Shown here: positions 1-64,000 of the stretch, piece by piece
How the letters are laid out: each line of letters begins with the position of its first letter
Position numbering within the stretch: the stretch's first letter is position 1
Origin: Betaproteobacteria bacterium
GTDB taxonomy: Bacteria > Pseudomonadota > Gammaproteobacteria > Burkholderiales > Burkholderiaceae_E
Assembly: GCA_016868375.1 (NCBI GenBank)
Contig: VGHA01000001.1
Span: 1-64,000, forward strand
DNA length: 64,000 nt
Direction of reading: 5' to 3'
Translations under genes and position numbers: made by a program
The notes under the pieces: generated by a model
What the model saw: only the letters and a program-made list of their open reading frames with translations
Databases searched by the model: none
Told to the model about the DNA's origin: nothing

Positions 1-133
1 GGACTGGTTCGCCTCGGACTGCCAACTTGCCGGACATCACATTGAACAGGGCCTGCAGGCAGCAGGGCGTGACACCGAGGGCAAGCTTGCCCATCCGATC
101 ACGCTGCTCCGCATCGCCTACGGTCTTCACTAA
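1..133 (+). CDS. C-terminal end of an Fe-S (CCG-domain, GlpC/heterodisulfide-reductase-like) protein, partial
   Basis: The window opens inside a reading frame whose last 43 residues run to a TAA. The tail carries a DCQLAGHHI-type segment and ends HPITLLRIAYGLH. This resembles the end of CCG-domain iron-sulfur proteins related to GlpC and heterodisulfide reductase subunits, where a Cys in a SDCxxAxxHI context is followed by a HPIxLLxxAYG ending. The next gene encodes DUF3501, a family often found directly after such Fe-S proteins, which supports the reading. The catalytic part lies outside the window, so function is inferred from this short tail and the neighbour only. Confidence 0.6.
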   Translation, partial: DWFASDCQLAGHHIEQGLQAAGRDTEGKLAHPITLLRIAYGLH

Positions 134-172
134 GTTCCCTCACCCTCAACCATCCATTAGAAACACATCGAC

Positions 173-769
173 ATGAGTATCGCCATGCCGCAAGTCACCC
201 GTGAATCGCTGATGACGCTCGAGGCCTATTCGCGCGGACGCGCTGAGTTCCGACGCAAGGTTATCGAACACAAGAAGCCGAGGAAGGTCCACCTCGGCGA
301 AAACGTCACGTTGCTGTTCGAAGACGAAACAACCATTCGGTACCAGATCCAGGAAATGCTTCGCATTGAAAAGATCTTCGAAGAGGAAGGCATTCAGCAC
401 GAACTTGACGCCTATAACCCACTCATCCCGGACGGGCGGAATTTCAAGGCCACCATGCTGATTGAGTTTGTCGAAGCCACCACTCGCCGTCAGGAACTTG
501 CGAAGCTGATCGGCATTGAGGACCGCGTGTGGGTGCAGGTGGAGGGCTCGCCCCGCGTTTATGCGATTGCCGACGAGGATCTGGAGCGCGAGAACGAGGA
601 AAAAACCTCGTCCGTCCATTTTCTGCGCTTTGAACTGACCGATGACATGGCTGCCGCACTGAAGTACGGGGTGTCGTTGGCCATTGGGGTGGACCACCCC
701 AACTACACCGCGTCGGTGTCTCCCGTGGCGCCCGAAACGCGCGCTGCGCTGGCGGCTGACCTGGCTTAA
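173..769 (+). CDS. DUF3501 family protein
   Basis: This 198-residue protein matches the DUF3501 family as I know it. It has an early ITRESLMTLEAY-like segment, the stretch LLFEDETTIRYQIQEMLRIEKIFEE, and an ELDAYNPLIPDG motif followed by KATMLIEF. There is no signal peptide or membrane segment, so it should be cytoplasmic. The biochemical role is unknown. The family usually sits beside rubrerythrin or CCG-domain Fe-S proteins, as here with the tail 39 bases upstream, suggesting a redox-linked partner role. The start ATG at 173 has an in-frame alternative five codons later and only weak ribosome-binding sequence, so the first few residues are uncertain. Confidence 0.85.
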   Translation: MSIAMPQVTRESLMTLEAYSRGRAEFRRKVIEHKKPRKVHLGENVTLLFEDETTIRYQIQEMLRIEKIFEEEGIQHELDAYNPLIPDGRNFKATMLIEFVEATTRRQELAKLIGIEDRVWVQVEGSPRVYAIADEDLERENEEKTSSVHFLRFELTDDMAAALKYGVSLAIGVDHPNYTASVSPVAPETRAALAADLA

Positions 770-785
770 TCGGGAAAAGCCTCGC

Positions 786-839
786 GGAACGCGCCGCCGG
801 CTTGGCAGCGCGTTCCGTTCGGTCCCGCCTGCCGGGACC
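786..839 (+). terminator. tandem hairpins after the DUF3501 gene
   Basis: Two perfect inverted repeats follow the stop codon: GGAACGCGC/GCGCGTTCC at 786-794 and 808-816, and GGTCCC/GGGACC at 821-826 and 834-839. The second is followed by AATAAAG rather than a clean U run. They separate the DUF3501 unit from the TAXI transporter operon and probably end its transcripts. Confidence 0.6.
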
Positions 840-863
840 AATAAAGTGCGCGCCTTGGTTGCG

Positions 864-954
864 CGAGCCCGGTTCTGCTGCTAGTTTGCCCGCACAACAA
901 GGTGCCGGGCTCGATTTCTCTGATTCGCACCTCAAACGGCTGGGTTCGAGCCCG
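864..954 (+). promoter_or_regulatory. leader with mutually exclusive hairpins upstream of the TAXI operon
   Basis: CGAGCCCGG at 864-872 can pair with CCGGGCTCG at 905-913. Almost the same middle strand (906-914) can instead pair with TCGAGCCCG at 946-954. Only one 9-bp helix can form at a time. The downstream helix ends about ten bases before the AGGGAG ribosome-binding site of the TAXI gene. The geometry resembles an attenuator or translational switch, but no run of U residues is present and no ligand class is recognised. Confidence 0.3.
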
Positions 955-976
955 TCCGGCCATCAGGGAGACAACC

Positions 977-1981
977 ATGCAGTTCACCCGTCGCGCAGCC
1001 CTTCTCGCCCTTGGCGCCAGCAGCCTCTCAGTATCTGGAACAGCGTTTGCTCAGGCAGGCACCGACCTGAAATTTGGCGCGATGCCGCTGGGCTCGATCT
1101 GGTATGTGTTTGCCGCAAGCGTCGCGAAACACGTGCAGCCTGCGCTGCCCGCAGGGTCCAAGGTTGACATCATCGCGCGCGGCGGCGGTATCGGAAACCC
1201 GATTCTGGTAAACGAAGGCAAGGCTGACGTCGCATTCGCCAATGTGATTACCTCGGTGTGGGCCATGAACGGCGAGGAGGAAATCTACAAAGGCAAGAAG
1301 TATCCGAACATTCGCGCCTTGCTGGGCGGCCTGAATGAAGTCTGGATCGCCGGGATGCTGACCGAGGACTACATTCGGCGCACCGGCAACGACGCGCTCG
1401 ATAAGGCGCTGCTCTCAAAGGACCCGCCGCGACTCATCATGAAGCCGGCCGGCAGCACGGTGCCGCCTTCGGTTCGGATCATCTTCGAGTCGTTGGGGCT
1501 CACGTTCGACAAGTACCGCGCGGCCGGCGGCCAGATCATTCAGATAGATGTCGGCCAGATTCCCAACATGATGCGAAACGGCCGTGCCGATCTTTATTTC
1601 GAAAGTGTTTCGCCAGGCCACCCTGCCACACAAGAGGTCACGCTCACAGTCCCGATGCGGTTTATGGACCTGCCCGACCGATCATTGAAGGCGCTCGCCC
1701 AAAACGGCCTCAAGGTGCATCCGCTACCCGCGTCGTTCAAGGGGCAGAACGGTCCGACCAAGGCGGCTGACTTCGGAACCAACATGATCGTCCATAAGGA
1801 CATGCCCGACGCGACGGCCTACGCGATTACCAAAGCGGTCATTGAGAACCGCGACGCGATCGTCGCCGAGAACAAGGCTATGGAGGGCTTCGTCGCCAAA
1901 GATGCCTGGCGCCCTGAAAACGTCGGCATCCCGCTGCATCCGGGCGCGATCCGCTATTACAAAGAACGCGGCTGGATGTGA
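977..1981 (+). CDS. TAXI-type TRAP transporter periplasmic substrate-binding protein
   Basis: A 334-residue exported receptor. The start at 977 is chosen over the longer ORF start at 902 because AGGGAG lies just upstream and it places a twin-arginine-like signal (TRRAALLALG, cleavage near AFAQA) at the N-terminus. The mature part begins with the LKFGAMPLGSIWYVFAAS pattern typical of TAXI receptors, then a GGGIGNPILVNEGKADVAFAN segment of the TRAP-associated extracytoplasmic fold. Its stop overlaps the start of the fused permease by four bases (GTGA), so receptor and permease are co-translated. It should capture a small organic acid in the periplasm; the ligand cannot be read from sequence. 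Confidence 0.92.
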   Translation: MQFTRRAALLALGASSLSVSGTAFAQAGTDLKFGAMPLGSIWYVFAASVAKHVQPALPAGSKVDIIARGGGIGNPILVNEGKADVAFANVITSVWAMNGEEEIYKGKKYPNIRALLGGLNEVWIAGMLTEDYIRRTGNDALDKALLSKDPPRLIMKPAGSTVPPSVRIIFESLGLTFDKYRAAGGQIIQIDVGQIPNMMRNGRADLYFESVSPGHPATQEVTLTVPMRFMDLPDRSLKALAQNGLKVHPLPASFKGQNGPTKAADFGTNMIVHKDMPDATAYAITKAVIENRDAIVAENKAMEGFVAKDAWRPENVGIPLHPGAIRYYKERGWM

Positions 1982-3822
1982 GTGCGCCGCTTGCCCGGCT
2001 GCTGAGCCCGCGGTTTCTGCTCGCACTCGTCTTCCTGCTGTTTCAGCTTTATCTGCTTGTCGAGCCGCTGCAGCAGGAGATCACCCTGCCGGTACATATC
2101 GGGCTGTCACTGCTGGCCGTGTTCGCCTGGGTGCCGGCGGGCAGCCAGCGATGGCACCGGGTTATCGATGGTTTGCTGCTTGCGGCCAGCGCGGCCGTCC
2201 TCGCCTACTACCTCATTGAGCTGCCGCGTCTGTCAGACAGAATGGAGAATGTCGACGATGTATTGAGCGTTGACCTGCTGTTTGGCTCACTGCTGCTGCT
2301 GGTGCTGATGGAGGCGGTTCGCCGGGTGGTGGGCTGGAGCCTGATCTGGGTGATTGCGGCGTTCGTTGCGTACTGTTTTCTCGGACCTTGGGCGCCCGGC
2401 TGGCTGTCTTTCCAGGGTTTCGAGTTTTCGTTGTTCATCGAAATCATGACAATGGCGTCGCACGGGGTGTTGGGGGTCACCACGCAAACCTCGGTCGATT
2501 TCGTCTGGTATTTCATATTGTTTGGCGTGGTGTATTCGGCCACTGGTGGCGGGCAGCTGTTCATTGACAGCGCGCTGCGGCTGGTTGGCCAACGCCGAGG
2601 CGGTGCGGCAAAGTCTGGAATTGTTGCCTCGGCGATGTTTGGAACCATCAGCGGCAGCGCGGTGGCCAATGTGGTGGCTACCGGAATCTTCACGATTCCT
2701 CTTATGAAGCGAACTGGCTACACCGCCGAGGAAGCGGGCGCGCACGAAGCAACTTCATCCACGGGCGGCCAACTGATGCCGCCGGTGATGGGCGTCGCCG
2801 CGTTCGTGATGGCCGAGCTGCTGGTTGTTCCGTACAGCCGAATCGCGTTGGCGGGGGTCATTCCCGCAGTCGCCTATTACTTCGCGCTTTACATGATCGT
2901 CGACCTGAAAGCACAGCGTCGTGGCATTGGAACCCTGGCTGCCAGCGACCTCGGCAGTATCGGCGCAATCGGGCCTCGCGCGCACATGTTCGCTTCGCCG
3001 CTGGTGTTGATTGCCATGCTTGCACTCGATTATTCAGCCCCGTTCGCAGCGCTGGTAGCATCGGGCGTGGCGCTCATCACTTGTTATTTTCGCAGAGAGT
3101 CGCGGCTATCACTGACCGGCTGGATCGACATGATCGAGGAAACAGCCCGTCAGGCGTCGCAGGTGGCCATTCCGATCATCGCGATCGGCATCATCATTGC
3201 CGTTGCAATTCAGTCGAACCTTGCGCTCAAGTTCTCAACACAGCTTATTTCGCTGTCAGGCGGCACGCTGATCGGCGCAATGCTCATGATCATTCTGGGC
3301 TGCATTGTGATGGGCATGGGCCTGCCCACGGTTGCGGCCTACATCATTGGTGCGATCCTGTTTGTTCCGGCAATGACCAAGCTTGGCGTCGATACGCTCG
3401 CAGCGCATTTCTTCGTGATGTATTACTGCGTGCTGTCGATGATCACACCGCCGGTCGCACTCGCTTCCTACGCGGCGGCAGGAATCGCCCAGGCCGACTC
3501 GATGAAAACCGGCTGGCTGGCTTTCAAGCTGTCCATGGTGTTGTTCCTGATTCCGTTCGCATTTGTCTTCGACCCATCCCTGCTCTGGAGTGGCGAGCCG
3601 CACTGGATCGCCTTGGCGTTCATCTCGGTGATGGCAGCCACCCACGCGTGGGCGGTCATGTTGGAAGGCTTTCTAAGACGGCCTCTCGGTATTCTGCTTC
3701 GCCTGGTATTCGGTGGCTTCGCGCTTGCGGTCCTGTTCTCGCCCACGGGCACACTTGCCTGGGGCATTGCGGCAGCCGGTCTGGCGATCACCCACCTGAC
3801 CTTGTGGGCGAAGTCGCGATGA
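1978..3822 (+). CDS. TRAP transporter fused permease (DctQM fusion, TAXI type)
   Basis: A 614-residue polytopic membrane protein whose length and order of segments fit the 4TM/12TM fused permease that partners TAXI receptors. The start is GTG at 1978, overlapping the receptor stop. Hydrophobic segments run almost throughout. The large-subunit core includes MFGTISGSAVANVVATGIFTIP and the ATSSTGGQLMPPVMG stretch, and a late MGLPTVAAYIIGA segment, all typical of the DctM-like ion-coupled domain. It uses an ion gradient to import the ligand delivered by the TAXI protein. The downstream lyase-like gene starts in its stop codon (ATGA), tying uptake to metabolism. Confidence 0.93.
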   Translation: MSAPLARLLSPRFLLALVFLLFQLYLLVEPLQQEITLPVHIGLSLLAVFAWVPAGSQRWHRVIDGLLLAASAAVLAYYLIELPRLSDRMENVDDVLSVDLLFGSLLLLVLMEAVRRVVGWSLIWVIAAFVAYCFLGPWAPGWLSFQGFEFSLFIEIMTMASHGVLGVTTQTSVDFVWYFILFGVVYSATGGGQLFIDSALRLVGQRRGGAAKSGIVASAMFGTISGSAVANVVATGIFTIPLMKRTGYTAEEAGAHEATSSTGGQLMPPVMGVAAFVMAELLVVPYSRIALAGVIPAVAYYFALYMIVDLKAQRRGIGTLAASDLGSIGAIGPRAHMFASPLVLIAMLALDYSAPFAALVASGVALITCYFRRESRLSLTGWIDMIEETARQASQVAIPIIAIGIIIAVAIQSNLALKFSTQLISLSGGTLIGAMLMIILGCIVMGMGLPTVAAYIIGAILFVPAMTKLGVDTLAAHFFVMYYCVLSMITPPVALASYAAAGIAQADSMKTGWLAFKLSMVLFLIPFAFVFDPSLLWSGEPHWIALAFISVMAATHAWAVMLEGFLRRPLGILLRLVFGGFALAVLFSPTGTLAWGIAAAGLAITHLTLWAKSR

Positions 3823-4937
3823 GCGCCGCGGGCCCGCCGCGCGCGGGGAAAGGCCAGCGCTGGCCTCGCGAATCGGCTGAATTCAATGATCCTGTCACGG
3901 GGCGCCCGGTGCGAAGGATTACGGCGCACCCGTCCATTCACCACCATCCGTTTTTCTTTGTACCGTGCTTTGATCGAGCAATGCAAAGGCTGATTCTGGT
4001 GTCGCATCGAACCGGCCGTGCCCAGCTGTTTGCCGAGGACCAGCTTAACGGCGAACTGGTGCAGCTTACCGATAGAGACGACCTGGCGGAGTGGTCGATT
4101 CACCCGTCATATGACGGGCGACATGTGTTCTTCACTGCCGGCACCAGTGCCTGGAAGCTTGATCTGGACACCCTTCAGGAAACCGAGCTGACCGGCTTCG
4201 GCCAGGTCGCGATGCGTGAACGCGGCATGGTTGGGGCTACGATGGGAACCACCGCCCTCTCGCATGACGACCGCTGGTGGGCGGTGCCCGTGCGGTCCGG
4301 TCCCATCACCTGTTTTCATCTGATTGACACCGAGCGAGGGGGCAGCCGCGTCTTTCTCGAGCGCGACACCATCGGACACCCACAGTTTCATCCCGACGAT
4401 TCCAACCTGATCTTTTTCGCCGGACCGCTCACTAACCGGATCTGGTGCACGACGCGCGATGGTGGGAACGTCTGGAACCCCTACCCACGCAATGATCTGC
4501 TCCAGTGGATCACGCATGAAATGTGGATACCGGGGACCCGCGAGCTGGCATTTGTTGACTGGCCCAACGGCATGCGGGCGGTCAATGTGGACACTGGGGC
4601 GTGCCGGTGGCTGACACGCTTTCCTGCGTGGCATGCAGCAATCGACCCCAGCGGCCAGCGCGCGGTGTGCGACACCACGTTTCCCGACCGTGGCATTCAC
4701 CTGATTGACCTCAACACGGGCGTCGCACGCCCGCTCTGTACGCCAGGCTCCAGCAACGCGGGAAGCCACTGGGGCGGCCCGTTTCCTTACAACAATGGTC
4801 CGGTGGAAGTGTATGCGCCCCAGCACACGCATCCGCATCCGCGCTTCTCGCCCGATGGCCGCAGAGTGATCTACACCTCCGACGCCGACGGATACGCCCA
4901 GTTGTATGAGTGTGATATTGATGAGGAGCCTGCTTGA
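3819..4937 (+). CDS. oligogalacturonate lyase-like seven-bladed beta-propeller protein
   Basis: The start is set at ATG 3819, which overlaps the permease stop as ATGA; the ORF track extends far upstream in a shadow frame. The 372-residue product has no signal peptide and aligns by eye with family 22 oligogalacturonate lyases. It opens with DPVTGRPVRRIT, has THEMWIPG near residue 231 where the family has its catalytic His, and near residue 334 carries QHTHPHPRFSPDG, matching the Q-x-x-H-x-H metal-binding motif. In characterised members these side chains hold Mn2+ and beta-eliminate unsaturated digalacturonate. No other pectin gene is nearby, so the true substrate may be a different uronide or acid brought in by the TAXI-TRAP system. 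Confidence 0.82.
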   Translation: MSAAGPPRAGKGQRWPRESAEFNDPVTGRPVRRITAHPSIHHHPFFFVPCFDRAMQRLILVSHRTGRAQLFAEDQLNGELVQLTDRDDLAEWSIHPSYDGRHVFFTAGTSAWKLDLDTLQETELTGFGQVAMRERGMVGATMGTTALSHDDRWWAVPVRSGPITCFHLIDTERGGSRVFLERDTIGHPQFHPDDSNLIFFAGPLTNRIWCTTRDGGNVWNPYPRNDLLQWITHEMWIPGTRELAFVDWPNGMRAVNVDTGACRWLTRFPAWHAAIDPSGQRAVCDTTFPDRGIHLIDLNTGVARPLCTPGSSNAGSHWGGPFPYNNGPVEVYAPQHTHPHPRFSPDGRRVIYTSDADGYAQLYECDIDEEPA

Positions 4938-5989
4938 TCAGCGCCCCAGCGGCCCAGCCGAAGCTCGATGTGTTCTCGCACATTTTTCCGCCCGCTTATT
5001 TTGAGCGGATGAAGGCGCTCGCGCGAGATCTTGGCGCCATCAAGCGCTGGCTCACGATTCCGGTGCTCTACGACCTCGGGGCGCGGCTGCGGATGATGGA
5101 TCAGTTCCCTGGCTATCAGCAGCTGCTGACGCTTTCCAATCCGCCCATCGAGATGGTTGCCGGCCCGAACGATTCACCGGCGCTCGCCCAACTCGCCAAT
5201 GACGGCATGGCTGAGATCGTCGATCAATACCCCGAACGCTTTCCCGGCTTCGTGGCGTCGCTGCCCATGAACCATATCCCGGCAGCACTGGACGAAATGG
5301 ACCGTGCGATTGAGCAGTTGGGAGCCTGCGGCATCCAGATTTACACCAACGTCAATGGCCGACCGCTGGATGACCCCGAGTTCTGGCCCATTTTCGAGCG
5401 TGCAGTGACGCGACACCAGGTCCCCATCTGGATGCACCCGGCGCGCGGCGCAGGTTTTCCTGACTACCTGACTGAGAAGAAATCGAAGTTCGAAATCTGG
5501 TGGACCTTTGGCTGGCCTTACGAAACCAGCGCAGCCATGACCCGCATGGTGTTCTCCGGATTTTTTGATCGCCTGCCTGATTTGAAGCTGATCACCCATC
5601 ATATGGGTGCAATGATTCCTTTCTTCGACGGTCGTATCGGGCCCGGGCTGGATCAGTTTGGCAGCCGCACGTCGGATGAGGACTATGAGGGGCTCTTGAA
5701 GCGCATGCCGCGCCGCCCAATCGACTATTTCCGCATGTTTTACGCCGACACGGCGCTGGCAGGGGGCAGTTCAGGTCTGCGCTGTGGGCTCGACTTTTTC
5801 GGGGTGGACCGCGTGTTGTTCGCATGCGATTGCCCATTCGACCCGGAAGGTGGCCCGATGTTCCTGCGCACCATTCCTGAAGCCATCGACTCGCTGGGGC
5901 TGTCTGACGAAGACCGCGGCAAGATTTATTTTGGCAATGCGATGAAGATGCTGCGGCTGCGACACCGCAGCAATGGTGCCGCCGGCTAG
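4934..5989 (+). CDS. amidohydrolase-2 (ACMSD-like) family protein
   Basis: A 351-residue cytoplasmic protein of the amidohydrolase family PF04909, which includes ACMSD and resorcylate decarboxylases. It starts with TTG at 4934, overlapping the previous stop as TTGA. Visible family signatures are DVFSHIFPP at the N-terminus, WMHPARG mid-protein, LKLITHHMGAMIPF and the late ACDCPFDPEGG that carries the catalytic Asp. The usual HxH pair after beta-strand 1 reads FSH here, so the first metal-binding His is a Phe. That suggests altered metal binding or a decarboxylase/hydrolase subfamily. Its place as fourth gene in a translational chain indicates it processes the transported compound. Confidence 0.85.
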   Translation: MISAPAAQPKLDVFSHIFPPAYFERMKALARDLGAIKRWLTIPVLYDLGARLRMMDQFPGYQQLLTLSNPPIEMVAGPNDSPALAQLANDGMAEIVDQYPERFPGFVASLPMNHIPAALDEMDRAIEQLGACGIQIYTNVNGRPLDDPEFWPIFERAVTRHQVPIWMHPARGAGFPDYLTEKKSKFEIWWTFGWPYETSAAMTRMVFSGFFDRLPDLKLITHHMGAMIPFFDGRIGPGLDQFGSRTSDEDYEGLLKRMPRRPIDYFRMFYADTALAGGSSGLRCGLDFFGVDRVLFACDCPFDPEGGPMFLRTIPEAIDSLGLSDEDRGKIYFGNAMKMLRLRHRSNGAAG

Positions 5990-6007
5990 CCTGACGCATC
6001 ACTGATC

Positions 6008-6787
6008 ATGATTGACGTATCGGTTGACCAACCCGCGCGACGCGCCCGCCTGGCGATTCGCGAAGGGCGACATACCGGATCATCGCGCGGACTCGCAATG
6101 GGCTATGTCCAGTGCAATCTCGTCATCCTGCCGCGTCCTTACGCATTCGACTTCCTGCTCTACTGTCAACGCAACCCGCGTGCATGTCCGGTATTGGAAG
6201 TGACCGACCCGGGCAACCCCGAGCCGCAGCGTATTGCCCCCGGCGCAGATCTGCGCACCGATCTTGCGCGCTACACCGTGTGGCGAAACGGACAGCGTGA
6301 AGACGATCGACCTGACATCGGCTCACTGTGGCGCGATGACCTCGTAGCGTTTCTGATTGGCTCAGGCATCACCTTCGACCTGGCACTCGAGCGTGCGGGA
6401 GTTCCCACTGACCGCGACCGCTGGGTGCTGAACACCACGCTGCCCACCGAGGCGGCCGGGCCGTTCGCCGGTCCCCTGGTGGTCACCATGCGCTGGCTCA
6501 CCCCGGAGCAGGCCATCATCGCCACCCAGGTTTCGGCTCGGTTTCCATTCAACCACGGCGCACCGATCCATATTGGCGATCCGGCTGCGATTGGCGCAGA
6601 CCTCGCCCGGCCGCTGTTTGGCCCGCCGGTGGACCGGGTTCCAGCGGGACGCATCGCCGTATTCTGGGCCTGTGGCGTCACGCCCCAGGCCGCGGCTGAG
6701 AACGCGAGACCGGAACTCATGATCGCTCACGCACCTGCCCATAGTTTCATTACGGACCTGCTCGCGGACCGCTTCTGTCAGCCGTAG
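6008..6787 (+). CDS. DUF1445 (D-glutamate cyclase / YcsI-like) putative hydro-lyase
   Basis: A 259-residue protein with the clear DUF1445 pattern: GLAMGYVQCNLVILP near residue 30, DFLLYCQRNPRACPVLEV, DLRTDLARYTVW, DLVAFLIGSG, FNHGAPIHIGDP and the strongly conserved VFWACGVTPQAA, then a final HAPAHSFITD. Members have been called putative hydro-lyases, and the mammalian homologue acts as D-glutamate cyclase. It lies 18 bases after the amidohydrolase and continues the same plus-strand run, so a dehydratase-like step in the TAXI-linked pathway is plausible. Substrate assignment is inference. Confidence 0.88.
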   Translation: MIDVSVDQPARRARLAIREGRHTGSSRGLAMGYVQCNLVILPRPYAFDFLLYCQRNPRACPVLEVTDPGNPEPQRIAPGADLRTDLARYTVWRNGQREDDRPDIGSLWRDDLVAFLIGSGITFDLALERAGVPTDRDRWVLNTTLPTEAAGPFAGPLVVTMRWLTPEQAIIATQVSARFPFNHGAPIHIGDPAAIGADLARPLFGPPVDRVPAGRIAVFWACGVTPQAAAENARPELMIAHAPAHSFITDLLADRFCQP

Positions 6788-6798
6788 AATTTAGGGGC

Positions 6799-7794
6799 AT
6801 GAGCCCCAACAAGCCCTCATCTTTCCTCGCCAGGCGGCGGTTACTGGCCAGCGCGCTGGGCTTGCCCATTGCTGCGCTGGTTGCCAACCGCCCAGTTGCC
6901 AGCCCCGCCAGCGTCGATCTTGACTGGCACGACAGCGCGCGCAATCGTCCGGTACCGATTCGGCTTCACTTGCCCCGCTCGCCCGCCGCCGATGCAGCAC
7001 CGGCCCCGCTCGTTGTGTTCTCCCATGGGCTGGGCGGGTCACGCTACGGCTACACCTGGCTGGGCGAGTATTGGGCCGCTCACGGCATCGCCAGCCTCCA
7101 TGTTCAGCATGTGGGAAGCGACCGCGCGATCTGGGCAGAACGCGGCAATCCGCTTGCGATGTTGGGTCTGATGCGACAGGCGATCAGCGAGCGCGAGGCG
7201 ATTGCTCGGGCGCACGATGTTCGATTCGCGCTTGATCAGCTGATAGCCAGCGGATTTTCTCAACGCATTGACACTGCAAGAATCGTGATGGCAGGCCATT
7301 CCTATGGCGCCAATACCGCCATGTTGCTGTCGGGTGCGCGGATTGAGCGCGCCGAATTTGAGGCGCCCCTGGCCGACCGACGGGTGTCTGCCGCGATTCT
7401 GATCTCGGCCCCGCCCTTTCATGGCGAAGGCTCGCCCAAGCCAATCCTGGCACCGATCCGGGTTCCAACCTTGCATGTGACCGCAACCGAGGACGTCATA
7501 CGGGTGCCCGGATTTTTCAGCGCCCTCGACGATCGACTGGCGATTTTTGAAGCCGTTGCCGGGCCTGACAAAACACTGGCGGTTTACGCAGGCGGCTCGC
7601 ACAGCATGTTTACCGACCGGGTGTGGTCTGGCGGTGAGGCGCTGAACCGCTCCGTCAAATCGGCCACGCGCGAATTGGCGCTTGGATTCGTTGAGCGCCT
7701 GCTGAAAGGTAGAACGCCGCCGCTTAACGACTGGCCTGCCCGCCACGCGTCCATCCTGGATCGATTCGTACCCAGTCCGGTAAGCAGCGCCTGA
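6799..7794 (+). CDS. exported alpha/beta hydrolase (dienelactone hydrolase / PAF-acetylhydrolase-like)
   Basis: A 331-residue alpha/beta hydrolase with a twin-arginine-like signal (ARRRLLASALGLPIAA) at the N-terminus, so it probably acts in the periplasm. PLVVFSHGLGGSRYG supplies the oxyanion region, and IVMAGHSYGANTAMLL near residue 160-175 contains the GxSxG nucleophile elbow. The late AGGSHSMFTDR segment is the likely catalytic His. The family cleaves esters or lactones of small acids or lipids. It follows the DUF1445 gene by 11 bases and converges on the minus-strand deacetylase 8 bases downstream. Confidence 0.85.
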   Translation: MSPNKPSSFLARRRLLASALGLPIAALVANRPVASPASVDLDWHDSARNRPVPIRLHLPRSPAADAAPAPLVVFSHGLGGSRYGYTWLGEYWAAHGIASLHVQHVGSDRAIWAERGNPLAMLGLMRQAISEREAIARAHDVRFALDQLIASGFSQRIDTARIVMAGHSYGANTAMLLSGARIERAEFEAPLADRRVSAAILISAPPFHGEGSPKPILAPIRVPTLHVTATEDVIRVPGFFSALDDRLAIFEAVAGPDKTLAVYAGGSHSMFTDRVWSGGEALNRSVKSATRELALGFVERLLKGRTPPLNDWPARHASILDRFVPSPVSSA

Positions 7795-7802
7795 GCATTC
7801 AG

Positions 7803-8696
7803 TTAGCAGGCGCTGCGAACGTGTCGCACTACCTGGGCATGGGTGGCGAACCAGGCACCGCCCAGCGAGCGCGCGTGACGGATCAACTCTTCGATGATCC
7901 ACATCCTTGATCGATACCCGATCATGTGGGGGTGCATTGTCAATTGGAACAGACCGCCCTCCCGAGACGCCGCCTCCAGCTCGCGCCGAAAGATGTCGAA
8001 CACCGCCTCGGGGGGCGTGTAGGGGCGCAGGCCACTGAATCGATTCATGTTGAAGTACACCGCGTCGTCTCGCATCCACTCCACTGGCAGTTCGATGACG
8101 CCGGTGGGCTCGCCGTCCAGCAATAGCTCGTAACAGTCAACGTCAGCCATGAGCGACGAGTCATACTCAAGCCCCATCTCGCGGGTAATGGCGAGCGTGT
8201 TGGGGCTGAAGTCCCAGGAAGGGGTTCGGATTCCTACCGGGCGAACGCCCGTAATGGTCTCCAGGGTGTCAGCACTTCGAAGCATCAGGTCGCGCTCGGC
8301 GGCCTCTGGCAATACCGAATTGCGTTCGTGAATCCAGCCGTGAATTCCAATCTCATGGCCGGCGGCGACCACTGCGCGCTGCTCTTCCGGATAGAGCAGC
8401 GCGGTAACGGCGGGCACATAGAAACTCGCCGGGACCCCCTCTCGCTCGAGCGTTGCAAGGATGCGGGGCACGCCCTGCCGCGCGCCATACTGACCGTGCG
8501 ACAACTTGCCAATGGATTCGCCGCCGTCTCGCAGCTCGTTGGTCTCGTGGTCGGAGTCGAAAGACAGCGCAACAGCGAATCGCGCCCCATTTGGCCAGCT
8601 CGCGGGCTTGAAGCTGCGGCCCGCCCGCACGCGATTCACCAGCCCCCGCCAATGAGACTCAGGCCACTGCCACGGTTCAAGCGCGGGCGTATTCAC
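7803..8696 (-). CDS. polysaccharide deacetylase-family (CE4 / PuuE-like) hydrolase
   Basis: A 297-residue protein with the NodB-homology fold. ALSFDSDHETNEL holds the early Asp pair, HEIGIHGWIHERN the metal-binding His pair (H-x3-H), GIRTPSWDFSPNTL the RxPxW catalytic motif, and LTMHPHMIGYRSR the closing His. There is no signal peptide, so it likely acts in the cytoplasm on a small amide, as allantoinase-type PuuE enzymes do, rather than on a polymer. The start is GTG at 8696, preceded by CAGGAG. It is transcribed divergently from the alpha/beta hydrolase at 8933. Confidence 0.85.
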   Translation of the reverse strand: MNTPALEPWQWPESHWRGLVNRVRAGRSFKPASWPNGARFAVALSFDSDHETNELRDGGESIGKLSHGQYGARQGVPRILATLEREGVPASFYVPAVTALLYPEEQRAVVAAGHEIGIHGWIHERNSVLPEAAERDLMLRSADTLETITGVRPVGIRTPSWDFSPNTLAITREMGLEYDSSLMADVDCYELLLDGEPTGVIELPVEWMRDDAVYFNMNRFSGLRPYTPPEAVFDIFRRELEAASREGGLFQLTMHPHMIGYRSRMWIIEELIRHARSLGGAWFATHAQVVRHVRSAC

Positions 8697-8932
8697 TTAA
8701 ACGCTCCTGATACAGGGTTCTGTCCCCACCTACCCGTTTCTGCGGTCGCCGCGCGAACCATGGAAGCTCCCTTTAATCCCTTGGACACACCGACAATAGC
8801 TTAGCAATGAGCCCAGCACCGCGTCTAACTGACGCGCCGCTGAAATACGCGCTGGACCAACTGGAATGAATCCATTACAACTGCGGTTGACATGCCCCGT
8901 CGCAGGACACCTCACCCCACCGCAAACGCTAC
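8697..8932. other. divergent intergenic region
   Basis: These 236 bases separate two divergently transcribed enzyme genes and must contain both promoters. A short dyad GCGTC-taact-GACGC lies at 8821-8835, and a TTGACA-like hexamer precedes the plus-strand gene near 8886 without a convincing -10 partner. I see no small ORF or RNA gene in it. Confidence 0.5.
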
Positions 8933-9706
8933 ATGACGCTTCACACGGCGCTGGAAGGAACCGGCCCGAGACTCGCCCTGCTGCATCCGGTGGGGCTGCA
9001 CGGGGGGTTTCTTCAGCCGATTTCCCACAGACTTTCTAACCGATTTCAGGTTCTGCGCATCGACCTGCGCGGCCACGGCGCATCACCATTGGATCCGCCT
9101 TCGCTCACGATGGCTGAATTCGCCGATGATGTTCATCAGACCCTGCACCAGGCGGGATTTGCTCCCTGCGCGGTTGCGGGTTTTTCATTTGGATCGATGG
9201 TCGCGCAAGAGCTGGCGATTCAACATCCGGCCGATGTGTCTGCGCTGATTGCCCTTGCAGGCCCTTGCAGCTGGGACGCTCAGCAGCGCGCCGCGATCGC
9301 AGCGCGTGGAACCGATGCGCTGGCCAAGGGCATGGAAGCGGTCGTGGATGCAACCATGGCGCGATGGTTCACGCCAGGGTTTCGTCAAAGCAGGCAGGCT
9401 CTTGAAGCGCGCAACACGCTGCTTCAGCGCGATCCGCAAGGCTGGGCGCGTGCATGGCAGGCAATCTCTGAACTGGATACCGAGGCGAGGCTGCGCGGTC
9501 TGCGAATACCCGCGCTCTGCGTCGCAGGCGAGTGTGATGTGTCGGCGACGCCTGAGGCGGTACGCCGAATCGCAGCCGCAATTCCGGGCGCACGCTACGC
9601 AGCGCTTTCAAGCGCCCCTCACATGCTCTTCATTGAGCAGCCCGAAGCGGTCGCGGCACTGATTGCGCAGTTTTTGGGTGAACTGAACCTTCCCCGCCTG
9701 GACTGA
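8933..9706 (+). CDS. alpha/beta fold hydrolase (3-oxoadipate enol-lactonase-like)
   Basis: A 257-residue cytoplasmic alpha/beta hydrolase. LALLHPVGLHGGF gives the HG oxyanion region, RIDLRGHGASP the conserved DxRGHG turn, and CAVAGFSFGSMVAQELA near residue 83-97 the nucleophile GFSFGS. GECDVSATPEA matches the catalytic Asp position and SSAPHMLFIEQPEAV the catalytic His. The pattern is close to PcaD-type enol-lactonases and related ester or lactone hydrolases. It stands alone on its strand between minus-strand genes, 9 bases from the convergent metallo-hydrolase. Confidence 0.85.
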   Translation: MTLHTALEGTGPRLALLHPVGLHGGFLQPISHRLSNRFQVLRIDLRGHGASPLDPPSLTMAEFADDVHQTLHQAGFAPCAVAGFSFGSMVAQELAIQHPADVSALIALAGPCSWDAQQRAAIAARGTDALAKGMEAVVDATMARWFTPGFRQSRQALEARNTLLQRDPQGWARAWQAISELDTEARLRGLRIPALCVAGECDVSATPEAVRRIAAAIPGARYAALSSAPHMLFIEQPEAVAALIAQFLGELNLPRLD

Positions 9707-9715
9707 TTTGGCCGC

Positions 9716-10618
9716 CTAGCAGCCAACGCAGCGAAAACGCATTCGGCCGCCGGCAGCGCTCTCGACCACACCCGACGTTGGTGACGGAAAATGTGAGGCG
9801 AACAACAGCGTGCCGCTGTCGCACGCGTGGTTGAGCAGCCCTTCACGACACTCGGCCGATTGGGCCGCGTCCTCACAGAAGCGCGACGACCACTGCGGCA
9901 ACGCGATCTGAACCGGCGTGTGGATGACATCCCCGGTGAGCAGGGCCCGCTTCCCCCCGCTCTGCACCGCAATCACGCTGTTGCCCGGTGTGTGACCCGG
10001 TGCGGCATCGATGCGCAGGCCCGCACACACGTCATGTCCAGCGCCAACCAGCTCGGCGCGACCGGCTTCCATAACGGGCAGTACGCTGTCGGCGAACGAC
10101 CCGTGGTTGGTAGCGGGCCCACCCGTTGCGAGCGCCTCCCGATGCGCACGCTCCCAGAATTCATATTCAGCGCGTGAAAACAGATAGCGTGCCCTGGGAA
10201 AGGTCGGTACCCAGCGCCCGTCCCTGAGCACCGTGTTCCAACCCACGTGGTCTGCATGCAGATGCGTGCATAACACCACATCGATATCGGCGGGCGACAG
10301 CCCAAGCGCGGCCAGCTGATCAAGATATGCCGACGACTGCCGCCTGTGCCAGCTCTCACGGTTCGGCCGTTCCTTGTCGTTTCCGACACAGCCATCCACC
10401 AGCACCGTGAGACGACCGGTTCTGATGACGAAACTTTGAAAGCTCATGACGAGGCTGTCATCAGCGGTTAGAAACTGCGGCCGCAACCAGTCATCGGCCT
10501 GCGCGGCTGCGAGGACTGCAGGATCAAAGCCTGGCATCAGCATGGAAGCAGGCGCAAACGCCCCCTCCGACTCCACCACGCGGTCGATCCTGAATTCACC
10601 GAGGGTCTGCGTTACCAT
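9716..10618 (-). CDS. metallo-beta-lactamase-fold hydrolase
   Basis: A 300-residue MBL-fold enzyme. The start is placed at ATG 10618, preceded by AAGGAG, rather than at the ORF-track start 297 bases upstream that reads through the divergent gene. CTHLHADHVGWN around the middle is the HxHxDH zinc motif. AAPGHTPGNSVIAVQSG gives the next His, LLTGDVIHTP the bridging Asp, and FASHFPSP the last His. This is the usual order for binuclear lactonase/esterase-type MBL hydrolases. The neighbours are small-amide or ester hydrolases, so it may hydrolyse a pathway lactone; its substrate is not evident. Confidence 0.87.
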   Translation of the reverse strand: MVTQTLGEFRIDRVVESEGAFAPASMLMPGFDPAVLAAAQADDWLRPQFLTADDSLVMSFQSFVIRTGRLTVLVDGCVGNDKERPNRESWHRRQSSAYLDQLAALGLSPADIDVVLCTHLHADHVGWNTVLRDGRWVPTFPRARYLFSRAEYEFWERAHREALATGGPATNHGSFADSVLPVMEAGRAELVGAGHDVCAGLRIDAAPGHTPGNSVIAVQSGGKRALLTGDVIHTPVQIALPQWSSRFCEDAAQSAECREGLLNHACDSGTLLFASHFPSPTSGVVESAAGGRMRFRCVGC

Positions 10619-10699
10619 CAAAGCTCCTTGTTGTTCAATCGTGGCCTGCTGGCGCTGCGCCTGGCACGGGAGGCCGCTTTCATCATTACAGGATGCCTC

Positions 10700-11611
10700 A
10701 TGCATTATCCCTGGTCTGCTGCGCCAACGCGCAAACCGATTCACTGGCCCGATGGCAAGCGCCTCGCGGTCATCATCACCATGAACTGCGAATACTGGGA
10801 TCTGACCAAGCCTGGGTCGGAGCCGTATTACGCCGGTGGACCACCGATGTTGCCCGACCCGTTGCCGGGCAATGTCGCAGACTTCCCGAACTTCACCTGG
10901 CGCGAATACGGCCAACGCGTCGGCGTGTGGCGACTTTTCCGCCTTTTTGAAGAGGCGGGCGTACCGATGTCATTGACGATGAACGCCAAGATGGGGCTTG
11001 AGCGACCCGAGGTGATTCGCTGGGGCCTCGATCGAAACTGGGAAATCGTCGCGCACAACTATGAGCAAGGCGAACTCCTCACGCGCTACACCTTTGACCC
11101 CGCAGCAGAGCGGGAGCTGATCAAGCGCACGCTTGAGGTGTACCAGCAGGTCTGCGGTCGCAAGGCGCGTGGCTGGCTGTCGTCATCGCTACGCAGCACC
11201 CCCAACACGCCAGACATTCTCGCGGAGAATGGGCTGCTGTTTTTCTGCGACTACATGAACGATGATCAGCCGTACCTGATCAACACGCCCTCGGGCCCCA
11301 TCGTGAATGTTCCCTACACCATCGAGGTCAACGACTTCACCTTCTTCCATCGGCGAGCGATGACCACGTGGGATGCGGCGCGCATGTTGAAGGACCAGTT
11401 TGACGAGCTGTATCGGGAAGGCGCTGAGAGCGCACGATTGATGAATATCGGGCTGCACCCGCATGTTTCCGGTCACCCGCACCGGATGCCCTGCTTTCGC
11501 GAGTTTCTCGCCCATGCGAAGAGCCGGTCGGATGTATGGTGGGCCACCCGGGAGCAGGTCGCAGAGTGGTATCTGAAGAACTGCCGCGACCATATCGCGG
11601 GCCAGGGCTGA
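10700..11611 (+). CDS. second polysaccharide deacetylase-family (PuuE-like) hydrolase
   Basis: A 303-residue CE4-fold protein. I start it at ATG 10700 (MHYPWSAAP), because the longer ORF start at 10628 sits only 9 bases from the divergent MBL start. The N-terminus has the LAVIITMNCEYWD stretch, and later come WEIVAHNYEQGE, RGWLSSSLRSTPNTPDIL and NIGLHPHVSGHPHRM. The canonical acidic pair of strand 1 reads NCEYWD and the H-x3-H reads HNYEQ, so metal ligands are atypical. Such variants occur in allantoinase-like and uncharacterised amidohydrolysing members. It differs clearly from the 7803-8696 protein, so the locus has two non-duplicate deacetylase-fold enzymes. Confidence 0.82.
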   Translation: MHYPWSAAPTRKPIHWPDGKRLAVIITMNCEYWDLTKPGSEPYYAGGPPMLPDPLPGNVADFPNFTWREYGQRVGVWRLFRLFEEAGVPMSLTMNAKMGLERPEVIRWGLDRNWEIVAHNYEQGELLTRYTFDPAAERELIKRTLEVYQQVCGRKARGWLSSSLRSTPNTPDILAENGLLFFCDYMNDDQPYLINTPSGPIVNVPYTIEVNDFTFFHRRAMTTWDAARMLKDQFDELYREGAESARLMNIGLHPHVSGHPHRMPCFREFLAHAKSRSDVWWATREQVAEWYLKNCRDHIAGQG

Positions 11612-11621
11612 ACAAACAGGA

Positions 11622-11643
11622 CGGGGTCGGTTTCCCGACCCCG
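11622..11643. terminator. bidirectional hairpin between convergent genes
   Basis: CGGGGTCGG-TTTC-CCGACCCCG forms a perfect 9-bp stem with a 4-base loop between the convergent deacetylase-like gene and livK. On the minus strand the stem is followed by the T-rich TCCTGTTTGTT, so it most likely serves the livK operon. It may also stop plus-strand transcripts. Confidence 0.75.
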
Positions 11644-11678
11644 CGTCATCTCCTGCGCCATGCGCAGGAACCCCTTGC

Positions 11679-12851
11679 TTACTTGCAGGAATCCGGCGCG
11701 TGCGTATCCAGCAGCGTGCGCTTCCCGCCCTTGATCTGAATGATGTAGGCGGACAGTTCCGAGTCGCGGTCCCGGTCGAAGCACACCTTACCCGTGACCC
11801 CATCCAGGTCAGTCGCGCGCAGCGCCTCACGAATCGCTGACCGCTCTTCCTTCAGCTTGGCAGCATCGCCTGTAACCTTGGCGCGACGCATCGCATCGGC
11901 ATACGCATACACGATGTCATAGGCCGAAGCGTCAACATGGTGTGCGCCCGATTTGTTGATCCCGCGCTTGCCCGCCTCTTCCAGGAACTTCTTCTCGAAG
12001 GCGCGGGTGCGGTCGTTCAAATCCCACCAGTACCAGGAAACAAAGATTGCGCCCTCGCCATCAGCACCCAGGACTTTCGCAATATCCGGGTCTGCAAAGA
12101 TCTGAGAACCGATCAGCGTGCTGTTGTGACCCTGACGGCGTACTTCCTTCATGACCTTGATGGCGCCCTCAGGAAGGCCAGCAAATGCAACCACTGCCGG
12201 TGTATTGCCCTTGAGCTTGGTGACGTGGGGCGACAGATCGGTCGCGTTCGTCGCAAACCCCTCGGCCGGGATCACCATCTTCCAACCAGACTTTTCAAGG
12301 AGTGACGGCATCCAGCCCGCCAACGCCTTCCCCACGAACTCATCACTGGGAAACATTACCGCTGCTGTTTTCGAGCTGAAACCACCCTTGGTCTCGAGCG
12401 TCTTCAACAAACGCCCGAACTGCTTGCCCTCATCTTCGGTAATCCGAAATGCCCAGTTGCGATCCTTGGTGAGCCCGGGCGCAGAGGCCGCATTGGGAAT
12501 TTGAACGATTTCAAGACGCTCGCCCGCCGCGAACGCCACCTGTGCTTCCTGGCTTGAGAACGGACCGATGATTCCGAGTGCGCGTGCGTCCTGCGCAAAC
12601 TTCTGCGCGGCGACCTGCGCGTTCTTGGCGTCGCTACCGGTATCAAACTTCTCAACCCGCAGCCGCTTGCCGTTGACGCCACCGGCCGCATTGATCTCGG
12701 CCACCGCAATATCAACCGCTACCTCGGTACCGATGGCCACGCCCGCATACCGGCCGGTCTTGGCATGGGTCAGTCCCAGAACAAGATCCTGAGCCGCGAG
12801 TGGCCCCGCTGCAGCGAGCGCGGCAGCCAATACCAATGCTTTAAGCTTCAT
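11679..12851 (-). CDS. livK: Liv-type ABC transporter periplasmic substrate-binding protein
   Basis: A 390-residue exported receptor of the branched-chain amino acid/amide family. The ATG at 12851 is preferred over the track's TTG three bases upstream, and AAAGGAG precedes it. A signal peptide ending near AGPLAAQ is followed by LVLGLTHAKTGRYAG and EINAAGGVNGKRLRVEKFDTGSDAKNA, the hallmark of LivK-like type I receptors. Its start overlaps the livF stop (TGATG), and it is the last gene of the operon. Such receptors also bind aromatic acids, amides and urea, so a non-amino-acid ligand is quite possible. Confidence 0.93.
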   Translation of the reverse strand: MKLKALVLAAALAAAGPLAAQDLVLGLTHAKTGRYAGVAIGTEVAVDIAVAEINAAGGVNGKRLRVEKFDTGSDAKNAQVAAQKFAQDARALGIIGPFSSQEAQVAFAAGERLEIVQIPNAASAPGLTKDRNWAFRITEDEGKQFGRLLKTLETKGGFSSKTAAVMFPSDEFVGKALAGWMPSLLEKSGWKMVIPAEGFATNATDLSPHVTKLKGNTPAVVAFAGLPEGAIKVMKEVRRQGHNSTLIGSQIFADPDIAKVLGADGEGAIFVSWYWWDLNDRTRAFEKKFLEEAGKRGINKSGAHHVDASAYDIVYAYADAMRRAKVTGDAAKLKEERSAIREALRATDLDGVTGKVCFDRDRDSELSAYIIQIKGGKRTLLDTHAPDSCK

Positions 12852-13567
12852 CAATGTCTCCTTTCAGACGATCCAAGATAAGCAGCAGCGATCCGAGGAT
12901 CGCCAAGAATTTCAGCGGCCGGACCCGACATTACCAGCCGCCCCAATTCAAGCACATACGCGCGACTGGCGCACTGCAGCGCCATCTGCGTGTTCTGTTC
13001 GACCAGCAGCATGCTGAGGCCGTCGCGGTTCAGCTCGCGAATCAGGTCGAACAACGCGCGAACCAACAACGGACTGAGCCCAAGCGAAGGCTCATCGAGC
13101 ATCATCAGACGGGGCCGTGCAAGCAGGGCGCGTCCGATGGCGAGCATCTGCTGCTCACCACCCGACAGCACCGATGCAAACATGTCACGACGGCGCGCAA
13201 GGTTCGGGAAGCGCTCGTAGATTCGGGCGATTTCAGCCGAGACATCGTCGCGCCGCGAGTAAGCCCCCATGAGCAGGTTTTCGTGCACCGTAAGGCTGGT
13301 GAAGATCTGGCGGCCCTCGGGAACCAGCACCATTCCGCGCGACACGCGACTGGCCGCCGACAAACCCAATACCGACTGGCCTTCAAAACGGATTGACCCG
13401 CCGGCGGGCCGAACCAGCCCCTGCACCGAGCGAAGCAGGGAACTTTTGCCTGCGCCGTTTGCGCCCAGCACCGCAACGATTTCACCTGGTTCGACCTTCA
13501 GGTCGAGCTCGCGCACTGCACGCGTGGTGCCGTATCGCACATCCAGCGCATTGACCTCAAGCAGCAT
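12851..13567 (-). CDS. livF: Liv-type ABC transporter ATP-binding protein (LivF)
   Basis: A 238-residue ATPase starting at ATG 13567 (MLLEVNALDVRYG); the track's upstream extension is antisense to livG and discarded. GANGAGKSSLLRSV is the Walker A loop, LSGGEQQMLAIGRALLARPRLMMLDEPSLGLSP combines the ABC signature and Walker B, and LLVEQN is the switch His region in its LivF-typical VEQ form. It overlaps livG by 11 bases. With LivG it forms the heterodimeric ATPase that powers import through LivH and LivM. Confidence 0.95.
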   Translation of the reverse strand: MLLEVNALDVRYGTTRAVRELDLKVEPGEIVAVLGANGAGKSSLLRSVQGLVRPAGGSIRFEGQSVLGLSAASRVSRGMVLVPEGRQIFTSLTVHENLLMGAYSRRDDVSAEIARIYERFPNLARRRDMFASVLSGGEQQMLAIGRALLARPRLMMLDEPSLGLSPLLVRALFDLIRELNRDGLSMLLVEQNTQMALQCASRAYVLELGRLVMSGPAAEILGDPRIAAAYLGSSERRH

Positions 13568-14309
13568 CGGAGACTTCCGACTGACTACCCAGGTAGGCTT
13601 CAAGCACCGCTGGATCTCGACGGACACCCTCGTTGTCGCCGTCGTAAATTTTTCTACCGAAGTTGAGCACCACCACGTGATTACAGAAACTGTGTACAAA
13701 CGGCATGTCGTGCTCAACCACGAGAATGGTGACGCCGCGGTCGGACACACGCTCCAGGAGCAGACGCAACTCATCGGTCTCAGCGCCGTTCAATCCGGCA
13801 GCCGGCTCATCGAGCAGCAGCAGAGACGGTTCGGCAAGCAGCGCTCTGACCACTTCGATTCGCTTCTGAATGCCGTAGGGCAGTTCGGACACCACCATGC
13901 CTTCATACGCGTCGAGCCCGGCATCGGCAAGCGCCGCACGCGCCCTGGAAGTGGCTCGCTTTCCCCAGGCGGCTGCGAGTGGGTGCCGCCGGTGGTGCTC
14001 ACCGAGCATCACATTCTCAACCGCCGACAAATGCGGCATCAGTCGAATGTTCTGGAAGGATCGCGACAGCCCCAACCCGACGCGCCTTGCAGCGGATACG
14101 CCAGCGGCGTCGGTCTCGCCAATCAGGATTCGGCCGGAGTCAGGGATATAGACCCCGCTGATCAGATTGAACACCGTGGTCTTACCGGCACCATTGGGCC
14201 CAATCAACGCCGTCCGGCTTCCCCGGGGAACCGAGAAACTCAGGTCTTCGATCACCTGCAGGCCGCCAAAAGCCTTGCTCACCGAATCGAGTGTCAGGGC
14301 ATCAGCCAT
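13557..14309 (-). CDS. livG: Liv-type ABC transporter ATP-binding protein (LivG)
   Basis: A 250-residue ABC ATPase. GPNGAGKTTVFNLISG is Walker A, followed by the LivG-typical ETDAAGVSAARRVGLGLSRSFQNIRLMPHLSAVENVMLG segment with its Q-loop. The signature region is poorly canonical (PYGIQKRIEVVRALLAEP), and Walker B reads LLLLDEPAAGLNGAETDEL with the switch EHDM. LPYG-x-Q-K-R in place of LSGGQ is common in LivG-like proteins. It overlaps livM by 8 bases and livF by 11, so the operon is translationally coupled. Confidence 0.95.
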   Translation of the reverse strand: MADALTLDSVSKAFGGLQVIEDLSFSVPRGSRTALIGPNGAGKTTVFNLISGVYIPDSGRILIGETDAAGVSAARRVGLGLSRSFQNIRLMPHLSAVENVMLGEHHRRHPLAAAWGKRATSRARAALADAGLDAYEGMVVSELPYGIQKRIEVVRALLAEPSLLLLDEPAAGLNGAETDELRLLLERVSDRGVTILVVEHDMPFVHSFCNHVVVLNFGRKIYDGDNEGVRRDPAVLEAYLGSQSEVSDAA

Positions 14310-15180
14310 GCTGGGCTCCAGCGCTCGGGCGACGGAATAATCGTTCGATCATTGTCCGGGTAATCAGGCCCTGCGGTCGCAATACCATCAGGAGCACAAC
14401 CGCGACACCGAACACAATGAAACGACCTGATTCAAGCGACTTGAGCGACGGATCGAGCGACGCCACATGACGGAGCAGTTCCGGAACCAGCGTGAAAAAC
14501 AGCGCGCCCGACACGGGCCCCCAGACAGTTTGCGTCCCCCCCATCAGCACGTACAGCAGCACATAGATGCTGAACAGCACCCCCGTGCCCTGCACATCAA
14601 TGAAGTTGAACTGATGGACCAGGAGCGCTCCGCCCACACCGCCTACAAAACCGCCCAAGGTGAACGCTGCGACCTGTGTCGCTCGCAGATCGACGCCAAA
14701 CAGTCGGGCCACGCTCTCATCGTCATGAATCGCTCGAACCGACAGGCCAAACCGCGTCGACATCAACCAGGCAGCGCCCGCCACCACGGCAGCCGCCACC
14801 GCCACCACTGCGGCGAGTCCGGGCCATGCGATGACCGACAACCCCGCCGCGCCGCCAAGCCCCGGCCAATTGAGCAACACCCCGCCCACCACTTCGGCAA
14901 ATGCAAAAGTGGCCAGCACCATGTACACGCCGCGCGTTCTAAGAATGGGGAAGGACACTGCAAAGGCGATCACCGCCGCAAGCAGTCCGCCCGCGGGCAC
15001 CGCCAGCCACAGCGAAGCCCCATGAAGGGATGTGAGCGCACCGGCCGTATAGGCCCCCACCAGCACGAAGCCCGCCGAGCCCAGATTAAGCAGACCGGCG
15101 GCAGCGGGAAGGTAAACCGAGTACGCGATGATGATGTTGATCGCCAGTACCGCGATCAGTCCTTCAAGGTAACCGCTCAT
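14302..15180 (-). CDS. livM: Liv-type ABC transporter inner-membrane permease (LivM)
   Basis: A 292-residue permease with about eight hydrophobic segments. The N-terminal IAVLAINIIIAYSVYLPAAAGLLNLGSAGFVLVGAYTAG and the later TRFGLSVRAIHDDESVARLFGVDLRATQVAAFTLGGFVGGVGGAL are characteristic of LivM. The EAA-like cytoplasmic loop around RAIHDDE contacts the ATPases. Its ATG shares one base with the livH stop (TGATG). With LivH it forms the transmembrane channel. Confidence 0.94.
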   Translation of the reverse strand: MSGYLEGLIAVLAINIIIAYSVYLPAAAGLLNLGSAGFVLVGAYTAGALTSLHGASLWLAVPAGGLLAAVIAFAVSFPILRTRGVYMVLATFAFAEVVGGVLLNWPGLGGAAGLSVIAWPGLAAVVAVAAAVVAGAAWLMSTRFGLSVRAIHDDESVARLFGVDLRATQVAAFTLGGFVGGVGGALLVHQFNFIDVQGTGVLFSIYVLLYVLMGGTQTVWGPVSGALFFTLVPELLRHVASLDPSLKSLESGRFIVFGVAVVLLMVLRPQGLITRTMIERLFRRPSAGAQHG

Positions 15181-16103
15181 CAGAACTTACCTTTACCGAT
15201 GCGAGAAGCGCCGAACAGGCCCGAGGGCCGGAACACCAGAATCAGCAGCAACAGCCCCCAGACTGGAATCTTTTCGATCTCGGCGCCGAAAATACTGATG
15301 GCCAGCACTTTGACCAGACCCACCAGCAGGCCCCCCGCGATAGCTCCCCAGACATTGCCCAACCCGCCCAGCACCATGCCAGCAATTGCGTCGGTGGCTA
15401 TCGCATCGCCCATGAACGGGGTCACGACGCCGTAGCTGACCGCGTACAGAATGCCCGCGAGCGCCGACAGCACACCGGTAATCACGAACACCAGCGGAAC
15501 CACGCGCTGGACCTCTACACCCATCAGGGTGGAGGCGTCCGGGTTCTCGGCGATCGCGCGCAGGGCCCGTCCGATTCGGGTGCGATTCAATAGCGTCTGC
15601 AGCGCCGCGACCAGCGTGATCGCCAAGGCCAGCGAAAACAGCTGCGGGAGGCCGATTACAAAACCAGCCACGTTCAGGTCGGTGTTGCGAAACGGAAGCT
15701 CGAAGCGCTGCGGGTCTCCGCCCCATAGCGTCATGGCGAGATGCTCGAAAACGATCAGAAATCCCAGTGAACTGACCAGCGGCAGCGCATGTTCGGTGGC
15801 ATCGCCGTAGCGCGTTTTCATGTACCGATACGTGAACCGCTCAATGAGAAGCGACGCAAGAACCGCAGCCAGCACACCGACAGCAATCGCTGGAACCCAA
15901 TGCAATCCGAGTGCCAGGGGATGCGCGCCTGGCGATATCAAGGCCCAGGCGAGCATGGCCGCCACCATGAACAAGGCGGGGATTGTGAAGTTGAGGAAGT
16001 TGAGCATGCCGATCGTGAGCGTGAAGGCCACGGCGACAAACGCAAGAATGCCCCCCAGCATCAATCCATTGATGATTTGCTGGATCAGTTGCATGGCATC
16101 CAT
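15180..16103 (-). CDS. livH: Liv-type ABC transporter inner-membrane permease (LivH)
   Basis: A 307-residue polytopic protein beginning MDAMQLIQQIINGLMLGGILAFVAVAFTLTIGMLNFLNFTIPAL, the LivH-type first helices. The LLNRTRIGRALRAIAENPDASTLMGVEVQRV loop is the coupling region, and GVVTPFMGDAIATDAIAGMVLGGLGNVWGA is the family's conserved late segment. It is the first transporter gene of the operon, 25 bases downstream of the luciferase-like monooxygenase. The enzyme and importer are therefore probably co-transcribed. Confidence 0.94.
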   Translation of the reverse strand: MDAMQLIQQIINGLMLGGILAFVAVAFTLTIGMLNFLNFTIPALFMVAAMLAWALISPGAHPLALGLHWVPAIAVGVLAAVLASLLIERFTYRYMKTRYGDATEHALPLVSSLGFLIVFEHLAMTLWGGDPQRFELPFRNTDLNVAGFVIGLPQLFSLALAITLVAALQTLLNRTRIGRALRAIAENPDASTLMGVEVQRVVPLVFVITGVLSALAGILYAVSYGVVTPFMGDAIATDAIAGMVLGGLGNVWGAIAGGLLVGLVKVLAISIFGAEIEKIPVWGLLLLILVFRPSGLFGASRIGKGKF

Positions 16104-16128
16104 CAGATTGGTTGGCGTGTGAAAGACA

Positions 16129-17331
16129 TCATTGGAGGGAGTCCGACGCGCAGTGCGCTGGCGCTATTTGCCGTGCGGCTAATCGGCGGTTGACCGCTGG
16201 CATCACCTCAGTGGCCAGCAGCTTCATTGAACGCATCCAGCCCTCGCGCCAACCTGGATCCGAATAGTCGTAGCCAAGCTGAAGCAGCGATCCAAATCCC
16301 CCGGTGATCTCGTGGTGCTCAAGCACCATCTCGACAACCTGATCGGGCGTGCCGACATACCACGACCGATGTTCGATCATTGACGCAGCATCGCCCGATG
16401 ACTCTTTTGGCGCAGCGGGCCGTTTGAAGAGATCAAGCGAACCCGACCGGGCGATCGTCTTCATGAAGTGCCTGTTCCAGAACTGCCCCATGCAGCCGTC
16501 TTCGGAAGCGCGCCGGGCCTCTGATTCAGTTTCGGCCACATAGATGTCGCGGATGTGGCGCCAGCGGGCTCGAGAGGGTGACCGTCCGGAAGACTGCGCG
16601 CCTTCGCAGATGCCTGCCCAGTGGAGCGACATATGCTCGGGCGCAACATGAAACGATAAGGGGATGTAACCGCGCTCGCCCGCGATCCGCATCGAGGCCG
16701 AACGCGGCATGAACCCGGCAAATGCGATTCGCGACGTCGGGTCAGCGTAGGGCTCGATGTGCCACTGGTAGCGCTCGTCATAGGCGGGTTTATGAACCTG
16801 CCAGAACTGGCCATCAAACCGGTCTGGTCCGCCCGGCTTCCAGCAGTCAAGGATGATTTGAAGCGCCTCGCGGGCCATCGCACTGTGCTGGTCGGCGCGC
16901 GGATCAACACCGTACAACTGAAAATCTGTGCCGGTTCCACCAGAGCCAAATCCGAATAACAGTCGGCCCCGCGCCAGATGATCGAGCTGTGCGAGTTCAA
17001 GCGCCAAACGCACCGGATGCGCGTTGTAGAGCACCTCAACGCCGGTGCCCAGGCGAATCTGCGAGGTATGCCCCAGCGCGCGGGCAATCACCTGCTGAGG
17101 CGACGCGATCGGCTCCCAGGGCGTCGTGAAGTGCTGACCGATCCAGGCCTCGGAATATCCCAACTGATCGGCCATGCAGAGAACCTCATGGTTCCAATCC
17201 AGCGCATCAGACAGCGAACGCCCCGGCAGGCTGGCTGGCATCAAAAACATGCCAAGGGATACAGGGGGCTGCTCGACCAGCGAAGCTGGGGCATCAGGCT
17301 GCAGCAGTGGTTGAACGATGTCGGGTTTCAT
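16129..17331 (-). CDS. LLM-class flavin-dependent monooxygenase
   Basis: A 400-residue bacterial-luciferase-fold protein (PF00296). VSLGMFLMPASLP opens the barrel, DQLGYSEAWIGQHFTTPWEPIASP is the typical second-strand region, and LGTGVEVLYNAHPVRLALELAQLDHLARGRLLFGFGSGG is a strong family signature. MIEHRSWYVGTPDQVVEMV near the C-terminus matches the usual GTPxxVxxxL element. These enzymes use FMNH2 and O2, supplied by a separate reductase, to oxygenate or desulfonate substrates; no reductase is encoded next door. Its position at the head of the liv operon suggests that it oxidises the imported compound. Confidence 0.9.
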   Translation of the reverse strand: MKPDIVQPLLQPDAPASLVEQPPVSLGMFLMPASLPGRSLSDALDWNHEVLCMADQLGYSEAWIGQHFTTPWEPIASPQQVIARALGHTSQIRLGTGVEVLYNAHPVRLALELAQLDHLARGRLLFGFGSGGTGTDFQLYGVDPRADQHSAMAREALQIILDCWKPGGPDRFDGQFWQVHKPAYDERYQWHIEPYADPTSRIAFAGFMPRSASMRIAGERGYIPLSFHVAPEHMSLHWAGICEGAQSSGRSPSRARWRHIRDIYVAETESEARRASEDGCMGQFWNRHFMKTIARSGSLDLFKRPAAPKESSGDAASMIEHRSWYVGTPDQVVEMVLEHHEITGGFGSLLQLGYDYSDPGWREGWMRSMKLLATEVMPAVNRRLAARQIAPAHCASDSLQ

Positions 17332-17536
17332 GCAGGGCGGCAGGCTTACGGAGCTCTGGTGTCAAAGTCAAAGCGCGCGGAGTCTACCTGCAAACGCTGC
17401 AAGTCCTCCGACCGGATCAACCCTGTTGTTTGTCGATCCTCTGGCGGATCATCGCGGCGCAGGCGAGAATGTCATTGGATTCCCTTAGAAACGATTGGGT
17501 CTTGAGACATTTCGAATCAGGAAAACCCTCATCTGG

Positions 17537-17572
17537 TGTGCCCCGGGCACAGGTATTCTTTGGAAACCAAAG
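17537..17572 (+). promoter_or_regulatory. two phased dyads upstream of the NMT1-like receptor gene
   Basis: TGTGCCC-C-GGGCACA (17537-17551) and CTTTGG-AAA-CCAAAG (17558-17572) are both perfect 15-base dyads. Their centres lie 21 bases apart, two helical turns. They sit 41 to 76 bases before the start codon at 17613, in the 281-base gap between divergent genes. They could be operators, or the second could be a 5'-UTR hairpin. Confidence 0.35.
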
Positions 17573-17612
17573 TTATAAAAACGATTCACTGCACATCTTC
17601 AAGGAGACAGAA

Positions 17613-18638
17613 ATGACCACATCCAGGCGTGCTTTCAATGTGCGTGCGCTGGCCGCGAGTGTGTGTGTTGCCGCAGCGTCGGGCCTCGGCGCAGCCCCCG
17701 TGATCGCACAGACGCAAGTTCGCGAACTCACCGTCAACGTCTTTCCTGGTGGCTTCAACTGGCCGATCTGGGTCGCGCAAGAACAGGGCTTTTTCGCCAA
17801 GCACGGCCTGAAGATCAACACCATCGACACGCCCAACTCTCGTGCACAGCTAACCGGCCTGATTGAAGGAAAGTTCGATGTCGCCATGACGGCCATCGAC
17901 AACCTGATCGCCTATCGCGAGGGGCAGGGGGGCATCGAGATCGATGCCCGGGAACTGATTGCGGTAATGGGTGCAGATAACGGCTTTCTCCGCCTCACCA
18001 GCGTACCTGAGGTCAAGTCGATCGCTGAACTCAAAGGCAAACAGTTGTCGGTGGATGCGCTTACCACCGGCTACGCTTTCGTTCTGCTTGAAATCATGGC
18101 GCGTAACGGACTGATGCTCGATCGTGACTACACCACGGTATCGGCCGGCGGCGTCATGGGGCGCTACCAGTCGCTGCTCAAAAAAGATCACGCGGCCACC
18201 ATGCTGATCTCACCATTCGAGGTGATGGCCAAGACGCAGGGTTTCAATGTACTGGCGGATGCCGACAGCGCGCTGGGCGACTATCAGGGTCTGGTTGCGG
18301 GGGTTCGTCGCAGCTGGGCGCAGCAAAATTCTCGAGAACTCACCGGCTACATACGAGCTTATCGTGAAGCCTTGAATTGGCTTTACAACCCCGCCAACAA
18401 GCAGGTGGCGCTCGATCTTTTCGTAGGCAAGGTAAAGGGCGCGACACCGCAAAGCGCCGCCACTTCCTACGACGTGCTGCTCCATCCGAAAACGGGCTTT
18501 ACCCGGGACGCAAAGATCAGTGATACCGGGGTTCGCACTGTGATCGCGCTGCGGGAAAAATTCGGAAAGCCGGCCAAGAAAATGCAGTCGATCGAGGCCT
18601 ACTACGACCCCACCTGGTACAACGCGGCGTCGCGCTGA
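17613..18638 (+). CDS. NMT1/THI5-like ABC transporter substrate-binding protein (orphan)
   Basis: A 341-residue exported receptor. The start at 17613 is chosen because AAGGAG lies seven bases upstream and the signal TTSRRAFNVRALAASVCVAA, cleaved near VIAQ, then leads the protein; the track's longer ORF is spurious. ELTVNVFPGGFNWPIWVAQEQGFFAKHGLKI is the standard opening of SsuA/TauA/THI5-like receptors. No permease or ATPase follows. The next gene is a class II aldolase 11 bases downstream, so ligand uptake probably uses a remote ABC system. Homologues bind sulfonates, pyrimidines and aromatic acids; the ligand here is unknown. Confidence 0.9.
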   Translation: MTTSRRAFNVRALAASVCVAAASGLGAAPVIAQTQVRELTVNVFPGGFNWPIWVAQEQGFFAKHGLKINTIDTPNSRAQLTGLIEGKFDVAMTAIDNLIAYREGQGGIEIDARELIAVMGADNGFLRLTSVPEVKSIAELKGKQLSVDALTTGYAFVLLEIMARNGLMLDRDYTTVSAGGVMGRYQSLLKKDHAATMLISPFEVMAKTQGFNVLADADSALGDYQGLVAGVRRSWAQQNSRELTGYIRAYREALNWLYNPANKQVALDLFVGKVKGATPQSAATSYDVLLHPKTGFTRDAKISDTGVRTVIALREKFGKPAKKMQSIEAYYDPTWYNAASR

Positions 18639-18649
18639 GAGTCCTCACC

Positions 18650-19363
18650 ATGAACGACACCCTCGCAGCGCTGCTTGACGATCTGGTGGTCGCGAACAGG
18701 ATCCTTGCAGGCCTTGGCATTGTGGACGGCTTCGGCCATATCAGCGTACGGCATCCCGACCACCCCGAGCGCTTTTTCCTCTCGCGATCACTGGCACCCG
18801 AGCTGGTCACGCGCGATGACATCATGGAGCTTGATCTGGGCGGGTCGCCTGTAACCCCGGATACCCGCAAGCCCTACCTCGAGCGATTCATTCACGGCGA
18901 GATCTACCGCAAACGTCCCGATGTCATTTCGGTCGTGCACAGTCACGCGCCCTCGGTGGTGCCGTTTTCAAACTCTTCCGTCAGGCTGCGGCCGATCTGT
19001 CATATGGGCAGCTTTCTGCCCAACGGCGCGTCGGTGTTTGAGATACGCGAGCGCTTCGGCGCCACCGACATGCTGATCACCAACCCAGCGCAAGGCGAGG
19101 CACTTGCAGAGGTGCTGGCATCGGACACCGTGGTGCTGATGCGCGGCCACGGCTTCTGCAGCGTCGGCCAGACGATTCCGGTTGCAGTGTTCAGGGCGGT
19201 GTACACGCAGAACAACGCCGAGCTCCAAAGTCGTACCCTGGCGCTGGGCGGAGACGTGACCTATCTGTCCGAGGACGAGGCCACCCTGTCCGAGGCCACA
19301 AACCGCGCTGTCATTGATCGCCCCTGGGGTCTCTGGAAGAAACGCTTCGCGCCGACCGCATAG
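18650..19363 (+). CDS. class II aldolase/adducin family protein
   Basis: A 237-residue protein of the FucA/AraD fold. GIVDGFGHISVRHP is the phosphate- and metal-site opening, VHSHAPSVVPFS carries the zinc-binding His-x-His, and VVLMRGHGFCSVGQTI the third His. The absence of a clear acidic fourth ligand leaves aldolase, epimerase or decarboxylase activity open. Members with this overall pattern often decarboxylate or retro-aldol cleave hydroxy-acids after flavin or dehydrogenase steps. It is probably in one transcript with the preceding receptor gene. Confidence 0.88.
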   Translation: MNDTLAALLDDLVVANRILAGLGIVDGFGHISVRHPDHPERFFLSRSLAPELVTRDDIMELDLGGSPVTPDTRKPYLERFIHGEIYRKRPDVISVVHSHAPSVVPFSNSSVRLRPICHMGSFLPNGASVFEIRERFGATDMLITNPAQGEALAEVLASDTVVLMRGHGFCSVGQTIPVAVFRAVYTQNNAELQSRTLALGGDVTYLSEDEATLSEATNRAVIDRPWGLWKKRFAPTA

Positions 19364-19384
19364 CGTGCAGCGTCCCGCTGCTGG

Positions 19385-19582
19385 TCAGCTGTTTGCAATT
19401 CGGCTGACCAGCGCGCGGGTAAACGCCGTCGTGCTGGCCGAACCGCCCAAATCGCCGGTACGCACACGGTCAAGATTCAAGATCTGGTCAATTGCAGTGC
19501 GAAGACGGCGCGCAAGATCCAGTTGTTTGACGTGCTCGAGCATCATCGCCGCGGCCAGCATCAAGGCCACGGGATTCGGTTT
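19385..19582 (-). pseudogene. C-terminal remnant of an isocitrate/isopropylmalate-type dehydrogenase
   Basis: The last 65 codons of a minus-strand frame read NPVALMLAAAMMLEHV and then VRTGDLGGSASTTAFTRALV. That is the closing part of the decarboxylating beta-hydroxyacid dehydrogenases (IDH, LeuB, tartrate dehydrogenase), where ANPxAxxxSxxMML and TxDLGGxAST-x-x-F are conserved. Upstream in the frame the sequence becomes unrelated shadow coding of pcp. The N-terminal four fifths of the gene, with the NAD and catalytic Lys/Tyr sites, is gone, so the copy must be inactive. Confidence 0.8.
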
Positions 19583-19667
19583 GACTCGACGACCAAAACC
19601 GCGCGGAGGATACACTCGCCGTTTTTGTCCCGAAACTGGCATCGAATGTCCTTGACAGAGGCTCACC

Positions 19668-20399
19668 GTGTCTAGCCCCCTGCGCTCTGATCGTCGCCTG
19701 GTCACGCCCCGGACAACCCTCCTGGTCACCGGCTTTGAGGCGTTCGATGGCCATGCGATCAATGTCTCCTGGGAGGTGGCCCGAACCCTGCAGCGCCGGG
19801 CGGCTACGGTGTTTCCTGAAGTCAGGATGGTTGCAGCAAAGATTCCCTGCCGGTTTGGGGAGTGCATTGACGAGGTCGTCAGGCTGATCCGAGAGGTCCA
19901 CCCAGACTTGGTGATTTGCCTTGGGCAGGCCGAGGGGCGCTCCCAGATTACCGTGGAACGCGTGGCGCTGAATGTTCGTGATGCACGCATCGCTGACAAC
20001 AGGGGTCAGAGGCCCACGGAAGAAGCCGTGATTCCAGGCGGCCCCTACGCGTATCCAAGCCGTCTTCCGGTGGCGGAACTGGTCGCGCAACTGCGCGCCG
20101 ACGGACACCAGGTTGCAGCGTCGTACACCGCAGGAACGTTCGTCTGCAACGATCTGTTTTACGGCCTGATGCACCATCTGGAGCGCACGCCCATCGCGGG
20201 CGGGTTCATTCACCTGCCAATTCTTCCCGAGCAACAGCGGTCGGATGAACAGCGCAGTACCGATCGCGAGGATGCACCGCGTACGATTCATTCCGTAAGC
20301 CCAGCGATGGCGCTGTCGCTTCAGGTTGGCGCCATTGATGCGCTGATTACATTGACGCTTCGTCTGACAGGGCAAACCACACCCCATACGACCCCATGA
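19668..20399 (+). CDS. pcp: pyroglutamyl-peptidase I
   Basis: A 243-residue cysteine peptidase of family C15, starting with GTG at 19668. LLVTGFEAFDGHAINVSWEV is the N-terminal signature, LVICLGQAEGRSQITVERVALNV contains the catalytic Glu, YTAGTFVCNDLFYGLMHHL the nucleophilic Cys, and AGGFIHLPILPEQ the His. All three catalytic residues are present. It removes N-terminal pyroglutamate from peptides in the cytoplasm. Its end overlaps the racemase-family gene (ATGA). The D-glutamate cyclase-like gene elsewhere in the window makes a shared pyroglutamate theme imaginable but unproven. Confidence 0.93.
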   Translation: MSSPLRSDRRLVTPRTTLLVTGFEAFDGHAINVSWEVARTLQRRAATVFPEVRMVAAKIPCRFGECIDEVVRLIREVHPDLVICLGQAEGRSQITVERVALNVRDARIADNRGQRPTEEAVIPGGPYAYPSRLPVAELVAQLRADGHQVAASYTAGTFVCNDLFYGLMHHLERTPIAGGFIHLPILPEQQRSDEQRSTDREDAPRTIHSVSPAMALSLQVGAIDALITLTLRLTGQTTPHTTP

Positions 20400-21175
20400 G
20401 CCTTGAATACGCCCCCAAGGGCCTGCTGGGCGTATTGACGCCTCAGGCCAATACCACCGCCGAGATTGAATTCAACGCGTTGATGCCGCCAGGCTTCGCA
20501 TCGCTGGTGGCACGCATGACCAGCGCACTGCCCGATCTCGAGGGACGGCTCATGGAATACTTTGAGCGACTCGATCAATCGATTGCTCAGTTCGCCAACG
20601 CGCCGCTGACCGCCGTTGCCGTGGCCTGCACAGGATCGTCTTACCTGATGGGTGCACAGCGCGAAGACACGCTGTTTGAAACACTGTCTTTGGAGCGGGG
20701 CGTTCCGGTCACCAGTGCGGGCTTGTCGGTGGTGCAGGCGTGCCAGACCCTGGGCGCACACCGCATTGCAGTGTTATCGCCCTACTCCGACTCGCTAACC
20801 GCTGCCAGTGTTGCCTACTGGCAGGCGCGGGGTCTCGAAGTGGTTGAGGTGGTACGGATCGGATCGGACACCACTTCGTTTCATCCAATTTATTCGATCC
20901 AGGCGAGCGCAACACTGCAGGCCTTGCATGCAGTGCAAACCGATCAGGCCCAGGCCATCATCTGCCTGGGAACAGGCCTGCCCTCGCTCGGAACGATTCT
21001 TTCGAACCCGGTGCATCGGTCGGCGCCGGTGTTTTCCTGCATGCTGGCGCTCGCATGGAATGCGCTGCGTCTGGCGCAGCAGCAGACTGCTGATGCGACA
21101 CGTCTGCGTGATTTCATCGCCGGCAGCGACTGGCAAGCCTCGTTCCGCGCGCGATTCCCTGCACCCCCTGGCTAG
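20396..21175 (+). CDS. Asp/Glu racemase / maleate isomerase superfamily protein
   Basis: A 259-residue protein whose GLLGVLTPQANTTAEIEFNAL opening and AVAVACTGSSYLMG motif match the maleate isomerase/arylmalonate decarboxylase branch. The Cys of ACTGSSY is the expected first catalytic thiol. The second site reads AIICLGTGLPSLG, where many relatives have a Cys directly before the TG(L/N) turn; here a Gly is there and a Cys sits two residues earlier. The enzyme may therefore isomerise, racemise or decarboxylate a small dicarboxylate. Its stop overlaps the convergent monooxygenase stop in a shared CTAG. Confidence 0.82.
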   Translation: MSLEYAPKGLLGVLTPQANTTAEIEFNALMPPGFASLVARMTSALPDLEGRLMEYFERLDQSIAQFANAPLTAVAVACTGSSYLMGAQREDTLFETLSLERGVPVTSAGLSVVQACQTLGAHRIAVLSPYSDSLTAASVAYWQARGLEVVEVVRIGSDTTSFHPIYSIQASATLQALHAVQTDQAQAIICLGTGLPSLGTILSNPVHRSAPVFSCMLALAWNALRLAQQQTADATRLRDFIAGSDWQASFRARFPAPPG

Positions 21176-22371
21176 GCCAGCATTTTGGAGCGCCGCAGGC
21201 CGTCGATCATCGATGTCTTGATAAGGTGAGCGTGACACTTGATGGGGTCGGCAGCGACGGCCTGAAGTGTGGCAAGCATTCGACGTCGGCCCTCAAGGGA
21301 TGCCTCCCACATTCTGGCGCGGTTTCCGTCGGCCTGACCGATCACATCGTCACGCATCACCGGCAGCCGACGTGCCTGATATCGGGCAAGCAGCGCCTGT
21401 GCATCACCCCCGGCAGCAATCTCAAGCAGCGAGTCTGCGAGTTCAAACACATCGTGGATGCCGCCGTTCATGCCCATCCCGCCTTTGGGATGATTCAAGT
21501 GGGCGGCATCCCCCGCAATCGCGATCCGACCTTGAACCCAATGCGAAGCAAGGCGTTGATGCACCCGATAGGGACGAACCTCGCCGACCTGCGCAGTGGC
21601 CGCTGCCGGCGTGATTTGAGCAAGACGCTCCGCCACACGCTCTGGCGCCATCAAGGTCTCCGCGGACTCACCATCATGCGGATGAAGGCTCACCCGCCAG
21701 ACATCCGCAAGACGGAGCAGGCTGTAGGTTCCATCCGGCGCCCAGACGTAGTTGATGCCCGAGAGCCCTGGCAGATGGTCTTCAAAAGGAAATGTGGTGG
21801 TCACCAGAACCGTGGTTTCGGGATAGACCGTTCCCGAGAATACTGCGCCAATCGCCTCACGCACGACGCTACGCGATCCGTCACAGCCCACGAGAAAATC
21901 GCCGTGCTCCAGATGTTCGCCCGCATCAGGATCACGCCAGCGCAGCCATGCGCCGTTGGAATCCTGCCCAACGGCCTCGACGGCTGCACCACGCACGACC
22001 GAGCCTGGCGCATGACGGCTGAGCCAGCCCTCCAGCGTATTGACCAGTACCGATTGATCACATTGCAGCCGCCAGGGATGGCGGGTGGAATCGGCGATGG
22101 CTGCCAGGTCGAACTCTGCGCGCTCGCCCGTCTCGTGCAGGCGAATCTGCCAGGTGGGCGTCTTTCGGCCCGCAGCATGCAGTGCAGCGCCAATGCCGTC
22201 TTCGTCAAGCAGATCAAGCGTGGGCGGGTGAAACGTTGAACTGCGCAGCATCGGCTCAAGCCTGGGGGCGCGCTCGAAAACGCGCACCGCATGGCCGGCG
22301 CGGGCAAGCCGCCAGGCCAGAACCAGCCCGACAGGCCCTGCGCCAACGATCAGGGTGAAGGTAGCTTTCAT
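21172..22371 (-). CDS. FAD-dependent aromatic-type monooxygenase (UbiH/PHBH fold)
   Basis: A 399-residue flavoprotein. ATG 22371 is used instead of the track's TTG three bases upstream. FTLIVGAGPVGLVLAWRLARAGHAVRVFER is the GxGxxG dinucleotide fold, FLVGCDGSRSVVREAIG the DG motif of the class A hydroxylases, and GRIAIAGDAAHLNHPKGGMGMNGGIHD the GD motif. No substrate-specific feature is evident. It is the last gene of the nine-gene run that begins with the Rieske oxygenase, 10 bases after the 2Fe-2S subunit gene. It is expected to hydroxylate a ring activated by the upstream molybdenum hydroxylase. Confidence 0.9.
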   Translation of the reverse strand: MKATFTLIVGAGPVGLVLAWRLARAGHAVRVFERAPRLEPMLRSSTFHPPTLDLLDEDGIGAALHAAGRKTPTWQIRLHETGERAEFDLAAIADSTRHPWRLQCDQSVLVNTLEGWLSRHAPGSVVRGAAVEAVGQDSNGAWLRWRDPDAGEHLEHGDFLVGCDGSRSVVREAIGAVFSGTVYPETTVLVTTTFPFEDHLPGLSGINYVWAPDGTYSLLRLADVWRVSLHPHDGESAETLMAPERVAERLAQITPAAATAQVGEVRPYRVHQRLASHWVQGRIAIAGDAAHLNHPKGGMGMNGGIHDVFELADSLLEIAAGGDAQALLARYQARRLPVMRDDVIGQADGNRARMWEASLEGRRRMLATLQAVAADPIKCHAHLIKTSMIDGLRRSKMLA

Positions 22372-22381
22372 CAATAACGCA

Positions 22382-22915
22382 TCAAACAGTTGTATTGCTT
22401 ACACCGCCCGCAGCATCCAGCCGGTCGCGGGCGACTTCGGCCACGGCGCTGACGATCGCGTGATAACCGGTACAGCGGCAATAATTGCCGGAAAGGTGGT
22501 CTCGGATCTGCGCGCGATCGGTTGTGGGAGCGCGCTCGAGCAACTCTGCCGCACACAGCAGCATGCCCGGCGTGCAAAACCCGCATTGCAGGGCATTATG
22601 GCGGACAAACGCCTGCTGAAGGTCGGCGATGGCACCGGTGGCATCCAGCCCCTCAAGGGTCGTCACCTCGCACCCCTCCACCTGAGCAGCTAAAACCAGG
22701 CACCCCCTGACAATCTCACCATCAACACGAACCGTGCAGGCGCCGCACACGCCATGCTCACAGCCGACATGGGTGGCGGTGAGCTGCAGTTCATGCCTGA
22801 GAAAGTCGGCCAGATGCATCCGGGCTTCGATCCGTCGCCGGACCTGGCGTCCATTGACGGACAGACGAACCTCGAGTTCCGAGCCTGGGCCATCCGCGGC
22901 AAGTGGGGTGTTCAT
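22382..22915 (-). CDS. 2Fe-2S subunit of a molybdenum hydroxylase (XDH/CoxS family)
   Basis: A 177-residue iron-sulfur protein. ATG 22915 is chosen because AAAGGAG lies upstream and it overlaps the preceding stop as ATGA. CEHGVCGACTVRVDGEIVRGC is the plant-type 2Fe-2S site and LQCGFCTPGMLL with GNYCRCTGYHAIV is the second 2Fe-2S cluster domain. These clusters pass electrons from the Mo site to FAD. Its length fits the separate small subunit of nicotinate-, quinoline- or isoquinoline-type hydroxylases. The partners are encoded at 22912-23772 and 25488-27860. Confidence 0.95.
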   Translation of the reverse strand: MNTPLAADGPGSELEVRLSVNGRQVRRRIEARMHLADFLRHELQLTATHVGCEHGVCGACTVRVDGEIVRGCLVLAAQVEGCEVTTLEGLDATGAIADLQQAFVRHNALQCGFCTPGMLLCAAELLERAPTTDRAQIRDHLSGNYCRCTGYHAIVSAVAEVARDRLDAAGGVSNTTV

Positions 22916-23772
22916 GGTGTGTCTCCTTTGAGCCATGACTTTGAGGCGCGCTCAACCAGGACCGCGGCCAGATGAAGCCGGGTATCGGCGTCGGCCTGCA
23001 GATCGGACGGAGGATCGATATCCGCCCTGAGCGCATCCCGGATGTCGCTTCGAACGGGTTGCTGCCCGCGGTTCAAGGCTTCAGCCACGAGTGATTCGGT
23101 CTTCGGCGCACGCTGTGGCCGATCGCCACATCCCAACAATGCAAGACGCACCTCATGCTTTGCCTTTCGCACGGCCGCCAATCCGGCAATCGCGTAATCG
23201 CCGCGACGTCGACTGACTTCATCAAAGAACGGTTTGTCGCCGGGAATCGCTGCGGGAAATTCCACCGACGCAAGAATTTCACCGTCCTGCACCGCGGTGG
23301 TGTAGAGCCCCTGAAAAAAGTCTGATGCGGCGACCGATCGACGGCCTGCCTGCCCCGCTATGTGCATGACCGCGTCAAGCGCCAGCGCGCACGCGGGCAT
23401 TTCCGCTGCGGGGTCAGCGAGCGCCAGGCTGCCGCCCAGCGTGCCACGGTTACGGATTGCCGCATGCGCCACATGAGGAAGCGCCAGCGTGAGCAGCGGC
23501 AGACGCTCAGCCACGACCGCCGAACCCAGCAGCTCTGCGTGCCGCATCAGCGCGCCAATTTGAACTGAACTTGGCGTGGCATGGATGCCCCGCAGCTGCT
23601 GGATACGGCCAATATCGACCAGCACCGCCGGCTGCGCAACGCGCAGCGCCATCATCGGCATGAGGCTCTGACCCCCTGCCAGAACTCTCGCATCTGGCCC
23701 ATGACGCGCCAACGCTTCGAGTGCGCCGCGAATCGAATCTGGACGCAGATAAGCAAACGCGGCGGGCTTCAT
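22912..23772 (-). CDS. FAD-binding subunit of a molybdenum hydroxylase (XDH/CoxM family)
   Basis: A 286-residue protein of the FAD-binding domain in molybdopterin dehydrogenases. VLAGGQSLMPMMALRVAQPAVLVDI is the AGGT-like FAD pyrophosphate loop in its AGGQSL form, and AIRNRGTLGGSLALADPAAEMPA the second TxGGxxxxAdPxxE motif. It carries electrons from the 2Fe-2S clusters to the acceptor. It ends overlapping the 2Fe-2S gene by four bases. The VOC gene at 23807 separates it from the Mo subunit gene. Confidence 0.94.
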   Translation of the reverse strand: MKPAAFAYLRPDSIRGALEALARHGPDARVLAGGQSLMPMMALRVAQPAVLVDIGRIQQLRGIHATPSSVQIGALMRHAELLGSAVVAERLPLLTLALPHVAHAAIRNRGTLGGSLALADPAAEMPACALALDAVMHIAGQAGRRSVAASDFFQGLYTTAVQDGEILASVEFPAAIPGDKPFFDEVSRRRGDYAIAGLAAVRKAKHEVRLALLGCGDRPQRAPKTESLVAEALNRGQQPVRSDIRDALRADIDPPSDLQADADTRLHLAAVLVERASKSWLKGDTP

Positions 23773-23806
23773 GAGGCACCTGTCTGAGCTCTGTCATGCA
23801 GAACGT

Positions 23807-24229
23807 TCAAGGCTTCGCCCCAACCCAGCCTTTATGCGAAATGTCGAACACCACGCCGTTGGGATCACGGAACTTCCGCTCGAAGTCAACGCCGCCACCG
23901 CCTTTCAGCTCGCGGTGAAACCGCCCGCCGTTGCGCTCGATCTGCGCGCTCATGCCTTCCAGATCATCGACGATGAAACCAATGTGATGAATCCCGTTGA
24001 AATCCTTGCCGCGTTCATCGCCCGCCGCATCATCGGTATGAAAGTGCAGCAGCGTCAGGTTGACGACGCCATCTGACAGCGACAGACCATCGCCAAACGG
24101 CGTTGCCGCGAAGTTCACCCGCTTCATGCCAAAGGTGGTTTCGTAGAACTTCGCCGCCGCTTCAATGTCAGGTACCGAAATGGCGATGTGGCGAAGACTG
24201 GCCTTGAGGCCCGATGAGGAGGTGGTCAT
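23807..24229 (-). CDS. VOC (glyoxalase/extradiol-like) family protein
   Basis: A 140-residue single-chain VOC protein with two beta-alpha-beta-beta-beta modules. LRHIAISVPDIEAAAKFYETTFGMKRV gives the first metal-binding His, FNGIHHIGFIVDDLEGM the second, and FRDPNGVVFDISHKG the acidic position as Asp rather than the more usual Glu. Such small proteins include epimerases, glyoxalase-like lyases and accessory isomerases. Being set inside a Rieske/Mo-hydroxylase operon, it may handle a ring-cleavage or CoA-type intermediate. It is about half the size of classic extradiol dioxygenases. Confidence 0.88.
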   Translation of the reverse strand: MTTSSSGLKASLRHIAISVPDIEAAAKFYETTFGMKRVNFAATPFGDGLSLSDGVVNLTLLHFHTDDAAGDERGKDFNGIHHIGFIVDDLEGMSAQIERNGGRFHRELKGGGGVDFERKFRDPNGVVFDISHKGWVGAKP

Positions 24230-24275
24230 GGTTTGCTCCGTTAGCCGGCGCTGCCGGCGTTAACATCAGTATCGG

Positions 24276-25463
24276 TCATGGCGACAGGCTTTCACCAAGC
24301 GGCCGCAGCCATTGCATCAGACGGGATTTAAATTCAAAGCCGACGCCAGGCGCCTCGCTCGCTTTAGCACAACTTTCGGTGATCTCGGTCCCGTCCCAAA
24401 GGCCTCCAAAGGCCAGCGACAGATCGGACGCGGACTCGTGCATGCCCAGGCCGAGTCCGGCCACCGCATGCGCTGCGAACAGATGGCCGGCGTGCGGCAC
24501 CATGGCGCGCCGGGACCAACCCGCTGATTCAAACGACTCCAGGATGCGAAGGTACTCGCCAATGCCATAACTGAGCGAGATGTCGACCTGAATCAGATCG
24601 CGATCAGGTCGAAGCCCACCGTACCGCAGAAGATTGCGCGCGTCATCCCACGAAAACAGGTTCTCACCGGTGGCCACTGGAATTGGCGACATTGCAGCGA
24701 TTCGAGCGAGCCGCTGGTAATCAAGTGGGGAGGCTGGCTCTTCCACCCACGCCACACCCAGCGCGCCCATCGCTTCGAGCCATCGAACCTCAATCAGGGG
24801 ATCGAGCTTGCCGTTTACGTCAACGGCAATTCGTCCGCCCGCCGCCGCATCGATTGCTGCGCGCGCTCTCGCAACATCGTCCTCAAGGTTTGCGCCACCA
24901 ATCTTTACCTTGACCGTTGTGAAGCCGGCAGCTCGCGCGGCAGCCACTTCCGCCGCGAGCCCGTCAAGCTCGGCCGCGCCACGACCGGGTCGAAAGTGTC
25001 CACAAGATCCGTATACCGAAAACACAGCGCCCGAGGCTGTCAAAGGCCGGCCACACTGCTGCGCAAGCACCCGCCAGAGCGGCTTACCTTCGAGCTTCGC
25101 CCGCAAGTCCCAGAGCGCAGCCTCGATCAGTCCCACCGCACCGGGGCGCTCGCCATGTCCACCCTCTTTCTCGTTTTGCATGAGCACTGCAACACAGGCC
25201 GAGGGATCGATGAGGCCGCTCGAGTCAAGCAGTAAGCTTGCATCAGCCGCCAACAGTCGGGGGATGAAGCGGTCCCGCAGCAACCCGCCTTTTCCATATC
25301 GGCCTATGGAATCAAACGCAAACCCGACAACCGGCTGTCCGTCAACAAGGCAGTCGCTGATAACGCACAGCGCCGACGCGGTCATGGCATCGTAGGACAC
25401 CGAAGCATTGCGCATGGGCGCCGACAGCGGAATGGTCTGTTCCCGGATCGCCAGCAATTTCAT
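24276..25463 (-). CDS. mandelate racemase/muconate lactonizing enzyme (enolase superfamily)
   Basis: A 395-residue enolase-superfamily protein. I start it at ATG 25463; the track's TTG at 25487 abuts the preceding TAA without a ribosome-binding site. FTTVKVKIGG carries the catalytic KxK, IAVDVNGKLD the first metal-binding Asp, WVEEPASPLDY the Glu, VATGENLFSWDD the third ligand, and MVPHAGHLFAAHAVAG a His in the general acid/base position. This set resembles acid-sugar dehydratase and mandelate racemase-type members. It abstracts an alpha proton from a carboxylate in the cytoplasm. Finding it between Mo-hydroxylase genes is unusual and points to a hydroxy-acid intermediate. Confidence 0.9.
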   Translation of the reverse strand: MKLLAIREQTIPLSAPMRNASVSYDAMTASALCVISDCLVDGQPVVGFAFDSIGRYGKGGLLRDRFIPRLLAADASLLLDSSGLIDPSACVAVLMQNEKEGGHGERPGAVGLIEAALWDLRAKLEGKPLWRVLAQQCGRPLTASGAVFSVYGSCGHFRPGRGAAELDGLAAEVAAARAAGFTTVKVKIGGANLEDDVARARAAIDAAAGGRIAVDVNGKLDPLIEVRWLEAMGALGVAWVEEPASPLDYQRLARIAAMSPIPVATGENLFSWDDARNLLRYGGLRPDRDLIQVDISLSYGIGEYLRILESFESAGWSRRAMVPHAGHLFAAHAVAGLGLGMHESASDLSLAFGGLWDGTEITESCAKASEAPGVGFEFKSRLMQWLRPLGESLSP

Positions 25464-25487
25464 GTTTCGGCCCGCTCGTCCAAGCAA

Positions 25488-27860
25488 TTACGCGGCCGTC
25501 TCGTGCTCGCGCGGGGATACCGAGCCCAGCGCGCGCAGGACACGTTCTGGCGTGATAGGCAGCTCAAATATTTCCGCACCATACGCTGAGAGCGCATCGT
25601 TGACCGCATTGGCCACCGCGGCAGCGGCACCAACGATACTGGCCTCACCCACGCCCTTGCCACCCAGTAATGAGCCTGGTACCGGAGTCTCAACGTGGCC
25701 GATCTCGATATCAGGCATTTCAGCGGCCATCGGCACCAGATAGTCCGCCAATGTGCCGGTCAGAAGCTGCGCCTGATCGTCGTATCGGCACTCCTCAAAG
25801 AGTGCTGCGCCGATCCCCTGTACGACGCCACCTCGCAGTTGCTCATCAACCAGCAAAGGATTGATGACGCGGCCGCAGTCATCCACTACCCAATGCCTGA
25901 GCAGGTGGACCAGACCGGTATCGATGTCCACTTCAACCAGACTTGCCTGGATGCCATTGGCGATCTGATAGGGGCGCGAGGGCTGAACATGGGCGGTCAC
26001 CATCGGGTCGATTGGACCCGATTGCCCAAGCCGATGTGGCTGATAGTGAAGCGCGAAGCCCAGTTCAGCGAGCGTGACGCTGCGATCGGTGCCCGCCACG
26101 TGCACCGCACCGTCGCGAAACTCGAGGTCAGACTCTGCGGTCTCAAGCAATTCAGCGGCCGCTTTTGCAAGCCGCAGCTTCAACTGCTGGACCGCCACAA
26201 GTGTCGCCTCGCCGCTGACCGAGAGCCCTCGCGATGCCCAGGTACCGCCCCCGACCGGTGTCACGGCGGTATCGCCATGCACGATCCGGACTGACTCCAG
26301 TGCAATACCGAAGGCGTCAGCGATCAGCTGCGCAAGACCCGTTTCAAGGCCCTGCCCCTGAAACTGTGCGCTGGTAATGCAGGACAGCCCGCCACTTGAT
26401 TCAAGTCTCAGCGAGCAGCCGTCGCCTGCGGCGATCGGCACGCCAGCGCCGCCATAGACCCGCGAATTGGGCGCAGACTGCTCGATGAAGCTTGCGAACC
26501 CAATGCCCAGCGCGCGGCCGTTGGCGCGCGCCTCGCGCTGACGTTTGCGAAGTGACGGGTAGTCCATCAATTCAAGCAGCTGATCGGTGCAGGCTTGAAA
26601 ACTCAGCTCGCCGCCGGGATCAAGACCGCCAGGCGTCAGTGCGCCATCCCGGTCGAGTTGTCGAAAATTACGGCGACGAATCTCGACCGGATCCAGGTCC
26701 AGCGCGCGGGCGGCCGAGTCAATCATCATTTCGGTCACCGCGCACGCAATCGGTTGTCCCACGCCGCGATAAGAGCCGATGGCAGGCTTGTTTTGGAAGG
26801 CCACACGTACGCGCGCCTGGAGCGACATGGCCCGATAAGGCGCTGCGATTCCCGATATCGCGTGCAGCGCTTCCAACGCGCTGGTGCGGGGATATACCGA
26901 CACCGCCCCTGCTTCAACCTGATCGTCGACCTCAAACCCAAGCAGCGTTCCGTCAGCGCCCACCCTGACCGCAGCATCCACACGATGCGCCCGCGCATGA
27001 ATATCCGAGGCAAAGGCCTCAAGCCTGTCGACCACATATTTGACCGGACGCCCCAGCAGCCGGCTGGCTGCCGCAATCGCCATTTCGTCTTCGTAACAGT
27101 GCAGCTTCACGCCAAAACCGCCACCCACGTCGGGTACGATCACCCGAACCTGATGCTCCTCGAGCGAAAGGTGTGTCGCGAGCATGGCACGCATCTGATG
27201 CGGCACCTGCGTTGATGCGTGAACCGTCAGCTGGTTTTGGGCAGGATCGAAGTCGGCGATCAAACCGCGCGGCTCAAGCGATACACCGGTGTGACGCGGA
27301 AACTGAAAGTGATGGCGCAGTTCCACCGCAGCAGGCGGGTGCTCGCGCACCGAATCAATTCGGTGTTCAAACAGTACATTGTTGCCGAGCGCCTGATGCA
27401 GAACCGGCGCGTCATCGGCCAGCGACTGGGCGGCGGTGGCAAGAGCGGGGAGCGGCTCCCATTGCGCTGACAGCAACGCAACCGCGTCCTCAGCCTGCGC
27501 CACACTCTCGGCAATCATTAGCGCAACGGGTTGACCCTGCCACAGAGACCGATCGCGAACCAGTGCGGTCTGTTCAACCGAGCGATGCGCAGCGAGCGTT
27601 GGCATGCGCGCGGTCCAGGGTGTCAGCACCGGCTCGAGATCGGCCGCTGCAAACACCGCGACGACACCTGGCGCCTGCCGGGCCGCCTCGCTGTCGAGCG
27701 AGAGTAGCTTCGCGTGGGCATAGGGGCTGCGCAGGAACGCGGCATGCAGAACGCCGGCAACCCTCAGGTCGTCAAGGTAGCGCCCCCTGCCGGCTGCTAG
27801 CTGACGGGCCTTCGGCCGGGCGATCGGCTGCCCGATCAGACCAGACTGCGAGGTTGCCAT
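25488..27860 (-). CDS. molybdopterin-binding catalytic subunit of an XDH-family hydroxylase
   Basis: A 790-residue large subunit starting at ATG 27860. KARQLAAGRGRYLDDL is the usual opening, GGGFGVKLHCYEDEMAIAAASRLLGRPVKYV a pterin-binding region, AIGSYRGVGQPIACAVTEMMIDSAA the SYRGxG loop near the Mo, and GGKGVGEASIVGAAAAVANAV the GxGE motif with the catalytic Glu. It lacks the AYxCSFR loop of true CO dehydrogenase, so it is a hydroxylase of an aldehyde, purine or aromatic N-heterocycle. Water supplies the oxygen atom. It follows dctP by 8 bases. Confidence 0.94.
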   Translation of the reverse strand: MATSQSGLIGQPIARPKARQLAAGRGRYLDDLRVAGVLHAAFLRSPYAHAKLLSLDSEAARQAPGVVAVFAAADLEPVLTPWTARMPTLAAHRSVEQTALVRDRSLWQGQPVALMIAESVAQAEDAVALLSAQWEPLPALATAAQSLADDAPVLHQALGNNVLFEHRIDSVREHPPAAVELRHHFQFPRHTGVSLEPRGLIADFDPAQNQLTVHASTQVPHQMRAMLATHLSLEEHQVRVIVPDVGGGFGVKLHCYEDEMAIAAASRLLGRPVKYVVDRLEAFASDIHARAHRVDAAVRVGADGTLLGFEVDDQVEAGAVSVYPRTSALEALHAISGIAAPYRAMSLQARVRVAFQNKPAIGSYRGVGQPIACAVTEMMIDSAARALDLDPVEIRRRNFRQLDRDGALTPGGLDPGGELSFQACTDQLLELMDYPSLRKRQREARANGRALGIGFASFIEQSAPNSRVYGGAGVPIAAGDGCSLRLESSGGLSCITSAQFQGQGLETGLAQLIADAFGIALESVRIVHGDTAVTPVGGGTWASRGLSVSGEATLVAVQQLKLRLAKAAAELLETAESDLEFRDGAVHVAGTDRSVTLAELGFALHYQPHRLGQSGPIDPMVTAHVQPSRPYQIANGIQASLVEVDIDTGLVHLLRHWVVDDCGRVINPLLVDEQLRGGVVQGIGAALFEECRYDDQAQLLTGTLADYLVPMAAEMPDIEIGHVETPVPGSLLGGKGVGEASIVGAAAAVANAVNDALSAYGAEIFELPITPERVLRALGSVSPREHETAA

Positions 27861-27868
27861 GCCGCGCT

Positions 27869-28828
27869 TCACCGATCCAGCACCTGACGCAACGCCCGCG
27901 TCTGATCGGGCGCACGCCTGATCATTTCGCCCCAATACGCTTCATAGGCCCCTTTACGGAAATCCGCCCCCAAATCGACCGAACGAATGCCCGCATCCGC
28001 CTGACGCTTGCTTTCCGAGGCCACCTTGTCGGCCACCCACTTCAGATTCTCCTGATCGAACCAGGCGACAGTCTTTTCAAGCGCATCGCGTTGTGCCTGA
28101 GTAAGCGATTGCCACTTACGATCGTTGACCAGCACATTGACAATCACCGTGTAAAAGCCCGGGTCGACGCGGTAACGGGTGAAATTGGCCCATCCCAAAT
28201 CAAAGATTCCGATCAGCGGCCAGCCATAGCCTTCCACCACGCCCCGCTCAAGCGCCTGCTGAACTTCACCTGGCGCGGTATTGATGAGGCTCACACCCAG
28301 CGCCTGGAAAAACGGTGTGTAGTTCGGCGTGGTCCGTAGCTTCATGCCCTTCAGATCTTCGACCTTCGCGACAGGCTTGTTGGTGAAGATGTGAAAGCGA
28401 ATGCCGTCGCCGTAAGACGCCAGCAGATGCGCGCCCATCCGCTGCTTGTGCGCGGCCTGAAGTGTCGCGTAAGCACCAGACTTTTTCTGCTCGATGGTTG
28501 AGGTGGTTGCCAGAATCTGCGAGTCGGCCTCGGGCATGACGCTTACGTAAAACGCGGGTGGCAGACACACCACATCCAGCACCCCGCTTCGAACCGCATT
28601 GGCCTGCTCAAACGACGGAATCGCCTCAGGGCCGCCCACCAACCTGATCTGAACTGTTCCCTTGGCCTCGGTATTGAGCTGATTCACGAACCGGCCACAC
28701 ATTTCGCCAAACGCGGTGTTGACCGGAACGAACACGCCAGCACGAAGCGTTACCTCCTGGGCGGCCACCGTACCAATCACGCCCGCTGACAGCATCAGCG
28801 CGGCCATCGTATTGACAACAGATTTCAT
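27869..28828 (-). CDS. TRAP transporter DctP-type substrate-binding protein (orphan)
   Basis: A 319-residue exported receptor with a signal ending near VAAQ and a strong AGGAG site. VTLRAGVFVPVNTAFGEMCGRFVNQL, FTNKPVAKVEDLKGMKLRTTPNYTPFFQALG and the LERGVVEGYGWP stretch are typical of the DctP fold. No dctQ or dctM gene accompanies it. It is embedded between the Rieske beta-subunit gene and the Mo-hydroxylase gene. It should bind the pathway substrate or a related acid and deliver it to a TRAP permease encoded elsewhere. Confidence 0.9.
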   Translation of the reverse strand: MKSVVNTMAALMLSAGVIGTVAAQEVTLRAGVFVPVNTAFGEMCGRFVNQLNTEAKGTVQIRLVGGPEAIPSFEQANAVRSGVLDVVCLPPAFYVSVMPEADSQILATTSTIEQKKSGAYATLQAAHKQRMGAHLLASYGDGIRFHIFTNKPVAKVEDLKGMKLRTTPNYTPFFQALGVSLINTAPGEVQQALERGVVEGYGWPLIGIFDLGWANFTRYRVDPGFYTVIVNVLVNDRKWQSLTQAQRDALEKTVAWFDQENLKWVADKVASESKRQADAGIRSVDLGADFRKGAYEAYWGEMIRRAPDQTRALRQVLDR

Positions 28829-28868
28829 TCATGTCTCCTGTTAAAAGAGTTGGTCGGAATGGGTCGAT

Positions 28869-29354
28869 CTACAAGGGAACAGCCAGGCCACGGTGGGGCG
28901 AATCGCAATCGATGAGTCGAATCGTTTTGGCAGCGATTTGAAGCCCCTGTGTGCCCCTGACGACCTGGTGTTGGCAGTGTGCGCTAAAGAGCTGTTTCTC
29001 AGCCGCACGCAGCATCACGATGAGTTGCATCGACTGAACCTCGAACACATCGTGGCTTACGGAATGGGCACGAAGTCCGCTGAGGTGGTGATGCGTTCGC
29101 GAGGAAGGCTGTTCAACATGTATGACAGGACTGGCCAGGCGTCGAACCCGCAGCGCGAGCAGGCGTCGATCCTCAAAGACCAGCGATAGCGAATCGTCAG
29201 GCGAGTTCTGCCCCCATGAGGCAGGCATCCAGTACCAACTATCCTCGGTAAACAGGGAAAGCCAATCGTCAAATCGCCGCTCATCGAGCAGGCGCGCCTC
29301 GCACTCCACCAGTTCAATCGCTTCACGCGCCGGGTCTGAGCTGATGTGCGTCAT
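28869..29354 (-). CDS. ring-hydroxylating dioxygenase beta subunit (SnoaL-like)
   Basis: A 161-residue protein starting at ATG 29354, which overlaps the alpha-subunit stop as ATGA and has a GGGAG site. AIELVECEARLLDERRFDDWLSLFTEDSWYWMPAS is the typical N-terminus of hydroxylase small subunits, and SRTHHHLSGLRAH a conserved mid-section. The subunit is structural: it packs with alpha to form the oxygenase hexamer. The paired order alpha then beta with overlap supports a true two-component oxygenase. Confidence 0.9.
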   Translation of the reverse strand: MTHISSDPAREAIELVECEARLLDERRFDDWLSLFTEDSWYWMPASWGQNSPDDSLSLVFEDRRLLALRVRRLASPVIHVEQPSSRTHHHLSGLRAHSVSHDVFEVQSMQLIVMLRAAEKQLFSAHCQHQVVRGTQGLQIAAKTIRLIDCDSPHRGLAVPL

Positions 29355-30673
29355 ACCGCGCTCCCGGACTGCGACATCCAATGCCGCCAGGACGCGAACT
29401 GCAGCCGAATCGGCAGCTCGCTGGTGCCTGGCGCGATCGTTTCACCGTCCACTTCGCGGTCGACCGCCAGCCCCCTGGATATGTCGAGCCACTCTGGACC
29501 GGCCCCCGCAAAGCCACGCTGGCATCGCTCGAAAATTTCGAGGTCGTCGGCTGCGACGAGCGACACCGGCGAAGCAGCCGCGGTCAGGAAGCGCAACGTC
29601 AATCGGGTCATCTCTTCGGGCGCCCCCTCCAGGGCAAAGCACCAGCTGGTCACCTGGGTCAAATCAACCGAAAGGGGTTGCACAACCCGCATTGCCTGAA
29701 ACCGCGAGTTGATCGATAGATTGGGCCACAGCAGATTATTGAATCGGTCTATAGAAAGTATCTCTCGCGCGCGCTCCTCACCCTGCGCGCCGGCCAACGC
29801 TTCAAAGTAGCGCTGGAAAACTGGATCGTCGCGCTGCGCAGCGATCACGCCCTGGCGGTAGAAGCTATCCATGCTGACGTGTCCGCCAGAAAAACCGTGG
29901 ATGGAAAGCTCGTTCCATTCAGCAGGCCGCAAACCGTTGGCGAGTTGCATCTGAACCACCTGCCCGGTCACCCCAGTCAGTGTTGCCGCCTCGCGATCGG
30001 CACGGGCGGCTGCCACCGCGCTGGCGTGCACGAATCCCGGGTGCACCAGGTCAACGGCGTTCTCCATGAACAGTTTCCAGTTGCCGCGGTACAGCATGCG
30101 CAAGGCGCCGCCCACCTGGGTGACCCGACCCGACGGCGCCCGGTCCACCAGATTGTCGATGGCGAAGGCGATACCCCCGAGAAATTCCGGGAGCGAGGGC
30201 CCCTCCGCTGCGTGGCTGGCAAAGATGAAGCCACGATACGACTGAAGCCTGGGCGCGCGCGCAACCTGTCTGGCCGAGGCATCGTCTAGAAATGTTGAAG
30301 CGTAGCCCTCAGGGAGCGGCAATCCGGTCAGCCGCCCAGCGGGATCGAAGCTCCATGCGTGATAGGGACAAATCAGGTGCCGACTCGACCCGCGCTCTGC
30401 TGCAACCAGGCGCGCGCCGCGATGCGGGCAGCGGTTGTGGAGCAGCGACAGTGCCCCCTCCTCGCCGCGAATCAGGATCATCTCGTCGGGCCCCAGCCGC
30501 GTCAGCAACCAGTCTCCGACCGAAGGAACCTGACTTTCGTGACCAACATACAGCCAGGCTCGCCTGAAGATGCGCGCCTGTTCAGCGGCAAACACTGCCG
30601 GATCGGTGTAAACCGAGCGGTGAACGGCGCTCTCGGAGGCAAGCGCGGAGAATTCAAAGTCTGAAAGGCTCAT
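29351..30673 (-). CDS. Rieske ring-hydroxylating dioxygenase alpha subunit
   Basis: A 440-residue catalytic subunit. ATG 30673 (MSLSDFEFSA) is preferred to the track's TTG four codons earlier. CPHRGARL and LICPYHAWSFD contribute the two Cys and two His of the Rieske cluster near residues 80-105. GNWKLFMENAVDLVHPGFVHASA supplies the bridging Asp and the two His of the mononuclear iron site. It belongs to the benzoate/anthranilate/toluate-like class by general appearance. No ferredoxin or reductase gene follows, so electron partners must be shared. It heads the nine-gene minus-strand run. Confidence 0.94.
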   Translation of the reverse strand: MSLSDFEFSALASESAVHRSVYTDPAVFAAEQARIFRRAWLYVGHESQVPSVGDWLLTRLGPDEMILIRGEEGALSLLHNRCPHRGARLVAAERGSSRHLICPYHAWSFDPAGRLTGLPLPEGYASTFLDDASARQVARAPRLQSYRGFIFASHAAEGPSLPEFLGGIAFAIDNLVDRAPSGRVTQVGGALRMLYRGNWKLFMENAVDLVHPGFVHASAVAAARADREAATLTGVTGQVVQMQLANGLRPAEWNELSIHGFSGGHVSMDSFYRQGVIAAQRDDPVFQRYFEALAGAQGEERAREILSIDRFNNLLWPNLSINSRFQAMRVVQPLSVDLTQVTSWCFALEGAPEEMTRLTLRFLTAAASPVSLVAADDLEIFERCQRGFAGAGPEWLDISRGLAVDREVDGETIAPGTSELPIRLQFASWRHWMSQSGSAV

Positions 30674-30852
30674 TCGACAACGCAAAAACGATTACCGTTC
30701 GGTGAACGCCCGTCCATCCCATACCCGCCAGGTCGGGCAGCGCAGGATGATGACGATCATTCGCTCCGATGACAAGCGGTAGCGAACCGAGAACCGGGGT
30801 TTGCCCGCCAATCACCACGTGACCTAAAATTTGGTGGTAGCCGTCTGTCTAA

Positions 30853-32295
30853 ATGGAACGTCCAAGCGCACCCAGAAAACCCCAAAAAGCGTCAGTTCGG
30901 CGCGGCCCCCGCGCCAACTCTACGCTTGTTGGGATCGCCATGATCATTGGGGCGGGCACGCTTGCTGTCTGGCGCCCCTGGGCAACGCCACCAGCACTGA
31001 TCGTGCCTGCTGACACGGAATTGACGCCAGCGCAGCAGGCCGCGGCGGCGGCCGGGCAGATACTGTCACCCAGGCTTCCCCGCGCGCCATCCAGCGAACG
31101 ACCGCTTCTGATGGTGCTTCCCTTTCGGGATGCCTCGCCGCAATCCGATCAGGGCTACGTCGCCGAGGGCTTGACCGATGATCTGATCACGGCTCTGGGA
31201 CGAACCACAGGCCTCGCACTCATCGGCCGTCACACCTCATTTGCTTTTCAAGGCCGGCCTGTTGATGCCCAGGCAATCGGCCAGGAGCTGGGCGTGCGCT
31301 ACCTGCTTGAGGCCAGCGCGGAGCGAAGCGCGGATCAAATCAAGCTGTCCGTGCAGCTGATTGACACGAATCAAGGCAACGCAATCTGGTCGGACAGAAT
31401 CGAGCGCCCACTGTCCGAGGTCCTGAGTGTGCTCGATGACCTCTCCGACCGCGTGACAGCGGGCATTGCGCCGAAGCTGCGTCGCCGCGAATCGCCGCGG
31501 GCGTCGCCCGCCACCGCGGAAACACTGGCAGCGCTTGATTTGATCTGGCAGGCTCGACTACGCCGATCGTCGACCGACTTCGCTGAAGCCATCGAGGTGC
31601 GTCGCACGCTTGAGCGCGCCATCGCCATCGACCCCGGACTCGCGCGAGGCTACGTTGCGCTCCACAACGTCATCAATCAAACTTTCGTTGAGCGAGGGGC
31701 CACCGCTGACCAGTGGCTCGTCACCGCTCAGCAGTTGCTCGATATCGCCGGAAAGGCCGTGTCGCTCGCGCCCTCTGACCCAAGTGCGCGCGCGGCCTAC
31801 GCCGATAGCCTCACGCTGATCAGCCAGCACGGCACTGCCGTCGCGCAGATGGAGTCTGTTATCTCGGCGACCACCACCGACGCCGAACTGCTCCGCGCCG
31901 CAGCGACTGTCATGAGCCGGGCGGGCGAATTCGAACGATCCATCGGACTGATGAAGCGTGCGCTGCGACTTGACCCCATTCCGCAGCCGGGTCACCTTGC
32001 ATCGCCGCTCGCCAGCACGCTCTACTTGCAGAACAACTATGCCGAGGCAGTCGAATACTCGGGGCTCTGCGTAAAACGCGCACCGACTGACGCATTGTGC
32101 CGGCTCTGGTATGCCGCATCGCTGGCCCAGGCAGGAAAACCTGACGAGGCGCGGCAACAGGCCGCTGCGCTCCAACAACTTGGCGCAGAACGTTCGGTAA
32201 GCGACCAGGCCAGGCTGATGGCACCGGGCTATCGTGACCCAGAGCACCTGCGCCATATTGCGGAAGGTTTGCGAAAAGCAGGCCTTCCAGACTGA
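30853..32295 (+). CDS. membrane-anchored TolB-like/TPR protein, cyclase-associated type
   Basis: A 480-residue protein with a basic N-terminus and one membrane segment around residues 26-40, then an Ala/Pro-rich linker. LLMVLPFRDASPQSDQGYVAEGLTDDLITALGRTTGLALIGR and the following QELGVRYLLEASAERSADQIKLSVQLIDTNQGNAIWSDRIERP match the TolB-like/FlgO-type module usually found behind adenylate cyclase or winged-helix domains. The C-terminal half has TPR-like repeats (YADSLTLI..., LRLDPIPQPG). No cyclase or DNA-binding domain is present. A sensory or scaffolding role at the inner membrane is the most that can be said. Confidence 0.85.
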   Translation: MERPSAPRKPQKASVRRGPRANSTLVGIAMIIGAGTLAVWRPWATPPALIVPADTELTPAQQAAAAAGQILSPRLPRAPSSERPLLMVLPFRDASPQSDQGYVAEGLTDDLITALGRTTGLALIGRHTSFAFQGRPVDAQAIGQELGVRYLLEASAERSADQIKLSVQLIDTNQGNAIWSDRIERPLSEVLSVLDDLSDRVTAGIAPKLRRRESPRASPATAETLAALDLIWQARLRRSSTDFAEAIEVRRTLERAIAIDPGLARGYVALHNVINQTFVERGATADQWLVTAQQLLDIAGKAVSLAPSDPSARAAYADSLTLISQHGTAVAQMESVISATTTDAELLRAAATVMSRAGEFERSIGLMKRALRLDPIPQPGHLASPLASTLYLQNNYAEAVEYSGLCVKRAPTDALCRLWYAASLAQAGKPDEARQQAAALQQLGAERSVSDQARLMAPGYRDPEHLRHIAEGLRKAGLPD

Positions 32296-32300
32296 CGGGC

Positions 32301-33047
32301 TCAGTCGAGCACCAGCGCGCCACTGGTGTTGAATACCTCGCCGCTGACGGCGCCGCAATCATCGGAAAGCAGAAACGCAACCTGCGCGGCAACCTGCTGC
32401 GCAGTACTGAATCGACCCAGCGGAATTGTCTTCAGCAGGCGCGCACGCCCCGAGGGCCCCAGGCGATCCAGCATCACCGTATCCACCGGACCCGGGGCGA
32501 TACAGTTCACGCGCACGCCGGCGCCAGCCCAGTCACGCGCAAGAAAACGCGCGAGGTTGAGGATTCCTGCTTTCGCCACGGCGTAGGCCGCGCCCGACAC
32601 CGCACTGCCGCCGGTCCGCCCGTTGGTTGACGAGAACAACACCGCCGCACCAAGTGCTTGAGCAAGGTGCGGTGCAGCCTCCCGACAGAACAGGAATGCA
32701 GAGTCGAGATTGACCGCCATCTGTGAGCGCCACATGTCAAGTGAGCAGTGGTCAATGCCTCCGCTGCCCACCTTTCCCACCGTGTGCACCAGCCAATCGA
32801 TACGCCCGAAATGCTCGACGGTCCGTGCGACCGCATGAACCACGTCGCTTTCGCAGGTGACATCGCCCGATAGCGGCAAGAATCGCCCAGTGGTGCGTGC
32901 CTTGAGCCGAGAGGGCATATCGAAGGCGGCCACGCGTGCGCCGTTCGCGCGAAGACGTGACACGACCGCCTGGCCAATCCCCCCGGCTGCTCCGGTATCC
33001 AACGTAACCTTGGAAGGACCGTTTTCCTTGACGCCTTGGGCGGGCAC
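32301..33047 (-). CDS. short-chain dehydrogenase/reductase
   Basis: A 248-residue SDR starting with GTG at 33047. VTLDTGAAGGIGQAVVSRL is the TGxxxGxG cofactor loop, LPLSGDVTCESDV the D-V adenine pocket, AVLFSSTNGRTGGSAVSGAAYAVAKAGILN the catalytic Ser and YxxxK, and NCIAPGPVDTVM the PG motif. AAFDMPSR at strand 2 carries Asp, suggesting NAD(H) preference. Its frame begins 3 bases after the heme-oxygenase-like gene, so the two are co-expressed. Its substrate is unknown; conversion of a hydroxyl to a ketone is expected. Confidence 0.9.
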   Translation of the reverse strand: MPAQGVKENGPSKVTLDTGAAGGIGQAVVSRLRANGARVAAFDMPSRLKARTTGRFLPLSGDVTCESDVVHAVARTVEHFGRIDWLVHTVGKVGSGGIDHCSLDMWRSQMAVNLDSAFLFCREAAPHLAQALGAAVLFSSTNGRTGGSAVSGAAYAVAKAGILNLARFLARDWAGAGVRVNCIAPGPVDTVMLDRLGPSGRARLLKTIPLGRFSTAQQVAAQVAFLLSDDCGAVSGEVFNTSGALVLD

Positions 33048-33050
33048 GGA

Positions 33051-33782
33051 TCAAGCCGCCTTGTTGGACTTCCAGGCGCCCGTCTCGATGGCGCCCCAGA
33101 TACCATCGAGCATGGCCAGACGCTGCCTGGCAGAGGCGGCGACCGCGGCGATGGCCTTGCGCTGCAGCGCGGGCGTGTGCGCATAACGATAGGTGATTTC
33201 CAGCCCCTCGCCCTCGTGGTGGGTATCGTTCTCGATGTGCACATGGAAAAACTCGAGATCCTCGTCGGTCATCCCCATCGACCGACATGCCTCGACGTAG
33301 CGCGGATACAGCGTGGGCGTCTGCCCCTCCAACGCAACCATGATTCCCGCAGCAGCTTCAGCAAGCTCGCGAAACGCAACCAGCTCGTAAATCCAGCTGC
33401 GCATCGCACGGGTGCCCGGAAGAATGTCGCCGCGATCAGCGGCCTCGCGAACACGCTTCGGCGACACGCCGCACGCCTGCGCAAACCGAAGCAGCAGATC
33501 AGGGTGACGTTTACCGGGCTGATCAGGAACCTCTTCGCCGATCAGGTTCTCGAGCATGTGTCGACGCGCATCGAGATCGGGCAGCCGGCAGAAAAAGTGA
33601 CCGAACTGCTGCGGAATGAGCTCGATGTAGTAGTAGTGCTGCATCGCCCAGAAGCCCAGCTGTGCGCGGGTCAGTTCGCCGTTGGCCCAGGCCAATGAGA
33701 ACGGGTGGCCCTTGGAATGGCGCTGCGTCCGGGCGGCAATCAGCGCCTCGCCGAAGGCCTTGCGGTTCATCATTTTTTCCAT
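33051..33782 (-). CDS. PqqC/TenA-like heme-oxygenase-fold protein, possible diiron oxidase (HDO)
   Basis: A 243-residue all-helical protein with AAGGAT before the ATG. FSLAWANGELTRAQLGFWAMQHYYYIELIPQQFG and LENLIGEEVPDQPGKRHPDLLLRFAQACGV recall the PqqC/CADD group. The E-x-x-x-H pattern with FFHVHIENDTHHEGEG late in the chain places carboxylates and His where heme-oxygenase-like diiron oxidases bind two irons. PqqC itself binds no metal, so an HDO is the better guess. No other pqq gene is near. It is paired with an SDR, suggesting an O2-dependent oxidation followed by a dehydrogenation. Confidence 0.8.
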   Translation of the reverse strand: MEKMMNRKAFGEALIAARTQRHSKGHPFSLAWANGELTRAQLGFWAMQHYYYIELIPQQFGHFFCRLPDLDARRHMLENLIGEEVPDQPGKRHPDLLLRFAQACGVSPKRVREAADRGDILPGTRAMRSWIYELVAFRELAEAAAGIMVALEGQTPTLYPRYVEACRSMGMTDEDLEFFHVHIENDTHHEGEGLEITYRYAHTPALQRKAIAAVAASARQRLAMLDGIWGAIETGAWKSNKAA

Positions 33783-33823
33783 CAGCAGATCCTTATTGGA
33801 TTGGCAGATCGGGCTGCAGGCAC

Positions 33824-34795
33824 TTAGCGGACCTGGCTTCCGAGGCGCTTCACGATCTCGCCGTAGCGACGATGGTCGGTTGCGATCTGGCGCGCCATTT
33901 CATCGGGCGTGGATGTGACGATGTGTGCATCCTGCCCGCCTACTGAGGCGGTTACCTCAGGCGAGCGCGCCGCGCGCACCAGTTCGGCATTGAGGCGCTG
34001 GACGATCGCGTCCGGCACCTTGACGGGAACAAAGAAGCCGAACCACTGATCGTACTCGACATCGCGAATGCCCAGTTCGGCCAGCGTTGGCACGTCTGGC
34101 AACATCGATGAGCGCTTCGGGCCGGCATAAGCCAGTGCCTTCAGCCGCCCCTCTTTCAAAAACGCCTGCGCGGAAATGTAGGACGAAAACAGCACATCGA
34201 TTCGTCCGCCCACAGTTTCGGTAACCGCCTGCGCAGCACCCTTCATTGGCACATGCACCATGGGTGCGCCCGTGACCCGTTGCAGCATCTCGCCCAGAAA
34301 ATGCCCCGCCGTGCCCGTGCCTTGCGACGCAAAGGTCAGTCCTCCCTGCCGGGACTTGGCGAGCGCGATCAGTTCTTTGACGTTATTGGCTGGCAGCGAT
34401 GCGGGCACCACCAGAATGCTGTGGAAGGAAAAAAACGAGGTTACCGGACGGAAGTCGCGGTTGGCATCGAACGCAACCTGCACGTTCAGATGCGGATCAA
34501 TCGCATGCGTGCCCACATGACCAACAAACACCGAATAGCCATCGGCAGGCTGCGCAAGCACCGCCTGCGCCGCAATCGCACCGGCTGCACCGGGCCGGTT
34601 CTGAACAACCACTGGCTGCCCAGTGTTTTCGGAGAGCTTTTGCGTGATCAGACGGGCAACCCGATCCGTTGAGCCCCCAGGCGGGAACGGGACGAACACC
34701 GTAATCGCCTTAGCGGGAAACGCCGCGTCGGCAAACGACAAGGGCGCAATCAGGCACCCTATCAAGGCCAGAGTCCATTTAAGCGCTCGCGACAC
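33824..34795 (-). CDS. Bug/TctC-family periplasmic receptor
   Basis: A 323-residue receptor. The start GTG 34795 (VSRALKWTLALIG) is chosen over the ORF-track start because GGGAG lies seven bases before it and it places a signal peptide at the N-terminus. AITVFVPFPPGGSTDRVARLITQKLSENTGQPVVVQNRPGAAGAIAAQAV is the standard Bug opening and LPDVPTLAELG the conserved C-terminal element. No tctA/tctB genes are here. Such proteins bind small carboxylates in the periplasm and sometimes act as sensors. Confidence 0.92.
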   Translation of the reverse strand: MSRALKWTLALIGCLIAPLSFADAAFPAKAITVFVPFPPGGSTDRVARLITQKLSENTGQPVVVQNRPGAAGAIAAQAVLAQPADGYSVFVGHVGTHAIDPHLNVQVAFDANRDFRPVTSFFSFHSILVVPASLPANNVKELIALAKSRQGGLTFASQGTGTAGHFLGEMLQRVTGAPMVHVPMKGAAQAVTETVGGRIDVLFSSYISAQAFLKEGRLKALAYAGPKRSSMLPDVPTLAELGIRDVEYDQWFGFFVPVKVPDAIVQRLNAELVRAARSPEVTASVGGQDAHIVTSTPDEMARQIATDHRRYGEIVKRLGSQVR

Positions 34796-35037
34796 GGAAC
34801 ATCTCCCTGGTTCAGCCCCCTCTGCAGAGGCGGCGTGGTCGGTTAACGGTTCACTTCTAAGGTGATTGAAGGTTTGATGGTAGCCGAGCACACCGTCGTT
34901 CGGCCAGATCTGATTTCATCGCAGCGGCATCAGCCAACCTGAGACCACGCGCGCGGGGGCGCGCCGGCGAAACGCTGCCACCGCATCACCAGACAAGCCG
35001 CTAGACTTTCCACAATTTCCGCAGCCGGGAGGCCTTT
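34796..35037. other. divergent intergenic region between two Bug genes
   Basis: The 242-base gap separates two divergent Bug receptor genes and must hold both promoters. It contains the GGGAG and GGGAGG ribosome-binding sites of the flanking GTG starts. The ORF track covers most of it with the 5' extension of the left Bug ORF, which I discard because a signal peptide only appears from 34795. I see no RNA gene or convincing operator. Confidence 0.5.
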
Positions 35038-36012
35038 GTGATCAATCAAACCCGTCGTCAATTGGTGGTCGGTTCCGCGACCGCGCTGGCCAGTCCAACG
35101 CTTCTTGCGCAGGCCTATCCGAGCCGGCCGGTACGAATCATCGTGCCGACCACACCGGGAGGCGGTTACGACAATCTGGGCCGCTGGGTATCGGAGAAGC
35201 TGTCGTCCGAACTCGGGGTGGGCGTCGTGATTGAGAACCGCACCGGGGGCGGTACGCTGGTCGGAACCCAGGTTGCGGCCGCAGCAACCCCTGACGGCTA
35301 CACACTGGTGGTGGGCGGCCTCGCGAACATGGCCCTCAATGGCGGGCTTTATAAAAATCCGCAATACGACGCGGCAAATGATTTCGTGCCGATCGCACTG
35401 GTTGCAAGCTTCAGTTATTGCCTTGTTGCACGCCGTGATCTGCCGCAAAACACACTGCCTGAACTGCTTGCCTATGCCAGGGCGAATCCCGGCAAGCTCA
35501 ACATGGCCACTGGCGGTACCGGCTCGGGCCAACATGTGGCTGCCGTGATGCTTCGGCGGCTCGCCAATATTCAGATGGTTGAAATTCCATACAAGGGCGC
35601 GCAGGCCGCTTACACCGATCTGGTGGGCGGCCGGGTCGACCTGTTCTTCGACAACACCACCACCGCGCAACCCCTGATTGAGGCTGGCCGGATCAAAGCC
35701 ATCGCCACCTCCGGCACACGGCGGGATGCGTCGCTGCCCAACGTGCCCACCGCCACCGAGGCGGGTCTTGATGGCCTGGTGCTGGAAAGCTGGCTCGGCA
35801 TATTTGCGCCCTCGCGCACACCGGCTCCGGTGGTATCGCGGCTACGCGATGCGATGGCCAGGGTGTCGGCTGCACCCGACCTGCGAAAGCGACTCGAGGA
35901 CGGCGGCTGGAGGATGCTAGACCTCGACCCTGCCAGCACCGAACGCTTCGTGCGGGCCGAGGCGCAGCGCTGGCCGAAGTTCCTGCGGGAAGCGGGGATC
36001 AGCGGTGAATGA
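35038..36012 (+). CDS. Bug/TctC-family periplasmic receptor
   Basis: A 324-residue receptor starting with GTG at 35038 behind GGGAGG. The signal MINQTRRQLVVGSATALASPTLLAQ is twin-arginine-like. PVRIIVPTTPGGGYDNLGRWVSEKLSSELGVGVVIENRTGGGTLVGTQV and VGGRVDLFFDNTTTAQPLI are family-typical. It overlaps a SnoaL-like gene by eight bases, so the receptor is co-translated with a soluble enzyme-like protein. It is not closely identical to either neighbouring Bug protein, so this is not a recent duplication. Confidence 0.92.
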   Translation: MINQTRRQLVVGSATALASPTLLAQAYPSRPVRIIVPTTPGGGYDNLGRWVSEKLSSELGVGVVIENRTGGGTLVGTQVAAAATPDGYTLVVGGLANMALNGGLYKNPQYDAANDFVPIALVASFSYCLVARRDLPQNTLPELLAYARANPGKLNMATGGTGSGQHVAAVMLRRLANIQMVEIPYKGAQAAYTDLVGGRVDLFFDNTTTAQPLIEAGRIKAIATSGTRRDASLPNVPTATEAGLDGLVLESWLGIFAPSRTPAPVVSRLRDAMARVSAAPDLRKRLEDGGWRMLDLDPASTERFVRAEAQRWPKFLREAGISGE

Positions 36013-36595
36013 CCACGTGCTTGAGATCGAACGCCTGATGCGCTGCTGGGCGCTCTGGCGCGACACCCGCCAGTGGGACCTGCTTCGAACCTGCTATGTG
36101 CCCGGCGCCCGGGTTCGTACCACCTGGCTGGAGGGCTCGGCCGAAGCGTTCATTGCCGCATCGATTCAATCCGCGGCCAATTCAAAGGCACCGCTTGCTC
36201 AGCACGCCCTCGGTGGAACCACCGTGCGCCTGAACGGCGACCGAGCGCTTGCTGAGACGCGGATGGTTCTGCTGCTTCGCGCGGTCATCGATGGCACCGA
36301 GGTGGACATCACCGCCTGGGGCAGGTTCTTTGACCGCTGTGTACGCGCTGACGATCAATGGCGGATCGCACAACGCGACCCAATCCATGAGAAGGATCGC
36401 CTCGACCCGGTCGATCCAAGCGCAACGCTTTTACTGGACCCGGTCCGACTGGCCTCGCTGCCCAGGGCATACCGGCACATTACCTATGTGCAGTCGCTGG
36501 GCGGCGCCCGCATTACGCCGGATCTGGTCGAACACAACTCGCCCGCACAGGCAGCCCTGTATGAGGCTGGGGAGGCCTGGCTACGCGAGGGCTGA
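36005..36595 (+). CDS. SnoaL/NTF2-like protein
   Basis: A 196-residue protein starting with GTG at 36005 inside the Bug gene end. LEIERLMRCWALWRDTRQWDLLRTCYVPGARVRTTWLEGSAEAFIAAS is the NTF2-like first helix and sheet, and AWGRFFDRCVRADDQWRIAQRDPIHEKDRLDPV the characteristic later strands. The fold hosts isomerases, dehydratases and hydroxylase small subunits; no catalytic Asp-His pair can be assigned with certainty. Fusion-like coupling to a Bug receptor suggests it acts on that receptor's ligand. Confidence 0.8.
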   Translation: MNDHVLEIERLMRCWALWRDTRQWDLLRTCYVPGARVRTTWLEGSAEAFIAASIQSAANSKAPLAQHALGGTTVRLNGDRALAETRMVLLLRAVIDGTEVDITAWGRFFDRCVRADDQWRIAQRDPIHEKDRLDPVDPSATLLLDPVRLASLPRAYRHITYVQSLGGARITPDLVEHNSPAQAALYEAGEAWLREG

Positions 36596-36603
36596 GCCTT
36601 GAG

Positions 36604-37368
36604 TCAGGCGATGTAGCGGCGGCGAAGCGAGTCTGCAGCCGACGCCAGTAACGAAGCGTCCGATCCCACCGCAACGAACTGACCGCCAAGCTCGAGAATG
36701 CGACGCGCGTCAGGCTCGCTGGACGTGAGAAAGCCCGGCGCGCACCCCGCCGCTCTGATCCGACGAATTGCCTCCTCGATGTGCGGCCACACCTCGGGAT
36801 GATGCCGTTCACCGACATGGCCGAATGATGCGTGGAGATCAGCCGGGCCCACGAACAGTCCGTCGACGCCATCAACCGCGGCAATCTCCTCGATCTGCTC
36901 GAGCGACTGCACGGTTTCCACCTGCAGCAGGATGCAAAGTTCCTGCTCCACCCTCTGCGGGTAGTCAGCGATTCGCCCCCAGCGGGTGGCACGCGTCGTG
37001 CCGCCCACCCCGCGTATGCCCTTAGGCGGGTAACGCATCGCGGCCACGGCGGCCCGGGCCTGCTCGGCATTTTCGATCATTGGAATGAGGACTGACTGCG
37101 CGCCAATATCGAGGACACGCTTGAGCATGACGGGATCGTTCCAGGGCACCCGAACCACCGAGTGCGTCCGGTAGGGAGCAGCCGCCTGAAGTTGGCCAAA
37201 TAGCGACTCGAGATCGTTGGGGGAATGCTCCATATCGAGAAGCATCCAGTCGAACCCCGCCCCCGCAAGAAGTTCGACGGTGAGATTCGATGACAGCGTG
37301 GCCCACAGTCCGATCTGCTGCTGGCCTGCGGCAAGTGCATGCTTGAAGGTATTACGAGGAAGATCCAT
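36604..37368 (-). CDS. HpcH/HpaI-family aldolase
   Basis: A 254-residue class II pyruvate aldolase starting at ATG 37368 with GGAG upstream. FDWMLLDMEHSPNDLESL is the family's D-x-E-H motif, SVVRVPWNDPVMLKRVLDIGAQSVLIPMIENAEQA carries the Arg and metal site surroundings, and LLQVETVQSLEQIEEIAAVDGVDGLFVGPADL contains the metal-binding Glu and Asp. It splits or joins 4-hydroxy-2-oxo acids to pyruvate and an aldehyde. It may serve as the last step of a ring meta-cleavage or sugar-acid pathway. It ends 8 bases from the convergent SnoaL gene. Confidence 0.92.
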   Translation of the reverse strand: MDLPRNTFKHALAAGQQQIGLWATLSSNLTVELLAGAGFDWMLLDMEHSPNDLESLFGQLQAAAPYRTHSVVRVPWNDPVMLKRVLDIGAQSVLIPMIENAEQARAAVAAMRYPPKGIRGVGGTTRATRWGRIADYPQRVEQELCILLQVETVQSLEQIEEIAAVDGVDGLFVGPADLHASFGHVGERHHPEVWPHIEEAIRRIRAAGCAPGFLTSSEPDARRILELGGQFVAVGSDASLLASAADSLRRRYIA

Positions 37369-37401
37369 CAACCGCTCCAGTGGGGATGACTGCGCCGGGC
37401 C

Positions 37402-37821
37402 TTATTTTTTGTCTTCGTATTCACGCGTACCTGGCCACGGCGCATCAGCCACATCGAACACCATGCCCTCATAGCCACGGAACTTATCGGGCCGCCGGTA
37501 CTTGCCATCGTCAACCGGAGTCAGCTCCATCTCGTCGATGTACTGCTCGCCACCGTTGGCAAACACCCGGTCAACCACGTCATCGGCCTCGTCGGTGTAT
37601 ACGCCGAAATGGTGCAGGCCCACGTAGTCCATCCCCTTGCCAAGCTGGTCGGTCTTGAACTTCAAAAGCACGATGTTGATGGACCCATCGGTCACCATGT
37701 AGCCACGCGCACGCTCGTTGTCGAGTGCCTTAAGCTTTTTGAAACCGAATGTGTTCGAATAAAACTCAAGCGCCTTATCCGGGTCTTGGGTAGCGATTGC
37801 GATATGGCGAATCTTGGCCAT
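37402..37821 (-). CDS. VOC family protein
   Basis: A 139-residue glyoxalase-fold protein behind AAGGACAACCC. IRHIAIATQDPDKALEFYSNTFGFKKLKAL and the MDYVGLHHFGVYTDEADDVVDRVFANGG segment give the two His ligands, and the C-terminal KFRGYEGMVFDVADAPWPG ends with Asp where Glu is common. It differs in sequence from the VOC protein at 23807 but shares the Asp substitution. It lies between an aldolase gene and a Bug gene on the same strand, so they may form a small operon (38815 to 36604). Confidence 0.88.
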   Translation of the reverse strand: MAKIRHIAIATQDPDKALEFYSNTFGFKKLKALDNERARGYMVTDGSINIVLLKFKTDQLGKGMDYVGLHHFGVYTDEADDVVDRVFANGGEQYIDEMELTPVDDGKYRRPDKFRGYEGMVFDVADAPWPGTREYEDKK

Positions 37822-37849
37822 GGGTTGTCCTTGGGAGCGATGTCAGGTC

Positions 37850-38815
37850 TCAGTCAAGCTTGATGCCCGCGGCGCGAATCACTTCGCCAATCCGCGTCAT
37901 TTCCTTGGCGATGAACGCCTCGAAGTCGGCCGCCGAGCCCGGACGCACTTCGTTGCCCTGGTCGATCAGCTGCTGGCGGAAGGCCGGGTCGGCGAGGATG
38001 GACACCAGCGTGCGATTCAGCCGCTCGACCCGCTCACGCGGCATGCCCGCGGGGCCAAACAGGCCGAGCCAGGTGGTCATTTCAAAATCCGGCAGCGTCG
38101 CGGCGATGGGCGGGACACCCGGAAGCGCAGGCTGCGCATCCCGGCTGGCAACACCGATTGCTTTCAGCTTGCCCGACTTGAGCAGCGACATTGCGGTAAT
38201 CGGTACATCAAAGTAAGCGTCAAGCCGGCCGCCGATCAGGTCGGGGGCGATCTGCGCCGTGCCCTTGTATGGCACGTGATTCAGGGCCACCTTGCCCTGC
38301 GTGGACAGCAGAACCAGCGACAGATGCGACGCCGACCCATTTCCTGCCGATCCGAAATTAAGCGGCACGGCGCTTGCCCGGGCTGCAGCCAGCACGTCGG
38401 CGACCGTGTTGGCAGGGCTGGCCGCTGACACCACCAGCAGCATCGGCGATGCCGCGATCAACCCAATCGGCTGAAAAGCCTTCGCGATATTGATGGGCAG
38501 CTTGGTATACAGATGGGCATTGACCACCTGGGTACTGGTATTGCCCAGCAGCAGGGTATGGCCATCGGGCTTCACGCCTGCGACAAACTGCTGCGCGATG
38601 GTGCCGTTGGCTCCCGCACGGTTCTCAACGATCACCGGTTGCTTGAAGGCGGCTTCCATCCTTGCACCAACCAGACGCGCCAGCACATCGGCAATGCCGC
38701 CTGCCGCATAGGGCACCACAATTCGGATGCCCTCTGCAGGATAGTTGTCGGCGCGGGCAACTGGCGCTGCGAAAGCCATTGCGACGGCCATCAGGGGTAC
38801 GAGCAGTTTACGCAT
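37850..38815 (-). CDS. Bug/TctC-family periplasmic receptor
   Basis: A 321-residue exported receptor with a signal ending near APVARAD and GGAG upstream of the ATG. GIRIVVPYAAGGIADVLARLVGARMEAAFKQPVIVENRAGANGTIAQQFV is the Bug signature, and VPPIAATLPDFEMTTWLGLFGP the later conserved part. It is first in a three-gene minus-strand run with a VOC protein and an HpcH/HpaI aldolase. This suggests the ligand is an acid feeding that aldolase. The third orphan Bug gene in 5 kb. Confidence 0.92.
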   Translation of the reverse strand: MRKLLVPLMAVAMAFAAPVARADNYPAEGIRIVVPYAAGGIADVLARLVGARMEAAFKQPVIVENRAGANGTIAQQFVAGVKPDGHTLLLGNTSTQVVNAHLYTKLPINIAKAFQPIGLIAASPMLLVVSAASPANTVADVLAAARASAVPLNFGSAGNGSASHLSLVLLSTQGKVALNHVPYKGTAQIAPDLIGGRLDAYFDVPITAMSLLKSGKLKAIGVASRDAQPALPGVPPIAATLPDFEMTTWLGLFGPAGMPRERVERLNRTLVSILADPAFRQQLIDQGNEVRPGSAADFEAFIAKEMTRIGEVIRAAGIKLD

Positions 38816-38959
38816 CCTTCACTCCGTGTTGGGCCCTCAAGGATGCCCAGCTTACCTGTCGGAAGATATGAAACCCGGCCGCATCGTCGCGCTGCTAGAT
38901 CGCGGGTGTCAAGCCCAACACGTTGCTAGAATCGAAACACACCCTATGGAGGAGACATC

Positions 38960-39523
38960 GTGAGCACCGACCGCTTTCCGGCACTACCCGACGATCAGAT
39001 GACAGCGCGCCAAAAAGAGGTCGCAGCAAAAATTTCTGGCGGGCCGCGTGGCGGAATTCGCGGACCGTTCATCGCGCTGCTCCACAACCCTGAACTCACC
39101 GACGTGCTGGAACAGGTTGGCGAGTATCTGCGCTTTCGCTCCACCATTTCACCGGCGCTGATCGAGCTTGCCATCCTGCTGGTGGCGCGCTACTGGACCT
39201 GCCAGTACGAGTGGTTTGCACACGAGCGGATCGCCCGCACCAAAACCGACCTGCCCGACGGAATCATCCGCGCCATTCAGCGCAACGAAATTCCGCACGA
39301 CATGACCGATCAACAGCGAATCGTTCATGACTTCGTGATCGGCACATTCCGTTGTGGTGCCGCACCAGGTCCGGTGTACGACGAAGCGAAGGCGGCGTTC
39401 GGGCACGCGGGCGTACTTGATCTGGTTGCGTTATGCGGTTACTACACCACGATCGCGTTCGTATTGAACACCGGACAGATCATGCCCCCCAACGGCGCAC
39501 GGCCGCTGCGCGAAGCGCCGTAG
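38960..39523 (+). CDS. carboxymuconolactone decarboxylase-family (AhpD-like) protein
   Basis: A 187-residue protein starting with GTG at 38960 behind GGAGGAG. ISPALIELAILLVARYWTCQYEWFAHERIARTKTDLPDGIIRAIQ is the CMD-domain core. The AhpD-type CxxC is not present; the sequence reads TCQYEWFAH, with one Cys before the His, as in PcaC-like and unknown members. It may decarboxylate a lactone or act as a peroxidase-like protein. It stands alone on its strand, divergent from the Bug operon and 13 bases from the convergent FAH gene. Confidence 0.87.
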   Translation: MSTDRFPALPDDQMTARQKEVAAKISGGPRGGIRGPFIALLHNPELTDVLEQVGEYLRFRSTISPALIELAILLVARYWTCQYEWFAHERIARTKTDLPDGIIRAIQRNEIPHDMTDQQRIVHDFVIGTFRCGAAPGPVYDEAKAAFGHAGVLDLVALCGYYTTIAFVLNTGQIMPPNGARPLREAP

Positions 39524-39536
39524 CGGGCGCCTCTGA

Positions 39537-40337
39537 TCAGGCCTCGGCAACCACCTGATTGCGCAGCACGCCAATACCGGTGATCTCGATTTCGATCACA
39601 TCACCGGGCTTCATGTTTTCCTGTTTCCCCTCGGTGCCGAACCACATGACATCGCCTGGGCTGATGGTGCAGTAGCGCGAGGTTTCGCTAATGAACACCT
39701 CGGGCCTGAAAATCATGTCTGCGGTGTTAAAGCTATCAACCTGCTTGCCATTTAAGCGAATGATGGTGCGCATGGAGCGGTAGTCGAGCCCCGTGACAAA
39801 CCACGGTCCCATCGGCTTGAATGTGTCGCTGTTCTTCGAGCGAAAAAATGTCCGGTCGCTTTTTTGCCAGCTGCGCTCGCTGACATCGTTGCCGATAGTC
39901 CAGCCGAGCACGCTGTCAAGCGCCTGCTCGGGCGACACCCTGCGCACCTTCTTGCCAAACACTGCAACCAGTTCGCCTTCATATTGGAACTGATCGGTAG
40001 CGTCATGCGGCTTGACGATGTCTTCGCCGTGGGCAATCAAGGCATTGTTGGCCCGGTAGCCAATCTCGGCGCGGGTGGGCAGGTTCGGTGACTCGCCGAT
40101 TTTGGCTGCCACCTCGCGGATATGGCCGGCATAGTTAAGGCCGGCGCAAAAGAACGTGCCGGGCACCACCGGAACCAGCAACCTGACTGAGCCCAGATGC
40201 AGCCGCTCGGCTGAGCGCTCATAGCCCGCAAAGGGCGTGCCGCGAACCGGCACCACCGAGTCATCTTCAACAATTCCATACGCGGTTTTCCCCGCTAGTT
40301 CAAACCGGCACCACTTCATGATGGCTTGTGTGGACAT
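39537..40337 (-). CDS. fumarylacetoacetate hydrolase-family protein
   Basis: A 266-residue FAH-fold enzyme. GTFFCAGLNYAGHIREVAAKIGE carries the conserved YxxHxxE-like entry, FQYEGELVAVFGKKVRRVSPEQAL contains the ExE metal ligands, and SVLGWTIGNDVSERSWQKSDRTFFRSKNSDTFKPMGPWFVTG the Asp and Lys of the active site. Members hydrolyse fumarylpyruvate or fumarylacetoacetate, or decarboxylate 2-oxo acids. It follows the frameshifted GST and the TRAP genes on the same strand. A GST isomerase followed by FAH is the usual order for gentisate or homogentisate breakdown. Confidence 0.92.
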   Translation of the reverse strand: MSTQAIMKWCRFELAGKTAYGIVEDDSVVPVRGTPFAGYERSAERLHLGSVRLLVPVVPGTFFCAGLNYAGHIREVAAKIGESPNLPTRAEIGYRANNALIAHGEDIVKPHDATDQFQYEGELVAVFGKKVRRVSPEQALDSVLGWTIGNDVSERSWQKSDRTFFRSKNSDTFKPMGPWFVTGLDYRSMRTIIRLNGKQVDSFNTADMIFRPEVFISETSRYCTISPGDVMWFGTEGKQENMKPGDVIEIEITGIGVLRNQVVAEA

Positions 40338-40361
40338 GCTGCGTTGGCCTCGACTGGGTTC

Positions 40362-41161
40362 TCAAACGGACAGGAGCTGAGCGAGCTTTGCCTGAACCTT
40401 CGGGCGCTCGCGCTCAAAGATCGCAAGATACCCGGGATTGAACCAGGCGATGACCCCCTGTTGATGCCCTGGGCGTGCGCTGAGCCGCGCGAACCAATCC
40501 GCCACGCGAGGACGCGCTTCAATCAGGCTGCCAAAGCCCAGATGCTGCAAGCGCTCGATATACGGGCTAAACGCCAGATCGGCGATTGTGAAGGCCGGGC
40601 CCGCAATCCAGGGATGGTCACGCAAGGCTGAATCGAAATCATCGAGCAGTTGAATGAAGCGCCGCACAGCAGGGGCGAAACCTGGAGATTCCATGCCCAG
40701 TTCGATTGCCGCGCGCGTTCTGGCCTGTCTCGCGGGATCAGGAATGCTGGCGAGCCACGCCTGCAATTCCTTCGGGTCGCGCTCAAGATGCTGATACCGA
40801 AACGCGATACAGGAACTGACGGTGCCGGTGGCAGGATGCACGGAATCATCGAGCTGCTTAAACCAGAGACGCTTCCGATAGCGGTGGTGGCAGCGACGGG
40901 CTGCAGTGGCGGATCAGGCCGGACCTCATCCACATATTGCAGGATCAGGTTGGATTCGATGATCGGTCGGCCGTGATGAACCAGGGTGGGCACGACCCCG
41001 TTGGGATTGAGTTTCAGGTACTCAGGGGTTTGCGATTCACCCTTACGCAGATTCAATCCGTGGAGTGTGCCCGCAATGCCCTTCTCGATCAGCATGAAGC
41101 GCACGTTCGCTGCGCATACCGACATATCGTTGTGATACAGCACGACATCGGGATCGCTCAT
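40362..41161 (-). pseudogene. glutathione S-transferase broken by a single frameshift
   Basis: Two overlapping minus-strand frames together make one GST. The first (41161 downward) starts MSDPDVVLYHN, has the thioredoxin-fold NGVVPTLVHHGRPIIESNLILQYVDEV. The second resumes with KRLWFKQLDDSVHPATGTVSSCIAFRYQH and runs to 40362 with the helical domain. The switch lies in about 40875-40905, near a repeated GCCACCACC, and fits loss of one base. Without the break the product would be about 266 residues. It could be a real lesion or a sequencing error, since neighbours are intact. The likely role was maleylpyruvate or maleylacetoacetate isomerase-like cis-trans isomerisation. Confidence 0.85.
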
Positions 41162-41164
41162 GGA

Positions 41165-42469
41165 TCAACCTTTTAACAGCATTGGGAGCCACATCGCCAA
41201 GCCTGGAAACGCCACCAGTATTGCGAGCAGCACCAGGTCAGCGGCAATGAATGGCGCCACCCCGCGATAAATCTCGCGAATCGGAATCTGCGGCGCCAGC
41301 CCGTGCAATACGAAGACGATGATTCCGATGGGCGGGATGATCATGCCCAGTTCAACCACCACCACGTTGATGACGCCCCACCAGACCGGATCGAAACCCA
41401 TGGTTTCGATGACCGGCAACACAAACGGTAGCGTGATCAGCATGGCGGCAATTTCATCGAAGATTGCGCCCAGCAGCAGATACGCGATCAGCAGGCAGGC
41501 GATGATTCCAATCTCGGGCACGGGCAATGCACCGATCAGCTTGACCAGCGCCTCAGGCACACGTGCCAGCGTAATGAAATACGAAAACACCGACGCACCG
41601 ATAATGATGGTGTAGATCATTGCCGTGGCACTTGCGGTTTCACGCAAGCCCTGCCAAACGGCCGCCCAACTCATGCGACGCCGGGCAACCGCGAACACCA
41701 GCGAAAGAATGGCGGCTACCGAAGCCGCCTCGTTCACCGTGAACACACCGCTGTAAAGACCGGCAAAAATTGCCGCCATCAGCCATAGCACCGGAGACGC
41801 CTCGCGCAGCGCACGCCACTTTTCGGCTTTGGCGACAGGATCACTGACCGGCGCAAATTCTGGGCGCAGCCACACGATGAGTCGTATGGCCAGCAGATTC
41901 AGCGCCAAAGCGAGCGCAGCCGGTACCAATGCTGCATAGAACAGATCAAAGATGTAGGTCTTGGTGACCACGCAATACAGGATCATGACGATCGACGGTG
42001 GAATGAGCGCTTTCAACGTGCCACCGGCTGCAATCGTTCCCGCCGAAAACGCGGGTGAATAGCCACGCGCCAGCATTTCGGGCAGCGCAGCTTTCGCAAA
42101 CGTGGCCGCGGTCGCGGTTGACGAGCCGCACACGGCGCCAAACACTGCACAACCGCCCATCGTTGAATAGGCAAGGCCGCCACGTTGATGACCGAACCAG
42201 CAGGAAGCGGCTCGGTAGATGTCGCGCGAAAAACCCGCTGCGCTTGCAAACGTTCCCATCATGAGAAAAAGCGGTACGGTCGCCAGATCGACGCTGGACA
42301 AAAGCCCCGCAGATTCGCCTGCCAGAACGGTGAGTGCAGGCCCCCAGCCCGATTGAAGGGCGTAGCCCACCACGCCCACGACGATCATGGCGATTCCGAT
42401 GGGTACCTGCAGCACGATCAATGCGCACAGTGCCAGCAGGCCGAGCCCGCCGATCGCAAGCGCGCTCAA
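41165..42469 (-). CDS. dctM: TRAP transporter large permease (DctM)
   Basis: A 434-residue polytopic protein starting with TTG at 42469, which overlaps the dctQ stop as TTGA and has GGAG upstream. VPLFLMMGTFASAAGFSRDIYRAASCWFGHQRGGLAYSTMGGCAVFGAVCGSSTATAATFAKAALPEMLARGYSPAFSAGTIAAGGTL is the DctM core. GAIFDEIAAMLITLPFVLPVI carries the acidic residue of the family's late helix. It is the ion-coupled channel for the receptor at 43056. The GST gene begins three bases after its stop. Confidence 0.94.
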   Translation of the reverse strand: MSALAIGGLGLLALCALIVLQVPIGIAMIVVGVVGYALQSGWGPALTVLAGESAGLLSSVDLATVPLFLMMGTFASAAGFSRDIYRAASCWFGHQRGGLAYSTMGGCAVFGAVCGSSTATAATFAKAALPEMLARGYSPAFSAGTIAAGGTLKALIPPSIVMILYCVVTKTYIFDLFYAALVPAALALALNLLAIRLIVWLRPEFAPVSDPVAKAEKWRALREASPVLWLMAAIFAGLYSGVFTVNEAASVAAILSLVFAVARRRMSWAAVWQGLRETASATAMIYTIIIGASVFSYFITLARVPEALVKLIGALPVPEIGIIACLLIAYLLLGAIFDEIAAMLITLPFVLPVIETMGFDPVWWGVINVVVVELGMIIPPIGIIVFVLHGLAPQIPIREIYRGVAPFIAADLVLLAILVAFPGLAMWLPMLLKG

Positions 42470-43041
42470 GCGCCGCTCCGAACCGAGTGCTCGAACCGCC
42501 CCGCCAGGCGCGCAAGCTCAAGCACGACGACAACCAGTTGCACCACGAACGCGATCGCAAAAATTGCGCAGACGCCATACCAAAAGGGCGCGGTCGGTAT
42601 CTTCAGGATCCAGGTGGTTTCGTTGGCCTTGGCGATCTTTCCAGCGAACACCAGAAACTGCCAGCCGAAAGCAGCCATCACCACTGCGGTCAGTAGCGAA
42701 GCCACCGCATCCAGAAGCTTGCCCATGCGCGCGCCCAGAAGATGGGACGCGAGCCTGATCGAGATGTTGCTGCGCTCCATCAAACCCACTGGCAGGCAGC
42801 AGGTGACGGCGAGGGCAACCGTGACCGCCGCAAGGTCGCGCACGCCCTCGATGGGCTGATTGAGCAGCCAGCGTGCCAGGCCGTCAAAGAGGGTCATGAG
42901 CGCCAGGCCCATCAGGCCGGCCAGCCCCAGCGCCGAGAGCCCTCGCGTCGCAAGCAGTCCGAGTTGTTCGAGCCTTTCAAAGGCGCCACGCGCGGCGACA
43001 CCGCTGCCCGACACAGGCTCCGGCGATGGCGCCGCGCTCAT
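42466..43041 (-). CDS. dctQ: TRAP transporter small permease (DctQ)
   Basis: A 191-residue protein with four hydrophobic segments: LATRGLSALGLAGLMGLALMTLFDGL, a mid helix around LAAVTVALAVTCCLPVGL, LLTAVVMAAFGWQFLVF and the final VCAIFAIAFVVQLVVVVLEL. The L-M-T-L-F-D-x-L-A-R-W pattern and the interfacial segment ERSNISIRLASHLL are typical of DctQ. It joins DctM in the membrane. Its gene lies 14 bases after dctP and overlaps dctM. Confidence 0.9.
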   Translation of the reverse strand: MSAAPSPEPVSGSGVAARGAFERLEQLGLLATRGLSALGLAGLMGLALMTLFDGLARWLLNQPIEGVRDLAAVTVALAVTCCLPVGLMERSNISIRLASHLLGARMGKLLDAVASLLTAVVMAAFGWQFLVFAGKIAKANETTWILKIPTAPFWYGVCAIFAIAFVVQLVVVVLELARLAGRFEHSVRSGA

Positions 43042-43055
43042 GCGTACGCTGCCTC

Positions 43056-44072
43056 TCAGCGACCTGCGCGAACGTTTGCGAGTTCGGACCTGACCAGACC
43101 CAGCAACTCTTTATTGCGGGGGCTCTTGGCAACCCACGCGTCGGTAACCGCCTGGAACGCAGGCTGCATCGCATCCAGATCCGACTGCGATGGCATCACG
43201 ACACGACGCTTGGGATCGGCCTGCAACTGCTTGACTACCGAGGCGTTATAGGCGCCGATGCCTTCGTTGAAGCGCGTCGCAGTCCACTCGCCGCTGTACT
43301 TTCGGATCGCGTCCTGCGCGGGCTTGGGCAGCGAGTCAAACTTTTTGCGGTTCATCAGAATCGCCAAAGGCACGATGCCCAACTGCGTGAAGTAGTGAGC
43401 GCTGGTCACGCGCGAGATCCCGAAATCGACCAGCGGTGCGGGATGCGAGGTGGTGCCGTCAATCGTGCCGCGGCTGATCGCCTCAGGCACTTCGGTGACC
43501 GGCATGCCGATCGCCACAGCACCCAGCGCCTTAATCGTTTCGCTCTCGATTGCCCCGGATGTCCGAATCTTCTTGCCCTTGATATCGCTGATCGCGTTGA
43601 TGGCCGAGCGCGAATGCAGACTGTAAGGCGCAGTGCCAAACAGACCGATCGGGAAGAAGTCATCGTAGCCACGAATCTTTCCGGAGTTGACCAACCGCGT
43701 GAAGACCAGCGTGGCCTCGCGAAGGTCGGCGAACACCCCAGGCAGTTCGAATACTTCGTTTTCCTGGAAGCGGCCAGGTGTGTACGAAGCAATGACCCAG
43801 GCAAGATCAGCGACCCCGTCCAACACCATCTGAGCCTGCTGCACCGGGCTGCGGCCCAACGCGCCGTTTGGAAACAGCTCAATTTCAACGGTGCCGGCTG
43901 CGTCCTTGTTCACCGCCTCGGCAAACGGCCGAAACACGCTCTGGAAGGTGGCCTCTTTGTCAGGCGAAAAAATTGCAAACTTCAGCTTGACGGCCTGGGC
44001 CTGAGCGCCCGTGCCCGCAATGGCCATCAAAGCCGCCGCGCAGAGCGCGCGAATCCGTGAACGTGCACGCAT
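43056..44072 (-). CDS. dctP: TRAP transporter DctP-type substrate-binding protein
   Basis: A 338-residue exported receptor. ATG 44072 is chosen because AAGGAG stands before it and the signal MRARSRIRALCAAALMAIAG, cleaved near AQAQA, is then N-terminal. LKFAIFSPDKEATFQSVFRPFAEAVNKDAAGTVEIELFPNGALG and YSLHSRSAINAISDIKGKKIRTSGAIESETIKALGAVAIGMPVTEVPEAISRGTIDG are DctP features. It is the first gene of the leftward unit dctP-dctQ-dctM-gst-fah, divergent from the IclR regulator gene, which probably controls it. Confidence 0.93.
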   Translation of the reverse strand: MRARSRIRALCAAALMAIAGTGAQAQAVKLKFAIFSPDKEATFQSVFRPFAEAVNKDAAGTVEIELFPNGALGRSPVQQAQMVLDGVADLAWVIASYTPGRFQENEVFELPGVFADLREATLVFTRLVNSGKIRGYDDFFPIGLFGTAPYSLHSRSAINAISDIKGKKIRTSGAIESETIKALGAVAIGMPVTEVPEAISRGTIDGTTSHPAPLVDFGISRVTSAHYFTQLGIVPLAILMNRKKFDSLPKPAQDAIRKYSGEWTATRFNEGIGAYNASVVKQLQADPKRRVVMPSQSDLDAMQPAFQAVTDAWVAKSPRNKELLGLVRSELANVRAGR

Positions 44073-44133
44073 CGATGTCTCCTTGGTAGGTGTTGTGCGA
44101 GTCAATGTAGTCGATCTCGCAGAATTGTCAATA

Positions 44134-44155
44134 TTCAAGAAACGCGTTCAGTGAA
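44134..44155. promoter_or_regulatory. imperfect palindrome, candidate IclR operator
   Basis: TTCAAGAAACG-CGTTCAGTGAA is a 22-base inverted repeat with 8 of 11 paired positions matching, centred on AACGCGTT. It lies midway in the 161-base gap between dctP and iclR, 62 bases before the dctP start and 78 before the iclR start. The spacing suits a regulator controlling both directions. Confidence 0.35.
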
Positions 44156-44233
44156 ACGAGCCATCACACCAATTCGCTTGATGCAAATGTCACTATTTGA
44201 GATATTGCACCTCATGAAGCCTCAATCACGACC

Positions 44234-45043
44234 ATGAGCAGCCTGGGCTCCTCGCTGTCGATCCTGGGCCTATTCGGCCCGGAACGTTCAGCGATTACCG
44301 CCGAAGCGATTACCGAGTCCCTCGGTTTCACGCGGCCGACCGGCTACCGCTATATCCGCGAACTCGTCGCTGGCGGGTTGCTGGTGCGACTCGCTCCGGG
44401 CACGTACGCGCTGGGGCCCCGCATCATTGAACTCGACTGGCAGATTCGACAGAGCGATCCCCTGCTGCGCGCGGGCCTGCCCGTGATACAGGAGTTGTCG
44501 TCGGCAACCGGATTCGAGGTCAACCTGATCGGCCGCTACGGCGACCACATCGTGACCACCCATCAGCAGCATGGCCTCGAGCGCTTGCCGCTCAGCTTTG
44601 GACGCGGCCGGCCTATGCCGCTATTTCGAGGCGCGGGATCCAGGATCATCGTGGCGCATTTCCCCCGGGCGCGGCTGCGCAAGCTGTACGAAAGTCATCG
44701 CGAAGAGGCCAGGCAGGCGAATTTGGGCACTCAGTGGGAAACGGTGCGGCAGACGCTCAACACAGTACGCAAACAGGGCTTTGCCGTCTCCTATGGTGAG
44801 CTTGACCCGGGTTATGTGGGTGTCGCAGCGCCGGTTTTTGCGGCCGACGGCGACGTGCTGGGCAGCGTCATCGCGGCGCTCTCGCGTCAGCGTCTGGCTG
44901 TCACGGATCTTGACCGGCTGACCCACCGGATTCGGACTGCAGGTCAGACCATCAGTGTGCGACTGGCCGAGCTCGATCTTCGCGACCAGCCCTCCTCCGA
45001 AGCCTCGCCCCACCGTGCCCCGCTGGAAAGGCGACGCGCATGA
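44234..45043 (+). CDS. IclR-family transcriptional regulator
   Basis: A 269-residue regulator. AITAEAITESLGFTRPTGYRYIRELVAGGLLVRLAPGTYALGPRIIELDWQI is the N-terminal winged helix-turn-helix and linker. LPVIQELSSATGFEVNLIGRYGDHIVTTHQQ and the later GFAVSYGELDPGYVGVAAPVFAADGDVLGSVIAAL form the effector-binding domain. It overlaps the downstream hydroxylase gene as ATGA and stands divergent from dctP. It most likely senses an aromatic or organic acid and governs both arms. It is the only classical transcription factor recognised in the window. Confidence 0.93.
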   Translation: MSSLGSSLSILGLFGPERSAITAEAITESLGFTRPTGYRYIRELVAGGLLVRLAPGTYALGPRIIELDWQIRQSDPLLRAGLPVIQELSSATGFEVNLIGRYGDHIVTTHQQHGLERLPLSFGRGRPMPLFRGAGSRIIVAHFPRARLRKLYESHREEARQANLGTQWETVRQTLNTVRKQGFAVSYGELDPGYVGVAAPVFAADGDVLGSVIAALSRQRLAVTDLDRLTHRIRTAGQTISVRLAELDLRDQPSSEASPHRAPLERRRA

Positions 45044-46566
45044 GACAGGCTCGCATTCATGATGTCGCGATCATCGGCCTGGGCCCCACTGGCGCCACGC
45101 TGGCCAACCTGCTGGGCGCGATGGGCATTGACACCCTGGTCGTTGACCGCGAGCCCGGTCTGCTGAATCTGCCCCGTGCCGTTCATTTTGACGGCGAGGT
45201 GATGCGGCTGTTCCAGAACATGGGCCTTGCCGAATCGCTCGCACCGCATCTGCGACCGTCGTCGGGTATGCAGTACCTGAACTCGCAAGGCATGTTGATG
45301 CTCGAGCGTAAACCCGCTGCGGTCAGCGGTCCCCAGGGATGGGCTACCAACTACCTATTTCACCAGCCCGATCTTGAAGGAACGCTTCGTCAGGCCATTC
45401 AGCGCTTCCCCTCGGTATGCGTGCGCGAGGGGGTCGAAGCCGTTTCGCTCCAGACCACGCCCCAGTGGGTTGACCTGCAGCTCAAGCCAATCACCGATGC
45501 TGGGCGCGCGGAATCCGTACAGGCGCGTTGGGTGGTGGGCTGCGACGGCGCCCGCTCAATTGTTCGCGAAGCCATAGGCGGACCCATGATTGATCTGGGG
45601 CTGCATCAGGACTGGCTGGTCGTGGACGTTGAACTGCTGGAAGACGTCGAACTGCCGCAAGCCACGGTGCAGTACTGCGATCCCGCGCGCCCCACTACCT
45701 TCGTGAACGTCACCGGTCGTCGTCGTCGCTGGGAAATCATGGTCATGCCGGACGATGACCCTCATGCGCTCCTTGAGCCCACGACCTTGTGGCAGCTGCT
45801 GTCGCGCTGGATCCGTCCGACGCAGGCGCGGCTGGTGCGATCCGCGCTGTACACCTTTCACTCGCTCATTGCATCCAGGTGGCGGCGCGGGCGGCTGCTT
45901 CTTGCGGGCGATAGCGCGCATCAGACCCCGCCCTTCCTCGGGCAGGGCATGTGCGCGGGGCTGCGCGACGCGGCCAATCTGGGCTGGAAGCTTGCGGCTG
46001 TCGTACAAGGTCATGCGGACCCGCAGCTCCTTGACAGTTATGAATCCGAGCGGCTTCCCCATGTGCACCAGTTCATCGATACGGCCATTCGTCTGGGCGA
46101 AATCATTCAGACGACCGATCCCGATGTAGCAGCCGAGCGCGATCTTAGATTCGCGCGTGAGGGAACCACCGAGATCGTCAATCTTTCACCGTCACTCGGA
46201 CCCGGGGTTCATCTTGGCACGGCACCTGCTGGCACGCTGCCACCGCAGCCCCGGCTATCGGATGGCCGGCGACTGGATGACGCCCTGCCCGCCAACCGGT
46301 TCGCGCTGCTGACAGCCGACCCGGCCAGCGTTCAGGCCTCGCCCGTTGCACGACAGACGCTGGAACGCCTTGACGCAACTCTGCTTCACGACGACGCGCT
46401 TGCGCCATGGTTTGAATCACTTGACGCGCGTCATGTGCTCCTGCGCCCCGACCGCTACCTGGCCGCAGTGTCTGACACCGTTACCGCCATCGCCAACTGG
46501 CCCATCGACCATTGGCATGTTGCGGGAACCTCCCAAGCCAATTCAAGCGGGCAGACGCCTGACTGA
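45040..46566 (+). CDS. FAD-dependent hydroxylase, MhpA/PheA-like
   Basis: A 508-residue class A flavoprotein hydroxylase. HDVAIIGLGPTGATLANLLGAMGIDTLVVDREPG is the FAD fold, WVVGCDGARSIVREAIGGPMIDLG the DG motif and RRGRLLLAGDSAHQTPPFLGQGMCAGLRDAANLGWKL the GD motif with the Pro-Pro-Phe signature of 3-(3-hydroxyphenyl)propionate hydroxylase types. A C-terminal thioredoxin-like domain follows (RRLDDALPANRFALLTADP...), as in that family. It ortho-hydroxylates a phenolic acid. It is expected to act on the compound sensed by the upstream IclR. Confidence 0.93.
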   Translation: MRQARIHDVAIIGLGPTGATLANLLGAMGIDTLVVDREPGLLNLPRAVHFDGEVMRLFQNMGLAESLAPHLRPSSGMQYLNSQGMLMLERKPAAVSGPQGWATNYLFHQPDLEGTLRQAIQRFPSVCVREGVEAVSLQTTPQWVDLQLKPITDAGRAESVQARWVVGCDGARSIVREAIGGPMIDLGLHQDWLVVDVELLEDVELPQATVQYCDPARPTTFVNVTGRRRRWEIMVMPDDDPHALLEPTTLWQLLSRWIRPTQARLVRSALYTFHSLIASRWRRGRLLLAGDSAHQTPPFLGQGMCAGLRDAANLGWKLAAVVQGHADPQLLDSYESERLPHVHQFIDTAIRLGEIIQTTDPDVAAERDLRFAREGTTEIVNLSPSLGPGVHLGTAPAGTLPPQPRLSDGRRLDDALPANRFALLTADPASVQASPVARQTLERLDATLLHDDALAPWFESLDARHVLLRPDRYLAAVSDTVTAIANWPIDHWHVAGTSQANSSGQTPD

Positions 46567-46582
46567 TTACCCGGAGACGACC

Positions 46583-47431
46583 ATGAACCGCCAGCCTTTG
46601 AACCCGATCACCGCGCAGGACCGCGCTGACTTTGATCGTGACGGCGTCGTGTGCCTGCGCCAGATGTTCGACCGCGACTGGATCGAGCGAATGACAGCAG
46701 CCGTTGACCGCGTCATGAACACCAACCATCCGATGGCAAGACCTCGTGAGGTCACGCAAGCCCTGGGCGGCACCAGTGGCCGTTATCACATCAATTCCTT
46801 CGTCTGGCACTGGGACGCAGACTTTCGCGCGTGGGCGCTCGAGTCACCGAATGGCGAGATCGCCGCCTCGCTGATGGGTGTTGATCAGGTGCGGATGTTT
46901 TATGACCAGGTGTTCGTGAAAGAGCCCAAGACCTCGGAGATGACCGACTGGCACCACGATCTTCCGTTTTGGCCCATGCGCGGCAATCAGATTCTGTCGA
47001 TCTGGGTTGCGCTGACCGATGTGGGCCCTGACAACAGTTCGCTTGAGTACATCGGCGGCTCGCACCGCTGGAACAAGTTCTATCGTGCTGCAATTCCTGA
47101 CAAAGACCCGCGCTTCAAATCTGAGCTGGAAGAGTGTCCGAACTTCAGCCTGCTGCGCAACGACCCGCAGTATCGCTTTCTTTCCTGGACGATGAAGGCG
47201 GGCGACTGCCTGGTGCATCACCCCTTGACCGTGCACGGCTCCGAGGGAAATTTCTCGCCCAGCCGCCGACGGATCGCGATTTCAAATCGCTATTTCGGCC
47301 CCGACGCGATATGGGACCCACGCCCAGCGACCATGCGGGTTACCGGCGATCCCGTGATCGAGTCGGGCAAGTATCCTGCCCATGACCAGGCGTTTCCGAT
47401 TGCGTGGCAGCGTCAGGGCGCTGCGGCCTGA
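46583..47431 (+). CDS. phytanoyl-CoA dioxygenase-family (PhyH) 2-oxoglutarate/Fe(II) oxygenase
   Basis: A 282-residue protein; ATG 46583 with GGAGA upstream replaces the track's 46346 start. FDRDGVVCLRQMFDRDWIERMTAAVDRV is the PhyH opening, MTDWHHDLPFW the H-x-D iron ligand pair, CLVHHPLTVHGSEGNFSPSRRRIAISNRYFG the second His with the Arg that binds 2-oxoglutarate. It inserts oxygen into an unactivated carbon of a small acid or its CoA or carnitine-like ester. It follows the MhpA-like gene by 16 bases. It ends 2 bases from the convergent otnI gene. Confidence 0.92.
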   Translation: MNRQPLNPITAQDRADFDRDGVVCLRQMFDRDWIERMTAAVDRVMNTNHPMARPREVTQALGGTSGRYHINSFVWHWDADFRAWALESPNGEIAASLMGVDQVRMFYDQVFVKEPKTSEMTDWHHDLPFWPMRGNQILSIWVALTDVGPDNSSLEYIGGSHRWNKFYRAAIPDKDPRFKSELEECPNFSLLRNDPQYRFLSWTMKAGDCLVHHPLTVHGSEGNFSPSRRRIAISNRYFGPDAIWDPRPATMRVTGDPVIESGKYPAHDQAFPIAWQRQGAAA

Positions 47432-47433
47432 AG

Positions 47434-48249
47434 TCAACGAATGGCGCAGCCTGCGCGCCAGCCTAAGCCCGCGCGCGTGCCATCCGGCACCGCGCCACGG
47501 GCGGGGCGATACTCGCAGCCCACCCAGCCCTGCCACCCACACTGGGCAGCGACCTCATCGATCACCGCGAGCAGGTACGCATAGTTTAGTTCGCCAATAT
47601 CGGGCTCATGGCGTTCGGGCACACCGGCAATCTGAAAATGTGCGACTCGGCCAGTTGGCAACCAGCGGCGGATTTTCATCGCCACGTCGCCTTCGACAAT
47701 CTGACAGTGGTACAGATCCATCTGAACGGCCACATTGTCTTCGCCGATCTCGGTGACGAGCGCATGCGCGTCATCCTGTCGACTGACCAGATACTTAGGA
47801 TTGTCGCGGGCATTCAGCGGCTCGATCAGCAGCGTGACGCCGTACGATCTTGCACGCCGTGCTGCCTTGCGTAAATTTGCCACATAGGTTGAGCGAAGCG
47901 TATCGGCTGCGACCTGCTCAGGCATGATGCCCGCCATCACATGGACCCGCGGACACCGAAGTGCCTGCGCGTAGGCCAGCGCCTTATCGATGCCGGCATC
48001 AAACTCGGCCTGTCGGCCTGGCAGACAGGCGAGCCCCTTCTCGCCGTTTGCCCAGTTGCCCGGTGGCGCATTGAACAGAACCTGTTGCAGGTTGTGCCGG
48101 CTGAGCTGCGCGGCCAGCAGCTCTGGCGCGTGGTCGTACGGAAACAGGCACTCGACCCCTTCAAACCCGTCGGCGGCAGCCGCTCCGAAACGTTCAAGAA
48201 ACGGCAGCTCTTGGTAGAGCATCGACAGGTTTGCTGCAAAACGTGGCAT
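47434..48249 (-). CDS. otnI: 2-oxo-tetronate isomerase / hydroxypyruvate isomerase-like
   Basis: A 271-residue TIM-barrel protein behind GGAG. MPRFAANLSMLYQELPFLERFGAAAADGFEGVECLFPYD is the Hyi/OtnI signature. LLIEPLNARDNPKYLV has the metal Glu, VAVQMDLYHCQIVEGD the Asp, and GWVGCEYRPAR the late Glu. It is adjacent to otnC and otnK, so the 2-oxo-tetronate isomerase role is better supported than hydroxypyruvate isomerisation. It converts 2-oxo- to 3-oxo-tetronate in the cytoplasm. Confidence 0.92.
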   Translation of the reverse strand: MPRFAANLSMLYQELPFLERFGAAAADGFEGVECLFPYDHAPELLAAQLSRHNLQQVLFNAPPGNWANGEKGLACLPGRQAEFDAGIDKALAYAQALRCPRVHVMAGIMPEQVAADTLRSTYVANLRKAARRARSYGVTLLIEPLNARDNPKYLVSRQDDAHALVTEIGEDNVAVQMDLYHCQIVEGDVAMKIRRWLPTGRVAHFQIAGVPERHEPDIGELNYAYLLAVIDEVAAQCGWQGWVGCEYRPARGAVPDGTRAGLGWRAGCAIR

Positions 48250-48258
48250 GGCCGGCTC

Positions 48259-48930
48259 CTACCATCGGGCGCCAAAGCTGTGGCGTAACTCATCAATATC
48301 AGGTTCGCTCAGCGCCGGAACCGCATCGCCCACAAGATTCACCAGGCGCGCAGTTTCCTCAAGCTCTTCAAGCACCGCCATCGCGTGCGAAGGGCTCTGA
48401 TGCCAAACAGTGGGCCCCAGCCTCGCCAGCATCACCGCGCGAATCGGTTGTCCGCGCGAACCATAGCGCATGATGGTGTCCGACACCTGCTCGGCGACAC
48501 GCGGATCGCCAGGCCGGTGATACGGGATGACAGGTACCCTGCCCACCTTCATGACAAAGTAAGGCGTGATCGGCGCCAACAACTCGTCCGAAACTGGCTT
48601 CAAGGTGAGCGCAACACAATGGGTGCTGTGCGTGTGAATCACGCAGCTCGTGGCGGCATCGAACGCCGAGGCTGAATCCACGATCGTCCGATGAAGCAAG
48701 GCGGTCTTACTCGCCCGTTCGCCAGCGACCTGCCGCCCCTGGGAATCAAGCAGCGCCAAAGAGTCAGGCTCAAGAAAGCCAAGACAGGCATCGGTGGGCG
48801 TAATCAACATCTGGCCGTCGGAGAGCCGAACGCTGATGTTGCCCGCAGTTGCATGCACATAGCCGCGGTCAAAGAGGCTGCGCCCTACTCTGCAGATTTC
48901 GTCGCGGGCCTGTGATTCAGTCAGCATCAT
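48259..48930 (-). CDS. otnC: 3-oxo-tetronate 4-phosphate decarboxylase (class II aldolase fold)
   Basis: A 223-residue protein starting MMLTESQARDEICRVGRSL at ATG 48930, which overlaps the kinase gene end; the track's 49008 start runs back through otnK. YVHATAGNISVRLSDGQMLITPTDACLGFLEPDSL is the N-terminal fold, SCVIHTHSTHCVALTL the zinc His pair and AVMLARLGPTVWHQSP the third metal region, in which the usual HG is replaced by LG. The decarboxylation yields dihydroxyacetone phosphate. The order otnK-otnC-otnI is a standard set. Confidence 0.9.
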   Translation of the reverse strand: MMLTESQARDEICRVGRSLFDRGYVHATAGNISVRLSDGQMLITPTDACLGFLEPDSLALLDSQGRQVAGERASKTALLHRTIVDSASAFDAATSCVIHTHSTHCVALTLKPVSDELLAPITPYFVMKVGRVPVIPYHRPGDPRVAEQVSDTIMRYGSRGQPIRAVMLARLGPTVWHQSPSHAMAVLEELEETARLVNLVGDAVPALSEPDIDELRHSFGARW

Positions 48931-50239
48931 GCATGAAGCCTGCTGGTTCAGCGCGCGACTGCGCGTCAAGCACCGCGAAGGCGCGGCTGAAAAAATCCTC
49001 GCCACCAAAGTTACCCGACTTCAGACACAGGTGAAGACCCTGGCTGCGCCCCGCCACCGGCTCTGCGTGACACCAGGGGACACCGACATCAATCTGGGGG
49101 CCAATTCGAAGCTCCTGCAGCGCGAGCGCCTGAACGCAAGCGCCTGAGGTTTCGCCTCCCGCCACGATGAGGCGCCCGACCCCGCTTTCAACCAGCGCCA
49201 CCGCAATGCGCGCCAGCGCCTGCTCAATCATCGCACCGGCAGCGTTGGTTCCAAGTCGGGCCTGGGTAGCTGCAACCTGATCCGCCGTGGCAGTGGAATA
49301 GACGAGGACCGGACCGGATGAGAGCGCGGCCACGCTGCGGTCAATGATTTTTATGAGCACTGAATCGCCATCCGCAGCGATCGCGATCGGATCGATTGCA
49401 AAAGCACGCCCCCCAAGGCGCTGAAAGTGTGCGACCTGTTTCTGCGTGGCGACGGAGCAGCTTCCGGACACGATTGCCGCAGCGCCCGAAGCTCGCGGAA
49501 GCACCGCAGCCTGTTCAGACGCGGCAATACCAAAATTGGCAGGCAGCGCGATGGCCAGCCCCGAGCCCGAGGTGAGTAGCGGTGCACCACGAAGCGCCGG
49601 TCCGGCACGCATCAGATCGTCGTTTGAAACCGCATCCAATACCGCAAGCCCGAAACCTTCTTCCCTCAGGGACGCCATTCGGGCTCGTATCGAATCAGCG
49701 CCCTGCGCAACGCATCGATAGTCAATCAGACCGACGCGACGCCGACATTGCGCCTGAAGCACCCGCACAAGATTCGAATCGGTCATAGGCGTCAGCGGAT
49801 GGTCACGCATGCTGCTGTCGCTCAACAGCTGGTCGCCGACAAACAGGTGGCCTCGGAAGACGGTTCGCCCATTATCGGGAAACGCGGGGGTTGCAATGAC
49901 CAAGTCACAGCCGAGCTCATCCATCAGCGCTTCAGTGACGGGGCCGATGTTGCCGCGCGGCGTACTGTCAAAGGTGGAGCAAATCTTGAAAACGATCTGC
50001 CGGGCGCCAGCTGCCCTTAACCAGCGCAATGCGTGCAGCGATTGCGCAACGGCCTGTTCTGGCTCGATCGTTCTGGACTTCAGGGCTACAACCACTGCGT
50101 CGATGTTCTCGGAGGGCGGGCGTTGCGGCACGCCAATCGTCTGAACAACGCGCATGCCACCCCGCACCAGGGTATTGGCGAGGTCGGTTGCGCCGGTGAA
50201 GTCATCGGCAATACAGCCCAGCAGCACCCCAGCCACCAC
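48917..50239 (-). CDS. otnK: 3-oxo-tetronate kinase (four-carbon acid sugar kinase, DUF1537)
   Basis: A 440-residue kinase starting at GTG 50239 after AAGGAT. LLGCIADDFTGATDLANTLVRGGMRVVQT is the family N-terminus, VVVALKSRTIEPEQAV and FKICSTFDSTPRGNIGPVTEAL the conserved substrate region, and IVAGGETSGACVQALAL the ATP-binding GGETSG motif. It phosphorylates 3-oxo-tetronate at O4, feeding OtnC. Sequence overlap with otnC suggests coupled translation. No sugar-acid dehydrogenase of the LtnD type is adjacent. Confidence 0.95.
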   Translation of the reverse strand: MVAGVLLGCIADDFTGATDLANTLVRGGMRVVQTIGVPQRPPSENIDAVVVALKSRTIEPEQAVAQSLHALRWLRAAGARQIVFKICSTFDSTPRGNIGPVTEALMDELGCDLVIATPAFPDNGRTVFRGHLFVGDQLLSDSSMRDHPLTPMTDSNLVRVLQAQCRRRVGLIDYRCVAQGADSIRARMASLREEGFGLAVLDAVSNDDLMRAGPALRGAPLLTSGSGLAIALPANFGIAASEQAAVLPRASGAAAIVSGSCSVATQKQVAHFQRLGGRAFAIDPIAIAADGDSVLIKIIDRSVAALSSGPVLVYSTATADQVAATQARLGTNAAGAMIEQALARIAVALVESGVGRLIVAGGETSGACVQALALQELRIGPQIDVGVPWCHAEPVAGRSQGLHLCLKSGNFGGEDFFSRAFAVLDAQSRAEPAGFMHDAD

Positions 50240-50251
50240 GTTGACGCATCC

Positions 50252-51133
50252 TTAAAGCAAAGGTTTCCCGACACAACCCAGGTGTCGTTCGCAAATTGTA
50301 GACAGCACCGTATCGGGATCCTGTGACCACCAGTGTCGCGACAGAATCTCGACCTCGTCAAAGCCGCTATAGCCCGCACCACGCACACGCTGCCCCAGTG
50401 CGGCAAGGTCAATGACCCCGTCGCCAAGCATGCCGCGGTCAAGCAGCAGGTCACGTGTTTCCACCAGCCAATCGCAGATGTGGTAGGCAAGCAGGCGGTG
50501 CGCGCCCGCGCGCGCCAGGCCAGCATCGAGGTTGGGATCCCACCAGACGTGATACGCATCGACCGCCACCCCCAGCGCAGCGGGTTGACCGTCAGCACGC
50601 GGCGCAACGCCCTCAGCGTCAATGGCATCGCACAGATCAAGGGCCTGAGCAAGTGTGTTGATGCAACAGCGATCGGCCGCATACATCGGGTGCAGGGGCT
50701 CGATGGCAAGTGGCATGCCGGCTTCCCGAGCATGTTCAAGGATGGTCGCGATGCCATCATGAACCATGGCGCGCGCGCCCGCCAGGTCGCGTGACCCCGC
50801 AGGTAATCCACCGCACACCAGCACCAGGCATCGGGCACCAATGGTGGCCGCATCATCGATAGCGCGAAGATTGTCGTCGATGGCGGCACGCCGCCCCGCC
50901 GCGTCCAACGCAGGAAACATGCCGCCTCGGCAGAGCCCGGTGACCGTCAGCCCATGATCGCGAATCATGGCAGCGGCCCGGTCGGCCCCCAATTCGGCGA
51001 GCTTGTCACGCCACGGGGAAATGCCCGGTATGCCGTGCCGGGCGCAAGCCTCGATCATCTGGGCAAGGTTCCACTGCTCGCGCACCGTTGCGGTGTTGAG
51101 GGACAGCGGCGGCAAAGCGAGTTCGGATGGCAT
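50252..51133 (-). CDS. sugar phosphate isomerase/epimerase-like TIM-barrel protein
   Basis: A 293-residue xylose-isomerase-like barrel. PPLSLNTATVREQWNLAQMIEACARHGIPGISPWRDKL opens it, MPLAIEPLHPMYAADRC has the first metal Glu, LGVAVDAYHVWWDPNLDA the Asp/His site, LLAYHICDW the next, and GYSGFDEVEILSRHWW the late Glu. The set is complete, so the protein is probably an active isomerase or epimerase of a sugar acid or keto-sugar. It lies between otnK and the DUF993 gene in the same direction. Confidence 0.9.
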   Translation of the reverse strand: MPSELALPPLSLNTATVREQWNLAQMIEACARHGIPGISPWRDKLAELGADRAAAMIRDHGLTVTGLCRGGMFPALDAAGRRAAIDDNLRAIDDAATIGARCLVLVCGGLPAGSRDLAGARAMVHDGIATILEHAREAGMPLAIEPLHPMYAADRCCINTLAQALDLCDAIDAEGVAPRADGQPAALGVAVDAYHVWWDPNLDAGLARAGAHRLLAYHICDWLVETRDLLLDRGMLGDGVIDLAALGQRVRGAGYSGFDEVEILSRHWWSQDPDTVLSTICERHLGCVGKPLL

Positions 51134-51172
51134 GCGGCCCCCTATGCTTGACAGTGGATTGAAGAGGACGGC

Positions 51173-52366
51173 TTACTGCTTTGCCTCGGCATCAATGCCG
51201 TGGACGGCAAGAAGGCTTGCCAACCGACGGCTGGCGCGCTCAGGGTCTGACAGCAAGCCCGCCTGATCAGCAAGCCTGAAGATTTCAGCAAGATGCGTGA
51301 TGTGCCGTGTGCTCTGCTGCCCCCCCACCATCACAAAGTGGTCCTGGTGACCGTTCAACCAGGCCATGAACACCACGCCAGTTTTGTAAAACCGGGTCGG
51401 CGCTCGAAAAATATGGCGAGACAGCGGAACGGTGGGCGCAAGAATCTGGTGGAATTTTTGGGGTTCACCCGCGCCAAGCGCATCGAGCGCTGCTGCGGCT
51501 GCAGGGGCGATCGAATCAAAAATCCCAAGCAGTGCGTCCGAATAGCCCTGCGCATCCCCGGCAATCAACTCTGCGAAGTTGAAATCATCACCGGTATACA
51601 TCCGGATACCGGGCGCCAGCCTGCGTCGCATCGAGATCTCGCGGTCCTTGTCCAACAGCGAGATCTTGACGCCGTCAATCCTGGCTGCGTTGCGATTCAG
51701 AACATCCACCGCCACGTCCATCGCACGGTCGAGGTCGCGATGCCCCCAGTAGCCGACCAGCGCCGGATCAAACATGTCCCCAAGCCAATGAATGATGACT
51801 GGCTCGCGAACCTGTGACAGCAGCCGGTCATACACCTGCCCGTAGTCATCCGGTGAACGCGCGCAGGCGGCCAGCGCGCGACTGGCCATCAGAATCAGCC
51901 GCCCTTCCAGACCTTCGATCGCCTCGATCTGATGCTCGTAGGCTGCGATCACGTCAGCGACGGTGCGAGACGGATCGGGCGCCAGATGGTCGGTACCCGC
52001 CCCGCTCGCAACACGAACGGGTCCGCCGTGCGGTGAAGCACCGAAGGCCCGCGCTGCCGAGATTGATCGCCGGATCAACTCCAGCGAGTTACCCCAGTCA
52101 AGCCCCATGCCGCGCTGCGCGGTGTCCATCGCCTCGGCAACGCCGAAGCCCAGCTTCCACAGGTGTTCTCGGTACGCAATGGTTCGGTCCCAATCGATTG
52201 CAGGCTCGAGCCAGGGATCAACCGTGGAACGCGGATCTGCCACCACATGCGCGGCAGCAAAGGCAATGCGGTTCCAGCCGGCGACGACAGGCTTCCAGGC
52301 TGCACGCCCACTGAGCACATAGCGTTCAAGCGTGCCGTTCGAACCGGGCAGCAACAGGCTTGGCAT
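51173..52366 (-). CDS. DUF993 (dihydrodipicolinate-synthase-like) family protein
   Basis: A 397-residue protein starting at ATG 52366 behind AGGAG. AIDWDRTIAYREHLWKLGFGVAEAMDTAQRGMGLDWGNSLELIRRSISAARA is characteristic of DUF993. It is a class I aldolase-like barrel: RIDGVKISLLDKDREISMRRRL places a Lys (VKIS) where DapA forms its Schiff base, and GIRMYTGDDFNFAELIAGDAQGYSDALLGIFD matches the closing barrel. The activity is unknown. The partner genes are a Gfo/Idh oxidoreductase and a TIM-barrel isomerase, a set I recognise as recurring for this family. Confidence 0.9.
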   Translation of the reverse strand: MPSLLLPGSNGTLERYVLSGRAAWKPVVAGWNRIAFAAAHVVADPRSTVDPWLEPAIDWDRTIAYREHLWKLGFGVAEAMDTAQRGMGLDWGNSLELIRRSISAARAFGASPHGGPVRVASGAGTDHLAPDPSRTVADVIAAYEHQIEAIEGLEGRLILMASRALAACARSPDDYGQVYDRLLSQVREPVIIHWLGDMFDPALVGYWGHRDLDRAMDVAVDVLNRNAARIDGVKISLLDKDREISMRRRLAPGIRMYTGDDFNFAELIAGDAQGYSDALLGIFDSIAPAAAAALDALGAGEPQKFHQILAPTVPLSRHIFRAPTRFYKTGVVFMAWLNGHQDHFVMVGGQQSTRHITHLAEIFRLADQAGLLSDPERASRRLASLLAVHGIDAEAKQ

Positions 52367-52379
52367 GAGCGCTCTCCTG

Positions 52380-53534
52380 TCAGGCCGGCAGTGGGCCAAC
52401 ATCGACCCAGCGACGCTCGCTCCATGACTTCAGCGCGGCTTCGACCAGCTGGACGCCTTTCGCGCCCTCGCGCAGATTCCAGCGGAAGTCCCCGCCTTCA
52501 ATGACATGGCGCAGGAAGAGTTCCCACTGCGCCTTGAACGCATTGTCAAAGATGACGGTGTCAGGCACCTCCTGCCAGCCCTCCATGAATTGGATAGGCT
52601 GGGGGAGATCAGGGTTCCAGACCGGCTTGGGCGTATTCACACGCGACTGCGTCCGGCAGCCACGCAGGCCCGCCACCGCCGAGCCATGCGTACCATCGAC
52701 CTGAAGGGTAAGAAGGTCATCACGCCGAACCCGTACCGCCCAAGAGCTGTTGAAGTGCGCGATGGCACCTGAAGCAAGTTGGAACGTGGCGTAGGCCGCA
52801 TCATCTGCGGTGGCGGTGTAGGGCTTGCCCTGTTCATCCCAGCGCGTGGGAATATGGGTGGCCCCCAGACAGGATACCGAGCGCACCTCGCCGAACAGAT
52901 TGTCGATCACGTAGCGCCAGTGACAGAGCATGTCGAGGATGATGCCCCCACCATCCTCGGTTCGATAGTTCCAGCTTGGCCGTTGCGCGGGCTGCAGATC
53001 GCCCTCGAACACCCAGTAGCCGAACTCGCCGCGAACCGAGAGGATGCGCCCGAAGAATCCGGCATCGATCAGCATTTTCAGTTTCAACAAGCCGGGTAGC
53101 CAGAGCTTGTCCTGCACGACGCCGTGCCGAACGCCTGCGGCCTCGGCAGCGCGAGCAATTCCCAGAGCCGCTTCAAGGCTGGTGGCGGAGGGCTTCTCGC
53201 AATAGATGTGCTTGCCCGCCTGGATCGCTTTGTGAATCAGTTCGGGCCGCATCTGCGTGGTGGCCGCATCAAAGAACACGGTATCCGCAGGGTTGGCTAG
53301 CGCCGCGTCAAGATCGGTTCCCCAGCGTAGGCCCCCGTGTTGTGCTGCAAGCGCAGCCATTCGATCCGCACCACGACCGATCAGTATCGGATCGGGCATC
53401 AACCTGCTGCCGTCAGACAGGCGAACGCCGCCCTGCTCACGAATCGCCTTGATTGAACGAATCAAATGCTGGTTCAGCCCCATTCGGCCGGTAACGCCGT
53501 ACATGATGATGCCAATGCGCTGGGCGGTGCTCAT
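52380..53534 (-). CDS. Gfo/Idh/MocA-family oxidoreductase
   Basis: A 384-residue NAD(P)-dependent oxidoreductase starting at ATG 53534 with AGGAG upstream. RIGIIMYGVTGRMGLNQHLIRS is the Rossmann loop in the GVTGRMG form, KHIYCEKPSATSLEAALG the family EKP motif with catalytic Lys, and PSWNYRTEDGGGIILDMLCHWRYVIDNLFGE the D-x-x-x-H catalytic region. It begins the minus-strand unit that runs down to otnI. It likely oxidises or reduces a sugar or polyol hydroxyl to provide the keto-acid used by the otn enzymes. Confidence 0.92.
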   Translation of the reverse strand: MSTAQRIGIIMYGVTGRMGLNQHLIRSIKAIREQGGVRLSDGSRLMPDPILIGRGADRMAALAAQHGGLRWGTDLDAALANPADTVFFDAATTQMRPELIHKAIQAGKHIYCEKPSATSLEAALGIARAAEAAGVRHGVVQDKLWLPGLLKLKMLIDAGFFGRILSVRGEFGYWVFEGDLQPAQRPSWNYRTEDGGGIILDMLCHWRYVIDNLFGEVRSVSCLGATHIPTRWDEQGKPYTATADDAAYATFQLASGAIAHFNSSWAVRVRRDDLLTLQVDGTHGSAVAGLRGCRTQSRVNTPKPVWNPDLPQPIQFMEGWQEVPDTVIFDNAFKAQWELFLRHVIEGGDFRWNLREGAKGVQLVEAALKSWSERRWVDVGPLPA

Positions 53535-53734
53535 TGAGCGCTTCTCCTGACAGGTGGGCGCCGCCACAGCCTCTGGCGGCATCATGGCTTCGGCAACGCC
53601 GAGCCGGTCAAATGCCGCGCGATGGTAACCCGGCCCATCGCCACGCGAAAGCGACAGCGCGAGTCAGCGGAATCGCAGCTTGTGAAAGGCTCATGCGCAT
53701 CGGTACCATGCCCGCTTTCATCAGGAGTCTCGTC
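53535..53734. other. divergent intergenic region
   Basis: These 200 bases separate the Gfo/Idh gene and the core-MetE-like gene, both well supplied with AGGAG sites. The ORF track reads across in both directions, but neither extension resembles a protein family. No dyad worth naming was found. Confidence 0.45.
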
Positions 53735-54739
53735 ATGCCACGAATCAAGACGACCGTCGTCGGGTCGTATCCCATACCCGAATGGCTGGTCGCCAGTCCG
53801 TCCGCCCAGGCGCTGACTGACGCAACGCGCGTGGTCATCCACACCCAGGAACGCGCAGGTATCGATCTGGTGTGCGATGGCGAGCTTTATCGGTTCGACA
53901 TCAACCATCCAGAAACCAACGGGATGATCGAATATTTCGTCCGCCCGATGGATGGCATCACTCAGCGATTCACCTTCGATGACCTGATTGCCTACCGAAG
54001 CACCTCGGGCACCCGATTTCGAACCCGGCCTCCCGGAACAGTCATCGGTCCTGTCGGCAGCGGTACGCTGGATCTGCCGCTCGCCTGCGAAGGCGCCCGC
54101 AGTCTCGCCTCAAACCCGTTCAAGTTCACGCTCACTGGCCCGCACATGCTGGCCAAAACCCTCATTGACCGGCACTACCCGGACCTGCCGGCGCTCTGTA
54201 ATGCGATTGCCGATGTCCTCGCTCAGCAGGTCGCACACTGCGAGGCGGACGTGATTCAGGTGGATGAGGCCAACCTTCCGGGACATGCCGAGGAGTGGGA
54301 GTGGGCCGCGGCAGCAATGAACCGCGTGCTCGACGCAGCACGCTGCCCAACCGCTGTTCACCTCTGCTTTGGCAATTACGGCGGACAGAGCATTCAGAAG
54401 GGAAGTTGGGATCGGCTGATCGGTTACCTGAACGCGCTGCATGTCGACCACATCGTCATGGAGTGCGCCCATCGTCCTCCTGATGAACTGGCGGCGTTTT
54501 GCGAATTGCGAGCCGATATCGGGTTCGGTTTGGGCGTGATTGACGTCAAGTCCACCACAATCGAGTCGGCGGACACGGTGGCGCGTGCCATTGAGCGCGC
54601 GGCCGGCATCCTTGGTCCCGAGCGAATCCGCTATATCCATCCCGATTGCGGATTCTGGATGCTGAAGCGTTCAATCGCTGACGGCAAGATTCGCGCGCTC
54701 GCTGCCGGGCGCGATCTGTTCGAAGGCCGGCACGCATGA
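53735..54739 (+). CDS. core MetE-like (cobalamin-independent methionine synthase C-terminal domain) protein
   Basis: A 334-residue protein; ATG 53735 follows TCAGGAG, and the track start at 53534 is rejected. It covers only the C-terminal barrel of MetE. TTVVGSYPIPEWL is the domain opening. VHLCFGNYGG gives H-x-C, VMECAHRPP the Glu, and YIHPDCGFWML the final Cys, so all four zinc ligands are present. The N-terminal MetE domain is absent. Short MetE-like proteins may transfer methyl groups from non-folate donors or act as lyases. Overlap (ATGA) with the epimerase-like gene suggests a joint function. Confidence 0.88.
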   Translation: MPRIKTTVVGSYPIPEWLVASPSAQALTDATRVVIHTQERAGIDLVCDGELYRFDINHPETNGMIEYFVRPMDGITQRFTFDDLIAYRSTSGTRFRTRPPGTVIGPVGSGTLDLPLACEGARSLASNPFKFTLTGPHMLAKTLIDRHYPDLPALCNAIADVLAQQVAHCEADVIQVDEANLPGHAEEWEWAAAAMNRVLDAARCPTAVHLCFGNYGGQSIQKGSWDRLIGYLNALHVDHIVMECAHRPPDELAAFCELRADIGFGLGVIDVKSTTIESADTVARAIERAAGILGPERIRYIHPDCGFWMLKRSIADGKIRALAAGRDLFEGRHA

Positions 54740-55785
54740 CAATCGCCCCTCCCTTACCTGCCGGCTTCTCCAGCGTCGATGCGTTGGAGGAGGTCATGAC
54801 GCGGCCTTCCCAATCATTGATCGATGATCTCAACGCGCTCGATGGCGACATCATCGTGCTGGGCGTGGGCGGCAAGATGGGACCCACCCTAGCGCGCATG
54901 GCCAAGCGCGCCGCCCCGTCCAAGCGGGTGTTGGGCGTTGCGCGCTTCAGTGACCCGCAGGTAGCCGCGCAACTGAAACAGGTGGGTGTGGAACCGGTCA
55001 GCTGCGATTTGCTTGACCGGGCCGCGATTGCCCGCCTGCCAGGCAGCGCTGACGGTGTGTCGAACGTGGTGTTCATGGCGGGCCACAAGTTCGGCGCCAC
55101 AGGTAACCCGGCGTTTACCTGGGCGATGAATGTCGCAGTTCCGTGGATGGTTGCAGAGCATTACCGCGACTGTCGGATCGCCGCGTTCTCAACCGCCTGC
55201 GTCTATCCATTCTTTCCAACCAGCGGGCCGGGCGCAAGCGAATCGGAGCCCGCGATTCCGCCACCCGGTGACTACGCAGCCTCCTGCGTTGGCCGCGAGC
55301 GAATGTTCGAACACGGCTCGCAGCGCTGGGGAACGCCAGGGCGACTGGTTCGACTGTCGTATGCAATCGACATGCGCTATGGCGTGCTTCGCGATGTCGC
55401 TGATTCAGTCTTCAACAGCCGCCCAATCGATCTGACCATGGGATGGGCCGACGTCATCTGGCAGGGCGATGCCAACGAACAGGCGCTGCGCCTGCTCGCG
55501 CACTGCACCACGCCCACCTCCCCCATCAACATCACCGGTCCTGCGCATACCTCCATCCGTTGGCTGGCTGGCGAGTTCGGCCGACGCTTTGGTCGAACGC
55601 CCGTTCTGACTGGTGCCGAGGCGCCCAGCGCATGGCTGGTTGACACGACGGCATCGCAAAAGCTGCTTGGCTTACCGGGTGTGTCGCTGACCACGATGAT
55701 CGACTGGGTTGCCGATTGGGTGGCTCGCGGCGGGGAAAGCCTGGGTAAGCCCACCCACTTCGAGGCCCGCGACGGTCGCTATTAA
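54736..55785 (+). CDS. NAD-dependent epimerase/dehydratase-like protein with altered active site
   Basis: A 349-residue extended SDR. DIIVLGVGGKMGPTLARMAKRA is the Rossmann loop, VVFMAGHKFGATGNPAFTWAMNVAVPWMVAEHYRDCRIAAFSTACVYPF the middle region with the TACVYPF motif where Thr or Ser acts. The YxxxK step reads DYAASCVGRERM, so the Lys position is Cys and an Arg or Glu follows. It may bind NAD without epimerase chemistry or use another base. It starts within the MetE-like stop codon. The protein family is uncharacterised as far as I can tell. Confidence 0.8.
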   Translation: MTIAPPLPAGFSSVDALEEVMTRPSQSLIDDLNALDGDIIVLGVGGKMGPTLARMAKRAAPSKRVLGVARFSDPQVAAQLKQVGVEPVSCDLLDRAAIARLPGSADGVSNVVFMAGHKFGATGNPAFTWAMNVAVPWMVAEHYRDCRIAAFSTACVYPFFPTSGPGASESEPAIPPPGDYAASCVGRERMFEHGSQRWGTPGRLVRLSYAIDMRYGVLRDVADSVFNSRPIDLTMGWADVIWQGDANEQALRLLAHCTTPTSPINITGPAHTSIRWLAGEFGRRFGRTPVLTGAEAPSAWLVDTTASQKLLGLPGVSLTTMIDWVADWVARGGESLGKPTHFEARDGRY

Positions 55786-55816
55786 CGCCTCTTCTTCCAC
55801 CCTACCGCGCCGTCCC

Positions 55817-56746
55817 GTGCCCCCCCCAGCCACTTCCCTGGTTGAACCCACGGCCGCCGACATGGCAGCGCTGCTCGCGCTGTCGCAGGCAGCGCACTGG
55901 AATCAGATCCATCACGACTGGGCCTGGATGTTGGCCAATGGGCGAACGCGCGCGCTGCGGCAAGCCGATACGCTGGTTGCGTCAACGCTGGTGTTGCCCT
56001 GGCCACCTGCCGCTTCAGCGACGCGATCCGATCAGGTGGCGAGCCCTTCCCTCGCGTGGATCAGCATGGTGCTGGTTCTGCCAGAGCATCGTGGCCAGGG
56101 TCATGCCAGCCGTCTTCTGCAGGAGAGCCTGGCGTGGCTTGAGCAACCGTCACAGCGTCATCTCCTGCCCGTCCTGGATGCAACACCCGCCGGACGACCC
56201 GTGTATCTGAAGCTGGGCTTTTCGGATGCCTGGTCATTCACACGTTGGGAGCATCGAACCCGTCAACGGTCTGTGGTAACCGAGGGCGCAGGGGATCTGC
56301 TCGAGGTGGGCGGCACGGACGCGTCACATCCGGCGCGAGGTGCGCTCTATGAACTTGATCGCCAGGCATTCGGGGCCAACCGGGAAACGCTGCTGGACGA
56401 TCTGATTCACCGCGCGCCAACGCTTGCCATTGCGCTCGGCCAGGCACATGCGATCCGTGGCTTCAGTTTGGCGCGACCCGGGCGGGTTGCAACACAGTTG
56501 GGTCCGCTGGTGGCGCAAGACGCTGCCGCGGCAATCGAACTGGTGGATCAGGCACTCGCGCGCGTTGACGGCCCAGTATTTATCGACATACCCAACGCAA
56601 GGTGCGAGCTTGCCACCTGGCTGGCCCATCGCGGATTCAGCGCGCAGCGACCCTTCACCCGCATGGCACTTGGCAGAAGGGCTCGCAGTCTTGAAAGTGA
56701 ATGCCCCGCCACCGTATGGGCCGTTGCCGGCCCGGAGCTGGGTTGA
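55817..56746 (+). CDS. two-domain GNAT acetyltransferase
   Basis: The track ORF begins at 55709 inside the previous gene. I prefer the GTG at 55817, giving about 309 residues, though no clear ribosome-binding site marks it. VEPTAADMAALLALSQAAHWNQIHHDWAWML opens the first GNAT domain and LVLPEHRGQGHASRLLQESLAWL is the acetyl-CoA loop. LDATPAGRPVYLKLGFSDA is the usual conserved end of domain one. A second GNAT-like half follows (RGFSLARPGRVATQLGPLVAQDAAAAIEL). It probably acetylates an amine or amino acid. Confidence 0.82.
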   Translation: MPPPATSLVEPTAADMAALLALSQAAHWNQIHHDWAWMLANGRTRALRQADTLVASTLVLPWPPAASATRSDQVASPSLAWISMVLVLPEHRGQGHASRLLQESLAWLEQPSQRHLLPVLDATPAGRPVYLKLGFSDAWSFTRWEHRTRQRSVVTEGAGDLLEVGGTDASHPARGALYELDRQAFGANRETLLDDLIHRAPTLAIALGQAHAIRGFSLARPGRVATQLGPLVAQDAAAAIELVDQALARVDGPVFIDIPNARCELATWLAHRGFSAQRPFTRMALGRRARSLESECPATVWAVAGPELG

Positions 56747-56778
56747 CCTTGGGCGCGCAGCAAGCCGCGCGCCCAAGG
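56747..56778. terminator. strong hairpin between convergent genes
   Basis: CCTTGGGCGCGC-agcaagcc-GCGCGCCCAAGG is a perfect 12-bp stem with an 8-base loop. It begins immediately after the GNAT stop and lies 14 bases from the stop of the convergent receptor gene. It probably serves both units. Confidence 0.8.
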
Positions 56779-56792
56779 TTAGGTAGCCAACC

Positions 56793-57791
56793 TTATTTGG
56801 TCATTCGAATCGAGCGATCCAGGAACTCATTGGTGTAAGCCGACTTCACATCGAACGGCTTATCAAGTCCGATGTATTCGCGCACCAGATCGTAATCGCT
56901 CTGCATACGCTTGTCTTCATGGATGCCCAGGGCGATTTCGCGCGAGAACTTGTCACTCATCAGCACCTCGACCAGCGACCAGTTGACCAGTTCGTTATCG
57001 AACTTGAGCGCACCGTTGGCATCAATCAGCGCCTGAACGCAGGGCCGCGGCTCAGCGACGCAGGCTGCGAATGCGCGCTGGGTCACCTTCACAAACTTGT
57101 CGATTGCTGCGCGATTTTTCTGCAGAAACTGCGGATTGACGATGATGGAGTTGCCGTAGGGGTTGAGCCCCGCATCACGCCACGCGAGAAAGCCCATGTC
57201 AGCGCCCAATTCAGCCTGGAACACATGGTGAAGGTTGTAGAACGAGGTGGTGGCGTCGATCGACTTTGCCTTCAGCGCCGACAGCTTGGCGTTGGCATCG
57301 ATGTTGACCCAGGTGACTGATTTCGGGTCCATGCCATTGGCCTTGGCAAGCGCCGGCCACATCGTGCGAGCCCCGTCGGCCGCCGGGTTCCCGATGCGTT
57401 TGCCGGCCAGGTCTTTCACCGACTTGATGCCAGAGCTTTTCAGCCAGTAAAGCCCCTGTGGCGAGTTCGCGTACACATTGAAGACAGCAACGGTCTGGGC
57501 GCCTTTGCCAGCAGCCACCAGAGCCCCGGCCATATCAGCCAACCCCACCGGGTTGGCACCAGCGCCTACCTTCTGGGTGGACAGCGCCGAGCCACGACCT
57601 GGCTCGAGATTGACGTCCAGCCCTTCCTTTGCGTACCAGCCAAGCTTCTTCGCGTAGTAGTACGGCGCATGATCGCCACCTGGGACCCAGTTCAGCACAA
57701 AGTCAATTTTGGTTTGAGCCGTTACTGAACCAGCGGCCAGCGCGGCGGCCAATAGTGTTGCTGCGCGTGTGGCAGCCAGGCGTGAAAGCAT
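56793..57791 (-). CDS. NMT1/THI5-like ABC transporter substrate-binding protein
   Basis: A 332-residue exported receptor. ATG 57791 is preferred because GGGAG precedes it and the signal MLSRLAATRAATLLAAALAAGSVTAQ then leads. IDFVLNWVPGGDHAPYYYAKKLGWYAKEGLDVNLEPGRGSALSTQKVGAGANPVGLADMAG is a classic THI5-like opening. Similar receptors bind pyrimidine precursors, riboflavin or aromatic acids. The presumed permease is encoded at 59030 on the other strand. No ATPase gene is present in the window for this system. Confidence 0.92.
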   Translation of the reverse strand: MLSRLAATRAATLLAAALAAGSVTAQTKIDFVLNWVPGGDHAPYYYAKKLGWYAKEGLDVNLEPGRGSALSTQKVGAGANPVGLADMAGALVAAGKGAQTVAVFNVYANSPQGLYWLKSSGIKSVKDLAGKRIGNPAADGARTMWPALAKANGMDPKSVTWVNIDANAKLSALKAKSIDATTSFYNLHHVFQAELGADMGFLAWRDAGLNPYGNSIIVNPQFLQKNRAAIDKFVKVTQRAFAACVAEPRPCVQALIDANGALKFDNELVNWSLVEVLMSDKFSREIALGIHEDKRMQSDYDLVREYIGLDKPFDVKSAYTNEFLDRSIRMTK

Positions 57792-57816
57792 GAAAGGTCT
57801 CCCTGTTGTGTTGACA

Positions 57817-57846
57817 CGTGTTGGCCCGTGTTGGCCCGTGTTCGCC
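57817..57846. repeat. three tandem 10-base units in a promoter region
   Basis: CGTGTTGGCC occurs twice in a row (57817-57826, 57827-57836) followed by CGTGTTCGCC with one mismatch (57837-57846). The array lies 26 bases upstream of the receptor start and in the divergent gap before 57930. The 10-base period puts each unit on the same helix face. Confidence 0.8.
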
Positions 57847-57929
57847 AAGCAGTTCGATGATAGATCATTGACGCCCGTCCGGCCATCCATCAAGATCCCC
57901 GCCGTCGAATACGAAACGATTCCGTTACC

Positions 57930-59021
57930 GTGCACCGATCTCAACTGCCCCCCGCCATCACTCGACTGCTACAGGAAGGCACGGTAATCCCCGCGCATCC
58001 CCTCGCGCTCAATGCCCAGCGGCAACTCGATATCCGCCGGCAGCGTGCGCTCACGCGCTACTACGTCGAAGCGGGTTCAGGTGGATTGGCGGTCGGTGTT
58101 CACGCCACGCAATTTGCGATACGGGAACGCGGCCTGTATGCGCCCGTTCTCGAGCTTGCCGCGCGCACCGCTCAAGACCACCTCGAGCGTCTTGGCGAGC
58201 GGCGACCACTGGTCATGATTGCCGGACTGGCCGGCGGCACTGCACAGGCTATTGCCGAAGCCAGAACGGCGGTCTCGCTCGGTTATCACTGCGGCATGCT
58301 GTCTCTGTCCGCCATGCGCGGCGTCGATCTCGACACCCTGGTCGGACACTGCGAAGCGGTCGCTGCGGAAATCCCGTTGGTCGGGTTCTATCTGCAGACC
58401 GCTGTCGGCGGCATCGACCTGCCCGCCTCTTTCTGGCAGCGCTTCGCCGCAATCGACAATGTGGTGGCCGTCAAGGTGGCGCCGTTCAACCGCTACCGAA
58501 CGCTTGATGTCGCGCGGGGCATCGCGCTGGCCCATGCGGAGGAGCGCGTCACGCTTTATACGGGCAACGACGATCACATCGTCCTCGATCTGGTCACGCC
58601 CTTCGCGGTACGCCGCCCGGCACGCAACGGCCATGGCCTTGAAGGGGTCATTATCAAGATTCGGGGCGGGCTGCTGGGTCACTGGTCGGTGTGGACACAC
58701 TCGGCGGTCAAACTGTTTGAGCGAATTCGGGCCGCGCGGGCATCGGCCACGCTGGACACCAGCCTGCTGGCGCTGGACGCGCGGGTCACCGACTGTAATG
58801 CCGCGTTGTTTGATGTTGCGAACAACTTCGCTGGCTGCATCGCCGGCTGCCATGAAGTGCTGCGCCGCCAAGGGTTGTTGGAAGGTATCTGGTGCCTCGA
58901 TCCCAATGAAACCTTATCGCCGGGCCAGGCTGCCGAGCTGGACCGGGTCTGCCGCGAGCATCCCGACCTGATCGATGACGAGTTCGTGCGAAGCCGGCTC
59001 GATCGTTGGCTTGCAGACTGA
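57930..59021 (+). CDS. dihydrodipicolinate synthase (DapA)-family lyase/synthase
   Basis: A 363-residue class I aldolase starting with GTG at 57930. VIPAHPLALNAQRQLDIRRQRALTRYYVEAGSGGLAVGVHATQFAIRERGLY is the family's G-G-x-x-x-G pattern, and NVVAVKVAPFNRYRTLDVARG contains the Schiff-base Lys at about residue 180. Sequence after LYTGNDDHIVLDLVTPFA matches the late barrel. The T-T pair usually preceding Tyr133 in DapA is absent, so this is a keto-acid aldolase or dehydratase of another type. It precedes an ABC permease gene by 8 bases. Confidence 0.88.
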   Translation: MHRSQLPPAITRLLQEGTVIPAHPLALNAQRQLDIRRQRALTRYYVEAGSGGLAVGVHATQFAIRERGLYAPVLELAARTAQDHLERLGERRPLVMIAGLAGGTAQAIAEARTAVSLGYHCGMLSLSAMRGVDLDTLVGHCEAVAAEIPLVGFYLQTAVGGIDLPASFWQRFAAIDNVVAVKVAPFNRYRTLDVARGIALAHAEERVTLYTGNDDHIVLDLVTPFAVRRPARNGHGLEGVIIKIRGGLLGHWSVWTHSAVKLFERIRAARASATLDTSLLALDARVTDCNAALFDVANNFAGCIAGCHEVLRRQGLLEGIWCLDPNETLSPGQAAELDRVCREHPDLIDDEFVRSRLDRWLAD

Positions 59022-59029
59022 GGAACCCA

Positions 59030-59797
59030 ATGAATCCCCTTGACTCGTCATACACACGCTGGACCTTCGCAGTGCTCGCCCACATCGCGCTGGTCGTCGC
59101 CTGGTATCTGTTCGTTGAAATCGGGCAGGTACCTAAATTCGTGATGCCGTCGCCTCAAGCCACGCTTGATGCGCTCATGAATCCCAACTACAGCTGGTGG
59201 ACCAACATCGCAGTAACAGGCACCGAAATATTTGGCGGCTATCTGCTGGCTCTGGTCGTAGGGGTGCTGCTGGCGCTGGTCTTCACCTGGTCGCGAACGC
59301 TGGAAGCCTTATGCCTGCCTCTGCTCGTCACACTGAACATGATTCCCAAAGTGGCGCTCGGACCGCTGATCATCGTCTGGTTCAAATACGGCGTATTTCC
59401 GAACACGCTCATGGCGTTCTCAATCGCTGTGTTCCCGATTCTTCTGACAACAGCGCGCGGGCTGCGAGAAATCGAACCGGAGCTGCTCGACCTGGTGAAG
59501 TCTCTGCGGGGTTCACGCTGGCAGGTGTTTGCCAAGATTCAGCTGCCGGGGGCGCTACCGTATATTTTTTCGGGAATGAAGGTGGGGTCCATCCTGGCCG
59601 TGGCCGGTGCAATCGTGGGCGAGTTCCTGGGCTCCGATAAAGGCCTGGGTTACCTGATGCTGCAGGTACAGGTCACGCTGGACACGCCCGCCATGTTCAT
59701 GGCGGTTATCCTGATCACCATTATCGGCATGTTGCTGTACGGATTGGTGCTGCTTCATGAGCGGCTGCTGGTGGTGCGTGATGCGCGTGTAGCCTGA
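59030..59797 (+). CDS. ABC transporter permease (SsuC/TauC-like)
   Basis: A 255-residue permease; ATG 59030 is chosen over the track's 59006. Six hydrophobic segments are visible, and the EAA loop reads EPELLDLVKSLRGSRWQVFAKIQLPGALPYIFSGMKVG. FVMPSPQATLDALMN and VALGPLIIVWFKYG are typical of the SsuC family. It likely pairs with the receptor at 56793 on the opposite strand. The ATPase partner is missing from the neighbourhood, so a distant or shared ATPase is implied. Confidence 0.93.
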   Translation: MNPLDSSYTRWTFAVLAHIALVVAWYLFVEIGQVPKFVMPSPQATLDALMNPNYSWWTNIAVTGTEIFGGYLLALVVGVLLALVFTWSRTLEALCLPLLVTLNMIPKVALGPLIIVWFKYGVFPNTLMAFSIAVFPILLTTARGLREIEPELLDLVKSLRGSRWQVFAKIQLPGALPYIFSGMKVGSILAVAGAIVGEFLGSDKGLGYLMLQVQVTLDTPAMFMAVILITIIGMLLYGLVLLHERLLVVRDARVA

Positions 59798-59851
59798 GAA
59801 CGTCAACGTCGCGCGGACACAGTCAAACGATTACAACCGAGGAGATCATTC

Positions 59852-60847
59852 ATGAACGCTTCCCACACTTTGAAGCCAGGCCTGAAGCTCTGTGCCGCCG
59901 CCTTTCTTTCAATCGCCGTTGCCGGCGCGGCACACGCGCAAACCGAAATCAAGTTCGGCCACGTCGGTGAACCCGGCTCGCTTTATCAGGTGATTGGCGA
60001 CGAATTCGCTCGCCGAGCCAACACGCTTCTGGCGGGGAAGGCGAAGGTGGTCGTGTATGGCAGCAGCCAGTTGGGGGGCGACAAGGAAATGCTGCAAAAG
60101 CTGCGGCTGGGCACACTCGACCTGTCGCTTCCGTCAACCATCATGTCCTCTGAGGTCGATCTCATCGGCATGTTTGAAATGCCTTATATCGTCAAAGATC
60201 GAGCCCATATGGCACGCATCGAAAAAGAGATTTTCTGGCCCGACATCGCGCCTGCGGTGGAAAAGAAAGGCTTGAAAGTGCTCGCGGTATGGGAGAACGG
60301 TTATCGGCATCTGACCAATAACCGTCGCCCGATTAACGTTCCAGACGATCTCAAGGGAATCAAGCTGCGTGTGCCTGAGGGAAAGTGGCGAATCAAGATG
60401 TTTCAGAACTATGGTGCCAGTCCCAGCCCCATGAAGTTCTCAGAGCTGTTCACGGCTCTGCAAACCGGTGTGATGGACGGTCAGGAGAACCCGTTCACGC
60501 AAATTTACTCATCGAAACTGCACGAGGTTCAAAAGTTCCTGTCCCTCTCTGGGCATGTCTACAGCCCGGCGTTCCTCACGGCGGGTCTTAAAAAATTCTC
60601 ATCCCAACCTGAGCCTGTGCGTAAGGCGATTGAGACGGCCGCCCGCGAAACGCAAGCCTTCGTGTACGAGACCGCCACGAAAGCCGAGAAAGACCTGCTC
60701 GACAAAATCCGAGCCAGTGGCATTCAGGTCAATGAAGTCAACAAAGACGCCTTTATTGCTGCAAGCCGCCCAACCTACGAAGAGTTCGGCAAGGAAGTCG
60801 CGGGAGCGAAAGCGCTGATTGACAAAGCCGTCAGCCTCGGTCGGTAG
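59852..60847 (+). CDS. dctP: TRAP transporter DctP-type substrate-binding protein
   Basis: A 331-residue exported receptor with GGAG before the ATG and a signal cleaved near AHAQT. IKFGHVGEPGSLYQVIGDEFARRANTLLAGKAKVVVYGSSQLGGDKEMLQKLRLGTLDLSLPSTIMSS and RRPINVPDDLKGIKLRVPEGKWRIKMFQNYGASPSPMKFSELFTALQTGVMDGQENPF are excellent DctP signatures, including the Arg that binds the ligand carboxylate. It begins a complete dctP-dctQ-dctM set. Its permease genes follow directly. Confidence 0.95.
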   Translation: MNASHTLKPGLKLCAAAFLSIAVAGAAHAQTEIKFGHVGEPGSLYQVIGDEFARRANTLLAGKAKVVVYGSSQLGGDKEMLQKLRLGTLDLSLPSTIMSSEVDLIGMFEMPYIVKDRAHMARIEKEIFWPDIAPAVEKKGLKVLAVWENGYRHLTNNRRPINVPDDLKGIKLRVPEGKWRIKMFQNYGASPSPMKFSELFTALQTGVMDGQENPFTQIYSSKLHEVQKFLSLSGHVYSPAFLTAGLKKFSSQPEPVRKAIETAARETQAFVYETATKAEKDLLDKIRASGIQVNEVNKDAFIAASRPTYEEFGKEVAGAKALIDKAVSLGR

Positions 60848-60851
60848 ACGC

Positions 60852-61397
60852 ATGATCAGCACTCAATCCACGCCACCGCGTGCCGACGCGCTCGCCCGTT
60901 TTCGAGAACGGTACGCCTTGGCCCTCGAGCGCCTTGTGATCATTCTGATGGTGGTGCTCGCTGGAGAGGTCGTCCTGGGCGTCCTCATGCGCGCAATAGG
61001 ACGCCCGCTGGTCTGGTACGACGAAATGGCCTCTGTCCTGTTGGCGTGGCTCACGTTCTACGGGTCGGCACTGGCATCGGCCAGGCGCGCCCATATCGGA
61101 TGCCCCGAACTGGTTGATCAACTGCCCGCGCGGCCCCGGCGACAACTCGCAATCGTTTCGCAAATCATGGTGATCGCCTTCTTCGCCTTGGTGGGGTGGG
61201 TGGGAGCAGTCATTCTTCCAGTGCTTGCGGACGAAATGCTCGTCAGCGTCCCCTGGCTGTCGGCGGCCGTGGTCCAGTCGGTAATTCCCGTCTCAGCCGC
61301 GCTGATCCTGGTTGCCGAAATCCTGAACCTGGTTGACCTGCTTCGGTCGCATCCACCCGGGCAGAGTGGTTCGTCACTTGCTGACGGACTTCATTAG
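60852..61397 (+). CDS. dctQ: TRAP transporter small permease (DctQ)
   Basis: A 181-residue four-helix protein. I start it at ATG 60852, just after the dctP stop; the track's earlier start lies within dctP. LERLVIILMVVLAGEVVLGVLMRAIGRPLVWYDEMASVLLAWLTFYGSALASARRAHIGCPELVDQL is the DctQ pattern, with the charged WYDEMA and the RRAHI interfacial helix. The final helix ends near LVAEILNLVDLL. It links receptor and large permease. Confidence 0.93.
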   Translation: MISTQSTPPRADALARFRERYALALERLVIILMVVLAGEVVLGVLMRAIGRPLVWYDEMASVLLAWLTFYGSALASARRAHIGCPELVDQLPARPRRQLAIVSQIMVIAFFALVGWVGAVILPVLADEMLVSVPWLSAAVVQSVIPVSAALILVAEILNLVDLLRSHPPGQSGSSLADGLH

Positions 61398-61412
61398 CCG
61401 GAGGACCATGAC

Positions 61413-62699
61413 ATGGGCACGATGTTCCTGTTGTTTGCCGCGGTGCTGCTGCTGGTACTGATCAACATTCCGATTGCAGTATCACTCGGCATCGTCTCAG
61501 TCATTGCCATGCTGGTTACGCAGGGCACTGACTCACTGCCAAACGTTGCGCTCGTCATTTATAACGGCGCTACCAACTTTCCGCTGCTAGCCATCCCGCT
61601 GTTCATCCTGGCTGGCGCCATCATGAACGCGTCCGGCATTTCACAGCGGCTGATCGCGTTCGCAGGGGCATTGTTCGGTTGGGTCAGGGGCGGTCTCGCG
61701 CATGTGTCGATCGGCGCTTCGCTGTTCTTTGCTGAGATTTCCGGCTCAGCGGTTGCAGATGTTGCAGCGCTCGGATCGATCCTGATTCCTGGGATGAAGG
61801 AAAAGGGCTACCCCGCACCGTACGCTGCAGCGGCGATGTCTTCTGCAGCCACCCTCGCCGTGATTATTCCGCCTTCAATCCCGATGATCCTCTATGCCGT
61901 CATGGCAGAGGCATCCGTGGTTCAACTGTTTGTCGCGGGCATCGTGCCTGGCCTGATCGGCGCGTTCGGCCTGATGTTGGTCGCCAGCTTTCTCGCCCAT
62001 CGCTACAACCTGCCAAGCGACGAACGTTTCTCACTCCGCCGCGTAATTGAAACCGGTCGCCAGGCGTTCTGGGCATTTCTGCTGCCCATCATCATTCTTG
62101 GCGGCATCTTTGGCGGCATCGTGACCGCCACCGAAGGCGCAGCCCTGGCCGTGGTGGCCGCACTATTCGTAGGACTGGTCATTTACCGGGAACTCGATCT
62201 GAAGACGCTTCGGGCTGCAGTGGTTGAAGGCGGCATTCAAACCGCGGTGGTCATGCTGCTCGTTGCGACCAGCGCGCTGCTTGGCGCATATCTCACCGAG
62301 ATGCAGTCACCGCAGGCGCTCGCCCGCGCTGTGTCCGAGTTCACCAACAACAAATGGCTGATACTCGCGCTTCTCAACGTGCTGTTTCTTTTTCTGGGGA
62401 TGTTTCTGCATTCAGCGGCAGCCATCATCCTGGTGGTACCTATCGTGATGCCATTGGTACGTGCGGCGGGCATCGATCCTGTTCACTTTGGACTCATCGT
62501 TACCATCAACCTTGGAATCGGCCAGCAAACGCCCCCTGTCGCCAGCGTTTTGATGGTGGCCAGTTCAATTGCCAAAGCGTCGGTATGGGACGTCACCCGC
62601 GTGAACGTGTGGTTCATCGGAATTCTGCTGATCGTGCTGATGCTGGTCACCTACGTACCGATTACCGGGATGGGATTGGTGGAGGCGCTCTACCGATAA
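61413..62699 (+). CDS. dctM: TRAP transporter large permease (DctM)
   Basis: A 428-residue polytopic protein behind CGGAGGAC. IPLFILAGAIMNASGISQRLIAFAGALFGWVRGGLAHVSIGASLFFAEISGSAVADVAALGSILIPGMKEKGYPAPYAAAAMSSAATLAVIIPPSIPMILYAVMAEASV is a textbook DctM core. GLIVTINLGIGQQTPPVASVLMV near the end is likewise conserved. It completes the third TRAP system. It converges on upp with a 51-base gap holding a perfect palindrome GCAATGCATTGC at 62726-62737. Confidence 0.95.
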   Translation: MGTMFLLFAAVLLLVLINIPIAVSLGIVSVIAMLVTQGTDSLPNVALVIYNGATNFPLLAIPLFILAGAIMNASGISQRLIAFAGALFGWVRGGLAHVSIGASLFFAEISGSAVADVAALGSILIPGMKEKGYPAPYAAAAMSSAATLAVIIPPSIPMILYAVMAEASVVQLFVAGIVPGLIGAFGLMLVASFLAHRYNLPSDERFSLRRVIETGRQAFWAFLLPIIILGGIFGGIVTATEGAALAVVAALFVGLVIYRELDLKTLRAAVVEGGIQTAVVMLLVATSALLGAYLTEMQSPQALARAVSEFTNNKWLILALLNVLFLFLGMFLHSAAAIILVVPIVMPLVRAAGIDPVHFGLIVTINLGIGQQTPPVASVLMVASSIAKASVWDVTRVNVWFIGILLIVLMLVTYVPITGMGLVEALYR

Positions 62700-62750
62700 C
62701 TGCTGCGTCGGCTGCAGTTGCAGCAGCAATGCATTGCCTGACAGGCGTGT

Positions 62751-63383
62751 TTATTTGGTCCCGAAAATTCTGTCCCCGGCATCACCCAGCCCCGGCACGA
62801 TGTATCCGTGCTCGTTTAGCTGCCGATCGATTGCTGCGGTGTACACCGGCACATCAGGGTGGTGTTGATGGAAATTCGCCAGGCCCTCTGGTGCGGCCAG
62901 CAGGCACACGAAGCGGATGGAGCGAGGCTTGGTCGCGCGGATCCTGTCAACCGAAGCAACCGCTGAGTTGCCGGTGGCCAGCATCGGGTCAAGCACGATG
63001 ACATCGCGCTCGCCCATGTCATGCGGCACTTTGAAGTAGTACTCCACTGCGTTCAAGGTTTCCGGATCTCGAAACAGGCCCACATGCCCTACCCGCGCGC
63101 TGGGTACCACCTCGAGCATGCCATCGAGAAACCCCTGCCCCGCCCGCATGATCGCCACCAGCACAATCTTCTTGCCGTCGATGGTCGGCGCCTGCATCGC
63201 CTCAAGCGGCGTTTCAACGGTAATCATCTGGACCGGCATGTCCCGCAACACCTCATAGGCCATCAGAATGCCGATCTCATGCAGAAGCCTGCGAAAGCTG
63301 TTGGTGCTGGTGTCCTTGCGACGCATCAGCGTGAGCTTGTGCTGAATGAGCGGATGCGTCAGGTGGTGAACCAAATCAGTCAT
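62751..63383 (-). CDS. upp: uracil phosphoribosyltransferase
   Basis: A 210-residue salvage enzyme. [59 protein letters not shown] is the family N-terminus. [37 protein letters not shown] has the catalytic region, [20 protein letters not shown] is the PRPP loop, and [18 protein letters not shown] the uracil-binding C-terminus. It makes UMP from uracil and PRPP. GGAG lies upstream of the ATG. It marks the return to core genome content. Confidence 0.97.
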
Positions 63384-63425
63384 GTCGGGTCACTCCGAGG
63401 GTCTTGAGTACAGAAGCTGCTCGGG

Positions 63426-63737
63426 CTACCCGAACCGAAGCGAGCGTAGCCCCACCGTGCGATCGATGATCAGCACCACCAGCAGCGTCATCACGATGCT
63501 GACACTGGATACCGCAGCCGCGGTCGGATCGAAATCCCAGCGCAGATAGTCGAACAATTGCAATGGCAGCGTGGTCATTCCTACCCCCTTCAACAGCAGC
63601 GAAAGGTTGAAGAGGTCAAACGAAATAATGAAGGCAAACAGTGCGCCAGTAATCAGCCCTGGCTTGATAAGCGGCAGCGTGATGCGCCTGAAACAGGTCC
63701 ATGGGCCGGCACCCAGGCTACGACCTGTGGGCCCCAT
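63426..63737 (-). pseudogene. C-terminal fragment of a PotC-like ABC transporter permease
   Basis: This frame of about 100 residues reads [46 protein letters not shown] and [31 protein letters not shown], the EAA loop and last helices of a spermidine/putrescine-type permease. A full permease has about 260-280 residues, and the first 150 or more, with the opening helices, are absent. Upstream of the RSLGAG segment the frame runs into the tRNA-Pro terminator. The copy cannot encode a working permease on its own and is best read as a truncated remnant. Confidence 0.8.
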
Positions 63738-63749
63738 GTGTGCGTGGCT

Positions 63750-63792
63750 GAAAAGAAAACGGGCCAGATCCCTCGTGAGGACTGGCCCGTTT
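63750..63792 (-). terminator. rho-independent terminator of tRNA-Pro
   Basis: On the minus strand AAACGGGCCAG, a 14-base loop region with its own CCTC/GAGG pairing, and CTGGCCCGTTT form a perfect 11-bp stem, followed by the T-rich TTTTCTTTTC. It lies seven bases beyond the CCA end of the tRNA. Confidence 0.9.
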
Positions 63793-63798
63793 GATGCG

Positions 63799-63875
63799 TG
63801 GTCGGGGTGGCGGGATTCGAACTCGCGACCCCTTGCACCCCATGCAAGTGCGCTACCAGGCTGCGCTACACCCCG
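63799..63875 (-). tRNA. tRNA-Pro, anticodon GGG
   Basis: The minus strand folds as a full cloverleaf: CGGGGTG acceptor, GCGC-AGCCTGGTA-GCGC D arm, CTTGC-ATGGGGT-GCAAG anticodon arm, and GCGAG-TTCGAAT-CCCGC-type T arm with CACCCCG closing the acceptor. The anticodon loop ATGGGGT gives GGG for CCC codons. The discriminator A and CCA are encoded. A TATAAT box lies ten bases upstream and a strong terminator downstream. Confidence 0.97.
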
Positions 63876-63884
63876 AAGACCAAG

Positions 63885-63890
63885 ATTATA
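63885..63890 (-). promoter_or_regulatory. -10 box of tRNA-Pro
   Basis: A perfect TATAAT reads toward the tRNA on the minus strand, ten bases before its 5' end, and touches the stop codon of the gene upstream. No strong -35 hexamer is seen about 17 bases further up. Confidence 0.65.
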
Positions 63891-64000
63891 TCAGCGAAGC
63901 AGCTCGAGCGCCTGCTGAAGTGCCTCGCGCACAGAACGATGACCGTCAAACGGGTCAAGCGCGAACGGAAGGCTTGGCTGCTGAGCGTTGTCACGCGTGA
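63891..64000 (-). CDS. C-terminal end of an unidentified protein, partial
   Basis: A minus-strand frame enters from the window edge and ends at TGA after 35 residues reading [17 protein letters not shown] and then [14 protein letters not shown]. The regular helix-forming end and lack of earlier stops suggest real coding, but I cannot name the family from this tail. The stop overlaps the tRNA promoter. Confidence 0.5.

Follow-up and report, generated by a model that had tools for sequence, protein, structure and literature searches.

The window, a stretch of 64,000 nucleotides (bases 1-64000 of contig C1), belongs to a draft genome of 390 contigs that is 97.4% complete and 7.5% contaminated. 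At 977-6787, five genes form an operon on the + strand, in the order TAXI protein, fused TRAP permease, PL22-type propeller, Amidohydro_2 protein, and DUF1445/D-Glu_cyclase protein (Table 1). An earlier span of 1978-5989 omits the TAXI and DUF1445 genes, both of which are part of the operon. As the original prediction had reported, and as is seen in the sequence, the first three junctions overlap by four bases each: GTGA (1978-1981) joins TAXI and permease, ATGA (3819-3822) permease and propeller, and TTGA (4934-4937) propeller and amidohydrolase. TTG is a plausible start for the amidohydrolase: the sequence GAGGAG sits a short way before it, and a start at the next in-frame ATG (5009) would cost the protein its D-x-F-x-H segment. 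Both importer genes score above their curated cut-offs (TIGR02122 and TIGR02123).

Table 1. Genes of the operon and mapped residues of the propeller.
Feature	Position	Strand	Support
TAXI-family TRAP solute-binding protein, 334 aa, ATG start, signal-peptide-like N-terminus	977..1981	+	TIGR02122, 114 bits (cut-off 84)
Fused TRAP permease, 614 aa, GTG start within TAXI stop	1978..3822	+	TIGR02123, 530 bits (cut-off 321)
PL22-type (oligogalacturonate lyase-like) beta-propeller, 372 aa, no signal peptide seen	3819..4937	+	PF14583 Pectate_lyase22, 61.2 bits (cut-off 30)
Clade motif HHHPFF, residues 41-46, in place of CHRNYF of true oligogalacturonate lyases	3939..3956	+	HHHPF invariant, 68/68
Arg207, equivalent of YeOGL Arg217	4437..4439	+	invariant, 68/68
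His233 (in THEMWIP), equivalent of YeOGL catalytic base His242	4515..4517	+	invariant, 68/68
His272, equivalent of Mn ligand His287	4632..4634	+	invariant, 68/68
QHTHPH, residues 335-340; Gln335, His338 and His340 equivalent to Gln350, His353 and His355	4821..4838	+	Gln and first ligand His 68/68, last His 67/68
Amidohydro_2 (COG2159-like) protein, 351 aa, TTG start	4934..5989	+	PF04909, 119 bits (cut-off 26)
D-Glu_cyclase/DUF1445 protein, conserved cassette partner, 18 bases past amidohydrolase	6008..6787	+	PF07286, 126 bits

The propeller and its catalytic residues

By profile and predicted fold, the window propeller is a genuine member of PL22. Its nearest solved structure by sequence is the Mn-bound oligogalacturonate lyase (OGL) 3pe7 (E 1e-16), and its AlphaFold2 model (pLDDT 86, pTM 0.86), when compared with the PDB by Foldseek, is closest to 3pe7 (TM 0.82) and 3c5m (0.80), followed by TolB (0.45). 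Family membership is assigned on these two grounds, while the name "oligogalacturonate lyase" is withheld from the protein.

Six residues of YeOGL were located by counting along the 3pe7 sequence. Arg217 is taken here to be the catalytic arginine and His242 the catalytic base, with His287, Gln350, His353, and His355 presumed to be the Mn ligands. Equivalents of all six are present in the window protein and are kept in the 68 members of its clade, a count that includes the window protein, except that His355 is kept in 67. The Q-x-x-H-x-H motif and THEMWIP segment, earlier noticed in the letters alone, are confirmed by this mapping. Retention of the metal set is not automatic, as distant PL22-like proteins (L106-L109) have lost Q-x-x-H-x-H and carry R-x-x-E-x-N instead. 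At the level of sequence, the window propeller looks constrained; its dN/dS relative to L025 is 0.146. The possibility that this copy is decaying was considered and rejected, since it departs at only 3 of 92 clade-conserved sites.

Cassettes, importers, and partner enzymes

A scan of species genomes yielded 71 loci, a sample biased to relatives that share conserved peptides with the query and recorded mostly as metagenome-assembled genomes. On a tree built by a quick method, which has long internal branches, the 68 sequences that are complete or nearly so group in a single clade (support 99). Hosts of the clade range over Proteobacteria, Chloroflexi, Poribacteria, and Paenibacillus. The survey of synteny that the original prediction had proposed bears it out, in that the pairing of TAXI and PL22-like genes recurs in 29 relatives from several phyla. 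By tblastn across 67 loci, TAXI and permease genes are each found in 29 and DUF1445 in 23 (65-82% identity), with DapA-type genes in 30, HyuA in 18, HyuB in 19, Opp in 10, and a TauABC-like binding protein in 7. The lyase starts at the permease stop in 27 of the 29 other TAXI-TRAP loci, so the arrangement is not due to chance, and the full five-gene order of the window is also present in L025 (Burkholderiales) and L034 (Roseomonas AR75). A search of open-licence papers returned no account of PL22-like enzymes together with TAXI systems.

The lyase is the constant element of these cassettes, while the importer varies. Importer type switches five times along the lyase tree, with TauABC-, Opp-, or TTT-like systems in the other loci. 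Within one Rhizobiales group, otherwise similar loci carry TAXI-TRAP in L040, L053, and L091 and a TauABC-like system in L031 and L037. Cassette regulators also vary, being either IclR-type (nearest to PcaR/PobR) or LacI-type. Partner enzymes vary with lineage, with a sugar-acid dehydratase and Gfo in Chloroflexi and caprolactamase-like HyuAB in Rhizobiales, which suggests different chemistries. The nearest curated families of the DapA-type partner are NanA and DapA, and that of HyuAB is caprolactamase, all matched below cut-off; in the window genome, the DapA type is represented by nothing closer than a distant relative (34% identity). DapA-type genes (30 of 60 loci) and HyuAB (20 of 60) have a raw overlap of 0 (hypergeometric 7e-9), but the tree provides just 1-2 independent pairs that are informative. 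Mutual exclusion as proof of interchangeable steps was therefore rejected, as ancestry could explain the zero overlap.

The amidohydrolase, read earlier as co-translated with the lyase, is indeed co-located with it in the window. Such an arrangement is not typical, and a fixed pair was rejected as a general rule, since a close copy of the window-type amidohydrolase occurs in only 5 of 67 loci; DapA-type, DUF1445, and HyuAB proteins are commoner partners. Its nearest solved structure is 3ij6. The HxH metal motif of ACMSD-type enzymes is absent from the window amidohydrolase, which reads D-V-F-S-H, with Phe in place of the first His and the other ligands kept.

In VcGluP, a Tyr (Y45) and a Gln (Q93) carry glutamate binding, and equivalents are present in 78% and 54%, respectively, of the TAXIs that the same study covered (PMC11574862). 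The window TAXI has neither residue at these positions. Instead, W and N are found in the window TAXI, in all 28 cassette TAXIs that could be read, and in the TAXIs of congeners; among 19 paralogue TAXIs from related genomes, 11 have the Tyr and 5 the Gln. Judged from these pocket residues, glutamate is an unlikely ligand, and the cassette TAXIs probably share one ligand that is probably not glutamate.

The small acids carried by TAXI-TRAP systems, such as glutamate, 2-oxoglutarate, and o-phthalate (PMC12344293), lend some weight to the first alternative for the propeller. Here, the OGL machinery would abstract a proton from a monomeric acid with the aid of a metal, whether as epimerase, lactonase, dehydratase, or another such catalyst, rather than act as a polysaccharide-type lyase. 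The roseobacter cassette, which consists only of LacI-DapA-TAXI-TRAP-lyase, and the changes at OGL-specific residues also agree with this. However, every residue needed for elimination is kept, and sequence cannot tell such an activity from beta-elimination; the alternative is considered rather improbable.

Lyase loss in congeners

Three congeners (G036, G037, and G039) carry the operon, and in all three the lyase is a remnant whose extent differs. Residues 67-135 and 208-295 are left in G036, with stops present and THEMW changed to TREMW, while only 343-369 are left in G037 and 328-369 in G039. In a fourth congener, G038, no close match to the lyase or amidohydrolase was found. The TAXI, permease, amidohydrolase, and DUF1445 genes of the congeners are 83-90% identical to those of the window, with dN/dS of 0.04-0.08 (rough values, as synonymous sites are near saturation); judging from these comparisons, they are intact and under purifying selection. 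Since lyase remnants lie beside constrained neighbours, the transporter and later enzymes have been retained without the lyase in congeners. The lyase step is thus optional in the genus of the window and has been lost in sister species. Two explanations are offered: either the lyase acts on a conjugate of the imported acid and the rest of the operon on the free acid, or dismantling of the route is under way.

A second alternative regards the lyase as a leftover on its way out in the genus, with TAXI-TRAP-amidohydrolase-DUF1445 as the functional unit. This would account for remnants of differing length beside constrained neighbours, and also for the dN relative to L025, which is higher for the lyase than for its neighbours. 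Nevertheless, it is considered unlikely, since the window copy is full length and tightly overlapped on both sides, with all catalytic residues kept and few conserved sites altered.

Departures from oligogalacturonate lyases and the proposed route

Around the catalytic core, the propeller has been extensively altered. Its identity to OGLs is approximately 20-28%. Residues invariant in 11 true OGLs are exchanged for clade-invariant ones, among others R35H, N36P, Y37F, F56R, G85S, F158W, S239W, Y257W, and C285W. OGL positions 207-208 (HE) and 211-213 (HDL) of the HEGPHDL loop are deleted clade-wide, and the W124-W130 region is replaced or deleted throughout the clade. The window protein accordingly retains none of these further features of true OGLs (CHRNYF, HE/HDL of 207-213, and the W124-W130 region). 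A kept chemical core within rebuilt surroundings would fit a different substrate.

The host assembly (97.4% complete) contains no match to KduI (PF04962), GH28 (PF00295), PL1 (PF00544), or UxaC (PF02614). The absence of pectin genes first noted for the locus therefore extends genome-wide for these four families, and the idea that pectin genes lie elsewhere in the host genome was rejected. Among carrier genomes, 31 of 50 lack a KduI-family gene, including all 18 tested among L025-L044. Roseobacters, Chloroflexi, and Paenibacillus carriers often have one elsewhere in the genome, and PF04962 presumably also takes in other members, such as IolB. For comparison, the gene for a true OGL on a Rahnella megaplasmid (L023) adjoins a cupin gene and kduD. 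The weakest alternative, an ordinary OGL that scavenges pectin or other galacturonide fragments with the remaining route elsewhere in the genome, can point to the PF14583 score, the shared predicted fold, and the complete catalytic set, but is highly improbable given the low identity, the clade-wide replacement or deletion of OGL-invariant residues (R35, N36, HE, HDL, and the W124-W130 region), and the missing pectin genes in the host and in the tested carriers (KduI in 0 of 18).

Given the kept catalytic set, the absence of pectin genes, the changed OGL-specific residues, and the recurring linkage to importers, the best reading is that the enzyme carries out beta-elimination on a non-pectin acid taken up from outside. 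That the window propeller represents an uncharacterised PL22 subfamily for such a reaction, optional in the genus of the window, is regarded as moderately likely. Gene order, predicted fold, residue conservation, synteny, pectin-gene absence, and congener loss are the observations behind it. The central claim of the original prediction, a beta-eliminating lyase coupled to uptake of an acid not simply derived from pectin, is upheld as to the enzyme, as far as sequence can indicate, but "coupled" is too strong for a genus in which lyase remnants occur. Retained catalytic residues are no proof of the same reaction, and the congener remnants, the lineage-varying partners, and the KduI-family genes of some carriers also weigh against this reading.

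Under the beta-elimination reading, the window would hold one form of an uptake-and-lysis cassette that is widespread and has a PL22 propeller subfamily at its centre. First, TAXI-TRAP would import an organic acid, probably not glutamate and not pectin-derived digalacturonate. In the cytoplasm, the carboxylate of the acid would bind to a metal, by analogy Mn2+, for which His272, Gln335, His338, and His340 of the propeller would be the ligands. His233 would then take the proton next to the carboxylate, and the beta-oxygen substituent would leave, producing an unsaturated or alpha-keto acid. Breakdown would be finished downstream by the amidohydrolase and DUF1445 protein here, and by a DapA-type aldolase or HyuAB elsewhere; on chemical reasoning, an alpha-keto acid product would suit the DapA-type aldolase. 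The metal, the chemistry, the direction of flow, and the substrate class are what we infer in this scheme. A broader proposal is put forward tentatively, with somewhat less than even confidence: an undescribed PL22 subfamily may have founded a separate catabolic route in about six phyla, in which a small sugar-acid or aryl-ether acid, once imported, would lose a beta-substituent by elimination on a metal-dependent propeller. The importers serving this route would be interchangeable, and either of two downstream modules, a DapA-type aldolase or HyuAB, could follow.

The known TAXI ligands are few, and the cassette allows the ligand search to run from both ends, as a well-marked TAXI group with a W/N pocket signature is tied in several phyla to one enzyme family of known mechanism. 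If the beta-elimination reading is true, evolution has put the PL22 active site to work on another acid, and matches to "oligogalacturonate lyase" are being misread as pectin genes.

Each component of the window operon has a known relative. The DUF1445 protein matches the full domain of the D-glutamate cyclase/DUF1445 family (PF07286) but falls below the cut-off of NCBIfam PRK05463, "putative hydro-lyase" (296 vs 324 bits). With COG2159 amidohydrolases (3ij6 and the decarboxylases ACMSD and LigW), the window amidohydrolase shares the second His, two more His, and the Asp of the metal site, whereas the first His is Phe in the window protein, Trp in some cassettes, and Tyr in 3ij6. With the PL22 OGLs (YeOGL, 3pe7; VpOGL, 3c5m), the propeller has in common its fold, catalytic base, and metal-ligand residues; it differs in that the OGL-specific residues are replaced, the pectin pathway is absent, and the gene adjoins acid importers. 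Finally, the known TAXI-TRAPs, namely VcGluP (glutamate) and those of Proteus (2-oxoglutarate) and Azoarcus (o-phthalate), have the same build of TAXI protein and fused permease, whereas every readable cassette TAXI has W and N in place of the two glutamate-critical residues of VcGluP.

Conservation among cassette partners

DUF1445/D-Glu_cyclase is the most highly conserved of the partners of the window's cassette genes, with 65-82% identity at 23 loci, and its conservation is mostly above that of the importer or the lyase across the cassette loci compared. DapA-type and HyuAB-type genes, the alternative partners at lyase loci outside the window, were found together at none of the loci L025-L091; this separation may be due to shared ancestry. 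TAXI or related binding proteins are greatly expanded in the host genome (24 matches to the TAXI profile genome-wide).

Features in and around the operon
Feature	Coordinates	Position
DUF3501 gene	173-769	upstream of the TAXI gene
Amidohydrolase	4934-5989	
DUF1445/D-Glu_cyclase	6008-6787	
Two polysaccharide-deacetylase/PuuE-like genes and a metallo-beta-lactamase-fold lactonase-like gene	7803-11611	downstream of the operon

Lyase remnants and a second PL22-like group

Three congeneric genomes carry lyase remnants of differing extents, at L007 (G036), L008 (G039), and L018 (G037), and the neighbors flanking these remnants are intact. At L007, the DUF3501 gene occupies the same position as in the window. 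The loci L106-L109 encode a second group of PL22-like proteins, in which R-x-x-E-x-N stands in place of the Q-x-x-H-x-H metal motif and the equivalent of H242, the catalytic base in YeOGL numbering, is retained.

The amidohydrolase metal site

In the amidohydrolase, Phe occupies the position at which the HxH motif would supply its first metal-site His; its close copies in other cassettes carry either Phe or Trp there. Because this His is replaced, the metal site or chemistry of the enzyme may be unusual. The nearest solved structure, 3ij6, has Tyr at this position.

Follow-up and report, generated by a model that had tools for sequence, protein, structure and literature searches.

A run of nine minus-strand genes extends from position 30673 to 21172 of the window, the whole 64,000-nucleotide stretch of DNA analysed, which comes from an uncultured Burkholderiales-type bacterium. 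The first gene encodes the alpha subunit of a Rieske oxygenase (RHO alpha; 29351..30673, Pfam Rieske and Ring_hydroxyl_A), whose nearest solved relative is IadD and whose first in-frame start is a TTG at 30685, with an ATG at 30673 as the second. It is followed by the genes for the beta subunit (RHO beta; 28869..29354, Ring_hydroxyl_B), the solute-binding protein DctP of a TRAP transporter (27869..28828, Pfam DctP, with NCBIfam TRAP_S1 above cut-off), the large subunit of a molybdenum (Mo) hydroxylase (MoL; 25488..27860, Ald_Xan_dh_C, MoCoBD_1 and MoCoBD_2), a predicted acid dehydratase of the enolase superfamily (MR/MLE; 24276..25463, best PDB matches 2dw7 and 1tzz) and a single-domain VOC-fold metalloprotein (23807..24229, Pfam Glyoxalase). 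The remaining three encode the FAD subunit (22912..23772, FAD_binding_5 and CO_deh_flav_C) and the 2Fe-2S subunit (22382..22915, Fer2 and Fer2_2) of the Mo hydroxylase, and a group A flavin monooxygenase (FMO; 21172..22371, FAD_binding_3, best PDB matches PnpA and HspB). The FMO translation contains GAGPVG, GCDG and AGDAAH, corresponding to the GxGxxG, DG and GD motifs of group A flavin monooxygenases.

With the preferred ATG starts, the spacings in gene order are -4, 40, 8, 24, 46, 34, -4 and 10 bp, the negative values being ATGA overlaps between the RHO alpha and RHO beta genes and between the FAD-subunit and 2Fe-2S-subunit genes. The original prediction of nine genes on one strand in this order, joined by ATGA overlaps and short gaps, is borne out, with two such overlaps and no gap above 46 bp, and Pfam and NCBIfam profile matches agree with the families it assigned to all nine. 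Its reading of them as a single transcription unit with a catabolic set of enzymes is likewise supported, and Pfam matches of the genes confirm that the unit is without a regulator. No DctQ or DctM gene is present in the nine-gene unit, and a scan for promoters and terminators gave counts not above chance.

The conserved core and its downstream neighbours

The genes RHO alpha, RHO beta, dctP, MoL, MR/MLE and VOC form a genuine six-gene unit. Their order recurs in divergent genomes, most of the proteins being 55-67% identical and RHO beta less so; it is repeated at loci L025, L032, L033, L034 and L035, appears without dctP at L039, and is seen in part on the short contigs L024, L036, L037 and L038. 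Within the genome collection, VOC relatives of at least 77% identity occur at ten loci, at every one of which the same MR/MLE gene adjoins, while the next relatives, at most 58% identical, are without the operon. RHO alpha has an orthologue in just two of 399 genomes of the order, and these two are also the only ones with a VOC orthologue. The repetition of the core order in divergent genomes and this co-occurrence of RHO alpha and VOC place the operon beyond chance.

Protein trees of RHO alpha, RHO beta, MoL and MR/MLE share one topology, which disagrees with the rpoB tree for one genome in a comparison that left out two outside genomes. Because the core trees agree with one another and conflict with rpoB for that genome, movement of the whole core set between lineages is suggested. 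All host genomes carrying the operon are metagenome assemblies, and most of their source records look like lake or soil samples. A long protein at L034 belongs to the DUF748/AsmA type and not to the indolepyruvate oxidoreductases.

The last three genes are placed more loosely. The FAD- and 2Fe-2S-subunit genes lie outside the unit in three genomes (L033-L035), and FMO is not in the unit at any of the seven other loci with a readable downstream side. It adjoins the unit only within the genus; in the sister species G036 it lies 4 kb off, where it comes after a further Mo hydroxylase and a gene for an aldose epimerase. These placements lend some credence to a tentative alternative, in which a conserved six-gene core is flanked by loosely placed FAD, 2Fe-2S and FMO neighbours that would also serve other pathways. 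In the window, however, these three genes are no more than 10 bp apart, which makes their co-transcription there most likely, and the FAD- and 2Fe-2S-subunit genes also come after VOC in L032, L036 and L039. The conserved synteny that was to be sought for all nine genes is found for the six-gene core, which is repeated across genomes, but the FAD, 2Fe-2S and FMO genes are not constant members. Nor is the complete route originally envisaged for the nine genes borne out: FMO stands apart at seven loci, the two small Mo subunits are missing from the unit in three genomes, and the core is without a cis-diol dehydrogenase.

The Rieske oxygenase and the Mo hydroxylase

The best PDB matches of RHO alpha are 9o71 and 7yls (IadD), at about 40% identity. 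Like the operon enzyme, the auxin oxygenase IadDE of Variovorax (9o71, 7yls, 8h2t; PMC10374108, PMC12633357) is a Rieske oxygenase of alpha and beta subunits, and the two have their metal ligands in common. The Rieske CxH...CxxH motif and the His-His-Asp iron ligands are kept in all seven RHO alpha copies, a beta subunit is present, as in Rieske ring-hydroxylating oxygenases of the alpha3beta3 type, and Asn210 and Arg329 of IadD are also retained. This closeness to IadD is what would speak for an iad-type operon degrading auxin (indole-3-acetate, IAA), a reading that we consider very unlikely. The residues of the IAA-binding pocket of IadD include Leu211, Phe251, His311, Lys322 and Tyr362 (PMC10374108), and these five are swapped in every copy (Leu211 to Ala, Phe251 to Gln or Leu, His311 to Phe, Lys322 to Asn, Tyr362 to Phe). 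Since the pocket differs in this way from that of IadD, auxin would not be expected as a substrate. The iad operon also carries the reductase IadC, a CoA ligase, a thiolase and an amidase (PMC12633357), none of which is detected by Pfam or NCBIfam in the nine-gene unit; the operon oxygenase thus differs from IadDE in having no iadC-type reductase gene and in its other partner genes. The altered pocket and the missing partner genes are the grounds for rejecting iad-type auxin breakdown. As had been stated, the unit contains no electron-transfer partner for the Rieske enzyme, and supply would come from elsewhere. No PF00970-type reductase lies inside it, PF00970 proteins are encoded on other contigs, and the genome holds 19 RHO-type matches against four PF00970 matches.

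The Mo hydroxylase set, of the xanthine oxidase family, is present with three subunits and the catalytic Glu. The catalytic Glu of the GxGE motif and the [SA]YRGVG motif are kept in every MoL copy covering them. The active-site loop of aerobic CO dehydrogenase is AYRCSFR; CO dehydrogenase is ruled out here, as the loop is [SA]YRGVG in the copies covering it and the NCBIfam score is below cut-off. Quinoline 2-oxidoreductase QorMSL (1t3q), which hydroxylates an N-heterocycle beside its nitrogen, has in common with the operon enzyme the three-subunit organisation, YRGVG and the catalytic Glu, although MoL is only 33-38% (about 35%) identical to QorL. As this identity is its only basis, a specificity for N-heteroaromatic compounds, one of the options in the original prediction, is no more than a possibility.

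The top NCBIfam match of the three Mo subunits is glyceraldehyde dehydrogenase, below cut-off, which makes an aldehyde substrate possible, and the PDB scores of MoL differ little between QorL (446 bits) and CO dehydrogenase (417 bits), which weakens the nearest-match label. These scores, and the lake or soil character of most records, would suit a Mo enzyme acting as a side-chain aldehyde oxidoreductase on an aromatic acid of lignin or humic type whose ring is carbocyclic and contains no nitrogen, the other steps being as in the pathway proposed below. We regard this substrate class as possible but rather doubtful: the [SA]YRGVG motif matches quinoline 2-oxidoreductase, which also gives the top PDB score, and at L090 a MoL paralogue (60% identical) lies beside an amidohydrolase gene, which would fit N-heterocycles.

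The MR/MLE and VOC proteins

By its sequence, the MR/MLE protein belongs to a subfamily that is sister to D-tartrate dehydratase (TarD). The fold and the full catalytic set of TarD from Bradyrhizobium japonicum (Bll6730, 2dw7) are common to both, and Lys102, Lys184, Asp213, Glu239, Glu265 and His322 are kept in all operon copies. This conservation is the point in favour of an operon for the use of D-tartrate, in which the MR/MLE protein would be the tartrate dehydratase; such a function is nevertheless extremely improbable. True TarDs from the same bacterial family reach 70-83% identity to TarD, the operon proteins 43-48%. Asn55, Tyr156, Tyr157 and Gly323 of TarD are changed as a group: pocket positions 55, 156, 157, 323 and mostly 158 are altered uniformly, with Asn55Ile, Tyr156His and Gly323Ala in every operon copy. 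The protein also differs from TarD in sitting in an oxygenase operon, and an oxygenase is unneeded for tartrate. The pocket and the clear separation from true TarDs are the grounds for rejecting tartrate use. Activity on a hydroxy acid, as previously proposed, gains support, since the protein appears to be a TarD-type dehydratase with each catalytic residue kept.

In the VOC protein, His14, His82 and Asp129 are invariant in the alignment. Its AlphaFold model (pLDDT 88.8) has a fold nearest to methylmalonyl-CoA epimerases, and its nearest characterised relatives are distant, at about 20% identity. The metal site of methylmalonyl-CoA epimerase consists of His, Gln, His and Glu; in the operon proteins, Thr or Ala occupies the place where Gln would be expected, as judged by eye from the alignment, and the NCBIfam epimerase model scores 36 bits, its cut-off being 115. 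An epimerase is ruled out by this family score and the His/His/Asp triad. Compared with the 2-His-1-carboxylate iron site of extradiol enzymes, the site is His-His-Asp, with Asp in place of Glu, in a protein of one domain only. At L033 and L034, the VOC gene runs at its end into an overlapping gene for an MFS protein of the aromatic-acid/H+ symporter type, an indication of an aromatic acid as the substrate.

A precedent for the pairing of FMO and VOC is provided by the naringenin pathway (FdeE/FdeC) and the isoflavone cluster ifc, in which, according to PMC11069340, ring hydroxylation and dioxygenation involve a flavin monooxygenase together with a protein of the glyoxalase type. Unlike the operon, these systems are not known to have a Rieske or MR/MLE partner. 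A search for FdeC among the VOC relatives gave one match in each of three Herbaspirillum genomes (44-45%), none of them established as FdeC.

Proposed pathway and significance

The operon probably serves the uptake and aerobic breakdown of some aromatic or heteroaromatic carboxylic acid. Support for this reading comes from the single unit, the constant gene order, the inheritance of the genes as a set, the catalytic residues, which are intact, and pockets uniformly unlike those of characterised relatives, the nearest of which are distant (about 40-45% identity for RHO alpha and MR/MLE, 35% for MoL). DctP would capture the acid outside the membrane and work with DctQM encoded at another locus, and the Rieske enzyme, served in trans by a shared reductase, would add O2-derived oxygen to the ring. 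The Mo hydroxylase would insert water-derived oxygen either beside a nitrogen of the ring or at an aldehyde, and the VOC metalloenzyme would cleave or isomerise the oxidised ring product. In the TarD-like enzyme, the equivalent of Lys184 would take the alpha-proton of a hydroxy acid and the beta-hydroxyl would be expelled, with the equivalent of His322 as acid, yielding a 2-oxo or unsaturated acid. The order of the Mo hydroxylase, VOC and dehydratase steps is a guess. In this genus, FMO would add a further hydroxyl.

No ring-diol dehydrogenase or ring-fission hydrolase is found in the conserved core. A bolder proposal, which we consider unlikely, is that the Rieske product passes to the TarD-like enzyme in place of a diol dehydrogenase: once water-derived oxygen has been added by the Mo hydroxylase, the TarD-like enzyme would strip the proton beside the carboxylate and expel the beta-hydroxyl installed by the oxygenase. 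Such a role would explain a core without a diol dehydrogenase. To our knowledge, no earlier enolase-superfamily dehydratase acts directly on an oxygenase product; if the proposal is true, the TarD-like enzyme would be the first.

No described pathway with this gene combination was found in the open-licence literature, and within that literature the original statement to this effect stands. In SAR202 bacteria, expansions of enolases, flavin monooxygenases and ring-hydroxylating dioxygenases have been proposed to act on resistant dissolved organic matter (PMC6946804). The enzyme families are common to the operon, whereas the SAR202 expansions are scattered paralogues, mostly in different SAR202 groups, and here the genes stand in one operon. 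If the reading as an operon for aromatic or heteroaromatic acid breakdown holds, the locus would represent a new type of catabolic cluster, present in assemblies of lake and soil metagenomes, and would define a new enolase-superfamily subfamily with defined partner enzymes, whose function becomes testable. Outside the ocean, it would also offer an added marker for the degradation of resistant dissolved organic matter.

A conserved and catalytically intact gene unit

The nine genes named in the original prediction are all present in the window, each family being confirmed by Pfam and NCBIfam. They occupy the minus strand from 30673 to 21172 (ATG starts), with successive gaps of -4, 40, 8, 24, 46, 34, -4 and 10 bp. 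The terminal flavin monooxygenase (FMO) gene runs 4 bp into a convergent arylmalonate decarboxylase/Asp-Glu racemase fold gene (20396-21175), and a TPR-protein gene diverges from the operon at 30853. Promoter and terminator scans returned site counts no higher than those of shuffled sequence. The source assembly is metagenomic and comprises 390 contigs totalling 4.67 Mb.

The unit is conserved, and its catalytic residues are intact. Synteny held for the core order, from the Rieske oxygenase alpha gene to the VOC gene, and less widely for the last three genes. A sister species of the same genus (G036) carries the operon in the same order at 63-91% identity, and another congener (G037) shows part of that order, limited by its contig. 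When the VOC protein was used to search the GTDB collection of genomes, ten loci emerged at 77-91% identity before a fall to 58% or less; the MR/MLE gene adjoins VOC in all ten, and the operon was found at none of the VOC loci below this gap. Wherever the contig extends far enough upstream, the Rieske alpha and beta and Mo hydroxylase large subunit (MoL) genes are also found. Order differs at L038, a 6 kb contig in which no MoL was found and a divergent dctP lies upstream of the MR/MLE gene; at L039 dctP is absent from its usual place. Among 399 genomes of the order, orthologues of the Rieske alpha subunit (E <= 1e-120) and of the above-gap VOC occur in the same two, G000 and G248.

The FAD and 2Fe-2S subunit genes follow VOC in the window, in both congeners and at L032, L036 and L039. 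They are not found there at L033-L035, whose genomes encode other FAD subunits elsewhere; at L033 and L034 an aromatic-acid/H+ symporter-type MFS gene overlaps the VOC gene end. FMO adjoins the unit only in the window; in G036 it lies 4 kb away, separated from the unit by another Mo hydroxylase and by an aldose-epimerase gene. In an uncultured member of the Acidimicrobiales (L067), a distant VOC relative (44%) stands immediately before an FMO (35%) and an HpcH-like match, and a TenA-like match occurs 6 kb upstream; this locus may represent an independent VOC-FMO pairing in another phylum.

Beyond the TPR gene, genes for an SDR and a TenA/haem-oxygenase-like protein lie at 32301-33782. G036 retains both at the equivalent position (80% and 90-93% identity), but they were seen near the operon in no other lineage. 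Three TctC-type solute-binding genes fall within 5 kb (33824-38815), as is typical of tctC-rich beta-proteobacteria, and an HpcH/HpaI aldolase gene adjoins the gene for a further VOC protein (37402-37821), which belongs to the operon VOC's family and is 35% identical to it.

Inheritance of the gene set

Across seven loci, the trees of both Rieske subunits, MoL and MR/MLE share one identical topology, from which the VOC tree departs in a single weakly supported branch. The operon places L032 beside the window's genus; the AU test rejected two alternative placements that followed the rpoB relationships (p < 0.001, from only 1000 replicates). By rpoB identity, L032 is nearer to L039 and L033-L035 (84-85% vs 79%), the matching internal branch being weakly supported (0.56). 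The operon trees thus conflict with rpoB over L032 on a weak rpoB branch, and transfer of the entire gene set between lineages is therefore likely rather than proven.

Enzymes of the unit

The nearest solved structure to the Rieske enzyme is 9o71, identified as the auxin oxygenase IadDE (PMC12633357). The enzyme retains the Rieske and iron ligands together with Asn210 and Arg329, whereas Leu211, Phe251, His311, Lys322 and Tyr362 of the indole-3-acetate pocket (PMC10374108) are changed in all seven operon copies. Because IadDE is reported to work as a monooxygenase (PMC12633357), mono- and dioxygenation by the operon enzyme are not distinguishable. As originally predicted, the unit has no electron-transfer partner, no reductase being linked; the genome holds 19 Rieske oxygenase-type matches and 4 PF00970 proteins, counts consistent with a shared reductase. 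The same genome carries another Rieske alpha/beta pair (41% and 34%; L093, contig C5 of G000, 22000-38000) with a TRAP DctM gene and a MoL within about 9 kb, a parallel Rieske-TRAP-Mo grouping.

MoL shares 33-38% identity with the quinoline 2-oxidoreductase large subunit and retains the catalytic Glu and the [SA]YRGVG loop; the CO dehydrogenase loop is absent. Specificity for an N-heterocycle, one of the alternatives proposed earlier, is possible but unproven. In NCBIfam, all three Mo subunits score highest as glyceraldehyde dehydrogenase, far under the cut-off. The nearest MoL paralogues lie in operons: L087 neighbours Pfam-confirmed hydantoinase/oxoprolinase-type A and B genes and an SDR gene, L088 and L089 have ORFs of similar size and order, and L090 adjoins an amidohydrolase gene. 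At L032 (3904-8779), one operon contains two tandem MoL copies (61% and 63% to the window's).

The best solved relatives of the MR/MLE protein are D-tartrate dehydratase (TarD, 2dw7) and 1tzz (E ~1e-99). Every operon copy keeps all TarD catalytic residues, whereas Asn55, Tyr156 and Gly323 are replaced by Ile, His and Ala throughout, Tyr157 by Phe in all copies except one, and Tyr158 by Arg in all except two. Separate true TarDs, 70-83% identical to TarD, occur in the same bacterial family. Taken together, these residues and relatives indicate that the enzyme should perform TarD-like chemistry on a different substrate. A class-wide sample of 369 genomes held no operon-type MR/MLE beyond the window's own, the two other matches reaching 45-46%.

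No other protein of the unit is as conserved as VOC (76-91%); its His14, His82 and Asp129 are invariant in an alignment of 26 sequences. The structures nearest its AlphaFold model (pLDDT 88.8) are methylmalonyl-CoA epimerases, at 20-23% identity, but the NCBIfam score for that family falls far under the cut-off. By analogy, FdeE/FdeC and the ifc cluster provide a precedent for a glyoxalase-type protein acting after an FMO, in ring dioxygenation (PMC11069340).

Probable role and novelty of the operon

The open-licence papers searched yielded no described pathway with this gene combination, in agreement with the original prediction, which knew of none. The best reading, taken as moderately probable, is that the operon serves the catabolism of an aromatic or heteroaromatic acid. 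All of its enzymes come from known families, and the novelty lies in their fixed combination and in the TarD-sister subfamily.
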